A stretch of DNA of 33,379 nucleotides from Pseudobdellovibrionaceae bacterium (lineage in GTDB: Bacteria; Bdellovibrionota; Bdellovibrionia; Bdellovibrionales; Bdellovibrionaceae): contig JAKFYD010000031.1 in the NCBI GenBank assembly GCA_021731025.1, forward strand, positions 1 to 33,379. Reading direction: 5' to 3'. Positions 1 through 33,379 of this stretch are shown here, piece after piece (the stretch's first letter is position 1; every line of letters begins with the position of its first letter). Under the pieces are notes generated by a model. That model was given only the letters and a program-made list of their open reading frames with translations. It was not told the origin of the DNA and did not search any database. Both the position numbers and the translations under genes were made by a program.

Positions 1-212
1 GGCCAACTGTATTTTAGGAAGCGACTGTCGTCTGACCACAGTGCAACCATAAAAATGACGACCAAGGGATACATGCAAATTCTCTGATACCAACAGAGCG
101 TGCAAGGTGGATACCTCAGAACTTCACCAAAGTAGAGACTTCCCAATGTAGCGGCCAAAGCGATAATAAATGAGAGTTGGAGAGCGAATTGTTTTAATGT
201 GGCTTTATTCAT
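1..212 (-). CDS. bdbC: Disulfide bond formation protein, DsbB/BdbC family (partial, C-terminus off window)
   Basis: The reverse strand reads open from an ATG at 212 to the window edge, giving about 70 N-terminal residues. The family is an inner-membrane quinone-dependent oxidase that re-oxidises a DsbA-like thiol oxidase. What is seen is a first hydrophobic segment (about residues 9-24) followed by a PPCTLCWYQRICMYPLVV block. Its CxxC pair sits just before the second membrane segment, which is the hallmark of BdbC-type proteins. The start is supported by an AAGGTG ribosome-binding site a few bases upstream. The rest of the gene and any DsbA partner lie to the left of the window. Identification rests on this one strong motif. 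Confidence 0.85.
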   Translation of the reverse strand, partial: MNKATLKQFALQLSFIIALAATLGSLYFGEVLRYPPCTLCWYQRICMYPLVVIFMVALWSDDSRFLKYSW

Positions 213-467
213 TCTTCACCTTTTGGAATCGACTTTTAAAGGGAACAAAATTACAGGCAGCAAGCTCAACACGTGACAGGCAGGAAATATGTACAACTAA
301 CGTGACAAACCCAGAAATTTCCATCATCTGCGCAACAGGAATAGAATCTGAAGAGAGTTTGTTAGCGGGCTCCGAGTGTCAGGAAGAACTTAATGTTGAT
401 GATTTTCTTTCTTTTCATGCTTTTCATGTTCGCTATAAGCCGCATAGCAAATACAGTTAGTTTCATT
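213..467. other. Short gap with no convincing gene
   Basis: Between the disulfide-oxidase start and the stop of the small lipoprotein gene I see no well-supported gene. Two reverse-strand reading frames (34 codons at 362-466, and about 38 codons ending at 205-207 and overlapping the oxidase start) lack good ribosome-binding sites and recognisable features. No clear terminator was seen. Confidence 0.5.
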
Positions 468-818
468 CTATATCTTTTCAAACAACATTGTAGACTCTAT
501 TGTAATTCCCGAATCTGGTTGAACTATTGCAGAATCATGATCCAAAACTTTGATTACAGACGCCTCACCTACTTTTTTGTTCGAACAAGTTTGCATTTTT
601 CCTCGGGGGCGGTGACCAGCACGTCTTGGTTTACAAACTTTACGAAAGATACTTATCCTGTCACCTTCTTTGACTTCTGAGGAACCTATTTTCACCTGTA
701 CCCCCTCTGGGATTTTATCAGCGGGCTGAAGATTCTCGATAGAATGTCGGTGGAATGCAGAACAACTAAATTGCAGCGCGGCCAGTATTATAATGGGTAG
801 AGTTAATTTTCTCTTCAC
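468..818 (-). CDS. Small predicted lipoprotein at the end of the efflux operon
   Basis: The product is 116 residues when started at the GTG at 818. That codon is preceded by AAGGAG eight bases upstream, and translation from it gives a signal sequence followed by a lipobox-like LQFSC near residue 17. A longer frame opening with TTG at 884 overlaps the pump gene's stop, but it would place an unlikely hydrophilic extension ahead of the signal peptide. The mature part has a basic, Cys-containing central patch (KVCKPRRAGHRPRGK) and looks beta-rich. I do not recognise the family. It is the last gene of the leftward metal-efflux operon, so a role at the outer membrane in the same process is plausible but not shown. 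Confidence 0.7.
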   Translation of the reverse strand: MKRKLTLPIIILAALQFSCSAFHRHSIENLQPADKIPEGVQVKIGSSEVKEGDRISIFRKVCKPRRAGHRPRGKMQTCSNKKVGEASVIKVLDHDSAIVQPDSGITIESTMLFEKI

Positions 819-880
819 TTTCAAGTCTCCTTCATGTTTAGTAACTGGCCAATTCATTAAATTAAATCGTTCATATTCCT

Positions 881-3800
881 TCAATGAGCCACTCGTCCCT
901 TAAATCTGTTTTCAAAAATCGAATATAATACTGGAAGTACAATTAAAGTCAGAATGGTCGATGATACAATTCCCCCAATCACAACCGAAGCTAAAGGTCT
1001 TTGTACCTCAGCACCTACACCTTGAGACATCATCATCGGTAGAAATCCAAATATGGCTACTAAGGCGGTCATAAGAACCGGCCGTAGTCGGATCAGCGTT
1101 CCGGTTACTACTAAGTCTTTTCCCGTATAACCTTCTAGTTTTAATTGATTGAAATAGTTAACAAGCACAACACCATTTAAAACAGCAATACCTGATAAGG
1201 CAATAAAGCCAACTCCTGCTGAAATACTAAACGGCAATCCATTGAGCATGAGACTGATGACACCACCAACTAGAGCGAAAGGCACACAGCAAAAAATCAA
1301 TGCTGTTTGTCCTACACTGCCAAAAGCCGCATAGATCATAATTAAGACAATTATGAGCGCCACGGGTGTAAGAATTAATAACCTTTGCCGTGCTTCCTGA
1401 AGATTTTTAAAGTTCCCGCCCCATTGTAGGTAATAGCCCTCGGGAATCTTAATTTTTTCTTGTACAACTTTTTGCGCCTCGTTCACGAAACTTTCGGTGT
1501 CCCTGCCTCGTAAATTTATTAATACCGCAGACCTTCGATTTGAGTCTTCACGAGAGATCGAACTGTAGGTTTCCGAAAATTTAATGTTGGATAAGGTAGA
1601 TAGTGGCGTTGTCGTATTTGACCCTATCCCTACAGGCAAATCCCTTATTGTATCAAGGTCAGATCGATCGGATTCCGAAAGCCTGACCACGATAGGGAAT
1701 TTTCTATCTCCTTCAAAGAGTTGTCCTGCCTCTTGTCCTCCAAGGGCAATTGAAATGGTATCTAAAACATCTGAGACTTTCGCTCCATACTTATGAAGAG
1801 CCGCATTTTGTGGTTCAATTCTTAAAACGGGGCTTGTTCCAGCTAAATCTTCCTCGACGTCTCCTGCACCTTTAACTTTAGAGACGACTTCTTTAATCTT
1901 TTTAGCCAAATCCATATTCATCTTAAGATCAGGTCCAAATATTTTTACAGAGACGTCAGCACGTGTTCCTTCTAAAAGTTCATTAAACCGCATTTGAATG
2001 GGCTGAGATGCTAAGTAATTCTGTCCAGGCACTTCACGTTCAAGTTTCGCAATAATAGCATTCACAAGGGATTGAAAATTATGTCTTCCATTTTCATGAC
2101 GTGGCCATTCGTCCCGATCTTTAAGCATGATGTAAGTATCAGAAATATTCACTCCCATTGGGTCTGTGGCGACTTCACTTGTTCCTATTCTTGAAAAAAC
2201 ATGTGTTACCTCGGGAAAGGCTTGAATAATTTTATCTGCCTTCATTTGAAAAGCTAAAGATTGATCCAGACTGATGTTCACAGGTCGAATCATATGAAAA
2301 GCAAATGACCCTTCGCTCAATTGAGGCAGAAATTCAGCACCACGAGTAGCAAATAAAATGACACCAATGATGACTGCCACAAGCGAAGCAATAATCGTAC
2401 CTTTTTTGTGAACGAATGTAAGGTTCAATAAAGGTTTGTAAACATTTCGAATCCACTCCATAAAACGTGGTTCTTTATCCTCGGCGTTTCCTGACAAAAT
2501 AAGTGATGCAAGCGCTGGAGCAGTCGTAAATGAAATGACCAGTGCCGAAATTACAGCAATAGCAAATGTAGCAGCCATAGGCCTGAACATTTTGCCTTCT
2601 ACGCCGACCAGGGCAAAAATAGGTAAGAATACAACGACTACGATCAGCTCACCGAATCCAGCTGCAACTCGCACTTCAACCGTTGCGTTATATACTGCCT
2701 CTTGTATTTCTTGTCGTGAAAGTCTTCTTCCAAATTTCTTTGTTTTTTCATGAATAAATCGAACACAATTATCGATCAGAATTACAGTTCCATCGACAAT
2801 AATACCAAAATCAAGAGCTCCCAAGCTCATTAAATTTCCCGATAATCCTAAAGGTTTCATAATTAAAAATGTTGCTAGTAAACTGAGAGGAATAGTAATC
2901 GCAGTAATAATCGCAGCTCGAATATTTCCAATAAGTAAAAATAAGATGATGATGACAAGCGTAGCTCCCATCAACAGGTTGTGTTCGACAGTTCCTAATG
3001 TCGCATTCACCAAATCAGAACGATTGTAGACAGTCGTAAGAACATAACCCTTGGGAAGTGTTTTTTTAATTTCATCAAATTTTTCTTGAACTCGCGTTGC
3101 AACCGTTCTGCTGTTTTCATTGACCAACATCATCACCGTGCCAAGCACTGTTTCTTGCCCGTTAAAAGTTGCCGACCCTGTTCGCAGTTCCTTTCCAAGC
3201 GCTACTGTAGCAATATCTCCAACTCTTATGATACGAAACGAATCGAGCTGTTTAATAGGAACATTTTTAATATCTTCTTCGCTGTTAAATAATCCAATTC
3301 CTTGAATCAGAAATTGCTCAGCACTTTGCGCAACGTAACCGCCACCAACATTTTTATTCGCTTTTTCTAAAGCCTCTCCAATTTCTTCAAAATGTAGTCC
3401 ATACGACACCATTTTCTTAACATCGGGTTGCACATGAAATTGCTTTTCATAACCACCGCTACTGTTGATCTCAGCAACGCCCTCGACAGTTAATAGTCTT
3501 GGCTTTACATACCAATCCTGCAGAGCCTTTACTTCCATCAATTGTCGAAGGCGTTCCTTTTGATCAGAAGAAGGTTTCTCAACGTCCAGTATGTACTGAT
3601 AAATCTCGCCGAGTCCTGTAGACACGGGTCCCAATTTTGCTTCCGCGCCCTTTGGTAATTCTGGCAAAACTCCTTGGAGTCTTTCAGAAACCACTTGTCT
3701 CGCCCGGTAAATATCTATTTCGTCTTTAAAAACGACAGTTACCTGCGATAGTCCAAAGCGAGTGATGCTTCTCACCTGTTCAACCCCAGCTATACCACGC

Positions 3801-4018
3801 ATCGAAGATTCAACTGGAAATGTAATCGTTCTTTCAATTTCCTCTGGAGCTAAGCCTTCAATCACGGTGTTAATTTGAACTTGGTTATTAGTGATATCAG
3901 GAACCGCATCGATGGGAAGATGTTGAAACGAATATATCCCACCTAAAACTAAAAGACCCGTCATGAAAAGCACAAGACTTCGATTATAGACTGAGAAGTG
4001 AATTATTTTGTTAATCAT
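881..4018 (-). CDS. czcA: CzcA-type heavy-metal RND efflux pump
   Basis: The 1045-residue product has full family length. It is a proton-driven inner-membrane transporter that moves divalent or monovalent heavy-metal ions outward through a tripartite complex. Seen features are the N-terminal membrane helix, the conserved PIDAVPDITNNQVQI block at about residues 35-49, two large periplasmic loops, twelve predicted membrane segments in two halves, and the metal/proton signature DFGIIVDGTVILIDN at residues 403-417. This corresponds to the CzcA motif with Asp402, Asp408 and Glu415, but the third acidic residue is Asp (416) here instead of Glu. AAGGA precedes the ATG. Upstream genes in the same orientation encode the adaptor-like and channel proteins. 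Metal specificity cannot be read from the sequence with confidence. Confidence 0.95.
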   Translation of the reverse strand: MINKIIHFSVYNRSLVLFMTGLLVLGGIYSFQHLPIDAVPDITNNQVQINTVIEGLAPEEIERTITFPVESSMRGIAGVEQVRSITRFGLSQVTVVFKDEIDIYRARQVVSERLQGVLPELPKGAEAKLGPVSTGLGEIYQYILDVEKPSSDQKERLRQLMEVKALQDWYVKPRLLTVEGVAEINSSGGYEKQFHVQPDVKKMVSYGLHFEEIGEALEKANKNVGGGYVAQSAEQFLIQGIGLFNSEEDIKNVPIKQLDSFRIIRVGDIATVALGKELRTGSATFNGQETVLGTVMMLVNENSRTVATRVQEKFDEIKKTLPKGYVLTTVYNRSDLVNATLGTVEHNLLMGATLVIIILFLLIGNIRAAIITAITIPLSLLATFLIMKPLGLSGNLMSLGALDFGIIVDGTVILIDNCVRFIHEKTKKFGRRLSRQEIQEAVYNATVEVRVAAGFGELIVVVVFLPIFALVGVEGKMFRPMAATFAIAVISALVISFTTAPALASLILSGNAEDKEPRFMEWIRNVYKPLLNLTFVHKKGTIIASLVAVIIGVILFATRGAEFLPQLSEGSFAFHMIRPVNISLDQSLAFQMKADKIIQAFPEVTHVFSRIGTSEVATDPMGVNISDTYIMLKDRDEWPRHENGRHNFQSLVNAIIAKLEREVPGQNYLASQPIQMRFNELLEGTRADVSVKIFGPDLKMNMDLAKKIKEVVSKVKGAGDVEEDLAGTSPVLRIEPQNAALHKYGAKVSDVLDTISIALGGQEAGQLFEGDRKFPIVVRLSESDRSDLDTIRDLPVGIGSNTTTPLSTLSNIKFSETYSSISREDSNRRSAVLINLRGRDTESFVNEAQKVVQEKIKIPEGYYLQWGGNFKNLQEARQRLLILTPVALIIVLIMIYAAFGSVGQTALIFCCVPFALVGGVISLMLNGLPFSISAGVGFIALSGIAVLNGVVLVNYFNQLKLEGYTGKDLVVTGTLIRLRPVLMTALVAIFGFLPMMMSQGVGAEVQRPLASVVIGGIVSSTILTLIVLPVLYSIFENRFKGRVAH

Positions 4019-4056
4019 GATTTTCCTTAATAGTAGGAGATCGTCGTAAAAAATTT

Positions 4057-4620
4057 TTAGTGAGAGTGTCCTTCAGGAGCGCCACCGGAGGCTGTTATCT
4101 CTGCAATTCTTAGAAATCCAATTCCGTTAATAACAATTTCATCTCCATCTTTTAAGTCAGCAGATGTAATCTTCATCGTGGTTTGTGACTTAGAAAGAAG
4201 GTTAAAATCGATCCTCTTGAAAAATCCTTCACGAACACGAAAAAGATTAACTTCTTCTTGCGAAAGCAATCTCGCGGATAATGGCAACTCCCAGGGACCT
4301 TGAGAACTTAGCTTTTGAGTTTTTATTTCAAAGTTTTTTAAAGCTTCGGGAGATAGTTTAAAACCGGATTCTTCATTAACCTCAAGAATTCCCTTTTCAG
4401 GTCCTATCTTCGAGTTTTCTTCTTCGTGATCTTCATGCCCTTCCTCCTCTACATGATCCTTAGCACCCTCTTCATGTTCATGTTCGTGTTCTTCTTTTTT
4501 TGCATGACTATCGCTTACTTGCTGAGGTTCATTCTTTATCTGCATATTGGTTGGCAATGAAGAATCCTTTGCATGGACCAATGTTGAAAATGCAATAATG
4601 GAAAACAGTATTTTTATCAC
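4057..4620 (-). CDS. Short His-rich CzcB-like periplasmic adaptor remnant or minimal adaptor
   Basis: The product is 187 residues, about half the usual length of an RND periplasmic adaptor. It has a signal peptide (residues 1-17) and a strongly acidic, histidine-rich stretch at about residues 38-70 (HEHEHEEG, GHEDHEEE), as is common in CzcB-type proteins. Next is a segment resembling the adaptor opening (LSPEALKNFEIKT). The last 45 residues resemble the adaptor membrane-proximal end (LKDGDEIVINGIGFLRIAEI) and finish in GHSH. The lipoyl/barrel-sandwich region and coiled-coil hairpin that contact the channel are absent. The GTG start overlaps the upstream channel stop (GTGA), so translation is probably coupled. 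It could be a genuine minimal adaptor or metal-binding subunit, or the product of an internal deletion. Confidence 0.75.
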   Translation of the reverse strand: MIKILFSIIAFSTLVHAKDSSLPTNMQIKNEPQQVSDSHAKKEEHEHEHEEGAKDHVEEEGHEDHEEENSKIGPEKGILEVNEESGFKLSPEALKNFEIKTQKLSSQGPWELPLSARLLSQEEVNLFRVREGFFKRIDFNLLSKSQTTMKITSADLKDGDEIVINGIGFLRIAEITASGGAPEGHSH

Positions 4621-5843
4621 TTTGCACCCGCCTTAAAATCAGCATAAGGACCCGTTAATGAAAGTCTATTGAGCATGTCATAGTTCATGACAAATCGATA
4701 TGTGGCATCGGCATAGGACGCACGCGATTGACTCAAAGAAAGAAGGGTCGTCGAAACATCGAACAAACTAATCTTAGCGCCTAGCTGAAGTTTTTGCTTG
4801 AGCGATTCGAAGCTCTGCTCTGTTAGACTTATTCGCATTTTTAGAGAAGGATAAAGACCTGCCCCTGTATTATGAGCTTGGCTGACATTGAGTATTTGTC
4901 TCTTGATCGTTTCTTCGATCCCCTTTTTTTGTAGCTCTAGTATTTTCTTTTGAGAATTAACAATCGATATCTGTTTCCCGTTAGCAAATCCCAGCCCCTG
5001 AGAAACTGGAAGGTTATCAAAAACACCACCTGCTGTTCCTCGACTCAAAGTAGGAACACCTAAAAAAGAAAACCTGATTTCTTTTTTGATTTGAGGAAGC
5101 ACCTTTAGGAAATAAGCATACTGATTGACTTCGGGCGAATTTTTAATTGCAATCTCCTCCCATTCAGTTGGATTAATAGATGGTAGCTCGCTTTCATTTG
5201 CAAGATTTACTTGTACTAAGATTAACTGCTCGCCAACTGGAAACCCCAGAGCCTGCGCTAAGGTTCTTTTTTCAAAGTCTACAAGAAGCTTCAATTGAGT
5301 AACATCTTCTACAATTTTCAAATGCTGAATTTGAATCTCACGGGAGATATCGGCGTTTTCAAATCCTATATCGGCGCGGTCTTCGGCCATTGCACGTATT
5401 TTACTTAGTTCCTGAGCATGATTTTTTAAGGAATTATAAAGCTCTTGATCCATAAGAACTTTCAAATAAAGGCTTCTTGCTGCATAAAGTTCGTTTGCTT
5501 GCAGTGCGCGATAACCTTCTCTTTCAGCTTTATAGAGAATCTCTGTTTCTTTAAGACGAAACCAATTTGCTGGAACCAAGAATGGAGCAATATCTTGAAC
5601 AACATCAAGAAGTGCTGTCGGATCAATAAATACTCGACCTACATTCCAAAGATTTAATCTTGGAAGAAGATTAAGCCTTGCTTCATCAATTGAAAGTTTG
5701 GCTTGATAAACTTTTTCGGCATTTTGCAAGACAACTAAATTTTGCTGTTTTACTTTTTGAGTGACGTCCTGAAGTGAAATTGTCTTACCTGCGTGAGAAG
5801 CCGTAGAAATAGAAATGATAATTAAAATAATTAAATGTTTCAT
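4617..5843 (-). CDS. TolC-family outer-membrane efflux channel (second copy)
   Basis: The 408-residue product has a cleavable signal peptide (residues 1-18, ending SHA) and long amphipathic helical stretches with repeated spacing, typical of the alpha-barrel of TolC-like channels. An ALGFPVG turn between the two structural halves and a second half beginning with an IKNSPEVNQY-like segment fit the outer-membrane factor family. It would form the exit duct for the RND pump. The ATG overlaps the stop of the upstream lipoprotein gene (ATGA), and its own stop overlaps the adaptor-like gene, so it is embedded in the operon. It is odd that a second channel gene lies in the same operon. Confidence 0.85.
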   Translation of the reverse strand: MKHLIILIIISISTASHAGKTISLQDVTQKVKQQNLVVLQNAEKVYQAKLSIDEARLNLLPRLNLWNVGRVFIDPTALLDVVQDIAPFLVPANWFRLKETEILYKAEREGYRALQANELYAARSLYLKVLMDQELYNSLKNHAQELSKIRAMAEDRADIGFENADISREIQIQHLKIVEDVTQLKLLVDFEKRTLAQALGFPVGEQLILVQVNLANESELPSINPTEWEEIAIKNSPEVNQYAYFLKVLPQIKKEIRFSFLGVPTLSRGTAGGVFDNLPVSQGLGFANGKQISIVNSQKKILELQKKGIEETIKRQILNVSQAHNTGAGLYPSLKMRISLTEQSFESLKQKLQLGAKISLFDVSTTLLSLSQSRASYADATYRFVMNYDMLNRLSLTGPYADFKAGAK

Positions 5844-6490
5844 TGTTCTGACACCCTTCTTAAAACCATCAAATGTGTTTTGGCAGAAAACGCTGGACGC
5901 ATTTCTACGAATATTTCATTAATAATAGTGAGTTCTTGTGAATAAACTTTTTGAACTAAATCATGACTTTTCTGAGCGACTCCTGGCTTCTCGAGCAACA
6001 AATCATCTGTTCTTCCATTTGATTCATACAAATTAATTATATAGATAGTTGAGCAACCTTCAGAAGCCGCATTAATAATGCCTGTTTCATAACTAAGTCG
6101 GACATGACCTAAACCACATTGATCAACACCAGCACCGGTCTGTGCATTTAAGGTTGTTGTTTGAACAGTAAATGTGAGATTATTCAAATCCGCAGTGATT
6201 TCTTCAAGGGTACGAGAGCGTCCTGCGTTGTAGGGTGGAAGACTTGGAATGAGCATGATCCTTTTTTTATATTCTTTAGTACCGACAATAAACTTACCTT
6301 CATAGGTTCCACTTAAGGCTGTAAAAAGCCTTTGCTGTTTAGCTAATCTAGCTTCCATCTCAGTTGCTTTTCTTCTTAAGTTTTCATTTTCGACTTCAAC
6401 TTCTCGATTTTTAACGTCTTCCAAATTACTCGAGTCTGGCTTCGCACACGCCACTAAAAACAAAGGTAACAATAAAAATATCTTTTTCAT
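5840..6490 (-). CDS. Coiled-coil outer-membrane lipoprotein of the efflux operon
   Basis: The 216-residue product has a typical lipoprotein signal (MKKIFLLLPLFLVAC; lipobox LVAC, acylated Cys at residue 15). A charged heptad-like helix spans about residues 24-56, followed by a beta-rich domain containing two cysteines that could pair. AAGGAA lies seven bases before the ATG. I do not recognise a named family. Its position between two TolC-type channel genes, with a 4-base overlap to the downstream one, suggests an accessory role in the envelope-spanning efflux machine. That is an inference from context only. Confidence 0.7.
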   Translation of the reverse strand: MKKIFLLLPLFLVACAKPDSSNLEDVKNREVEVENENLRRKATEMEARLAKQQRLFTALSGTYEGKFIVGTKEYKKRIMLIPSLPPYNAGRSRTLEEITADLNNLTFTVQTTTLNAQTGAGVDQCGLGHVRLSYETGIINAASEGCSTIYIINLYESNGRTDDLLLEKPGVAQKSHDLVQKVYSQELTIINEIFVEMRPAFSAKTHLMVLRRVSEQ

Positions 6491-6505
6491 GTTTAGATTC
6501 CTTGG

Positions 6506-7765
6506 TTAAAGTTTCTGATTTAAAAATGTTCCGTTTAAAATATAAAGTGTCCAAAGTGCCTCAAGAGCCTTTAACTCTTCTTCGTTTCGACTTTGGGTGT
6601 AGGACAGTAACTGCCGATGAGCTTCAATGATCAATGGACCTGCAATAAGACCCTGTGCAAATAATGACTCTGCCTTTTTATGCTTACTTTCGATAATTCG
6701 CCCACTGGGGGTATTTTTTAAATTCTTAACAGATACCTCATACTGTTGCGTGAGGTTCTTTAAAATGCTCTGTTGTTTATCTAGATTCCTTTTATGAACT
6801 TTCATTGCTTTTGTAGACTGGGAAGCTTTGAGAGCTCTTTCTCCTCGATTACGATTAAAGATCGGAATGGGCATGCTGATCCCCATTCCGTAAGTTTGGT
6901 ATTGAACAGAACCATCAATGTTATTATTTGCAATGAGTGAAACTTTAAATTCGGGCCAGGCTTGCGCTTTTGCTTCTGCGAGTTGCCCAACAGACAAATC
7001 AACATCAGCTTGGGACTTAAGTAGCGATGCCGATTTATTTTCAACATCTACTTTTGGAGTCTCAGGCCATTCATTTTTAAATGTTGGTAGGTTTTTCTCT
7101 ATTGCAGTTGCTGACAAACCTGTTGAGGCAGAAAGTTCACTGAGAATTTCTCTCTTCTCTTTTTGCAGATGATTTAATCTTATTTCAAATTCGCTAACTG
7201 CAAGTTGAACTAAACTCAGAGTAATTTCCTGGTCTGGGTTAAGTCGTGGCCTTGACTGATACTTATTTTTAATTGTTCTGAACCTTTGAACAGACTCCTC
7301 TGTTTTCTCGAGTTCATCATTTAATTGTGTAAGACGATAAAGCGACTTAATACCGAGAAGTGTAACCTCTTCTAACTTTCCTAAACTTTCTGCTTTAAAG
7401 GAATCACCTAGAGCCTTTCCTATGTTACGTCGAGCGGCTCTTAAACCACCGACTTCAATAGCTTGGGATATTCTTACTTCCGTTGTATTAGCAGTTCTAC
7501 CGAGGTTTTCTCCTTTAACTGATTCAAGAGAAATTTCTGGATTATTCCAAGAGCTCCCCTGCTGAGATAAGCGGTCGGAAACCTCATTGATGACATCTTC
7601 ATTTTGCACTTCTGGATGTCGTTGCTGAAGGCATTTTAATATATCATTAGTATTTTTAGGCGCAGCACAATGAGCTGCTTCTAAAGCTACTGATCTACCA
7701 TAACTAAATAGAGAAATAGCGGTAGCTGTAAGACTAAAAATAACGAATCGTGATTTAAATTTCAT
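6506..7765 (-). CDS. czcC: CzcC-type outer-membrane metal efflux channel
   Basis: The 419-residue product has a signal peptide (about residues 1-28). The first domain contains HPEVQNEDVINEVSDRL and a WNNPEISLE strand followed by a strand reading RISQAIEVGG; both are characteristic of CzcC-like outer-membrane factors. The second half repeats the pattern (WPEFKVSLIANNN, GISMPIPIFNRNRGE). It would trimerise in the outer membrane and receive metal from the RND pump. AAAGGG lies ahead of the ATG. It is the second gene of the operon, after the CzcI-like gene. CzcC, CzcA and the short adaptor together define a heavy-metal (Czc/Cus-like) system. Confidence 0.9.
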   Translation of the reverse strand: MKFKSRFVIFSLTATAISLFSYGRSVALEAAHCAAPKNTNDILKCLQQRHPEVQNEDVINEVSDRLSQQGSSWNNPEISLESVKGENLGRTANTTEVRISQAIEVGGLRAARRNIGKALGDSFKAESLGKLEEVTLLGIKSLYRLTQLNDELEKTEESVQRFRTIKNKYQSRPRLNPDQEITLSLVQLAVSEFEIRLNHLQKEKREILSELSASTGLSATAIEKNLPTFKNEWPETPKVDVENKSASLLKSQADVDLSVGQLAEAKAQAWPEFKVSLIANNNIDGSVQYQTYGMGISMPIPIFNRNRGERALKASQSTKAMKVHKRNLDKQQSILKNLTQQYEVSVKNLKNTPSGRIIESKHKKAESLFAQGLIAGPLIIEAHRQLLSYTQSRNEEELKALEALWTLYILNGTFLNQKL

Positions 7766-7806
7766 TCAAAATTCCCTTTCAGCAAAAAATCAAAAAGTTG
7801 ATAAAC

Positions 7807-8163
7807 TTAGGATTTAAACTGAATGGGAGGAAGAATAGTCGAGTTAATATGTGGTTGTTTGTAGAAGAACCTATACTGAGCTTCTGTTAACTGCAAAACA
7901 CCTAAGGTTATGAGGGCTTGAGCAGATTGTGTGATAAAAAAATGTAAAGCTGAGCAACCTAGCTGGCATAAATCTGTATGACTAGGACTCGGGTTACTAG
8001 TGGTTTTTTGCAAGAAGTCCTGCGCAATATTAGTAATTCCAACACTCTTTTTTGCATGAAAATTTGTAGATGAATCTTCGCCTGCACAAGTTAGAGTATG
8101 GCTAACTAATGACCATGTAAAAATAAAACATATAACTAAAAATATAAACTTTTTAATTCTCAC
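7807..8163 (-). CDS. CzcI-like small periplasmic metal-resistance protein (leftward copy)
   Basis: The 118-residue product has a hydrophobic signal (about residues 5-25), a Cys/His patch HTDLCQLGCSALHF and a C-terminus ending in ILPPIQFKS. This layout (signal, central Cys/His cluster, proline-rich tail) resembles the small CzcI-type proteins that accompany czcCBA operons and are thought to modulate metal resistance in the periplasm. The protein encoded divergently at 8404-8733 shares the layout, so the two look like diverged paralogues. The start is a GTG with no visible ribosome-binding site. A possible promoter ends eight bases upstream, which would make the transcript leaderless. It heads the leftward efflux operon. 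Assignment is by pattern only. Confidence 0.6.
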   Translation of the reverse strand: MRIKKFIFLVICFIFTWSLVSHTLTCAGEDSSTNFHAKKSVGITNIAQDFLQKTTSNPSPSHTDLCQLGCSALHFFITQSAQALITLGVLQLTEAQYRFFYKQPHINSTILPPIQFKS

Positions 8164-8171
8164 GCAGTTAA

Positions 8172-8201
8172 CTAATACTCATAGTTCAATTATTCAGTCA
8201 A
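8172..8201 (-). promoter_or_regulatory. Candidate sigma-70-type promoter for the efflux operon
   Basis: On the reverse strand, TTGACT (8201-8196) and TATTAG (8177-8172) are separated by 18 bases. The predicted transcription start falls at or within a few bases of the GTG at 8163. No other promoter candidate is as good in this short leader. Assignment is by eye. Confidence 0.4.
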
Positions 8202-8245
8202 GTTCATTAAACCCAGAAGTACTACTATATATCATTGTAATCTCA

Positions 8246-8263
8246 AACTATAGTTAAGTACTT
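8246..8263. promoter_or_regulatory. Palindromes in the divergent czcI-like intergenic region
   Basis: AACTATAGTT (8246-8255) is a perfect 10-base palindrome, and AAGTACTT (8256-8263) is a perfect 8-base one directly after it. They sit midway between two divergent metal-resistance genes and just ahead of a TTGACA box at 8275-8280, a natural place for a metal-responsive repressor or MerR-type operator. No regulator gene for this operon is present in the window. Confidence 0.3.
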
Positions 8264-8403
8264 CAATCATTCTTTTGACAGCTATTACAGTAGTTTAGCA
8301 CTAATTAATATCATTGAATTTGTCGTGCGCTCTGTTTGCCTTGCAATCTTTACCAAAAGATTTACTTGTTATTAAACAGTGGTTTTGCTACCGTATCTAC
8401 AGG

Positions 8404-8733
8404 ATGAAAAGATTTACATTAATTTTTTCTTTATCTTTCATTTTTTTGCTGAGCATTCTTACATCTGCTTATTGCAAATTACCATCGTATGAATTTGGCG
8501 CCAGTTCCCATATCGCATCAGTTGCAACTGATAGCTGTTCGGAAACTGGATCTAGTCCGGCCCATTCAGTGCATTCATGCCACCTTGGACATCTTAACCA
8601 CTGTTGTTTTAATGGGTCAGCCGAATTCGTATTTCAACGAAGTCTCGAACTCTACCAGTCTTGTTCAGAATTTAAATTTACTTATGATAACCCAGATATA
8701 AATAAGTTCAAAAGGCCGCCTATCTTTTCGTAA
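8404..8733 (+). CDS. CzcI-like small periplasmic metal-resistance protein (rightward copy)
   Basis: The 109-residue product starts at the ATG at 8404, which begins a clean signal peptide (MKRFTLIFSLSFIFLLSILT). An upstream ATG at 8314 would add 30 residues ahead of the signal and is disfavoured. The mature protein has a His/Cys cluster HSVHSCHLGHLNHCC at about residues 53-67 and a proline-rich end (KRPPIFS). This arrangement matches CzcI-like periplasmic proteins linked to cobalt-zinc-cadmium efflux and resembles the divergent gene at 7807-8163. A TTGACA box lies at 8275-8280, without a convincing -10 at normal spacing. The closely spaced histidines and cysteines could bind metal. Confidence 0.6.
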   Translation: MKRFTLIFSLSFIFLLSILTSAYCKLPSYEFGASSHIASVATDSCSETGSSPAHSVHSCHLGHLNHCCFNGSAEFVFQRSLELYQSCSEFKFTYDNPDINKFKRPPIFS

Positions 8734-8838
8734 TAATTTCCTACCATAAAAGTTCATTCTGAAATTTTTAAATGACTTAGAATGTATGATTTTTCTTAAA
8801 CAAAGGAAAATGTATATTCATTTAAACGGAGATATCTT

Positions 8839-9189
8839 ATGAAAAAAACTTATTTGTTATCATTACTGTTGCCACTTTTTACGGTTGGATGCGTAAGCCA
8901 GCCCCACCGTCCTGAAAACTCACCTACTAAGTTAGAAAATGGCAATGTCCAGGTCCAAATCAAGTTCCATGATGATGATGTAGCGATTCAAAACACATCG
9001 GTAAATGCATACGATGAGCAATGTAAGACAGTTTATAGAAAGGACATAGACACTGTTAAATGTACAAAACGGTTGATTGGACAAGGGCGAGTACTCATGG
9101 TGGCCCCTGACAAAACGAGCACAGTTGAATTTGCCTCTGAAATCCCGATAAATTCGACTACAAAATTTGAAGTAACAAACAAAGATTAA
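8839..9189 (+). CDS. Small predicted lipoprotein
   Basis: The 116-residue product has a lipoprotein signal with lipobox FTVGC (Cys at about residue 18), followed by a short polar linker and a compact, probably beta-sandwich domain with two cysteines (EQCKTVYRKD, TVKCTKRL). GGAG precedes the ATG by seven bases, and a TATGAT hexamer at 8785-8790 may be the -10 element. I do not recognise the family. It stands alone, bounded downstream by a hairpin, so it is probably monocistronic. Confidence 0.75.
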   Translation: MKKTYLLSLLLPLFTVGCVSQPHRPENSPTKLENGNVQVQIKFHDDDVAIQNTSVNAYDEQCKTVYRKDIDTVKCTKRLIGQGRVLMVAPDKTSTVEFASEIPINSTTKFEVTNKD

Positions 9190-9208
9190 GATTGTTTTTC
9201 AAAGTCTT

Positions 9209-9236
9209 CAGGGGACTGGAGTCATCCAGCCCCCTG
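9209..9236 (+). terminator. Terminator-like hairpin after the small lipoprotein gene
   Basis: An 11-position stem with one internal mismatch (arms CAGGGGaCTGG and CCAGcCCCCTG) encloses a six-base loop. It lies 20 bases after the stop codon. The following bases are only weakly T-rich (CTTTGAGTCT), so termination may be inefficient. Confidence 0.5.
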
Positions 9237-9552
9237 CTTTGAGTCTCTTACCTTAGATTTTCCCACGTAGGAAAGTTTAAAAATTCAGTCTCATTTTAAC
9301 TAACTATTTTAATCTCAATGGTTTAGCTCCGAACATTTAGCTGGCACAAGCCAGTGATGATCTTGTAAAAGCATCCATTAACTAATATTTCAATGCGCTG
9401 AATGGATCAGTGAAGAATGTATGGGAGTAAATAATCGTCCTCGACGTATCTCACGGTACTTCAACATTAGGCATGGACATTCAAAGATGAATAATTCTGC
9501 AAGCGAAGTATCAAAGCATGGTTAGGCTCGTAAACAGCTTTAATATGTTTAA

Positions 9553-9642
9553 GAGTTGGTTAAACTGTATTTCTTTCACTATGAGTTCAAAAATACGGAC
9601 GAAGAAGTGACTGTTTATTTCAAAGTAAATTCAACAATTTAA
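9553..9642 (+). pseudogene. Possible remnant of a decayed coding sequence
   Basis: A 29-residue open segment ending in TAA (containing YFFHYEFKNTDEEVTVYF) has protein-like composition. It has no start codon and is preceded in frame by a stop. It may be the tail of a lost gene or chance. Confidence 0.2.
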
Positions 9643-9673
9643 AATAAATCTAATTTTAATTATAACTTTCACT

Positions 9674-9689
9674 GTTCGTAACTACGAAC
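9674..9689. promoter_or_regulatory. GTTC-N8-GAAC dyad (candidate upstream activator site, copy 1)
   Basis: GTTCGTAACTACGAAC is a perfect inverted repeat (GTTCGTA/TACGAAC around AC). Its centre lies about 105 bases before the -24 element at 9786. The same 16-base layout occurs twice ahead of the transfer operon (17479-17494 and 17541-17556), and I saw no further copy in the other intergenic regions. Position and spacing fit a binding site for the sigma-54 activator encoded just downstream. Confidence 0.6.
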
Positions 9690-9785
9690 AATTTCAGTGA
9701 TTCAATTGATAGATTTAAAACTATTTGGTAGTAGATATCTCGTAATTTCAAAGAGTTATCTCAAATTTCTCCCAGTAGAATAACT

Positions 9786-9801
9786 TGGCCCTCTAGTTGC
9801 T
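9786..9801 (+). promoter_or_regulatory. Sigma-54 (-24/-12) promoter of the sensory/Pycsar operon
   Basis: TGGCCC-N5-TTGCT matches the consensus TGGCAC-N5-TTGCW at all but one base. Transcription would begin near 9811, leaving a leader of about 35 bases before the GTG at 9846. A GTTC-N8-GAAC dyad lies about 100 bases upstream. Because the first gene encodes a sigma-54 activator, positive autoregulation is likely. Confidence 0.65.
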
Positions 9802-9845
9802 AAAAGTGCTTTCGAACTGTTTGAAATTACATTGGGGGGTGGCCA

Positions 9846-11234
9846 GTGCCATTTAAAGTTTTGATTGTCGACAACCAGAAGGAAGATTTAGAAGTCACCC
9901 GCCTTGTTCTATCTGTCGATGCTGATTTCGAAATCTATATAGAGCCTGACGCCGGCAAAGCGGTCGAGCTTGTTAGAAAAAAACCGCAAGAATTTGCCAC
10001 CATTCTTTTAGACTACCATATGCCAAAAGATGGGCTAACAACGGCACAGGAAATGTTTGCGATCAATCCGCATTTACAAATTGCCATTCTTTCATGTGAT
10101 CAGACTCGCGAAGCCTTAAAAAAATCAATCCAGATTGGTGTTAAAAGTTTTATCGACAAAGATGAAGACCCCGAAGTTCTGAAAGGTGTTGTGCGCTCAC
10201 TTTGCCAAAAATGGCAGAATCGCGCTGAAGTTTTCAGCCACGCTCACGTATCCGGTGAGCAAAATGAAAAGCTTATTAATAACATTGGGCTTGTAGGCCA
10301 TTCTTCCAAGCTCGCCGAAGTAGCTAGGTTGGTAAAAAGAGCTGCAACAGTCGATTGCAGCGTCCTGATTCAAGGCGAGTCTGGAACCGGCAAGGAACTC
10401 GTTGCCAAAGCCGTTCATAATCAATCCAAGAGAAAATCTAAACCGTTTGTCGCTATTAACATTAACGCCATCGCTGAAAATCTTGCCGAGAGTGAACTCT
10501 TTGGTCATGTTCGTGGGGCATTTACCGGAGCGGATAAGGACAACCCAGGTAAAATTCTTTCAGCTCAAGGCGGAACTCTTTTTCTTGATGAAATTGGCGA
10601 CTTGAAACCTGAAATCCAAGTAAAACTCCTGCGCGTACTCCAAGAACGAAAACTTTCTCCCGTTGGAAGCAATAAAGTTTTTGAATTAGATATTCGCATA
10701 ATCACTGCAACCCATGTGAATTTAGAAAAGGCAATTCTGGACGGAAAGTTCCGCGAAGACTTATTTTATCGCCTTCATGTATTTCCAATTCAACTGCCGT
10801 CGTTACGGGAGCGGCCTGAAGATATTCAGCCGCTCATTGCACACTTCCTGAAAATCTATAAAGGCCAGGGCTGTGAAATGCTGATGAAAACAGTTCGGCT
10901 TTTAGAACGCTACGAATGGCGCGGAAATGTCAGGGAGCTAGAAAATGAGATTCAACGACTCTTATCTATGGGCATTCAAAAAGTCGAACCAGCAAACTTA
11001 AGTAAAAAAATTTTAGATGCACTCAATTTTGAATCTGACGACATCGTAAACCATCAGGACTACCAGAAAAAGCTATGGGCAATGGAACTTGAATACTTAG
11101 AACGAAATGTTCGGCTTGCTGGATCATTGCGTGAGGCTTGCCGAAGTATTTTTAAGGCTGCACCTTCTTCCATCCATACTCGCATTAATAACTTAAAAGA
11201 TCACATAACAAAAACAAATCACAAAGTGGTATAA
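9846..11234 (+). CDS. Sigma-54-dependent response regulator (NtrC family)
   Basis: The 462-residue activator uses ATP hydrolysis to open sigma-54 promoters. An N-terminal receiver (about 1-120) has Asp56 in LLDYHMP as the phosphorylation site. The AAA+ core (about 145-375) contains Walker A GESGTGKE (177-184), the GAFTGA sigma-54 contact loop (224-229), Walker B (GGTLFLDEIGD, about 242-252) and FREDLFYRLHVFPIQLPSLR with the arginine finger. A Fis-like helix-turn-helix (about 425-452) ends the protein and is somewhat divergent (GSLREACRSIF..SIHTRINNL). The start is GTG behind a G-rich ribosome-binding site. It heads a seven-gene operon that also encodes a kinase, its probable partner. Likely targets are the two sigma-54 promoters with GTTC-N8-GAAC dyads. 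Confidence 0.95.
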   Translation: MPFKVLIVDNQKEDLEVTRLVLSVDADFEIYIEPDAGKAVELVRKKPQEFATILLDYHMPKDGLTTAQEMFAINPHLQIAILSCDQTREALKKSIQIGVKSFIDKDEDPEVLKGVVRSLCQKWQNRAEVFSHAHVSGEQNEKLINNIGLVGHSSKLAEVARLVKRAATVDCSVLIQGESGTGKELVAKAVHNQSKRKSKPFVAININAIAENLAESELFGHVRGAFTGADKDNPGKILSAQGGTLFLDEIGDLKPEIQVKLLRVLQERKLSPVGSNKVFELDIRIITATHVNLEKAILDGKFREDLFYRLHVFPIQLPSLRERPEDIQPLIAHFLKIYKGQGCEMLMKTVRLLERYEWRGNVRELENEIQRLLSMGIQKVEPANLSKKILDALNFESDDIVNHQDYQKKLWAMELEYLERNVRLAGSLREACRSIFKAAPSSIHTRINNLKDHITKTNHKVV

Positions 11235-11235
11235 A

Positions 11236-11580
11236 ATGAAAAAACAATCTAAAGCACTCTTTACCTTATTGCTTCTTATCGGAGCTAGCGCTTATTCTAA
11301 AAATGGACTTATTCGACGTGAGAATCTCGATTCTCTGCACTTCGATCCAGCTACATTGAAGCAGCTCATTGACGAGAAAATTCTTTTCCCTTCGAAAATG
11401 CCATTGTTCTTTGAACTCAATGAAGAAAAAGTTGAGCAAATTCTTTTAGCGTCAAATGATCCCGAACTTTCAGAATTTCTGATTTGGCTTCGATCACTTG
11501 TTGGCGACACGACTGAAGTAAATCTGAAAAATCCTGGTGATATGACTCCTGCCAGCCAAGACATCAAGGGCTCAATATAA
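11236..11580 (+). CDS. Small exported protein of the sensory operon, function unknown
   Basis: The 114-residue product has a signal peptide (about residues 1-21, ending ASAYS). The mature part, about 90 residues, is mostly helical with leucine-rich amphipathic stretches (HFDPATLKQLIDEKILFP; EEKVEQILLASNDPELSEFL) and a polar tail. It has no cysteine and no family I recognise. It begins one base after the activator stop and precedes the solute-binding protein by 15 bases. Possible roles are a periplasmic partner of the kinase or binding protein, or a precursor of a secreted signal acted on by the YcaO protein. None of these is demonstrated. Confidence 0.75.
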   Translation: MKKQSKALFTLLLLIGASAYSKNGLIRRENLDSLHFDPATLKQLIDEKILFPSKMPLFFELNEEKVEQILLASNDPELSEFLIWLRSLVGDTTEVNLKNPGDMTPASQDIKGSI

Positions 11581-11595
11581 ATATGAGGATAAAAC

Positions 11596-13173
11596 TTGAA
11601 AAAGATAATTTCAGCAATTGTTTCCCTCTCTACAGGTGCTCTTGTCGTGAGTAAAATTAATTCAAAATCTTACATCCATACAGAACAGTATCGATATGTC
11701 ATTACCGAAACAAGTGGTCCGACGTCGCTTGATCCTCTTGATGGTGACCAAACGCAGAACCTACCTGTACAACGAATGATTTATGCTACGCCAATTGAGG
11801 TTGATGCAAAAGGATCTTTACAAAGCTTAGTTCTTGATAACTTTATTTTTGATCCAACAACAAAAACAATGACGTGGACTGTAAAGACAGGACTGAAGTT
11901 TTCAGATGGTTCGGATATTACACCTGACGATATTGCATTTGCAGTGAAACGGATGGCATTTAGCCGACCCAAATTTCCGGTCATTGATGAAATCGAAGGT
12001 GTTCAAGAATGGTCTAAAGCTAGTAATGCACTAGAAAGCTACCCTTCTGGTATCAAAATAGTTGGAAACAAAATAGAAATAAAATTCAATCATTTTGTTG
12101 AACATCCTATTTTCAGATTTTGCCTGGAGATATTTTCTATCATTCCCAAAAGTTGCGTCGATACCAAAACAAACAAAATATCTTGTGAAAAAATTCCTTT
12201 TAGTGGTCATTATAAGATAGTTAACAAGTCCGAATCGCAAATTTCTTTCGTAATGAAAGACGATTCTACTCTCGGAAACTCCGCTCCCAAGAACATTATG
12301 TTTGAATATAAACTTCCTTCTGAAGTCTTTGAAGAGGAATATATCCCTTCGGGAACCGTCATCATTCAAGGAAATGAAATTAAGTTTTCCTTAGATCAAT
12401 TGAAAAAGATAAAGCAACATCTGCAAACGAGCTATTTACCATCTGCTCGAATTGCCTTAAATATGTTAAACCCGAACATAGTTCCTTTTAAAGAAAAAAC
12501 ATGCCGATTGGTATTTGCGGAAGCATATAGAAAAGCTTTTGCAAGTCTTGCCACTGTTGATTTTAAAATTGAATCGAGCCTGTTCACAGATGTCTTGCCA
12601 GGGTACATGACGCCTTCAGAACTTTCAAAACAAGAGCTTATAAAAATATCTGAGTCAGAAAAAAATAAATGTCTTCAACAGATGAAATTGACTCCTCCTC
12701 GATGGGCCTTTGTAAAAGAAGACGCTGATTCAATTTATTCGCTTGTCGCAGAAAGGGCTTTCGAGATCTTAGGAATTCCAAAACCTAATCCCAAAGTATT
12801 TAACACTCGAAAAGAAGAAACAGATGCCTTTATCAAAGGCGACATCTCCATTTTGGGTGCAAGCACTGGTTTTTGGGCAATGGACCCTGTAGGCGATATA
12901 CAAATGCTATTAACACCGAACATGCACAAAATTCTTCAGTTCGTCAGTAATGATGAAAAGATTCAGTTATTAATAAAAAATCTCAAAGGCATTGACGAAA
13001 GGAACAGTAAAACTTCTTTCAATGTATTGAATCAGTATGTTCATGATAAAGGATTGTTCAACGTCTTTGCCCATGTCAGACGATTCTATTCAAGCAGTTC
13101 GTTAGACAATATTTCAGAACTACCGATCTCAATAACTTCTCCAGCTCCTTGGCAAGTCTTTAGGATGAAATGA
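11596..13173 (+). CDS. Oligopeptide-type extracellular solute-binding protein (SBP family 5)
   Basis: The 525-residue product matches the length and opening pattern of family-5 solute-binding proteins (OppA/DppA/PrgZ): an SLDPLDGDQTQNLPVQRMIY segment near residue 45, then KTGLKFSDGSDITPDDIAFAVKRM at about residues 96-119. An N-terminal hydrophobic stretch suggests export; no lipobox is evident. The start is TTG with GAGG eight bases upstream. Known relatives bind peptides or similar ligands in the periplasm and pass them to an ABC permease, but no permease or ATPase gene is present. The neighbouring kinase and activator suggest a ligand-sensing role instead, as for pheromone-binding proteins of some conjugative plasmids. 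The ligand is unknown. Confidence 0.85.
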   Translation: MKKIISAIVSLSTGALVVSKINSKSYIHTEQYRYVITETSGPTSLDPLDGDQTQNLPVQRMIYATPIEVDAKGSLQSLVLDNFIFDPTTKTMTWTVKTGLKFSDGSDITPDDIAFAVKRMAFSRPKFPVIDEIEGVQEWSKASNALESYPSGIKIVGNKIEIKFNHFVEHPIFRFCLEIFSIIPKSCVDTKTNKISCEKIPFSGHYKIVNKSESQISFVMKDDSTLGNSAPKNIMFEYKLPSEVFEEEYIPSGTVIIQGNEIKFSLDQLKKIKQHLQTSYLPSARIALNMLNPNIVPFKEKTCRLVFAEAYRKAFASLATVDFKIESSLFTDVLPGYMTPSELSKQELIKISESEKNKCLQQMKLTPPRWAFVKEDADSIYSLVAERAFEILGIPKPNPKVFNTRKEETDAFIKGDISILGASTGFWAMDPVGDIQMLLTPNMHKILQFVSNDEKIQLLIKNLKGIDERNSKTSFNVLNQYVHDKGLFNVFAHVRRFYSSSSLDNISELPISITSPAPWQVFRMK

Positions 13174-14084
13174 TGAATAGCAGACTCATTCTCGATTCAA
13201 TTATAGTCGAGCTTAAAAGACAAAATAAAATGCCTAAGAGGATTGATTTCTCAAAAATTGGAGATCGCTATTGGTGTGTGGTTTCTGATAATCCAACGGA
13301 TACTATTTCCGTTATAAACGAAGACATTTTTACTGGTTTCTCCAATGAAAAAGAAATTGCGCTGCTGAAGGCACTGTCAGAAAGAGCTGAGCGTCTGGCC
13401 TTTATTGAAGGTTCAAGAAATGATATTCCAAGCTGTCAAACGGAGAGATCAGATGGTTTTGCTGCAATGCCTTTGATATCTTTGAATAACTCAGTTCGGG
13501 AAAATGCTTTGAATGAGGCTATCGAAAGATTTGTGTGGTCTACATGGTGGGATGATTCTGAATCCGCATTTACAATCCGGAAAATTCATCCCGATAACAA
13601 AATTGTTCAATTAACATCTTATCTGGAAGAAGTTATAAAAACCTTAAATTTAGAATTTATTTATGTGGTCAATCCAATAATCGACCAGCTTACCACGAAA
13701 CAAGTTCAAATCTTAATCGGAAAAATAAAAGATAAAGGATATGTGACTGGTGGTGCTTGCGGCACTAAAGCGGAAACGCAGATAACTGTTTTCCGTGCAT
13801 TAGATGAGCTATATCGACATGGTTTTGCGTTCCAACGTGCAGTTCAAAAAGATATCAAGCCAAAATCATTATATGAAAAAAGGCTAATGTATTTCGCATC
13901 AGGTTTTGGGAATAGAATTGTCCAAGATCGCCTCGCCACCCGGGGAATAAAGTTAATTTTTCTGCCAGAACTACAAATAGATTCAGAAATCGAATCATCA
14001 ATTCCAGGATTTACAGTTCATCGCTGCTTTTTTGAAAATCAGCCTCCATTTATAGGTGGGGCTATGAAGAGGTTATGTCTATAA
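13170..14084 (+). CDS. YcaO-domain protein
   Basis: The 304-residue product overlaps the previous stop (TGATG), so translation is probably coupled. It shows the YcaO pattern: ALSERAER (Glu71, Glu74), ERSDGFAAMP at about 92-101, ALNEAIERFVWSTWWDD (Glu116, Glu119) and a late GGACGTKAETQITVFRALDELYRH (Glu213). Those glutamates correspond to the ATP/Mg-binding positions. YcaO enzymes phosphorylate backbone amides to make azolines, amidines or thioamides in peptides or proteins. No proline-rich C-terminal tail of the azoline-forming type is present, and no TfuA or dehydrogenase partner is nearby. The substrate may be the small exported protein two genes upstream, another peptide or a protein; this is inference. 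Confidence 0.75.
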   Translation: MMNSRLILDSIIVELKRQNKMPKRIDFSKIGDRYWCVVSDNPTDTISVINEDIFTGFSNEKEIALLKALSERAERLAFIEGSRNDIPSCQTERSDGFAAMPLISLNNSVRENALNEAIERFVWSTWWDDSESAFTIRKIHPDNKIVQLTSYLEEVIKTLNLEFIYVVNPIIDQLTTKQVQILIGKIKDKGYVTGGACGTKAETQITVFRALDELYRHGFAFQRAVQKDIKPKSLYEKRLMYFASGFGNRIVQDRLATRGIKLIFLPELQIDSEIESSIPGFTVHRCFFENQPPFIGGAMKRLCL

Positions 14085-15772
14085 AAAAAAACCACTTCTC
14101 TAGAAATTCACTCTGTCTTTTCGCAGTGATTATACTGATCAGTGGAATTTATGGAATTTGTGATTACTATCTTCAATCTATATCAAAGGAACTTACGTCC
14201 AATTGGGTACAGACAGAGGCAATTGCCATTCAAGAAGGAAATTTGCTCACGTCAATCACCAAGACACAAAGATTTTTGATTTCTTCCTCTTATATCAAAG
14301 GCGTCCGACTTGTAAAAATTGAACGTGGACAACTTCAACCAAAAATTGAATTTGGTGAGCCATTTAAATTAAGTTATCGAGACGTTTCTATTTTACCTGA
14401 AAATTTGACACAAGAACGAATTGGATTTTTGCATCAAAGGGCATTTTTAAAGATTCCACAACGCGAAGACTTCATTTTAGTTTTCGATGTTAAGTCTAAT
14501 TTTTTGAATCTTTTATTTGCAGTCAGCAGCAGTATTATTGTCATTTTAATCGTTTACCTTATTTGGTCATTGCAGCGATTGGAACAAAAGGAAGCCCAAA
14601 AGCGCGAGGCATTATTAAAGTTGGCAATTGACGATCTTCTTGAAAATGAGTCCCCATCAGCAGTTCTGGAAAAGGAAATTCCTGGCCTAGTGAAATGGTG
14701 GAAAGTTAAAAAAAGCGAATTAGAACGCACCAGGGCTATTTCCGCAGAACAGCAAAACAAAATCTTATTAGGCGAAATGGCAACAAGAACAGTTCATGAT
14801 ATAAAAGGTGCTCTAAGAAACATTCGGACTATTGTTACCATATGTAAAGCCATTGAGCCTTCTCACAAAGATATTATAGAAAAGTCCTTAGAAAAAGTGA
14901 AAAAGATTTCTCAAGGACTCCTTGAAAGCACTAGATCTGTCCATTCAGATGAGCAAAACAAACAGGTGCGTTTGAATGCTAATTTACAATTAAACTCAAT
15001 TATCGAAAGTAAAAAAATTCAATATGGATCTTCAGTTTATCTTGAAATGCAACCTAGCGTCTCGCCTGCCGTAATAATATCAGATCCCGTTCAATTTGAA
15101 CGCTCAATATCCAATTTAATTGATAACGCGATTGAGGCTTCACCCATTAATAATCTTATCCGTATCATCGTAGTTAACGACAATAATTCTGTTGAAATTA
15201 TAATTCAGGACTCAGGAAAAGGTATATCGCCAGAAAATATTCGGAAAATTGGCACGAAGGGTTTTACACACGGTAAAATCGGAGGGACCGGAATAGGCGT
15301 TTTTTATGCCAAAAAATTCGTTGAAGAGCTTGGAGGACAATTTAGTGTCGAATCGAAACTCGGAAAGGGAACCAAGGTCCGTTTGTCGTTTCGAAATGCT
15401 ATCGGGCGGATTTTCCTACGACCAAATGAACACCTATTACTATTAGAAGATCAGAATTACATCCGACAAGCTGCTAAACTCAAATTGGATGGATTAGGAA
15501 ACCAAAAACCACAATATCAAATCTTTTCAACAACAAGCGAACTAGAAACCTGGCTGTCTACCAGTAACGCAACTTTCAAGTTATATTCTGATCACTTTTT
15601 AGAGAACGAGAGTGAAACTGGAATTCAACTTATAAAGCGACTTGGTATTGCAGATAGATCTGTCCTTTTCACTTCTGCATTCGATGATCCTACCATTACT
15701 CAAGCTGCGTCTGAAATTGGCATGGAGGTTATAAGTAAAGATGAATTTTTTAATGCACAAATTATAACTTAA
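14075..15772 (+). CDS. Membrane hybrid histidine kinase with C-terminal receiver
   Basis: The 565-residue product has a membrane helix near 11-29, a periplasmic sensor region of about 110 residues, a second helix near 145-166, and a coiled linker to the dimerisation helix with phosphoacceptor His241 in RTVHDIKGALRNI. The ATPase domain has an N box (SNLIDNAIEAS) and G boxes (DSGKGIS, GGTGIGVFYAKKF). A C-terminal receiver (about 448-565) keeps the acidic pair Glu458-Asp459, a likely phospho-Asp506, Thr533-Ser534 and Lys555, though it is divergent. It overlaps the YcaO stop by 10 bases. The periplasmic loop is well placed to read the solute-binding protein, and the activator encoded first in the operon is the probable phosphorylation target. 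Confidence 0.9.
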   Translation: MSIKKNHFSRNSLCLFAVIILISGIYGICDYYLQSISKELTSNWVQTEAIAIQEGNLLTSITKTQRFLISSSYIKGVRLVKIERGQLQPKIEFGEPFKLSYRDVSILPENLTQERIGFLHQRAFLKIPQREDFILVFDVKSNFLNLLFAVSSSIIVILIVYLIWSLQRLEQKEAQKREALLKLAIDDLLENESPSAVLEKEIPGLVKWWKVKKSELERTRAISAEQQNKILLGEMATRTVHDIKGALRNIRTIVTICKAIEPSHKDIIEKSLEKVKKISQGLLESTRSVHSDEQNKQVRLNANLQLNSIIESKKIQYGSSVYLEMQPSVSPAVIISDPVQFERSISNLIDNAIEASPINNLIRIIVVNDNNSVEIIIQDSGKGISPENIRKIGTKGFTHGKIGGTGIGVFYAKKFVEELGGQFSVESKLGKGTKVRLSFRNAIGRIFLRPNEHLLLLEDQNYIRQAAKLKLDGLGNQKPQYQIFSTTSELETWLSTSNATFKLYSDHFLENESETGIQLIKRLGIADRSVLFTSAFDDPTITQAASEIGMEVISKDEFFNAQIIT

Positions 15773-15787
15773 ATTTTAAGGAACAAT

Positions 15788-16690
15788 ATGATCGAACGAT
15801 ATCAAGGCAAAGTTGGTGAAAAGCTCCTCAAGGAAGCATTGGCCGAACAAAAATTAATTAACGGAGACAACACCATAGTTAATTTTCTAATTTCTCATGG
15901 AGTTTTAATTGAAGCAATACCCAATGAAACTATCATAGCTCAAGATGCTGAAGATACAGATATCTACTTTATATTAGCAGGATCAATTGAGGTTTTAATA
16001 AATAAACGGTCGGTTGCAAAAAGAGTCTCTGGCGAACATGTTGGAGAAATGGCTCTTATTCATCCAACTGGAACTCGCAGTGCTGCAATCATCTCTAAAG
16101 AAAAGTCAGTTCTATACAAAGTATCAGAAGAATATTTTTCTGAAATCGCCGAAAATAATCCTGTTCTGTGGCGAAGGTTAGCAGCTGAGTTAGTAAAGCG
16201 CATACGAGAAAGGTCAAAATATATTTCCGAGCCTAATGACTTACCAAAAATTTTCATTGGATCTTCATCTGAATCTTTCAATAAAGCCGAAGAACTAAAA
16301 AAAACATTAGAATGTTCTGAAGTACATGTTGCGCATTGGAAAGATGGAATTTTTAAAGCTTCAACTTCAACACTAAATAGCCTTCTCGAAACCGCTAATA
16401 GTTATGACTTCGCAATTCTAATATTGCATCCCGACGACATGACTGAGAGTAGAGGCAACGAAATCGCTTCCCCTCGTGATAATGTTATTTTTGAACTCGG
16501 CTTATTTTTGGGTTCGTTAACACCTGAAAGAGTATTCATTCTGAGACCAGGCAGCAAGGAACTTAAAATTCCTTCTGATCTTTTAGGAATTACCTGCCTA
16601 TCATACCAGCTCAATGAAATAAACGATAGCGACTTAGAAAAATCAGCTAAATATATAAAAAATGAAATTGAAAAATTAAAGGTCAAGTAA
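15788..16690 (+). CDS. pycTIR: Pycsar effector: cyclic-nucleotide-binding domain fused to TIR domain
   Basis: The 300-residue product has an N-terminal cyclic-nucleotide-binding domain (about 30-140) with the phosphate-binding cassette GEHVGEMALIHPTGTRSAA. A TIR-like domain (about 150-290) begins PKIFIGSSSES and contains RDNVIFELGLFLG, with Glu236 the likely catalytic glutamate of a NADase. In Pycsar systems, cUMP or cCMP made on phage infection binds such effectors, and the TIR domain depletes NAD+ to abort infection. The cyclase gene follows with a one-base overlap (TAATG). AAGGAA precedes the ATG. It lies only 15 bases after the kinase gene, so it appears to belong to the same operon. Confidence 0.92.
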   Translation: MIERYQGKVGEKLLKEALAEQKLINGDNTIVNFLISHGVLIEAIPNETIIAQDAEDTDIYFILAGSIEVLINKRSVAKRVSGEHVGEMALIHPTGTRSAAIISKEKSVLYKVSEEYFSEIAENNPVLWRRLAAELVKRIRERSKYISEPNDLPKIFIGSSSESFNKAEELKKTLECSEVHVAHWKDGIFKASTSTLNSLLETANSYDFAILILHPDDMTESRGNEIASPRDNVIFELGLFLGSLTPERVFILRPGSKELKIPSDLLGITCLSYQLNEINDSDLEKSAKYIKNEIEKLKVK

Positions 16691-17385
16691 TGAGTTTAGG
16701 CGACGATTTAAGAAAAGAAGTAAGTTCAATATTTAAAGATCAATGGACTGTCAGGGATGGAAAACAAGTACCAAAGCCGGAAGACATCGCATTAAGTGGA
16801 AATGATGGAATTAAGTTGGATGCAGTTGTCTTGTATGCAGATATTGTCGAATCCACACAACTAGTAGAATCAGAAAAACAACCCTTTTCAGCGGAAATCT
16901 ATAAAACGTTCTTAGTAGGTGCATGCCGTATCATCCGAGAACAAAACGGATATATCACTGCATTTGATGGTGATCGGGTAATGGCTGTTTTTATCGAAGA
17001 CTACAAGAACTCAAATGCATCTATCTGTGCATTAAAAATTAATCATGTCGTAAAAAAAATAATTAATGAGGAATTACTAAAAGTTTATCCTCAAGCCTCA
17101 TATCGCCTTAAACATGTGGTGGGCGTGGATTCAAGCGATATTCTTGTTGCTCGAACTGGGATTAAAGGATCGAATGATATAGTTTGGGTCGGAAAAGCTG
17201 CCAACAATGCAGCAAAACTCTGCGCGTATAGAGATGATGTTATATCTTCTGTTATATCTGAAAAAGTTTATAATAAATTATCTGATGAAGCTAAGTTAAG
17301 CTCCCCTGACAAGTGTTCGATGTGGGAATCCAGAAAAATTGATGGCAAAATAGTGTATACTTCAAATTGGACCTGGACAGTTTAG
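16690..17385 (+). CDS. pycC: Pycsar pyrimidine cyclase (class III nucleotide cyclase)
   Basis: The 231-residue product is a soluble cyclase domain. It shows the two metal-binding aspartates (Asp51 in LYADIVEST and Asp95 in FDGDRVMAVF) and the distinctive Pycsar-type segments KHVVGVDSSD and ARTGIKGSND followed by VWVGKAANNAAKL. PycC enzymes convert UTP or CTP to cUMP or cCMP in response to phage. Which nucleotide is made cannot be decided from the sequence. The gene overlaps the effector's stop by one base, the standard two-gene arrangement. It is the last gene of the operon that begins at the sigma-54 regulator. Confidence 0.92.
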   Translation: MSLGDDLRKEVSSIFKDQWTVRDGKQVPKPEDIALSGNDGIKLDAVVLYADIVESTQLVESEKQPFSAEIYKTFLVGACRIIREQNGYITAFDGDRVMAVFIEDYKNSNASICALKINHVVKKIINEELLKVYPQASYRLKHVVGVDSSDILVARTGIKGSNDIVWVGKAANNAAKLCAYRDDVISSVISEKVYNKLSDEAKLSSPDKCSMWESRKIDGKIVYTSNWTWTV

Positions 17386-17475
17386 CCAAACGCTTTCTTC
17401 TATTCTAGTTTCTGATTAAATTTGATTAATTAAAACTTATATTTTTCATAATTAAGTTTAAATCCCTCCGAATTG

Positions 17476-17497
17476 TGTGTTCGGAAATAAGAACACA
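17476..17497. promoter_or_regulatory. GTTC-N8-GAAC dyad (candidate upstream activator site, copy 2)
   Basis: Seven-base perfect arms (TGTGTTC and GAACACA) flank an 8-base centre. Its centre is about 155 bases before the -24 element at 17642, and about 62 bases (nearly six helical turns) from copy 3, so both sites would face the same side of the helix. Confidence 0.55.
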
Positions 17498-17537
17498 AAT
17501 TTTTGACGAACTGATCCCTATCACTTTTAGAATAAAC

Positions 17538-17559
17538 TTTGTTCGCATCTATGAACAAA
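17538..17559. promoter_or_regulatory. GTTC-N8-GAAC dyad (candidate upstream activator site, copy 3)
   Basis: Seven-base perfect arms (TTTGTTC and GAACAAA) flank an 8-base centre; the core is GTTCGCATCTATGAAC. Its centre is about 94 bases before the -24 element, close to the roughly 105-base spacing at the copy ahead of the regulator gene. Confidence 0.6.
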
Positions 17560-17641
17560 CTCCTTCTCCTCACTATTGCAAAAACATCTTACGATTTCTT
17601 AAAACATAGTAATTTCATCTCGTTATTGAAATTTGAGAATC

Positions 17642-17657
17642 TGGCACTGTCGTTGAA
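17642..17657 (+). promoter_or_regulatory. Sigma-54 (-24/-12) promoter of the conjugation operon
   Basis: TGGCAC-N5-TTGAA has a perfect -24 hexamer preceded by C and a TTG -12 core at the exact spacing. Transcription would start near 17668, about 46 bases before the first gene. The two dyads upstream complete a typical enhancer-dependent promoter. Confidence 0.7.
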
Positions 17658-17713
17658 ATATATCTCTTTGAGTGGCGCGCACTCGAAAAAATTAAAGGAG
17701 ATAGGAAACTAAA

Positions 17714-17944
17714 ATGCAGCAAATTGGAAACAACAAAGATGAAAATCGTCTCTTTGATCTGGCTCACACTAAGTGCTGTCGATGTCGATGGGTTCGTAGG
17801 CGAGTATCAGAGATAATGAGACGAATTCAGCATTGGCTTAATAAATTACTGACACCATCAGAAGTTCTTCCAAAAGAGTTTGAATATCTGACCGAATCAA
17901 ATGACCGCGAACGATTGGCGAAAACATGGTCAAGATTTTTATAA
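17714..17944 (+). CDS. First gene of the transfer operon, small basic protein, unknown function
   Basis: The 76-residue product contains a Cys/Arg-rich segment (HTKCCRCRWVRRRVSEIMRRIQ) that might bind metal or nucleic acid, and an acidic C-terminal half. It lies directly behind the sigma-54 promoter and a purine-rich AAAGGAGATAGGAAA leader. The next gene overlaps its end by 19 bases. I do not recognise the family. Confidence 0.55.
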   Translation: MQQIGNNKDENRLFDLAHTKCCRCRWVRRRVSEIMRRIQHWLNKLLTPSEVLPKEFEYLTESNDRERLAKTWSRFL

Positions 17945-18096
17945 AACTTGAGATACAAAAAATCAGAGACGATTTTCGAGAGTTCTATGGACGCTTACCC
18001 GTCGAAGAACTTGTTAAGAACTCAGCCCTGATTCATAAAATTGAAAAACTAGAGCAACAACTACGAGGATTATTGGATGACGAACGCACTGCTTAG
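17926..18096 (+). CDS. Very small protein of the transfer operon, unknown function
   Basis: The 56-residue product starts with ATG at 17926 inside the end of the previous gene and ends 20 bases inside the next one. It reads MVKIFIKLEIQKI, then REFYGRLPVEELV, and ends in a coiled-coil-like EKLEQQLRGLL. The nested overlaps on both sides are typical of a translationally coupled gene string. No family is recognised. Without this gene there would be a gap of more than 130 bases in an otherwise overlapping series. Confidence 0.5.
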   Translation: MVKIFIKLEIQKIRDDFREFYGRLPVEELVKNSALIHKIEKLEQQLRGLLDDERTA

Positions 18097-18265
18097 ATCA
18101 TTAAAAGATAAAACTGAACAGGTTGACAGAACACTTGTTGAAATTTGGGAATCGTTAACTCCCAATCTAAAACAAAAAAGACATTTTTATGAGCGATTCG
18201 TATCCATCCAAATGCAAACAAGAAAATTAACAAAATATATTAAAGAGGAAAATAAAAATGCATAA
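18077..18265 (+). CDS. Small helical protein of the transfer operon, unknown function
   Basis: The 62-residue, highly charged, helical product has a basic C-terminal half (MQTRKLTKYIKEENKNA). It overlaps both neighbours. No family is recognised. A DNA-binding, scaffold or regulatory role cannot be decided. Confidence 0.5.
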   Translation: MTNALLRSLKDKTEQVDRTLVEIWESLTPNLKQKRHFYERFVSIQMQTRKLTKYIKEENKNA

Positions 18266-18605
18266 ATCAGCAGATAGACATGAAATTTTCACCGCCTTTC
18301 GAAAAGAAAATTCACTTGAAGCTAAACTTTTAGTGGGCGCAGCTTTTAAAGAAGAAAATGAAAACTTTTATAAAATCAGACTTATGATGTTTCCTGGACA
18401 AGTTTATTACTTGGTTAAAAATAAAGACAGTAATGATCGTTACACCGTGTTTTCAAAATTGAAACACAATGATCATAAAATCTGTTTTTTAAACCCAGTT
18501 GGTAGCGGAGTTTTAGATTCAAAACTTCAAAGTTATTTGGAAGTCAGGTTTCCGCTTTTGAGAGCTTATCTTTACATGTCACTTTTCCCAGTTGCCCAAT
18601 TATAG
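18258..18605 (+). CDS. Transfer-operon protein of unknown function
   Basis: The 115-residue soluble protein has no signal peptide. It has a beta-rich middle (NFYKIRLMMFPGQVYYLVKN; RYTVFSKLKHNDHKICFL) and a hydrophobic C-terminus. GAGG precedes the ATG, within the previous gene's end. It lies just ahead of the pilin gene. The family is not recognised; it is probably specific to this kind of element. Confidence 0.6.
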   Translation: MHKSADRHEIFTAFRKENSLEAKLLVGAAFKEENENFYKIRLMMFPGQVYYLVKNKDSNDRYTVFSKLKHNDHKICFLNPVGSGVLDSKLQSYLEVRFPLLRAYLYMSLFPVAQL

Positions 18606-18618
18606 AAAGGAAAACTAA

Positions 18619-18900
18619 GTGAAATTAAAATATTTTATTTCTTTTTTAAGTCATTTAATCGCATTCGCATTTCCAGTGATGGGTTATTGCAGTGTCGAAT
18701 CCAGCCTCATGGCTGTTCAAAGTAAACTGATAGGCACCATTCTTCCACTTGCTGCAATTATCGGATTGGTCTTTGCGGGCCTTTCCTTTGTAGCCGGTAG
18801 TCCAAATGCAAGAAGCCATTTGATCCTTGCGATATTTGGCGCCGTTATTGGTTTTGGTGCACCAAGTATCGTGGGATGGATTCAAGCACTTATTCACTAA
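18619..18900 (+). CDS. virB2: VirB2/TrbC-family conjugative pilin
   Basis: The 93-residue product has an N-terminal signal (about residues 1-25) and two hydrophobic helices (about 37-58 and 65-88) separated by a short loop (GSPNARSH), the standard pilin-subunit layout. It would form the extracellular pilus of the type IV secretion system. AAAGGA lies before the GTG start. Gene order pilin-VirB3-VirB4 follows. A terminator-like hairpin right after the stop suggests the pilin is expressed more than downstream genes. Confidence 0.85.
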   Translation: MKLKYFISFLSHLIAFAFPVMGYCSVESSLMAVQSKLIGTILPLAAIIGLVFAGLSFVAGSPNARSHLILAIFGAVIGFGAPSIVGWIQALIH

Positions 18901-18906
18901 TGCAAC

Positions 18907-18937
18907 AGGATCTTTGAAAGAAGGTCCTTATTTTTTT
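18907..18937 (+). terminator. Partial (read-through) terminator after the pilin gene
   Basis: A 6-base-pair stem (AGGATC/GGTCCT, with one G-T pair) and a 10-base loop are followed by TTATTTTTTT. It lies within the transfer operon between pilin and VirB3, where an attenuator would lower transcription of the machinery genes relative to the abundant pilin. Confidence 0.55.
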
Positions 18938-18947
18938 CGAGGAGTTT

Positions 18948-19271
18948 ATGGATTTAAAAGTTACCCCTGTTAGTAAATGTTTAGATAAGAAGATGATGAT
19001 TTTGGGTTTTGAAATTCCAGATTTACTTTTTATTTTCTTAACAATGTCGGTTCTCAATTTCTTATTTGGATCAACCAGTCTCAAGTTGCTTTTTGTATGG
19101 CTCCCTTCACTAAGTCTTGCAATGCTGATTCGCTTTACGAAGCGAGGAAAACCTGACAACTATTTGGTTCACTGGCTAAGGTTTCAAATCAAACCAGGAG
19201 TGTATTCAGCCTTTTCTGATCCAACTCAAGATCTCCCTTCACCAAAGCTTAAAGTGAGGATGAGAGCATGA
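18948..19271 (+). CDS. virB3: VirB3/TrbD-like inner-membrane protein
   Basis: The 107-residue product has a short N-terminal VTPVSKCLDK segment, paired hydrophobic segments at about residues 23-60, then a basic region (RFTKRGKPDN). This matches VirB3, a small membrane component that associates with VirB4 and supports pilus assembly. GAGGAG precedes the ATG. It overlaps virB4 by four bases. Confidence 0.8.
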   Translation: MDLKVTPVSKCLDKKMMILGFEIPDLLFIFLTMSVLNFLFGSTSLKLLFVWLPSLSLAMLIRFTKRGKPDNYLVHWLRFQIKPGVYSAFSDPTQDLPSPKLKVRMRA

Positions 19272-21688
19272 GTGGAAAATTAGCTGATTGTCTTCAAATC
19301 TGGGGACTTGAAGATGATAACATTATTTTTTCAGATGGCTCATTTGGCTTATGCTTTAAGCTTAAGCCCGTTGATTGCAGCTGTTGGTCAATTCAACAAC
19401 GAAATGATTATGCAAAACAATTGATCCAATTTTTAAACGGATTACCTTCAGAAATTGATTTTCAGTTTGTCCAAGACATTAAGACTGGGAATGACGAGCT
19501 TATTAACGAACATTTAAAAAACGATAGCTCTAAAGAGGACGTTATCAATGAGTTGACACGTGCTCGAGCTGCAAAGTTTAAGAAGCTGGATTCGGACGGA
19601 AGCTTACCGCGACATGGCCTTATGTTTTTTGTACGTCGTAAACCAAGTAAGTCTTTATTAAGGAAAGCCTCATGGCGTTCGCTTTTTTCTTGGTTTTCAA
19701 AGTCTAGAAACTTCGAAGCTATTGCTGAAGATAAACTTAAAAAAGAATTAGCTGCGAGCGATCGCTTAGCTTACGACCTTGAGGGTTCGTTGATAGCGCT
19801 TGGTCTTTCTCCAGTGCGCTTAAGCGCAAGCGAGATCATCAAGCACCTTTATAGGCAATGGAATCCAAGCAGAAATATTGAGCTCGGTGAAGTTGATCCA
19901 TCCTACTTAAGATCTTCGATTCTCTTTACAGATGTAGGAACCGATAACGTTGGATTTTCGATGGGAGAGTACTTTTACCGAATTATTTCGTTAAAGCTTT
20001 TGCCGGATCAAACTTTTGCCTCGATGGCTGCAAAACTGAGAGAGTTACCCTTTGATTCTCGTCTGAGCCTAACGGTTCGAGTCCCTGATCAACAAAAGGA
20101 ACTCGACTCCCTTCAGACTCAAAGGCGAGTTGCTTATTCAATGGTTGCTGGCAAGAAAACTGGTGTCAGTGACTTAGATAGCGAAGCGAAGTTTCGGGAC
20201 CTTGAGGGTTTACTTGAGCAAATGGTGGCTTCTGGTGAAAAGGTTTTCCACATGAGCCTGCAAGTGACCTTAAGGTCGAAATACCAAGACGATCTTGAGA
20301 ATCAAGTGTCAGAGACCCTAACCAAAGTTCGTGAAATGTCTGGAGCAGAAGCTATGGAGGAAACTTTAGCCGCTTTTGATATTTTTTGCGAATCTTCGAT
20401 CCCAAACGCGCGGAGTAAGGAGAGAACTAAGCCCGTAAAAACTTCTAACTTGTGTGACATACTTCCAGTCTTTGGACCTTGGGGTGGTCACGCTGAACCA
20501 AAGATTATTTTACGATCACGGCTCGGAAGTCTTGTGAGCTTTAATCCATTTGCCAGCGAATTAACAAACTCAAATCAAATAGTGAGTGGCGGCTCAGGAA
20601 GTGGTAAATCGTTCATGACAAATATTCTTCTTATGCAAATGCTTAAGGAGAATCCCAAGGTTTTCATTGTTGATATTGGTGGGTCCTATAAAAAAATCTG
20701 CGACAACTTAAACGGACAGTACATACAATTGGGTGTTGATACTGATCTTTCAATGAATCCTTTTGATCTGGCTTTGGGTGAGGTAAAACCTAGCAGTCAA
20801 AAGATAAAATTCATTTTAAGTCTTGTCGAGATTATGACCAAAGATTCAAATCAAATTCATCTCGGAAAACTGGAAAAGTCAGAAATTGAGATAGCCATTG
20901 AAAAAGTCTATGAAGAATTCAAACGCCCGAAATTTTCTGATTTAAGGCAACTATTACTGAGTCACCCGGAAGACTCGATAAAGCGCATTGGAAAAATTTT
21001 GGCGAGCTGGTGTGGGAACTCTTCTTACGGTAAGTTTGTTGATCAAGAAACAACACTGGCTCTAAAACGCCCAATTGTTTGTTTCGATTTAAAGGGAATG
21101 GAAGCTTACCCAGATTTGCAATCGGTTTGCCTTTTTATCATTACGGATTTTGTATGGCGAGAGGTTCAAGCTGATCGCTCACACATGAAGTTCTTGATTT
21201 TAGATGAGTGCTGGAAACTCATGGAGCATGCATCAACTTTCATAGCAGAGGTTTTTCGGACCTTTCGTAAGTATTCAGCAAGTGCAATTGCCATCTCGCA
21301 AAACATGGATGACTTTGCACAGAGTAAAATCGCAAACGCTATTCTTCCAAATAGCAGCATCAAATGGGTGTTGAAACAAAAAGGCGCTGACAAGGAAAGA
21401 CTTAAAGAGGTTTTAGGTCTTAATTCAACAGAAGTAGATCTTATATCCTCACTTCACCAAGAGCGTGGATCCTATTCAGAAGCATTTCTCATAGCTGAGG
21501 ACTCAAGGGCTGTCGTTGTTATCGAGTCAACTCCTCTTGAATACTGGCTCGCAACGACTGACGGTCGTGATTTAGGAATGATTGAAGAACTTAAAACTTC
21601 AAATCCTGAATTAAAAAATTTAGAAATTTTAAAAACGTTAGCAAGCAAATACCCGAAAGGTATTGCTGCAAGTGGAGCTTTAAAATGA
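19268..21688 (+). CDS. virB4: VirB4/TrbE conjugation ATPase
   Basis: The 806-residue product has the usual size. The C-terminal half has Walker A GGSGSGKS (441-448), a VDIGGSYKKIC segment, Walker B LILDECWKLM (about 642-651) and a downstream AISQNMDDF motif. It is the inner-membrane-associated motor that energises pilus biogenesis and substrate transfer. The N-terminal half is the divergent VirB4 domain. The start overlaps virB3 (ATGA), and its stop overlaps the next gene. Confidence 0.95.
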   Translation: MSGKLADCLQIWGLEDDNIIFSDGSFGLCFKLKPVDCSCWSIQQRNDYAKQLIQFLNGLPSEIDFQFVQDIKTGNDELINEHLKNDSSKEDVINELTRARAAKFKKLDSDGSLPRHGLMFFVRRKPSKSLLRKASWRSLFSWFSKSRNFEAIAEDKLKKELAASDRLAYDLEGSLIALGLSPVRLSASEIIKHLYRQWNPSRNIELGEVDPSYLRSSILFTDVGTDNVGFSMGEYFYRIISLKLLPDQTFASMAAKLRELPFDSRLSLTVRVPDQQKELDSLQTQRRVAYSMVAGKKTGVSDLDSEAKFRDLEGLLEQMVASGEKVFHMSLQVTLRSKYQDDLENQVSETLTKVREMSGAEAMEETLAAFDIFCESSIPNARSKERTKPVKTSNLCDILPVFGPWGGHAEPKIILRSRLGSLVSFNPFASELTNSNQIVSGGSGSGKSFMTNILLMQMLKENPKVFIVDIGGSYKKICDNLNGQYIQLGVDTDLSMNPFDLALGEVKPSSQKIKFILSLVEIMTKDSNQIHLGKLEKSEIEIAIEKVYEEFKRPKFSDLRQLLLSHPEDSIKRIGKILASWCGNSSYGKFVDQETTLALKRPIVCFDLKGMEAYPDLQSVCLFIITDFVWREVQADRSHMKFLILDECWKLMEHASTFIAEVFRTFRKYSASAIAISQNMDDFAQSKIANAILPNSSIKWVLKQKGADKERLKEVLGLNSTEVDLISSLHQERGSYSEAFLIAEDSRAVVVIESTPLEYWLATTDGRDLGMIEELKTSNPELKNLEILKTLASKYPKGIAASGALK

Positions 21689-22368
21689 AGAAGTTCATAG
21701 CTATTGCAATTTCAGTTTCAATGATGCTTTCTGCGCCTGCGAAAGCTGATATTTTTGGTGGAGATGTCGCTGTACTGGTTCAAATTCTATCAAACACGAT
21801 TAAGCAGCTCGTTGAGCTTCAAAATCTGGTTAAAAATGGAAATGACCAATTGGATCTCATGAGAAGTATCAATCGTGGAGTTAATGATTCACTTCAACTT
21901 GCAAGAACTATTTATCCCAATATCGATCCTGGCCTTTACAAGGACTGGCAAAATGTCAGTGATGCTATCAATAAGTTGGAAACTATTTACGGCATCGCTA
22001 CGAACTCTCCTGTCGCAAGGATATACCGAGATACAGATCGGCAAGTGGCTGAAGCCGTCACTTTAAATAACGATATTTACAAGTACACTCAAAATATCGA
22101 CGAGCTTGGTGAAGCCATTAAGGAATACAGTCATGAAGTTTCTCCCGGCGGAGCCCAAAAACTCACAGCTCAGACTTTAGGAGTTTTACTTCAGGTCATG
22201 AATCAAAGTCTAAGAACTCAAGCCACAGGCTTAAAACTTCAAGCCCAAACAATGGCTGTTCAAAATAAGCGAGATAAAGATTCAACGAAACAGTATCTCG
22301 AAACGGCGAATACACTGAGAGTTGCTATGAAAAATGAAAAAATTCAATTCACAGCACCGAGATTTTAA
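21685..22368 (+). CDS. virB5: VirB5/TrbJ-like secreted conjugation protein
   Basis: The 227-residue product has a clear signal peptide (cleavage after PAKA, about residue 21) and a largely helical mature part with repeated amphipathic segments (VAVLVQILSNTIKQLVELQNL near the start). This is typical of TrbJ/VirB5 minor pilus-tip proteins. It follows virB4 with a four-base overlap and precedes VirB6, the expected order. Confidence 0.8.
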   Translation: MKKFIAIAISVSMMLSAPAKADIFGGDVAVLVQILSNTIKQLVELQNLVKNGNDQLDLMRSINRGVNDSLQLARTIYPNIDPGLYKDWQNVSDAINKLETIYGIATNSPVARIYRDTDRQVAEAVTLNNDIYKYTQNIDELGEAIKEYSHEVSPGGAQKLTAQTLGVLLQVMNQSLRTQATGLKLQAQTMAVQNKRDKDSTKQYLETANTLRVAMKNEKIQFTAPRF

Positions 22369-22380
22369 GAGGTAAAAAAT

Positions 22381-23292
22381 ATGGTTTCAGATATTGCTTG
22401 GCTTGCGACTGAAGCAAAGAAAATTCATGAGATATTTACCGGATACTTTTATCTCATCGTTACTGTTCTTTTACTTCTAGGAATTGTAATGGAATATTTT
22501 AAGTGGCCAATTGGACAAGTTCCAAATTTTGGTACAATGGTGGGTCGTGTTTTAATTGCAGCGATTCTACTTCATGCTTATCCAGACATTACAAATACGA
22601 TTGCAGATGTCACAGATTCGATTGCTGGAAAATTAGGAGATCTGAACAACTTTAAGCTTATTCTCGATCGAATGGGAGATAAGATTGGAGAACTTTCATG
22701 GTCGTGGGTGAGTTTTAAAGACACCGTCATGCTCTTGATTAGTTTTCTGACCTTTTTTCTGCTCTATTTTTCGATTCATATCGCTGACAGTTTCTATATT
22801 TACGTCTGGGTCATGCTTTATGTGTTTTCTCCGCTATTGATCGCTATGTACGTTCTTCCTGTAACGGCCTCAGCAACGTCGGCACTATTTCGGTCATTGG
22901 TTGAAGTGGCTTGTTGGAAAATTGTTTGGAGCGTGATCGCAACGCTGCTTTGGAGTAGCGCTCTTAGTCAGATTAACCATGACGGATCACAGGTGAGTTT
23001 TCTAACAGCTATTGGATTTAATATTATCCTTGCTGGATCACTTTTACTGACTCCGTTTGTAGTTCATGCTCTTGCAAGCGGTGGACTCTCTCAGATGGGA
23101 AAAGACTTAAGTTCTCTTGCTATAGGAGGAGTTACGGTTTCTCCAAGCAGAGCCATGGGAGTAACTTCAAGCTTTGCATCGAAGACTTTTTCTGGAAATG
23201 CACTTGGCCAACTTAGGGCTAAACCTTCTCGAAATCAGCATCAAAGAAATCAAAAAACGACTGCTGAACTTCAAACTCAAAAAAAGGAATAA
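22381..23292 (+). CDS. virB6: VirB6/TrbL-like polytopic membrane protein
   Basis: The 303-residue product has about six hydrophobic segments, including YFYLIVTVLLLLGIVMEYF near residue 20 and VMLLISFLTFFLLYFSIHI near residue 120, and a polar C-terminal tail rich in Gln and Lys. This matches the VirB6/TrbL channel component at the inner membrane. Its place between VirB5 and VirB8 supports the call. Confidence 0.75.
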   Translation: MVSDIAWLATEAKKIHEIFTGYFYLIVTVLLLLGIVMEYFKWPIGQVPNFGTMVGRVLIAAILLHAYPDITNTIADVTDSIAGKLGDLNNFKLILDRMGDKIGELSWSWVSFKDTVMLLISFLTFFLLYFSIHIADSFYIYVWVMLYVFSPLLIAMYVLPVTASATSALFRSLVEVACWKIVWSVIATLLWSSALSQINHDGSQVSFLTAIGFNIILAGSLLLTPFVVHALASGGLSQMGKDLSSLAIGGVTVSPSRAMGVTSSFASKTFSGNALGQLRAKPSRNQHQRNQKTTAELQTQKKE

Positions 23293-23295
23293 GGA

Positions 23296-23847
23296 ATGAA
23301 ATACACCGATGCTTGGGCGAACGTTGTCGCCCAGAACTTGAATTTAAAAATAGTATCAATTGTTTTTGGAGCGCTATCTCTTGTTCTTGGAATGATTACG
23401 CTTCGATTAACATTTAGAGATTCAATCATTATTGAAAGAGGTTGTTATTCAAAAACACTTCTTCCGGCAAAAGAAGACCATACAAAAGATGAAATTGAGG
23501 CTTTTCTCAAAGAATCACTTTCTCAGAGATTTAACTCAGATGTTCAACCAGTAGATGGGCTTCTATCACCAGATGAACTGCGACTTCGTAACCTTGAGCA
23601 AAAAGAATTCGATTCTCGTAAGATGACACAAAAAATTGTGATTAATAAAATAATCGAAATTCAAGATGTATTCAAAGTTGAAGCCGACAGAGTCATTTCT
23701 GTCGGTGAAGTACGCTCTGCTTTTAAGTTTCCTCTGCTTGTAAAGTTAGAGTCAAAAGCTCGATCTTATTCCAACCCATACGGGCTACTTGTAACAACGA
23801 TAAAAACCGTCGACGACAAGTTAACTGACGAAAAGGCGAAGAAGTGA
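23296..23847 (+). CDS. virB8: VirB8/TraE-like inner-membrane assembly protein
   Basis: The 183-residue product has one N-terminal membrane helix (about residues 19-37) and a periplasmic domain, the topology of VirB8 or F-type TraE. No strongly diagnostic motif is visible, so the assignment relies on topology, size and position between VirB6 and VirB9/VirB10. Its stop overlaps the next start by four bases. Confidence 0.65.
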   Translation: MKYTDAWANVVAQNLNLKIVSIVFGALSLVLGMITLRLTFRDSIIIERGCYSKTLLPAKEDHTKDEIEAFLKESLSQRFNSDVQPVDGLLSPDELRLRNLEQKEFDSRKMTQKIVINKIIEIQDVFKVEADRVISVGEVRSAFKFPLLVKLESKARSYSNPYGLLVTTIKTVDDKLTDEKAKK

Positions 23848-24239
23848 AATATTTTAAGATTTTCATGATCTATGTAGGTGCAGCCGCATTGGCACTTCTT
23901 TTAGCAGAAGACTCAGAATCAAAAGCTTCACTACGGGTTGTTAAATGTGATGAATCGAAAATGATTGATGTTTTTGTTAAACCCAACTTTGGAACAATTA
24001 TTAATTTTCCGGTAAAGCCTGACAACGTAATTCTTGGGGGGCAGAAACAATTTGGAATTGAGTATATTAAAAATGATGTTGCACTGACGGCGCTCACTTC
24101 GAGTTCAAACACAAACCTCTTTGTGTATCTACAAGGTCGTCGCTGCGGGTTTAGGCTTATTACAAGCGTGATTCAACAGGATAACCTTATCCAAGTTCGA
24201 GATCCCGAAGATGCTAAAATGAAAGTGCAGTTCAAATGA
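23844..24239 (+). CDS. virB9: Short VirB9/TraK-like protein
   Basis: The 131-residue product has an N-terminal hydrophobic signal and a beta-rich domain (RVVKCDESKMIDVFVKPNFG, then INFPVKPDNVILG, later NLFVYLQGRRCGFRLITS) resembling the N-terminal half of VirB9/TraK. The usual C-terminal domain, which contacts VirB7 and the outer membrane, is missing; typical VirB9 proteins are about twice this size. It overlaps both neighbours by four bases. Confidence 0.6.
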   Translation: MKYFKIFMIYVGAAALALLLAEDSESKASLRVVKCDESKMIDVFVKPNFGTIINFPVKPDNVILGGQKQFGIEYIKNDVALTALTSSSNTNLFVYLQGRRCGFRLITSVIQQDNLIQVRDPEDAKMKVQFK

Positions 24240-25123
24240 GTGAAGAAATAAAAGTAAAGCTAGGCAAAGATGACGGATATAAACGTCGTTGGGGCCTTAC
24301 TAAGATTCTTTACCGTCAGGAAGGACGTAAGATCAGCATCAATGCCAAAGTCACGGCATGGACTTTAAGCATCTTTATCGTGGCTGCAAGTGCTTACTCG
24401 GTTCTAGCAGAGTTTTTTAAACCTGCTCCGAGTGAGAGTAATGGGCCAATTGCATTCAACGAACAAGTGAGTGATCAAAATACGATCCAGGTGCCTAGAG
24501 GAAATTCAGAAACAGAGAAACCAAAATCAACCAAAGCGCGACTAAAAGCTGCTACTTCCTATTCGGGGCTTCAAGTGATTCAACGGCCGAACTTTGGGAA
24601 AATTCCTCCAGGAACCATGATTAAAGCTAAATTTATGACCGGGGCCTCAAACGGGCCATTAAAGGCGTCATTACTTGAAGCTTTAACTGTTAACAGCGAA
24701 GAGATAGCTCCTGAAGGTTCAATTCTAGTTGGTAACGGAAGCTCTGGCGATGACAGGCTCACGGTCCAGTTTACCAAGTTAGTATTTAGCGATGGAAGAT
24801 CACAAAATATTCAAGCTCAGGCTTGTGAGCTCTCAGACCAAACAGTGGGCGTTAAAGGGAAAAAAATAAGTAAGTATGCCATGCTATTAGCAGCGGGAGC
24901 TGGATTAAATTTTTTAAGTGGCGTTGCTGAAGGATTGCAAGAGACCCAAGTTCAAAATGGTGTTACCACAAAAAAATCAGATTTAAAAAATGCAGCTCTT
25001 AATGGAGCTTCAAAAGCAGCCCTTGATCAGTCGCAAGAAGTTCTTTCTGAACTTCGTAATAAAAAATCTATTGTTCAAGTTGATAACGGAAAAGAATTTT
25101 ACGTTTTATTTGAAGGAGATTGA
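24236..25123 (+). CDS. virB10: VirB10/TraB-like envelope-spanning protein
   Basis: The 295-residue product has a cytoplasmic N-terminus (about 1-37), one membrane helix (about 38-57), a proline- and charge-rich linker, and a C-terminal beta-barrel domain starting near IPPGTMIKAKFMTG. That opening, with the later PEGSILVGNGSS segment and a membrane-like AMLLAAGAGLNFLSGVAEG helix, is typical of the VirB10/TrbI/TraB fold that bridges inner and outer membranes. It is somewhat shorter than usual. Confidence 0.85.
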   Translation: MSEEIKVKLGKDDGYKRRWGLTKILYRQEGRKISINAKVTAWTLSIFIVAASAYSVLAEFFKPAPSESNGPIAFNEQVSDQNTIQVPRGNSETEKPKSTKARLKAATSYSGLQVIQRPNFGKIPPGTMIKAKFMTGASNGPLKASLLEALTVNSEEIAPEGSILVGNGSSGDDRLTVQFTKLVFSDGRSQNIQAQACELSDQTVGVKGKKISKYAMLLAAGAGLNFLSGVAEGLQETQVQNGVTTKKSDLKNAALNGASKAALDQSQEVLSELRNKKSIVQVDNGKEFYVLFEGD

Positions 25124-25124
25124 T

Positions 25125-26552
25125 TTGAAATCAAATTATGTAAATCCAAATTCTCATGCTTGGGCCGATAGACTTTGGTTTTTGATTAAAAAAATTGCCT
25201 TTGGCCTAAGCCAACCCGTTATCGAAGTAGTTTACGGAATTTGGAAAGATACCATTTTCTATTGGCCAATTCTCACTTGGGGAGTAATTTTTGACATTCT
25301 GGTTTTGAGTGGGCTCGATCAAATGATTTTTAACTGGTTGAGACTTTATTGGCTCTACCCAAAAAATCCCATTACCTACACGTTTTACGCTTTCTTTGGT
25401 GCAACAATGGGATTTTGGATCTGGGGAGCTATCCAAGCTAGACGCAAAGTCAATATGATCGAAAGGCTCACGCAAGTGTTCGTTGAAAGCGGACTTAAAA
25501 GCCCGATGGGAAAACTGCCGAGCTTTATCGAAGATAGGCCTGTGGATGAACTCGTTCGAAAGTTAAAGATCACAAATGCATTTATGCCAAAAGCTAAGTT
25601 TGAAGAAGCCAAAGAACGCCTTGAAAGTTCATTACAGGTTTACATTGATGAGATCACTGAAAGTAGATCAAGTGGCACGATTGATATTTTATACTCTCAT
25701 TATGAAATTGCTAGAATGGTTGAGGCAGAAAACATTTCGTTAATTGGACCTCATAAATTTTTTATTGGTCAAACTAGAGCTAAGCCAATTTATTCGAGTT
25801 TAATTGAAACCCCTCATCTGCTTATTGGTGGTCAAACTGGAGGCGGTAAATCCACGTTCTTACGACAGTTAGTTACAACGTTCTATACGAATAATCCAAG
25901 CTACAAGTTTTCGCTGATTGATATGAAAGGCGGACTGGAATTTCAAATCTTTGAAGGCATTCCAAGGGCAACAGTCTATTCGACCTTTGATGATGCTAAG
26001 AAGCTATTTGAAGAATTGGACAACATGCTCACGGAAAGAATGAAAATTCTGAAATTTAATACTTCAAAAGACATTGAAGCTTTTAACATGATCCCTCTTA
26101 CAGAAAGAAAGCGTCCAGACGATGTTTCTGATGAAAGCATGGATATTCAAAGGCATGTTACCGTCATTGATGAAGCTGCCGAATTATTTCTTGCGAGTGC
26201 CAAATCAAACATTTCAGATGTCCAAGCCCTTAGCCGTCGTGCCATTCGCATAGCTGCGCAAGGCCGAGCTGTAGGATTACATTTAATTGTTGCGACTCAG
26301 AAACCAGATTCGAAAGCGATTAATAGTCAGATCAAAGCTAACTTAACTGGAATTATTTCTTTTCCAATGGCCACACTTGGTGCAAGTTTTTCCATTCTCG
26401 GAAATGGTCGTGCCAAAGAACTTCCAGCCATTCCAGGGCGAGCCATTTGGAAAAACGGATTAGAACAGTTTGAAGTCCAAACTCCATTCTTAAATCCCCA
26501 CGACACCAAGTGCCTTTTGGATAAAATTAAGAAGGATACACCCAATGGGTAA
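25125..26552 (+). CDS. FtsK/HerA-type conjugative coupling protein
   Basis: The 475-residue product starts at the TTG at 25125, six bases after AAGGAG. A longer frame opening at 24990 would overlap virB10 by 134 bases. Two membrane segments (about 47-65 and 85-103) are followed by a motor domain with Walker A GGQTGGGKS (235-243) and Walker B VTVIDEAAELF (about 345-355), plus GRAVGLHLIVATQKPD, a motif typical of FtsK/SpoIIIE and TcpA-like motors. It would deliver DNA to the secretion channel in place of a VirD4/TraG protein. It overlaps the next gene by eight bases. Confidence 0.85.
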   Translation: MKSNYVNPNSHAWADRLWFLIKKIAFGLSQPVIEVVYGIWKDTIFYWPILTWGVIFDILVLSGLDQMIFNWLRLYWLYPKNPITYTFYAFFGATMGFWIWGAIQARRKVNMIERLTQVFVESGLKSPMGKLPSFIEDRPVDELVRKLKITNAFMPKAKFEEAKERLESSLQVYIDEITESRSSGTIDILYSHYEIARMVEAENISLIGPHKFFIGQTRAKPIYSSLIETPHLLIGGQTGGGKSTFLRQLVTTFYTNNPSYKFSLIDMKGGLEFQIFEGIPRATVYSTFDDAKKLFEELDNMLTERMKILKFNTSKDIEAFNMIPLTERKRPDDVSDESMDIQRHVTVIDEAAELFLASAKSNISDVQALSRRAIRIAAQGRAVGLHLIVATQKPDSKAINSQIKANLTGIISFPMATLGASFSILGNGRAKELPAIPGRAIWKNGLEQFEVQTPFLNPHDTKCLLDKIKKDTPNG

Positions 26553-27438
26553 GGCAGAAGTGAAATTTAAACTCAGCCAAAATGATTACAAATGTTTGAT
26601 GTTTATTTGGCAGTGGAAACTTTGCACCACTGCTCTTTTGAAACATGCCATATATAAAGAAAAAACTTACTATCGCACGTACCGGCGACTGAGAGATCTT
26701 GCAAAATTGAATTTCTTAACCGCTTTGATGTCAACCGATGGAAATCACTATGTATGGAGCCTAACAGAGAAAGGATTTGCATTTCTAGAAAGCCACCTGC
26801 CAGAACTAGAATCACATGGGTTTAAATCGGAAAATCGAGACCATGATTTTTGGGTCACAGCCATTCATTTAGGAGAATGGATAGACCGTGTTCCAAAAAA
26901 TTGTGCTCTCATTTCAGAGCAGCAGCTACGACGCTATAAATTGTCTGATTACCCGGATTGGATTCCAAGGACATCTAGCCATCGGCCTGATGGTTGGTGG
27001 AATATTAATCTTGGTAAACCGCAAAACCAGAGTCTTATCGCTCTTGAAGTAGAACTATCCAGAAAAACTCCGATGAGGTACCATAAAGCAGCCACCTATT
27101 ACTCAAACACGGTACAGCCTTACCAAGTGATTTGGGTTGTTGCCAATAGTAAGGATTCAAAGTGCATTGACGATGCCATTAAGTCGGTGTCTTCAACTCG
27201 TGGTGAAGAGCAAAGCTTTTTAACCATCGACCAATACATTCAGAATCAATGGCAGAGCAAAATTGAAAAAGGTAAAAATCAAGGAAAAACCCTTTTAGAA
27301 ATTTTGGGAAAGTCACCGGAAAGTAACCCGAGAGAACTTTCCGGTCTCTTTCCGCTCGATACTCGAAAATGTCCAACAATTTCAAAGAATCATGACATTG
27401 TTCAAACCAGGCAAGTCCGGTTCAGTCGTGATTTATAG
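26545..27438 (+). CDS. Replication-relaxation family protein (possible relaxase or relaxosome subunit)
   Basis: The 297-residue product has an N-terminal winged-helix-like domain (about 8-85; YYRTYRRLRDLAKLNFL) and a C-terminal domain with RPDGWWNI and IALEVELSRKTPMRYHKA. Its Asp149, Glu168/Glu170 and Lys174 resemble a PD-(D/E)XK-type nuclease core. This is the layout of the replication-relaxation (Replic_Relax) family found on conjugative elements beside FtsK-like coupling proteins. No other relaxase is visible in the window, so it is the best candidate for nicking or processing at the transfer origin. This function is inferred. Confidence 0.7.
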   Translation: MGKAEVKFKLSQNDYKCLMFIWQWKLCTTALLKHAIYKEKTYYRTYRRLRDLAKLNFLTALMSTDGNHYVWSLTEKGFAFLESHLPELESHGFKSENRDHDFWVTAIHLGEWIDRVPKNCALISEQQLRRYKLSDYPDWIPRTSSHRPDGWWNINLGKPQNQSLIALEVELSRKTPMRYHKAATYYSNTVQPYQVIWVVANSKDSKCIDDAIKSVSSTRGEEQSFLTIDQYIQNQWQSKIEKGKNQGKTLLEILGKSPESNPRELSGLFPLDTRKCPTISKNHDIVQTRQVRFSRDL

Positions 27439-27460
27439 AGATTTTTATGCGAGGTGTGTT

Positions 27461-27694
27461 TTGAAGTTAGTGGTAATGTCGGTTTTAGGAACAATATTAA
27501 TGTGTGGGTGTTCCTCGGTGAACAAACCCATTCCGAATCAAGCATCTAATAGCAATAAATCAGATAACAAATCTCCGTCATTAACAACGCCAAAAGTTCG
27601 TAAGGTTTGGGTCGCTGAGAAAATTGAGGGCGATAAATATATTGAAGGTCACTGGATGTGGGTTTTAGAAAGGACAACAACATGGAGTCAGTAA
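27461..27694 (+). CDS. Small lipoprotein, VirB7-like candidate
   Basis: The 77-residue product starts at the TTG at 27461, six bases after GAGG, which yields a lipoprotein signal ending LMCGC. An upstream ATG at 27392 would add residues before the signal and overlap the previous gene. A Ser/Asn-rich linker precedes a conserved-looking end (KVWVAEKIEGDKYIEGHWMW). Small lipoproteins with this layout often serve as VirB7 or TraV-like outer-membrane anchors of the secretion pore; that role is inferred from context. Confidence 0.6.
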   Translation: MKLVVMSVLGTILMCGCSSVNKPIPNQASNSNKSDNKSPSLTTPKVRKVWVAEKIEGDKYIEGHWMWVLERTTTWSQ

Positions 27695-28149
27695 ATAATG
27701 ATTTGAAAAAGAAGATCCAAAAGATTGATCGTGTCGTTTTAGATGCAGAATCAATTGCAGCAGTTCAAGCTTTGCAACAAGAGGTGAATGATAAATTGGG
27801 AGATCTAGTTCAGATCTCTTTAAAGGATATTGTAAATTTCGTACTTCGGAAAAGAATTTTCTCGCTAAAAGAAGACGAACTGAATGAATTAAAGTCGGAA
27901 CATTTCGATTTGGTAAAAGCCTTAAGGAAAGCCACTTCCGAGGTTATCAAAGCTAAACAAAATGGATTTGAATTTCAGTTGGATGAGGTTTTAAAAATTA
28001 TTCAGACACCGGGTGTTAGCCAGAGCTTATCTTCTAAAAAGGTACGAGGACGTAAAACAAAGGTAAGTATCCACCCTACCCTGAACACAAAATTAGATAT
28101 TAATAGCGACGAAGCTCCTGGTGATAAACCGTCAAAAAATGACCAATAA
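27682..28149 (+). CDS. Putative transfer accessory DNA-binding protein
   Basis: The 155-residue product starts at the ATG at 27682 behind AAAGGA, overlapping the lipoprotein gene by 13 bases. An upstream GTG at 27658 is less well supported. It is helical and charged, with a region (VQISLKDIVNFVLRKR) that could be part of a ribbon-helix-helix or similar fold, and a basic tail (SSKKVRGRKTKVSIHP). Relaxosome accessory proteins often look like this, but no named family is recognised. Confidence 0.5.
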   Translation: MESVNNDLKKKIQKIDRVVLDAESIAAVQALQQEVNDKLGDLVQISLKDIVNFVLRKRIFSLKEDELNELKSEHFDLVKALRKATSEVIKAKQNGFEFQLDEVLKIIQTPGVSQSLSSKKVRGRKTKVSIHPTLNTKLDINSDEAPGDKPSKNDQ

Positions 28150-28169
28150 AAAAACACAAAATTAGACTC

Positions 28170-28214
28170 AAAAATCGAGAATTCTCAAGATTTTTCAAAC
28201 CAAAAATCATCTTG
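28170..28214 (+). promoter_or_regulatory. Overlapping inverted repeats ahead of the excisionase gene
   Basis: The palindrome GAGAATTCTC (28177-28186) is flanked by AAAAATC and GATTTTT arms (28170-28195), giving a terminator-like hairpin ending in a T-run. A second stem, CAAGAT (28186-28191) with ATCTTG (28209-28214), reuses the same right arm. The two foldings exclude each other, so this could be an attenuator, a terminator of the transfer operon, or operators for control of excision. Confidence 0.4.
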
Positions 28215-28229
28215 ATTTGTGAGGTAAAA

Positions 28230-28457
28230 ATGGCGAAATTGAAATCAATGGAAGACCAAAAGTCTTTCTTGTTCTTTGAAAATTTAGAGTGGATGAGTTC
28301 TGAAGAAGCAGCCCGATATCTGAGACGCTCGGTTGGGCAAATCCGAAATATGGTGTATCGTGGTCAAATCAAATCTCGAAAATTCAACAGTAGGTTGTAT
28401 TTTCGAAAAAACGATCTTGAACGAGCTATTGAATTCTCACTTAAAGGAGGATTCTAG
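28230..28457 (+). CDS. xis: Excisionase-like helix-turn-helix protein
   Basis: The 75-residue product starts at the ATG at 28230, six bases after GAGG; a start further upstream at 28212 is weaker. WMSSEEAARYLRRSVGQIRNMV followed by RLYFRKNDLERAIEF matches the MerR-like winged helix-turn-helix of excisionases. Such proteins bend attachment-site DNA to direct excision. Its stop overlaps the integrase start (TAGTG). Confidence 0.8.
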   Translation: MAKLKSMEDQKSFLFFENLEWMSSEEAARYLRRSVGQIRNMVYRGQIKSRKFNSRLYFRKNDLERAIEFSLKGGF

Positions 28458-29611
28458 TGGCAATAAACGAGTATGTCGAAAATGGAGAAAATCTTTGGTC
28501 AGTTTATGTCAATATTCGAAGTAAAGAAAACCCGAGAATTCGGGTTCAAAAAAGAATAAAAGGACTAAAAACCCAAAGTGCTGCTCTTCAGGAAGAAAAA
28601 AAAGTTTTAAGATTTCTCACTGAGGAAGTTTCCAAGCAACAGCAACGAGGCCAAACATGGATAGAGCTTGTTGATGCGTGGGAACTTACAGAAAGAAAAA
28701 ACCCAGATCGCACAACTAGCGATACAACATTTATAGATAACTTGTCTTTGTTGCGACGTTGGACTCAAAGTTTGTTTCCCCTACACGCCTTAGAAATTGG
28801 ACGTGCAGAAATAAAGCAAATTCTTAGAGATGCGGAGAGGCAAGGAAAATCTCGCAGTTTCCAGGTTAACTTGAAGGCTGCGATTAACGGTGTTTATAAT
28901 TGGGCCATCGATGAAGGACGTCTTAAAGGAATTACAAAACTTCCTACAGAAGAGGTCCGTGTACAAAAACGGGCCGAGGAAAAGCTTCCCGAAATTTTGA
29001 CTCTTGAAGAAGTTAAAAAACTTATTTCAGAGGCTAAAATTCATAAGCATCCTTGGTATCCAGTTTGGGTGACTGCACTTTTGACCGGAATGAGATCGGG
29101 TGAACTTCATGCTTTGCTTTGGACTGATATAGATTTTGAAAATGATAGGATCTTTTTATCAAAATCCTATAATCCAAGATTCAAAATCGTTAAAAGTACT
29201 AAGGCAAACTACTGGAGGAACGTTCCGATTTCCACCGAGCTTAAAAGTTTACTGCTACACCTCAAGTCTGAATCTCCAGAGAGAGAACATGTTCTTCCTC
29301 GGTTTTGGCAATGGGATCGTGGCGAACAAGCCGCTATCCTAAGAAAATTCTGCCAGGAGATCGGCATCAAATCAGTGAAATTTCATACCCTTCGAGCTTG
29401 TTTCGCAACTCAGCTTTTGGGCAACGGAATTTCATCTGTTAGAGTACAAAAGATCTGTGGATGGAAAGACCTCAAAACGATGGAACGATATGTTAGGCTG
29501 GCTGGCGTTGATGAAAGGGGCGCAACTGAGAATCTTAAAATTCTGCCTACAGATGCTGAAGTCATGGCTCAAGTGGTGAATTTGTGTGACTTCAAGGCAG
29601 AGAATAGTTAG
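28457..29611 (+). CDS. int: Tyrosine recombinase integrase
   Basis: The 384-residue product has an N-terminal arm-binding region, a core-binding domain (about 65-165) and a catalytic domain with the full set of active residues: Arg213 (TGMRSGEL), His310 and Arg313 (HTLR), Trp336 (CGWKD) and the nucleophile Tyr345 (ERYVRL). It would catalyse integration and excision of the element. It starts with GTG behind GGAGG and overlaps the excisionase stop. As the last element gene it points to an attachment site within the next 140 bases. Confidence 0.95.
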   Translation: MAINEYVENGENLWSVYVNIRSKENPRIRVQKRIKGLKTQSAALQEEKKVLRFLTEEVSKQQQRGQTWIELVDAWELTERKNPDRTTSDTTFIDNLSLLRRWTQSLFPLHALEIGRAEIKQILRDAERQGKSRSFQVNLKAAINGVYNWAIDEGRLKGITKLPTEEVRVQKRAEEKLPEILTLEEVKKLISEAKIHKHPWYPVWVTALLTGMRSGELHALLWTDIDFENDRIFLSKSYNPRFKIVKSTKANYWRNVPISTELKSLLLHLKSESPEREHVLPRFWQWDRGEQAAILRKFCQEIGIKSVKFHTLRACFATQLLGNGISSVRVQKICGWKDLKTMERYVRLAGVDERGATENLKILPTDAEVMAQVVNLCDFKAENS

Positions 29612-29750
29612 TAATTTGAAATAAGAAGGGGCTTTAACCAAAGTTTTCAAGAGTGGCTATTGTTGGCTTCTCTGCCCCTCAAACTCTTAATATTGCTAGA
29701 GTTTGCCCCGAAAACGCCAATATCTCCTGCGTAGAACCTTTGGAGAAAAT

Positions 29751-30059
29751 ATGTCCGACACCGACGCTTCTGAATTTTATCGATTCGTTATTTTTCTTGA
29801 TAAAGTTGAAAACAAAACAACATCACCACAAGTTATACAACGCCATATCGAACATCTAAAAAATCTAAAGTCGCAAGGTAAGCTTGTCCTTTGTGGGCCG
29901 TTTACTGATCACGATTCTGGGATGGTCGTGGTTAAAGCGAAGGATAAGTTTGAAGCAATCGCCATTGCCGACACTGATCCTTTCGTGATCGAAGGCGTGA
30001 GAATCGCCAAAGTCTGGTCTTGGCTATTAGCTTGCGAAGAAAATAATTATTTGGCGTAG
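29751..30059 (+). CDS. YciI-like protein
   Basis: The 102-residue product starts at the ATG at 29751 behind GGAG. A longer frame opening at 29703 has no support. The sequence FYRFVIFLDKVENKTT, then HIEHLKNLKSQGKLVLCGPF and FEAIAIADTDPFVIEGV fits the YciI family, which has a dimeric alpha/beta fold related to muconolactone isomerase. Its cellular role is unclear. It is the first gene outside the element and is followed by its own terminator. Confidence 0.8.
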   Translation: MSDTDASEFYRFVIFLDKVENKTTSPQVIQRHIEHLKNLKSQGKLVLCGPFTDHDSGMVVVKAKDKFEAIAIADTDPFVIEGVRIAKVWSWLLACEENNYLA

Positions 30060-30074
30060 TTCTACGAAGGTCAG

Positions 30075-30094
30075 ATTGGGAACGCCAATTTTTT
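30075..30094 (+). terminator. Intrinsic terminator of the YciI-like gene
   Basis: Stem ATTGG/CCAAT with loop GAACG is followed by a run of T (30089-30094), 16 bases after the stop codon. The stem is short but the arrangement is typical. Confidence 0.55.
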
Positions 30095-30118
30095 CTCGTT
30101 TATACCCAGATTTAATTT

Positions 30119-30157
30119 CCGATATCGAGATATATGATATCACGATATCTTGATATC
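30119..30157. repeat. GATATC iterated repeat
   Basis: GATATC occurs at 30121, 30136, 30144 and 30152. The last three are an exact 8-base tandem (NNGATATC). Each unit is itself a palindrome, so the array can bind a protein cooperatively or fold on itself. It lies between the YciI terminator and the toxin-antitoxin promoter. Confidence 0.6.
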
Positions 30158-30176
30158 AGAATGATTTCTGTATTCA

Positions 30177-30195
30177 GGATGCCGGGCCAGCATCC
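30177..30195. repeat. GC-rich hairpin
   Basis: GGATGC and GCATCC form a perfect 6-base stem around a 7-base loop (CGGGCCA). There is no T-run, so it is not a standard terminator. It stands out as GC-rich in an AT-rich spacer. Confidence 0.45.
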
Positions 30196-30207
30196 GGGAT
30201 ACTTCGC

Positions 30208-30257
30208 ATACCTTATTTAGCATACGGATTGACATACCATATAAGGTATAGTACATA
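30208..30257 (+). promoter_or_regulatory. Promoter and operator of the toxin-antitoxin pair
   Basis: TTGACA (30229-30234) with a weak -10 (TACATA, 30252-30257) at 17-base spacing lies within inverted repeats. ATACCTTAT (30208-30216) pairs with ATAAGGTAT (30241-30249), and ATACC-N6-GGTAT overlaps the promoter. Repeated ATAC half-sites at this position are what an autoregulating antitoxin or toxin-antitoxin complex would bind. The expected transcription start falls at the toxin ATG, suggesting a leaderless message. Confidence 0.5.
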
Positions 30258-30263
30258 TTAAGT

Positions 30264-30548
30264 ATGTGGAACGTTTTCCTGGAAAAAAATGCAATTAAGG
30301 CTCTCAATAAAGCGCCGAAGGAAATTCAGGAAAAGTTCGAGAAGTGGAGAGATATCGTTCAGCTGCAAGGCCCAAAAGGGCTCTTTGAGATCAAAGGATT
30401 TCGGGACCATCTTTTGAAGGGCGAATGGCAGGGCGCAAGAGCAAGCAGACTGAACGATCAATGGCGAATTATCTATTATGTGGTCGCCAATGAAGTTAAA
30501 ATTTTAGTGATGGAGGTCACACCGCATGACTACCGGAAAAAGAGTTAA
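30264..30548 (+). CDS. higB: RelE/HigB-family toxin
   Basis: The 94-residue product has the compact RelE/ParE fold pattern: helical start (FLEKNAIKALNKAPKEIQEK), then GEWQGARASRLNDQWRIIYYV and the closing VKILVMEVTPHDYRKK. Such toxins usually cleave mRNA at the ribosome. The toxin gene comes first, as in HigBA-type modules, and its end overlaps the antitoxin start by 23 bases. No ribosome-binding site is visible before the ATG. Confidence 0.85.
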   Translation: MWNVFLEKNAIKALNKAPKEIQEKFEKWRDIVQLQGPKGLFEIKGFRDHLLKGEWQGARASRLNDQWRIIYYVVANEVKILVMEVTPHDYRKKS

Positions 30549-30816
30549 AGAAATTTTAAAAAATGGCCAATTTGTTCCGGCAAAAGCACGTATCCGTATG
30601 ACTCCGGGCCAATCTCTTAAAGTCATTCGAGAACTGCAAGAGCTTTCTCAAAATGCTCTTGCTAAAATAAGTGGCTTGCCTCAGTCCACGATTTCTGGAA
30701 TGGAATCTGGAAGAATCAATATTGGAGTGGAAAGAGCCAAGATGTTAGCCAAAGCGTTGCATGTACATCCGGCAGTTATTGTTTTCCCAGGTTGGGAAGT
30801 TAAAAGAGCTTCATAA
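30526..30816 (+). CDS. higA: HigA-like helix-turn-helix antitoxin
   Basis: The 96-residue product has a Cro/CI-type helix-turn-helix (about 36-85: LQELSQNALAKISGLPQST, then ISGMESGRINIGVERAKML). It would neutralise the toxin and repress their shared promoter by binding the dyads at 30208-30249. GGAGG lies nine bases before the ATG, inside the toxin gene. Confidence 0.85.
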   Translation: MTTGKRVKEILKNGQFVPAKARIRMTPGQSLKVIRELQELSQNALAKISGLPQSTISGMESGRINIGVERAKMLAKALHVHPAVIVFPGWEVKRAS

Positions 30817-31025
30817 CAAAATACATGAGGATTCCTTTGTATTTGGAAGAACACTATTTGTTATTAGCATTTGAGGGATATCACAGTCTTAAATGGTCGA
30901 GCAAATCCCTAAAATAATAAGACCCCCTACAATTTTAATTTCGTTGATCACAAAATAAGAATTAGAAAATTTTTAATTTCGCATTTTGAAGTTGGAGTTT
31001 TCTTAGTTTAAGTCACAATAAATAA

Positions 31026-32537
31026 ATGAAATTACTATTAGTCGATGATGAAGCTCCAATTCGGCAGGTTTTGAAGGTCGTATTGGAAAAGCAAGGATTT
31101 GAGGTCGCTCTTGCCTCCAATGGCAAAGAGGCCATGGCCGTGTTGGGTCTTGGGGGTTTTAGTGCTGTCATTACAGACATTAAAATGCCAGAGATTCATG
31201 GACTCGAACTTCTGAAGCATGTTCGAAGTCAGCAACCCACCCTTCCTGTTATTTTAATGACCGGTTTTTCTGAAATTGTTGAAACCAAAGATGCTTTTAA
31301 TTTCGGAGCCAACGCCTTTCTGGCCAAACCTTTCAAATCAGAAGATCTGCTAGCCGCTTTAGCCACTTGCGGTCTAATGCCCGGAACGACTCTCGCGAAA
31401 GAGATTGGCGCAGATACGGATACATTCTGTCGCATTGGAATTGATCAGTTTATTTCTGGAAAACAAATCGATTTGAATAACATTCTAACTCCTATTGTGA
31501 TGTCTATTGAACTTCTCAAATTTGAAGAGAGCGACCCCAACCGCATTCAAACTCTCGAGAACATGAGTGTCTGTGCTCGGCGTGGAGCTGAAATGGTCGC
31601 ACAGGTTTTGGGTTTCGCAAGAGGTGTCGAAGGTGAGCGTAATAACATCAAACCAAAACAACTCCTTAAAGATATCGAAAGACTTGTCACCGATACTTTT
31701 TTAAAAGGTGTGAAGATAAAAACAGTTTTGGCACCTGATGTATGGAGTATCTTGGGGGACCAGACCCAGCTCTACCAGGTGCTGGTTAATGTCTGTGTTA
31801 ATGCAAGAGATGCAATGCCCAATGGGGGTACGCTGACGATTTCCGCTGCTAACGTGGTTTTCTCTAAAGAAGATGCTGCGCTTAAAGAGACTGCAAGCCC
31901 GGGATCCTACGTTCATATTAAAGTTGAAGATAGTGGAACTGGAATGTCCAGGCAAACACTGGATCGGATATTCGAGCCTTTCTTTACCACCAAAGAGTTA
32001 GGCAAAGGCACTGGACTTGGGTTGTCGACATCGCTCGCCATCATCAAAAGTCATGGTGGCTTCTTCCATGTTCAAAGCGAGGTCGGCAGTGGCACTCAGA
32101 TAAATATTTATCTTCCTGCCAATGAAAATAAAGCAAGCACGAAAGCAGCATCTCTGGCACCTGAACTTCCACGCGGTTCAGGCGAGCGGATCTTAATTGT
32201 TGATGATGAACCTGCTATTCGAGAGATCACTTGTCAGACATTACAAGCTTTTGGCTATCAAGTAAGCATGGCGAACGGCGGTGCCGAGGCTCTAGCCATT
32301 TATGCTCTCGAAAAAGACAATATTGCCTTGGTGCTGACGGACATGATGATGCCCGAGATGGATGGCCCCACCATGATTCGGGAATTGAGAAAAATAAACC
32401 CCGAGGTTTTGATCATTACGGCAAGTGGCTTAAGATCAGACTCAGGAATAGGCGTCGAAAAATATTTTCTTGCTAAACCTTTCGATATTAAAGCCCTGCT
32501 AGAAATGATTCGGTTTGCCCTTCAAGCGGGGCACTAA
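31026..32537 (+). CDS. Receiver-kinase-receiver protein lacking the phosphoacceptor histidine
   Basis: The 503-residue cytoplasmic protein has no membrane segment. An N-terminal receiver (about 1-115, Asp51 in ITDIKMP) is followed by a kinase-like module with N box (NVCVNARDAMPNGG), G boxes (EDSGTGMS, GKGTGLGLSTSLAII) and a second receiver (about 385-500, Asp439 in LTDMMMP). In the dimerisation helix the usual HDLNN motif reads IDLNN, with Ile148 replacing the histidine. It may therefore act as a pseudokinase, phosphatase or phospho-signal integrator. No ribosome-binding site is obvious before the ATG. It converges with the NnrS-like gene, one base apart. Confidence 0.9.
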   Translation: MKLLLVDDEAPIRQVLKVVLEKQGFEVALASNGKEAMAVLGLGGFSAVITDIKMPEIHGLELLKHVRSQQPTLPVILMTGFSEIVETKDAFNFGANAFLAKPFKSEDLLAALATCGLMPGTTLAKEIGADTDTFCRIGIDQFISGKQIDLNNILTPIVMSIELLKFEESDPNRIQTLENMSVCARRGAEMVAQVLGFARGVEGERNNIKPKQLLKDIERLVTDTFLKGVKIKTVLAPDVWSILGDQTQLYQVLVNVCVNARDAMPNGGTLTISAANVVFSKEDAALKETASPGSYVHIKVEDSGTGMSRQTLDRIFEPFFTTKELGKGTGLGLSTSLAIIKSHGGFFHVQSEVGSGTQINIYLPANENKASTKAASLAPELPRGSGERILIVDDEPAIREITCQTLQAFGYQVSMANGGAEALAIYALEKDNIALVLTDMMMPEMDGPTMIRELRKINPEVLIITASGLRSDSGIGVEKYFLAKPFDIKALLEMIRFALQAGH

Positions 32538-32538
32538 G

Positions 32539-33379
32539 CTAAGGGACCCTTCTCTGTTTCAAAAGTTTTCGAAGAAAGGAAAACGACCACAGAGTGCAAA
32601 GAAAAACCCAAGCGAGAAATAAGGTCCATAAGAGCTCACCACGATACCGAATTTGAAATCCAAGCAGAAGTCGTAGTCCTATGATCGCAATCACTCCCGC
32701 AATAAAAATTGCAATTTGTTTGTTCTCAATTTCCAAAGAAAGGTCGTAGCCACCGTGCGCCAGCACGATTCGTGTTGATATCAGGATGGTTAGCAAAGCA
32801 AAACCTCCTATATAAGAAACATGAAGGAAGTGAATCCCCCACTGCGGAAGGATTGCGGCAAGAAGAAATCCCAGGCATAGGCAATAGACTGAAAACCGAA
32901 GTCCCGCTCCTAAGATTCCAGCAATTTGCCGCGGCTTTAAAATTTTAAAATTTTGAACAGCGATCCAACTGATGACAGTAAATTTTAAAAATGCGGCTAG
33001 TGAGAAAAACCCCCAGAATTCCACTAAAAAAGATGAATTGAGACAGACAGCCATCACTAAGAACTTTTGAAATTTTTCTAGAACAACTTCGCGCAAGTTC
33101 AAGGCCCCTTGCACTCGAGTTAATGTCGGTATCAGTTGACTTCCAAGGCCTAAAATCAAGTTCAGAGCAAACCCCTGATACACTAAATTTCTTCCTAGCG
33201 CTGACATTTCGACTGAAAATGTGCTCTCGGGAAAAGCAAGAATCAAAGATCCCAAGACAGCACAAAAAAAACCAAAAGGAAGAAATAGAAAACTCTTTGG
33301 AGGTTGGATTTTTCGTTCTAAAAATCGACGACTGATAAAATACATTAAAAATAAAATCTGCAACAAAGCTAGCGCGAAA
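32539..33379 (-). CDS. nnrS: NnrS-family membrane protein (partial, N-terminus off window)
   Basis: The reading frame is open to the right edge, so about 280 C-terminal residues are seen; full-length relatives are near 400. The sequence is almost entirely hydrophobic, with about eight membrane segments. It contains HFLHVSYIGGFALLTILIST followed by RIVLAHGGYD, the signature region of NnrS proteins, haem- and copper-containing membrane proteins linked to nitric-oxide stress. The TTG at 33366 is not needed as a start because the frame continues upstream. Confidence 0.85.
   Translation of the reverse strand, partial: FALALLQILFLMYFISRRFLERKIQPPKSFLFLPFGFFCAVLGSLILAFPESTFSVEMSALGRNLVYQGFALNLILGLGSQLIPTLTRVQGALNLREVVLEKFQKFLVMAVCLNSSFLVEFWGFFSLAAFLKFTVISWIAVQNFKILKPRQIAGILGAGLRFSVYCLCLGFLLAAILPQWGIHFLHVSYIGGFALLTILISTRIVLAHGGYDLSLEIENKQIAIFIAGVIAIIGLRLLLGFQIRYRGELLWTLFLAWVFLCTLWSFSFLRKLLKQRRVP

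Follow-up and report, generated by a model that had tools for sequence, protein, structure and literature searches.

In Gram-positive bacteria, peptide pheromones are known that control conjugation. On enterococcal conjugative plasmids of the pCF10 type, the PrgZ and TraC receptors are family-5 peptide-binding proteins tied to this control. A second relevant arrangement is that of CBP-ChiS in Vibrio and other solute-binding protein (SBP)-dependent sensor kinases, where a periplasmic SBP acts on the periplasmic domain of a hybrid kinase. YcaO enzymes carry out ATP-dependent peptide backbone modification, with Ser, Thr and Cys being the residues that they modify, and RiPPs such as microcin B17, the TOMMs and the ItfB amidine peptide depend on them. 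To our knowledge, no peptide pheromone controls conjugation in a Gram-negative bacterium, and we are not aware of YcaO enzymes acting in signalling. Here we describe a module of a small exported protein, an SBP, a YcaO-fold enzyme and a hybrid histidine kinase, carried on an integrative conjugative element (ICE) in a relative of predatory Bdellovibrio. Our search of the mostly open-access literature found no system with this gene set, in agreement with the initial annotation of this DNA. Nor did it find a description of a YcaO protein with a histidine kinase and an SBP, in Bdellovibrio, with a pheromone or in two-component control of conjugation.

The window, that is the whole stretch analysed, comprises 33,379 nucleotides (contig JAKFYD010000031.1, positions 1-33,379, forward strand; Pseudobdellovibrionaceae bacterium, GCA_021731025.1), and all features given here lie on its forward strand. 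The module occupies positions 11236-15772. The initial annotation had read it as an SBP, a YcaO protein, a small exported protein and a kinase under a sigma-54 activator, and every one of these genes was found in its place. They are co-oriented and abut or overlap. The gene of a sigma-54-dependent response regulator (9846-11234; receiver, AAA domain and C-terminal HTH; PF00158, E = 3e-68; PF00072, E = 1e-11) precedes them, and the small gene starts one base on from its stop. Beyond 15772 the run continues in the same direction into a Pycsar pair (15788-17385), consisting of PycTIR (15788-16690; PADLOC, E = 1e-91) and PycC (16690-17385; E = 1e-89). Pfam likewise identified cNMP-binding and CAP12/Pycsar TIR domains, as in a PycC cyclase with a cNMP-binding TIR effector. 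This position is a variable cargo slot, occupied by different genes in related loci (L025, L026, L032, L036 and L037).

The SBP (11596-13173) belongs to family 5 (PF00496, E = 7e-10; 39.1 bits, above the Pfam cut-off of 32.4). The solved structures nearest to its AlphaFold model (pLDDT 88) were AapF (Z 29.4), OppA (28.5) and PrgZ (26.5), so that a receptor of conjugation pheromones is among the predicted structural relatives. As the initial annotation had noted, no permease or ATPase gene serving the SBP occurs within the window. Among the matches listed in 15 genomes (its own and 14 others), no PF00528 permease lies near any module. A plain transporter was rejected for this lack of a linked permease.

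The sequence match of the 304 aa YcaO-fold enzyme (13170-14084) was weak, PF02624 giving E = 5e-4 and 20.0 bits, below the cut-off of 25.7, which is a database threshold rather than a biological feature and is outweighed by the fold test. The best 14 structural matches of its AlphaFold model (pLDDT 91.5) were all YcaO enzymes, with McbD at the top (Z 19.6 over 264 residues), predicting a YcaO fold. A profile search against the PDB matched YcaO proteins only. The ExxER-type ATP/Mg motif regions align with those of TruD, MJ1094, McbD and MusD; the residues E71, E74, R75, E116, E119, R120 and E213, which we take to bind ATP, are invariant among 30 diverse relatives with a mean identity of 22%. 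A false annotation, suggested by the sub-threshold Pfam score and by a genome-wide PF02624 search that gave no match at E <= 0.001, was ruled out by fold and profile. In the module gene maps no conserved E1-like, TfuA, peptidase, exporter or outer-membrane exporter partner was seen, which tells against a self-peptide as regards its release and its travel between cells.

The kinase (14075-15772; HATPase, PF02518, E = 2e-20) has two hydrophobic segments, called by eye, around a periplasmic loop of approximately 110 residues. In 11 relatives H241, D459, D506 and K555 were invariant and T533 nearly so, and positions in the loop were conserved too. Pfam finds no receiver at the C-terminus; the conservation of D459, D506, T533 and K555 nevertheless indicates that the kinase carries one, which the initial annotation had missed.

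The small exported protein (11236-11580; 114 aa) is the candidate peptide precursor. It has an N-terminal hydrophobic signal and no Pfam family. Its gene lies immediately 5' of the SBP gene in every gene order where it was found; small-protein ORFs were detected in most loci rather than all, and signal sequences were called by eye. The protein is under purifying selection, with dN/dS of 0.08-0.22 in five pairs. Its C-terminal tail GDMTPASQDIKGSI (11536-11577) contains an [ST]QD motif and is the proposed YcaO target and signal. An [ST]Q[DE] motif occurs close to the C-terminus in 19/19 small proteins of the core clade. It is also present in the Silvanigrellales locus L113, which was not part of the motif definition and whose small protein is shortened to 60 aa, yet ends in NGTQDRP. 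In the clade with shorter YcaO proteins, the tail is instead xIC (7/7). The Ser/Thr/Cys motif of the tail is thus specific to the YcaO clade. Across 46 small proteins, these residues make up 23% of the last 14 positions vs 11% of the body (p = 2e-14). The core clade alone has no overall enrichment (tail Ser/Thr 15% vs 12%, p = 0.16). Since one motif position alone is fixed in that clade, [ST]QD may be a binding motif rather than a modification site. The body is variable, and no other part of the protein varies as much in the core clade; in the shorter-YcaO clade its conservation is high enough for it to be structured. Locus L101 carries two small genes in tandem, ending in KSSGKCEGI and KTTGRCETI. 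Most loci encode a small exported protein with a Ser/Thr/Cys tail, a putative YcaO substrate. The suggestion of the initial annotation that a peptide is perhaps YcaO-modified gains indirect support from these clade-specific tails. The second module in the genome has a tail with the sequence PNVICVGSQ. Where SBP relatives occur as orphans, with no YcaO gene next to them (L144, L147), both the small gene and the signal sequence were lacking. The few loci in which YcaO is absent alongside a lost small-protein tail (L144, L147 and L156) do not establish a general rule.

Downstream of the cargo slot lie conjugation genes (17714-29611) identified by Pfam as TrbC/VirB2, VirB3-like, VirB4, VirB10/TrbI, an FtsK/SpoIIIE-type ATPase and Replic_Relax, with a tyrosine integrase (28457-29611) at the end of the block. 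Their order is repeated in many relatives. T4SS, coupling-type ATPase, relaxase-like gene and integrase occur together, as expected of an ICE, with the Replic_Relax match below its cut-off. Neither a flanking direct repeat nor a tRNA marking an attachment site was found in the window, and the contig may hold one element end only. The accessible text of the Tiberius genome paper mentions, of ICE matters in Bdellovibrio, ICE-type transposases only.

Both operons are preceded by regulator-type sites. Upstream of the module operon lies an exact TGTTC-N8-GAACA palindrome, TGTTCGTAACTACGAACA (9673-9690), the probable UAS of the sigma-54 regulator, followed by a -24/-12-like sigma-54 promoter, TGGCCCTCTAGTTGCT (9786-9801), assigned from its promoter position and a one-mismatch consensus match. 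The transfer operon is preceded by two further exact palindromes (17478-17495 and 17540-17557) and a one-mismatch sigma-54-like promoter, TGGCACTGTCGTTGAA (17642-17657). Exact palindromes number three in the window and 11 in the genome, and all three window copies precede the regulator operon or the transfer operon. The two promoters are likewise the only one-mismatch sigma-54 matches in the window; sites with up to two mismatches show a mild excess (19 vs 13.6 in shuffled sequence). This palindrome is also found 171-184 bp 5' of the regulator gene in L025 (1 mismatch), L026, L033 and L034. L025 further shares a similar promoter at equal distance before the module operon, a one-mismatch site at the same distance as the palindrome at 17540-17557, and the transfer promoter in the same place. 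Palindromes or sigma-54 sites were missing in some of the relatives examined.

The same gene set was found in dozens of genomes throughout the Bdellovibrio phylum, where its version differs from place to place. Loci were picked by YcaO similarity alone, and counts refer to the 56 with full flanks. SBP and kinase genes were both present in 54/56, indicating that the module is not a chance neighbourhood. The sigma-54 regulator was present in 31/56, and in 20 of the 21 loci adjoining T4SS genes. Linkage to a T4SS occurs in three distant YcaO clades and two gene orders. Within the family, 29/58 VirB4 genes have such a YcaO gene within 35 kb, vs approximately 2.8 under random placement (maximum 9 in 2000 trials). 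A search of all genomes with a 10-row subset of the alignment gave 22 loci, nearly all in records named as Bdellovibrionota groups; no relatives of the module were found on plasmids or in viral contigs. Many modules have no nearby T4SS genes and often no sigma-54 regulator, indicating that control of transfer is not their sole role. A core-clade module occurs in the sequenced isolate Bdellovibrio sp. qaytius (CP025734, near 2,488,725-2,491,143), in whose vicinity T4SS genes were not seen.

Distances between YcaO and SBP sequences correlate strongly (r = 0.88, 61 loci), as do those between SBP and kinase (r = 0.73); correlations of YcaO and SBP with VirB4 reach only 0.37 and 0.25. In one close pair, identity is 97% for VirB4, 83% for SBP and 72% for YcaO. 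In another, it is 86% for VirB4, 61% for the small protein, 66% for SBP and 59% for YcaO. Divergence is more rapid in the sensor genes than in the transfer genes, and the sensor genes swap between ICE backbones. That the small protein, SBP and YcaO change more quickly suggests signals specific to each element, comparable to pherotypes.

Taken together, T4SS linkage in three YcaO clades and regulator-type sites before exactly these two operons uphold the earlier proposal of a Gram-negative SBP, YcaO and kinase signalling module that controls transfer. We regard control of ICE transfer by the module as well supported and very probable. The initial annotation had proposed that the peptide may report on neighbours, hosts or prey; for the signal, we favour a self-encoded peptide, to which the data point; that a YcaO-modified self-peptide is the ligand has, in our judgement, an approximately even chance of being correct. 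The small protein, given its signal sequence, would be exported into the periplasm. Before export, YcaO would modify Ser, Thr or Cys in the tail at its C-terminus; an azoline or some other change of the backbone may result. The SBP would bind this tail, either freed or still attached to the small protein, and with no permease linked to it, the loaded SBP would act on the periplasmic loop of the kinase rather than hand its cargo to a permease. From the domains present, phosphate would pass from the kinase to its own receiver and on to the sigma-54 response regulator. As the sites and their positions suggest, the regulator would bind the TGTTC-N8-GAACA palindromes and fire both sigma-54 promoters, activating its own operon in positive feedback as well as the transfer operon. 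For this reading as a whole, in which a self-contained, fast-diverging peptide-sensing module governs ICE conjugation via a YcaO-modified exported peptide, we see the prospects as evenly balanced.

The ligand of the SBP and kinase could instead come from outside, as a peptide or small molecule of prey, host or medium, with YcaO making the small protein a working accessory, for instance in SBP-kinase docking, and transfer still the output. YcaO modification of McrA and of ribosomal protein S12 offers a model for such an accessory. There is precedent for SBP-kinase pairs that detect outside ligands (CBP-ChiS), AapF, the closest solved structure, was crystallised with the signalling molecule HEHEAA, and the conserved small-protein body of the shorter-YcaO clade fits a structural role. 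Against this stand the body of the small protein, which varies most in the core clade and has nearly disappeared from L113 although the tail motif persists there, the tail motifs that vary by YcaO clade, and the tandem tail-like repeats of L101, which resemble precursor peptides. We consider an outside ligand unlikely, although a serious contender. A YcaO-modified antimicrobial or metal-binding peptide that is made and sensed, by lantibiotic-like kinase autoinduction or methanobactin-like uptake, with the link to transfer reflecting co-regulation, is improbable. YcaO enzymes do make such products (microcin B17, to whose McbD the model is closest), methanobactin systems, as we understand them, use a similar binding protein, and some tails contain Cys. 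However, the gene maps showed no constant neighbour encoding an exporter, an immunity function or a TonB receptor, no permease lies near a module among the matches listed, a nitroreductase gene follows YcaO in L073 only, and a Sec-type signal is unusual among precursors of such peptides.

The YcaO-like protein might also serve the sensor complex not as an enzyme but as an ATP-binding component in the cytoplasm, the small protein being a separate component in the periplasm. The YcaO-like protein is short: it has 304 aa, whereas solved standalone YcaO proteins have approximately 360-400. Its Pfam match is weak and no substrate-recognition partner is linked. The motif Glu and Arg residues are nonetheless invariant at low overall identity, and the C-terminus is kept in the core clade (NQPPF...RLCL), making this reading slightly more improbable still. 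The initial annotation had named a permease elsewhere as the finding that would make the SBP a plain transporter. The genome does hold 16 PF00528 permeases, all on contigs other than that of the window, and an ordinary nutrient-binding protein using an unlinked Opp/Dpp permease, with the neighbouring genes regulating the SBP only, could draw on these. The listed matches place none near a module, and the SBP co-diverges with YcaO and kinase and travels with the module between ICE backbones; we thus judge a nutrient-binding role very improbable.

If the self-peptide reading is true, the module supplies a Gram-negative conjugation pheromone and a signalling role for YcaO in one gene set. It makes testable how the ICE of a predator senses that transfer pays. 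Predators and related bacteria carry the module throughout the phylum, and its natural variants and its promoters offer ready read-outs. A series of candidate YcaO substrates emerges as well, which RiPP mining could overlook because the candidate precursors resemble small exported proteins. More tentatively, and with somewhat less confidence, there may be a new class of bacterial signalling in which YcaO-modified, Sec-exported peptides are element-specific Gram-negative pheromones read by a transporter-free SBP and a hybrid kinase, by which the ICEs of predators time transfer, with chromosomal copies serving other outputs. Were only the control of transfer correct, the module would still be a previously undescribed regulator in a widespread family of ICEs.

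Compared with known systems, the module has the layout of SBP-dependent two-component sensing, in which the neighbours of an SBP gene encode a cognate regulator and a kinase whose loop reaches into the periplasm, and the action of SBP on kinase known from CBP-ChiS is proposed here. CBP-ChiS, as we know it, differs in its oligosaccharide ligand, in the additional role of CBP in uptake and in having neither YcaO nor a small exported protein. With YcaO-dependent RiPPs the module shares the YcaO fold and a nearby small-protein gene with a Ser/Thr/Cys tail. It differs in gene maps in which no E1-like, TfuA, dedicated exporter or peptidase gene was seen, in the Sec-type signal of its precursor and in its output, a two-component system and conjugation. 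In methanobactin systems, from general knowledge, a modified peptide is also read or taken up with a similar periplasmic binding protein, but these employ MbnBC enzymes and copper uptake via a TonB receptor, none of which is linked to the module. PrgZ-type control relies on Opp import to a cytoplasmic PrgX-type repressor, whereas here a sigma-54 response regulator accompanies the sensor genes and no permease is linked. Relative to pCF10 as generally understood, the module is Gram-negative, has no Opp permease and includes a YcaO enzyme; it has a kinase and sigma-54 regulator where pCF10 has a cytoplasmic peptide-binding repressor, and its candidate peptide is the C-terminal tail of a protein, whereas that of pCF10 is a fragment of a lipoprotein signal peptide.

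The window is contig C40 of a genome of 3.49 Mb, whose closest named relatives belong to the Bdellovibrionales. It holds one run of co-directional genes that abut or overlap (9846-17385). This run encodes a sigma-54 response regulator (RR54), a small exported protein (SMALL), a family-5 solute-binding protein (SBP), a YcaO-like protein, a hybrid kinase and a PycTIR/PycC pair. All elements named in the initial annotation were confirmed; a C-terminal receiver in the kinase, the Pycsar continuation of the run and sites common to the module and transfer promoters are further features. The receiver was undetected by Pfam, and across 11 relatives its D459, D506 and K555 are invariant and T533 near-invariant. 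The complete Pycsar pair (PycTIR, PycC; 15788-17385) begins 15 bp past the kinase gene in the same run, an arrangement that could let defence be expressed together with the transfer switch. The contents of this slot differ in close relatives, with L025, one such locus, carrying DUF2971/PDC-S31 and two more ORFs there. Upstream, the minus strand carries an RND-type efflux operon (881-7765; AcrB/AcrD/AcrF family, E 1e-278) that includes two outer-membrane efflux proteins. It is possibly cargo of the integrative conjugative element (ICE), and parts of it have homologues near modules at loci L092 and L093. A YafQ-like toxin and HTH antitoxin pair (30264-30816) lies downstream of the integrase.

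The YcaO-like protein (13170-14084) scored 20.0 bits against Pfam, below the cut-off of 25.7. Its AlphaFold model, built from 19 sequences, reached a pLDDT of 91.5 and had only YcaO enzymes as top structural matches (Z scores: McbD of microcin B17 synthesis, 19.6; M. kandleri YcaO, 18.6; LynD, 17.8; MJ1094, 16.9). When a profile of 30 diverse relatives was compared with the PDB, all seven matching sequences were YcaO proteins. Across these 30 relatives, of 22% mean identity, E71, E74, R75, E116, E119, R120 and E213 are invariant. YcaO-family motifs of this kind bind ATP and magnesium.

The same gene set was sought in other genomes by picking loci on YcaO similarity and then examining the surrounding genes. 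Among 56 loci flanked on both sides by 2.6 kb or more, an adjacent SBP-type gene was found at 55, a kinase at 55 and both at 54. RR54 was present at 31 and type IV secretion (T4SS) genes at 20 of these 56 within the stretch fetched. Counting every T4SS-linked locus, RR54 occurred at 20 of 21, the exception (L039) being cut by a contig end; modules without T4SS genes also exist. The locus set includes two modules with identical protein sequences (L028 and L029), and YcaO proteins of another sort (447-449 aa) only at L133 and L135. Six SBPs missed by our own profile were rechecked and five matched PF00496, one of them weakly; the SBP candidate at L137 had no PF00496 match. A scan of 84,980 species, of low sensitivity for distant relatives, yielded 22 loci, nearly all in records named as Bdellovibrionota groups, and with the same low sensitivity no relatives were found in viral contigs. 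CALQIT020000077.1 (L118), a MAG contig recorded as Streptomyces griseus, holds a Bdellovibrionota module and agrees in length and match position with G020:C77, in the window's family; the record name is probably wrong. At L073 (7265-8764), which is without an SBP, a nitroreductase-family gene begins 6 bp past YcaO and may encode an azoline oxidase. The window's own genome has a second module of another clade (L124, G000:C71:2500-13673; order RR54-SMALL-SBP-YcaO-kinase, tail PNVICVGSQ), so that two sensors differing from each other may occur in a single cell.

In either gene order, SMALL (11236-11580 in the window) immediately precedes the SBP gene wherever it was found, and its dN/dS of 0.08-0.22 marks it as a real gene. 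In the window's own YcaO clade (the core clade) its body is hardly conserved whilst [ST]Q[DE] occurs near the C-terminus in 19/19. L113 (Silvanigrellales), examined after this motif was noted, has a SMALL of 60 aa with almost no body that ends NGTQDRP. In the shorter-YcaO clade, xIC is common to seven aligned sequences (LLSICPDAGA, MMSICADGSN, PNVICVGSQ, DSSICY); most canonical-clade members with T4SS linkage have P[ST]C (GEPSCVSM, EPSCWTAPY, AQPSCIE, NPTCWTK), and a third clade has ASGNW. Over 46 SMALL proteins, Ser, Thr and Cys form 23% of the last 14 residues against 11% of the body (p 2e-14, overstated because related proteins are counted as independent), and Cys alone 3.0% against 0.4%; within the core clade the Ser+Thr+Cys difference is not significant. 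At L101 (8914-9692) two SMALL genes stand in tandem; their products end in KSSGKCEGI and KTTGRCETI, and one also contains an internal STAKC, giving it two tail-like motifs (STAKC, TTGRC) as in multi-core precursors. YcaO cyclodehydratases act on Ser, Thr and Cys, so SMALL is a likely YcaO substrate.

The window has two one-mismatch sigma-54 sites. One, at 9786-9801, precedes RR54 by about 45 bp; the other, at 17642-17657, precedes the first ORF of the transfer operon (17714-29611) by about 56 bp. Sites with at most two mismatches numbered 19 against 13.6 by chance, so this class is not clearly enriched. All three exact TGTTC-N8-GAACA palindromes in the window (9673, 17478, 17540) end 84-146 bp upstream of these two promoters, and the whole genome has 11, compared with 3 for a control pattern. 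Both promoter sites are conserved at L025, and a palindrome 171-184 bp before RR54 recurs there (with one mismatch) and at L026, L033 and L034; at L093 and L094 it is nearer the called RR54 start, which is uncertain. Such a layout of predicted sites is typical of an enhancer-binding regulator that drives both the operon it belongs to and the one for transfer. It was not found at L028, L032, L036, L037 or L041, where other sites may be in use. VirB4, the transfer backbone marker, had such a YcaO gene within 35 kb in 29/58 cases in the family, against a mean of 2.8 and a maximum of 9 in 2000 random placements. T4SS linkage was seen in the core, shorter-YcaO (about 265-290 aa, some members longer) and more canonical (YcaO-SMALL-SBP-kinase-RR54) clades. 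Linkage and predicted RR54-type sites before both operons support the earlier suggestion that the module triggers transfer. The own genome has a further three VirB4 loci with a T4SS of this type (L148, L149, L150; G000:C25, C16, C76), and the stretches fetched there showed no YcaO module.

YcaO and SBP pairwise distances correlated strongly (r 0.88 over 61 loci; 0.90 over 20 with VirB4), those with VirB4 less so (YcaO 0.37, SBP 0.25). L028 and L092 have VirB4 proteins 68% alike, and their modules fall in separate clades (16% and 14%). Among close pairs, divergence is greater in the sensor genes than in backbone and regulator: window and L025 share 86% identity in VirB4, 83% in RR54, 61% in SMALL, 66% in SBP and 59% in YcaO, and L036 and L037 97% in VirB4, 93% in RR54, 83% in SBP and 72% in YcaO. 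In the ICE at L145 (G027:C5:70000-89900; VirB4 75% identical to the window's), RR54 and kinase are present and SMALL-SBP-YcaO is replaced by a different exported 380-aa protein with no Pfam match; judged by gene content, this is a swapped sensor. Clade mismatches, faster sensor divergence and L145 together indicate an exchangeable sensor that feeds into a conserved output.

The initial annotation held that a permease partner elsewhere would make the SBP (11596-13173) a plain transporter component. The genome does encode 16 PF00528 permeases, all outside the window. For 14 further genomes, coordinate comparison placed no permease among the matches listed, which stop short of the weakest ones, close to a module. 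The SBP model matched AapF (Z 29.4), OppA (28.5) and PrgZ (26.5), differences too small to identify its ligand. L144 and L147 have close SBP relatives without a signal sequence, apparently cytoplasmic, and with neither YcaO nor SMALL adjacent; at L144 the next gene encodes a 484-aa protein that has Cys-rich motifs and matches nothing in Pfam.

The genes, folds, sites, recurrence, linkage and co-divergence are observed and form the basis of a proposed mechanism. YcaO would modify the SMALL tail, and modified SMALL would be exported and bound by the SBP. The SBP would act on the kinase loop through a putative contact, phosphate would pass to RR54, and RR54, by predicted DNA binding, would fire both operons. 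No exporter or outer-membrane protein was found as a constant module neighbour. The strongest rival, which we judge less likely, is that the module senses a ligand from outside, with YcaO serving to mature an accessory protein. On the preferred reading, the SMALL tail would be the signal.

Parts of the module are alike to PrgZ-type pheromone receptors, to CBP-ChiS-type SBP-kinase sensing and to YcaO RiPP systems. It lacks one feature that defines ABC importers and one that defines PrgZ-type control, and is assigned to neither. As the initial annotation had supposed, no description of such a gene set was found in the open-access papers searched. From its sequence, the module appears to be a form of peptide- or SBP-gated control of conjugation, a known kind; if the peptide step is true, it would represent a new class of system.

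Follow-up and report, generated by a model that had tools for sequence, protein, structure and literature searches.

We read the locus at positions 25125-28149 of the window analysed here as the end of an integrative conjugative element at which DNA is processed. The window is an entire contig (33,379 bp) from a Bdellovibrionales-related genome. Our preferred reading, to which we assign a probability of about 0.8, is that this element combines a MOBC-type relaxase with a TcpA-type coupling ATPase feeding a VirB2-10 channel without VirB11. Unexpectedly, the MOBC-type relaxase candidate is paired here with an FtsK-like pump of a kind reported until now from Gram-positive bacteria, and the pairing is widespread in Bdellovibrionota. 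Gene content, gene order, recurrence, motif and profile homology, and the predicted fold of the motor are the observations on which this reading is built, and from them we infer nicking, coupling, transfer and a single-stranded substrate. The winged-helix domain of the relaxase would bind oriT and its PD-(D/E)XK core would use a divalent metal to nick one strand. The FtsK-like coupling ATPase would carry the relaxosome to the channel and pump DNA through it.

Profile searches of the window ORFs recovered most of an integrative conjugative element, with an integrase, a T4SS, a relaxase and a coupling protein on a single element. The left end of this element probably lies beyond the contig. All of the features described here are on the forward strand. 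Three small conserved genes with no assigned function (17714-18605, namely 17714-17944, 18077-18265 and 18258-18605), which have homologues in loci L004 and L005, stand at the head of the module. They are followed by genes for a VirB2 pilin (18619-18900; PF04956, E 2.4e-6), a VirB3/TraL-like protein (18948-19271; weak matches to PF11990/PF07178, position conserved), a VirB4/TraC ATPase (19268-21688; PF19044, 3.3e-41), a possible VirB5-like exported protein (21685-22368; weak, TIGR02791 E 0.009), a VirB6-like protein with five hydrophobic segments (22381-23292; PF04610 E 2.7e-4 for a homologue), a VirB8-like protein with one N-terminal membrane segment (23296-23847; weak PF04335 match, E 0.007, for the homologue in the same position), a short VirB9-like protein (23844-24239; TIGR02781 E 1e-3) and VirB10/TrbI (24236-25123; PF03743 E 2.6e-17). 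Longer homologues in the position of the VirB9-like protein match PF03524 (CagX) below its cut-off. The motor and replication-relaxation genes come next. Beyond them lie a lipoprotein gene (27392-27694), a candidate VirB7 solely on its position and lipobox, and, 3' of the relaxase gene, a gene at 27658-28149 whose start is probably at 27682. Its product is a small basic protein that has no convincing Pfam family and may be a relaxosome accessory protein. An excisionase-like HTH_17 protein (28212-28457; PF12728, 5.5e-11) and a tyrosine integrase (28457-29611; PF00589, 3.4e-23), which adjoins tRNA 3' ends in relatives, complete the set.

The preliminary finding that no VirB11 is visible was borne out, as no VirB11/T2SSE match was obtained in the window ORFs scanned, nor, at E<=1e-7, in 36 cargo ORFs taken from three related elements that are complete. 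VirB11 is dispensable in F according to a passage in a 2025 review (PMC12857230), and the VirB4 protein is nearest to the F-type TraC (TIGR02746, 5e-90; 302 bits, under the cut-off of 567 bits). However, no F-specific TraN, TraU, TraW, TraF or TraH was recognised in Pfam scans of the module.

The coupling motor (25125-26552, 475 aa) has a TTG start 3' of an AAGGAGA stretch, an N-terminal membrane region and a motor domain at about residues 110-473. The preliminary description had an FtsK-type motor followed directly by a replication-relaxation protein, and this stands: an FtsK_SpoIIIE motor was identified by profile search of the window ORFs (PF01580, E 1.1e-21) and the two genes overlap by 8 bp. 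What it missed is that the motor is TcpA-like and not a chromosomal-type FtsK. The best PDB match of the motor profile is TcpA of pCW3 (E 4.7e-60, 206.7 bits), compared with E 6.5e-36 and 127.1 bits for FtsK, and the predicted motor structure gave Z 36.1 with rmsd 3.0 over 347 residues against TcpA but Z 31.7 with rmsd 7.5 against FtsK. On a Tcp-locus protein of Bacillota the profile aligns from column 12 through column 457, whereas on cellular FtsKs the match begins only at about 204. No PF02534 or PF10412 match was found in the motor protein in a Pfam scan, and TrwB/VirD4 do not appear in the 50 solved-structure rows listed for it, an absence that excludes nothing. By profile and predicted structure, the motor is nearer to TcpA than to FtsK or VirD4, and TcpA is its nearest solved relative. 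A chromosomal-type FtsK was considered and rejected; the genome's own FtsK, on contig C23, matches with 48.5 bits only. It clusters with other cellular FtsKs (SH-aLRT 100) in a tree of only four cellular rows and one Tcp-locus row, where three long branches warn of limits.

The replication-relaxation protein (26545-27438, 297 aa) has a MarR-like wHTH at about residues 10-87 and a C-terminal PD-(D/E)XK-like core, in which the signature HRPD149G is followed by E168xE170xxxK174. The four residues named previously are at their reported positions and conserved: Asp149, Glu168, Glu170 and Lys174 are all kept in 32 of the 35 family members (D149 and E168 in every one), and their equivalents in 36/39 other MOBC-like proteins of the phylum and in 4/4 annotated plasmid MobC/replication-relaxation proteins. 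The D, ExE, K signature has equal spacing in annotated MobC. Arg178, constant in the annotated MobC compared, is present in only 10/35 family members. In TraX of pAD1 the residues are D152, E170, E172, K176, R180 and Y181. Like the MOBC relaxases CloDF13 MobC, pAD1 TraX and pR11-698-3 MobC, the candidate has a wHTH and then a PD-(D/E)XK core. MOBC relaxases are described as PD-(D/E)XK-related in parts of the 2025 review, with pAD1 TraX, which has a wHTH, as the mutated prototype (PMC12857230).

Alignment of the 35 family members with three annotated MobC (hhalign probability 97.4, E 1e-11) spans both wHTH and core, and alignment with one MobC gave 96.3 and E 2e-9. The candidate is longer than annotated MobC (297 versus about 243 aa), shares 20-23% identity with them in hhalign and scores under the curated cut-offs. 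With PF13814 (Replic_Relax) it reaches 21.7 bits (E 2.4e-4; cut-off 25.3 bits), which keeps it out of the family by Pfam's own threshold, and this profile matches just 8/35 family members at E<=0.01. With NF041423 (MobC_subf) it reaches 20.8 bits (E 1.9e-4; cut-off 200), where the control, the MobC of L041, scores 243 bits; the candidate thus falls outside the CloDF13-type subfamily. As both scores are under their cut-offs, the candidate is best described as a divergent relative.

In a structural model with pLDDT 88.5, the top matches of the N-terminal domain are of the MarR family, though with Z of about 6 these are supportive only. The secondary structure of the core fits PD-(D/E)XK. No nuclease is among the solved-structure matches listed for the core, but wHTH matches filled these lists and the absence excludes nothing. 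We note that, in a viral library, phage proteins including Gp146 of Bacillus phage G match most of the relaxase model, with E down to 6.4e-7.

Judged by sequence, the replication-relaxation protein is a member or close relative of the MOBC relaxases and a putative nickase. The earlier statement that no MOB-type relaxase is visible was incorrect, since this protein is itself the MOBC-kind candidate, and a relaxase-less element was rejected for the same reason. The earlier suggestion that it may be the transfer nickase remains the best-supported reading and, through the match to MOBC, gains support as a known mechanism, though the nickase is not of a new kind. The presence of a canonical relaxase in another part of the element would have spoken against this suggestion; none was found where this could be tested (36 cargo ORFs from the three related elements with defined limits, E<=1e-7), and PF03432 is absent from the genome.

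The TcpA-MOBC pairing recurs across Bdellovibrionota. The motor gene is directly upstream of the relaxase gene in 28/29 loci and in 22/22 larger loci, and VirB10 is next upstream of the motor gene in 21 of these 22. A T4CP gene also directly precedes mobC in the conjugative MOBC plasmid pR11-698-3 of Escherichia coli, but the annotated MobC compared have VirD4-type partners and the candidate in the window a TcpA-type one. The same genome contains a second system, on contig C76, with MOBC, VirD4 and, as in the window, VirB10 upstream. There, as in CloDF13 mobB-mobC, the genes for coupling protein and MOBC relaxase are close together, but the coupling protein is VirD4 (PF02534) and, unlike in the window, a lipoprotein gene separates the two genes in C76. 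The phylum also carries further MOBC+VirD4 elements, and MOBC-only loci beside integrases. This coexistence, even in one genome, provides a natural experiment on the role of the coupling protein in relaxase recognition and in single- or double-stranded transfer.

According to the 2025 review, every Gram-negative T4SS has a coupling protein of the VirD4 type, and TcpA is confined to some of the Gram-positive MPF_FA systems (PMC12857230). Among streptococcal IMEs, no case of TcpA with a MobC relaxase was found (PMC5357655). The family described here breaks both reported rules and is common, the relaxase profile matching 162 of the 368 genomes of the phylum. Like TcpA of pCW3 and Tcp-like loci, its motor has an FtsK_SpoIIIE domain and an N-terminal membrane region, but its partner is MOBC-like and not MOBM or MOBT. 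Its channel, with VirB9- and VirB10-type genes, is of the two-membrane type and outside the Gram-positive MPF_FA setting, a limit that is a reported distribution of TcpA and not a structural definition. We found no prior report of the TcpA-MOBC pairing or of such Bdellovibrionota elements in the open-access literature listings searched. Pipelines that rely on VirD4 and HUH relaxase profiles will label these elements relaxase-less.

The kinship of the motor with TcpA and FtsK also suits a different substrate, and it is conceivable, but unlikely, that what motor and nuclease move through the T4SS is dsDNA, or DNA without a covalent bond to the relaxase, instead of a relaxase-linked single strand. 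The 2025 review records that dsDNA translocation was proposed from the TcpA structure by the authors who solved it and that a covalent relaxase-DNA intermediate has yet to be observed for MOBC, but also that TcpA-like proteins occur with MOBM and MOBT relaxases, which nick oriT (PMC12857230). The sequence itself has no bearing on dsDNA versus ssDNA. A diderm machine in which an FtsK/TcpA-like double-strand motor and a non-covalent, restriction-nuclease-type relaxase send DNA in duplex or unlinked form through a two-membrane T4SS without VirB11 is in our view improbable; if it exists, a form of DNA transfer intermediate between F-type conjugation and that by TraB of Streptomyces would be common in Bdellovibrionota.

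FtsK + Replic_Relax pairs are also found on Bacillota plasmids typed as non-mobilizable, one of them near a tubulin-like gene, and the pair alone is therefore no proof of conjugation. FtsK-like proteins partition DNA and, if the Pfam name replication-relaxation is taken literally, the pair could serve replication or segregation of the excised element while another factor nicks oriT. This is quite improbable, as the pair is embedded in a virB operon, the same genome has VirD4 in the equivalent slot before a MOBC protein, and the 36 cargo ORFs of the three complete elements include no other relaxase family at E<=1e-7.

A search of the element established no oriT. An inverted repeat at 27307-27354 is striking, but was set aside because it is in coding DNA and kept only partly in L004. 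A noncoding block 5' of the module (17640-17690), with the hairpin GAGTG-GCGCG-CACTC, is conserved in L004, though without a clear counterpart in L005, and is a candidate oriT or promoter. When it was read against the sigma-54 consensus, the threshold was reached in two of the 19 stretches scanned (expected 0.2), which are close relatives, and the -12 GC is missing.

Comparison of the integrase end with the left part of the window found no direct repeat of at least 12 bp that could mark attL. The tmRNA was dropped as integration site, as that of this genome is on contig C16, about 44 kb from the integrase of that contig and in the wrong relation to it. In 5 of the 15 stretches with a detected Int, a tRNA lies less than 200 bp from the integrase end. 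Repeats of at least 15 bp flank 5/22 stretches, and three of these (85 bp at tRNA-Leu, 15 bp at tRNA-Gln and 17 bp) were taken as att sites; G130C1 and G000C25, each with a 15-bp repeat but without a detected integrase end, were left out. That the element no longer transfers and its T4SS serves for effector delivery or predation is very improbable: the host clade includes predators, but the genes for relaxase, Xis-like protein and integrase are conserved along with the T4SS, as are direct repeats linked to tRNAs.

The transfer module occupies positions 17714-29611 of the window, which is the entire contig C40 (33,379 bp) of a 3.49 Mb genome in 81 contigs, and all of its genes lie on the + strand. 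They encode, in order, three small unknown proteins, VirB2, VirB3-like, VirB4, VirB5-like, VirB6-like, VirB8-like and VirB9-like proteins, VirB10, an FtsK-type motor (25125-26552; TTG start at 25125, with AAGGAGA upstream), a replication-relaxation protein (26545-27438), a lipoprotein, a small basic protein, an HTH_17 protein and a tyrosine integrase. The window proteins themselves give weak evidence for VirB6, VirB8 and VirB9; these assignments draw on homologues at the same position that match PF04610, PF04335 and PF03524, all with scores below the curated cut-offs. The nearest named relatives are Bdellovibrionales MAGs, with replication-relaxation proteins 84% and 44% identical.

The module recurs as a genuine unit. 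The same genome holds two paralogous copies, on contigs C16 and C25, and the module order is conserved in loci L004 and L005. The motor gene is directly upstream of the relaxase gene in all 22 larger loci (window excluded), and VirB10 is upstream of the motor in 21 of these, the exception being L055, where the motor-relaxase pair alone is visible; in L052, the motor is spread across two frames. The motor also adjoins the relaxase gene in 28 of 29 shorter loci, among which L012 and L013 coincide with L004 and L005. A relaxase profile built from five sequences matched 162 of the 368 genomes of the phylum.

Judged by its sequence, the replication-relaxation protein is a member, or a close relative, of a known relaxase class, MOBC. 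The window protein scores 21.7 bits against PF13814 (cut-off 25.3) and 20.8 bits against NF041423, 'MobC family replication-relaxation protein' (cut-off 200), and is thus missed by library searches at curated thresholds. Comparison of a 35-member profile with three plasmid proteins annotated as MobC gave a probability of 97.4 and an E value of 1e-11 (2e-9 with a single MobC), aligning the wHTH, HRPDG and A-x-E-x-E-x3-K regions. Among the 35 members, D149 and E168 are invariant, E170 is found in 34 and K174 in 33, and 32 have all four, as do 36 of 39 further MOBC-like proteins from the phylum and 4 of 4 plasmid controls. Counting against this assignment, R178 is constant in the controls but present in only 10 of the 35 members. 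The AlphaFold model (pLDDT 88.5) has a MarR-like wHTH followed by a strand starting directly after D149, another on which E168 and E170 sit, and then a helix downstream of K174; the nuclease core is absent from the solved-structure matches listed. According to PMC12857230, MOBC relaxases are related to PD-(D/E)XK enzymes and have an N-terminal wHTH, mutational support exists for TraX of pAD1, and a covalent intermediate has not been observed. The preliminary description had noted the gene pair, these four residues and the absence of VirB11, all of which hold. Its proposal that the replication-relaxation protein may be the transfer nickase is correct in outline but not new, as the class is known.

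The motor matches PF01580 (E 1.1e-21), and among Pfam families no match to VirD4 was found. A 32-member motor profile searched against PDB sequences placed the pCW3 protein TcpA at the top (206.7 bits, columns 128-456) and FtsK second (127.1 bits, columns 218-429), with EccC-type proteins next, and the window sequence alone also ranked TcpA before FtsK. The predicted structure (pLDDT 87.9) aligned with TcpA at Z 36.1 (rmsd 3.0, 347 residues) versus Z 31.7 (rmsd 7.5) for FtsK, and the Foldseek ranking concurs. The profile matched, over columns 12-457 (218.8 bits), a protein encoded in a Bacillota plasmid locus that also holds TcpD and TcpE family genes, whereas in four cellular FtsKs the match began only near column 204 (98-150 bits); these four separated from all remaining rows of the motor tree (SH-aLRT 100). 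What is new is that, in a Gram-negative phylum, a TcpA-type coupling protein is combined with a MOBC relaxase and a T4SS bearing VirB9 and VirB10, an arrangement not described in the consulted passages of PMC12857230, PMC5357655, PMC5704250, PMC7431656 and PMC3158045.

The genome has another MOBC conjugation system, one with VirD4, on a 10-kb contig (C76:1-10010) that carries VirB2-3-4-5-6-8-9-10 homologues, VirD4 (PF02534), a small lipoprotein and a MOBC-like protein of 265 aa. A 94-aa relaxase remnant on C64 (5357-5584) is perhaps a decayed element copy. Forty further loci, hand-chosen rather than random, from weaker relaxase-profile matches plus C76 and C64, have upstream of the MOBC gene a TcpA-like protein (18), VirD4 (3) or neither (19). 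Of the 18 'neither' loci in the tree (the 94-aa fragment was left out), 11 encode, one or two genes downstream, a protein of one shared family that resembles a large serine recombinase in sequence, and four have a tyrosine integrase; such loci are candidate mobilisable elements. In L104 and L124, a TcpA-like gene accompanies MOBC and integrase genes, and the 14 kb covered contains no VirB4. In a quick, midpoint-rooted tree of 78 relaxases, TcpA-linked rows fall mainly into two groups (36 and 19 rows; SH-aLRT 98 and 99), and the TcpA label changes 4 times versus a shuffled mean of 21.2. The motor tree recovers both of these groups (SH-aLRT 72 and 100), so the pairs seem to have been inherited jointly.

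Bacillota plasmids (Priestia, Brevibacillus) likewise carry an FtsK and Replic_Relax pair, with the genes overlapping in L142:3914-5636 and L143:3452-5483, both plasmids typed as non-mobilizable. However, their Replic_Relax cores read E-V-D or E-V-Q rather than the E-x-E of MOBC, so these pairs would be distant parallels at best. CloDF13, the MOBC prototype, is also typed as non-mobilizable by PLSDB, and mobC is broken over two frames in its RefSeq record.

Direct repeats were accepted as att sites bounding the element in 3 of 22 stretches, all from relatives, namely G157C2 (85 bp at tRNA-Leu, element ~24.5 kb), G350C23 (15 bp at the 3' end of tRNA-Gln, ~27.2 kb) and G319C4 (17 bp, ~22 kb). 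Of the 15 stretches where an integrase was detected, 5 have a tRNA gene less than 200 bp from the end of the integrase. In 36 of the 43 listed cargo ORFs of these three elements (seven of the smallest were omitted, and one crossing two stretches was given partly), no relaxase family was found among the best 25 of 37 families at E<=1e-3 or all 17 at E<=1e-7. An attL was not found within the window, and because the RND pump and other cargo are also beside the module in relatives, the window element probably extends leftward beyond the contig.

The RND efflux operon (468-7765, - strand) is recurrent cargo, adjacent to the module in G235C155 (AcrB-like protein 72% identical) and G358C113 (65%). 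Left of the module, 9846-15772 encodes an NtrC-type sigma-54 response regulator, an SBP_bac_5 protein, a YcaO-like protein and a histidine kinase, and this series, possibly a transfer-control cassette, is also found in G162C12 (59-83% identity), G235C155 and G193C90; of the 21 other stretches, 14 have a listed homologue of the regulator. The gene at 15788-16690, with cyclic-nucleotide-binding and CAP12/Pycsar-type TIR domains (PF00027, PF10137), is a defence-effector-like cargo gene.
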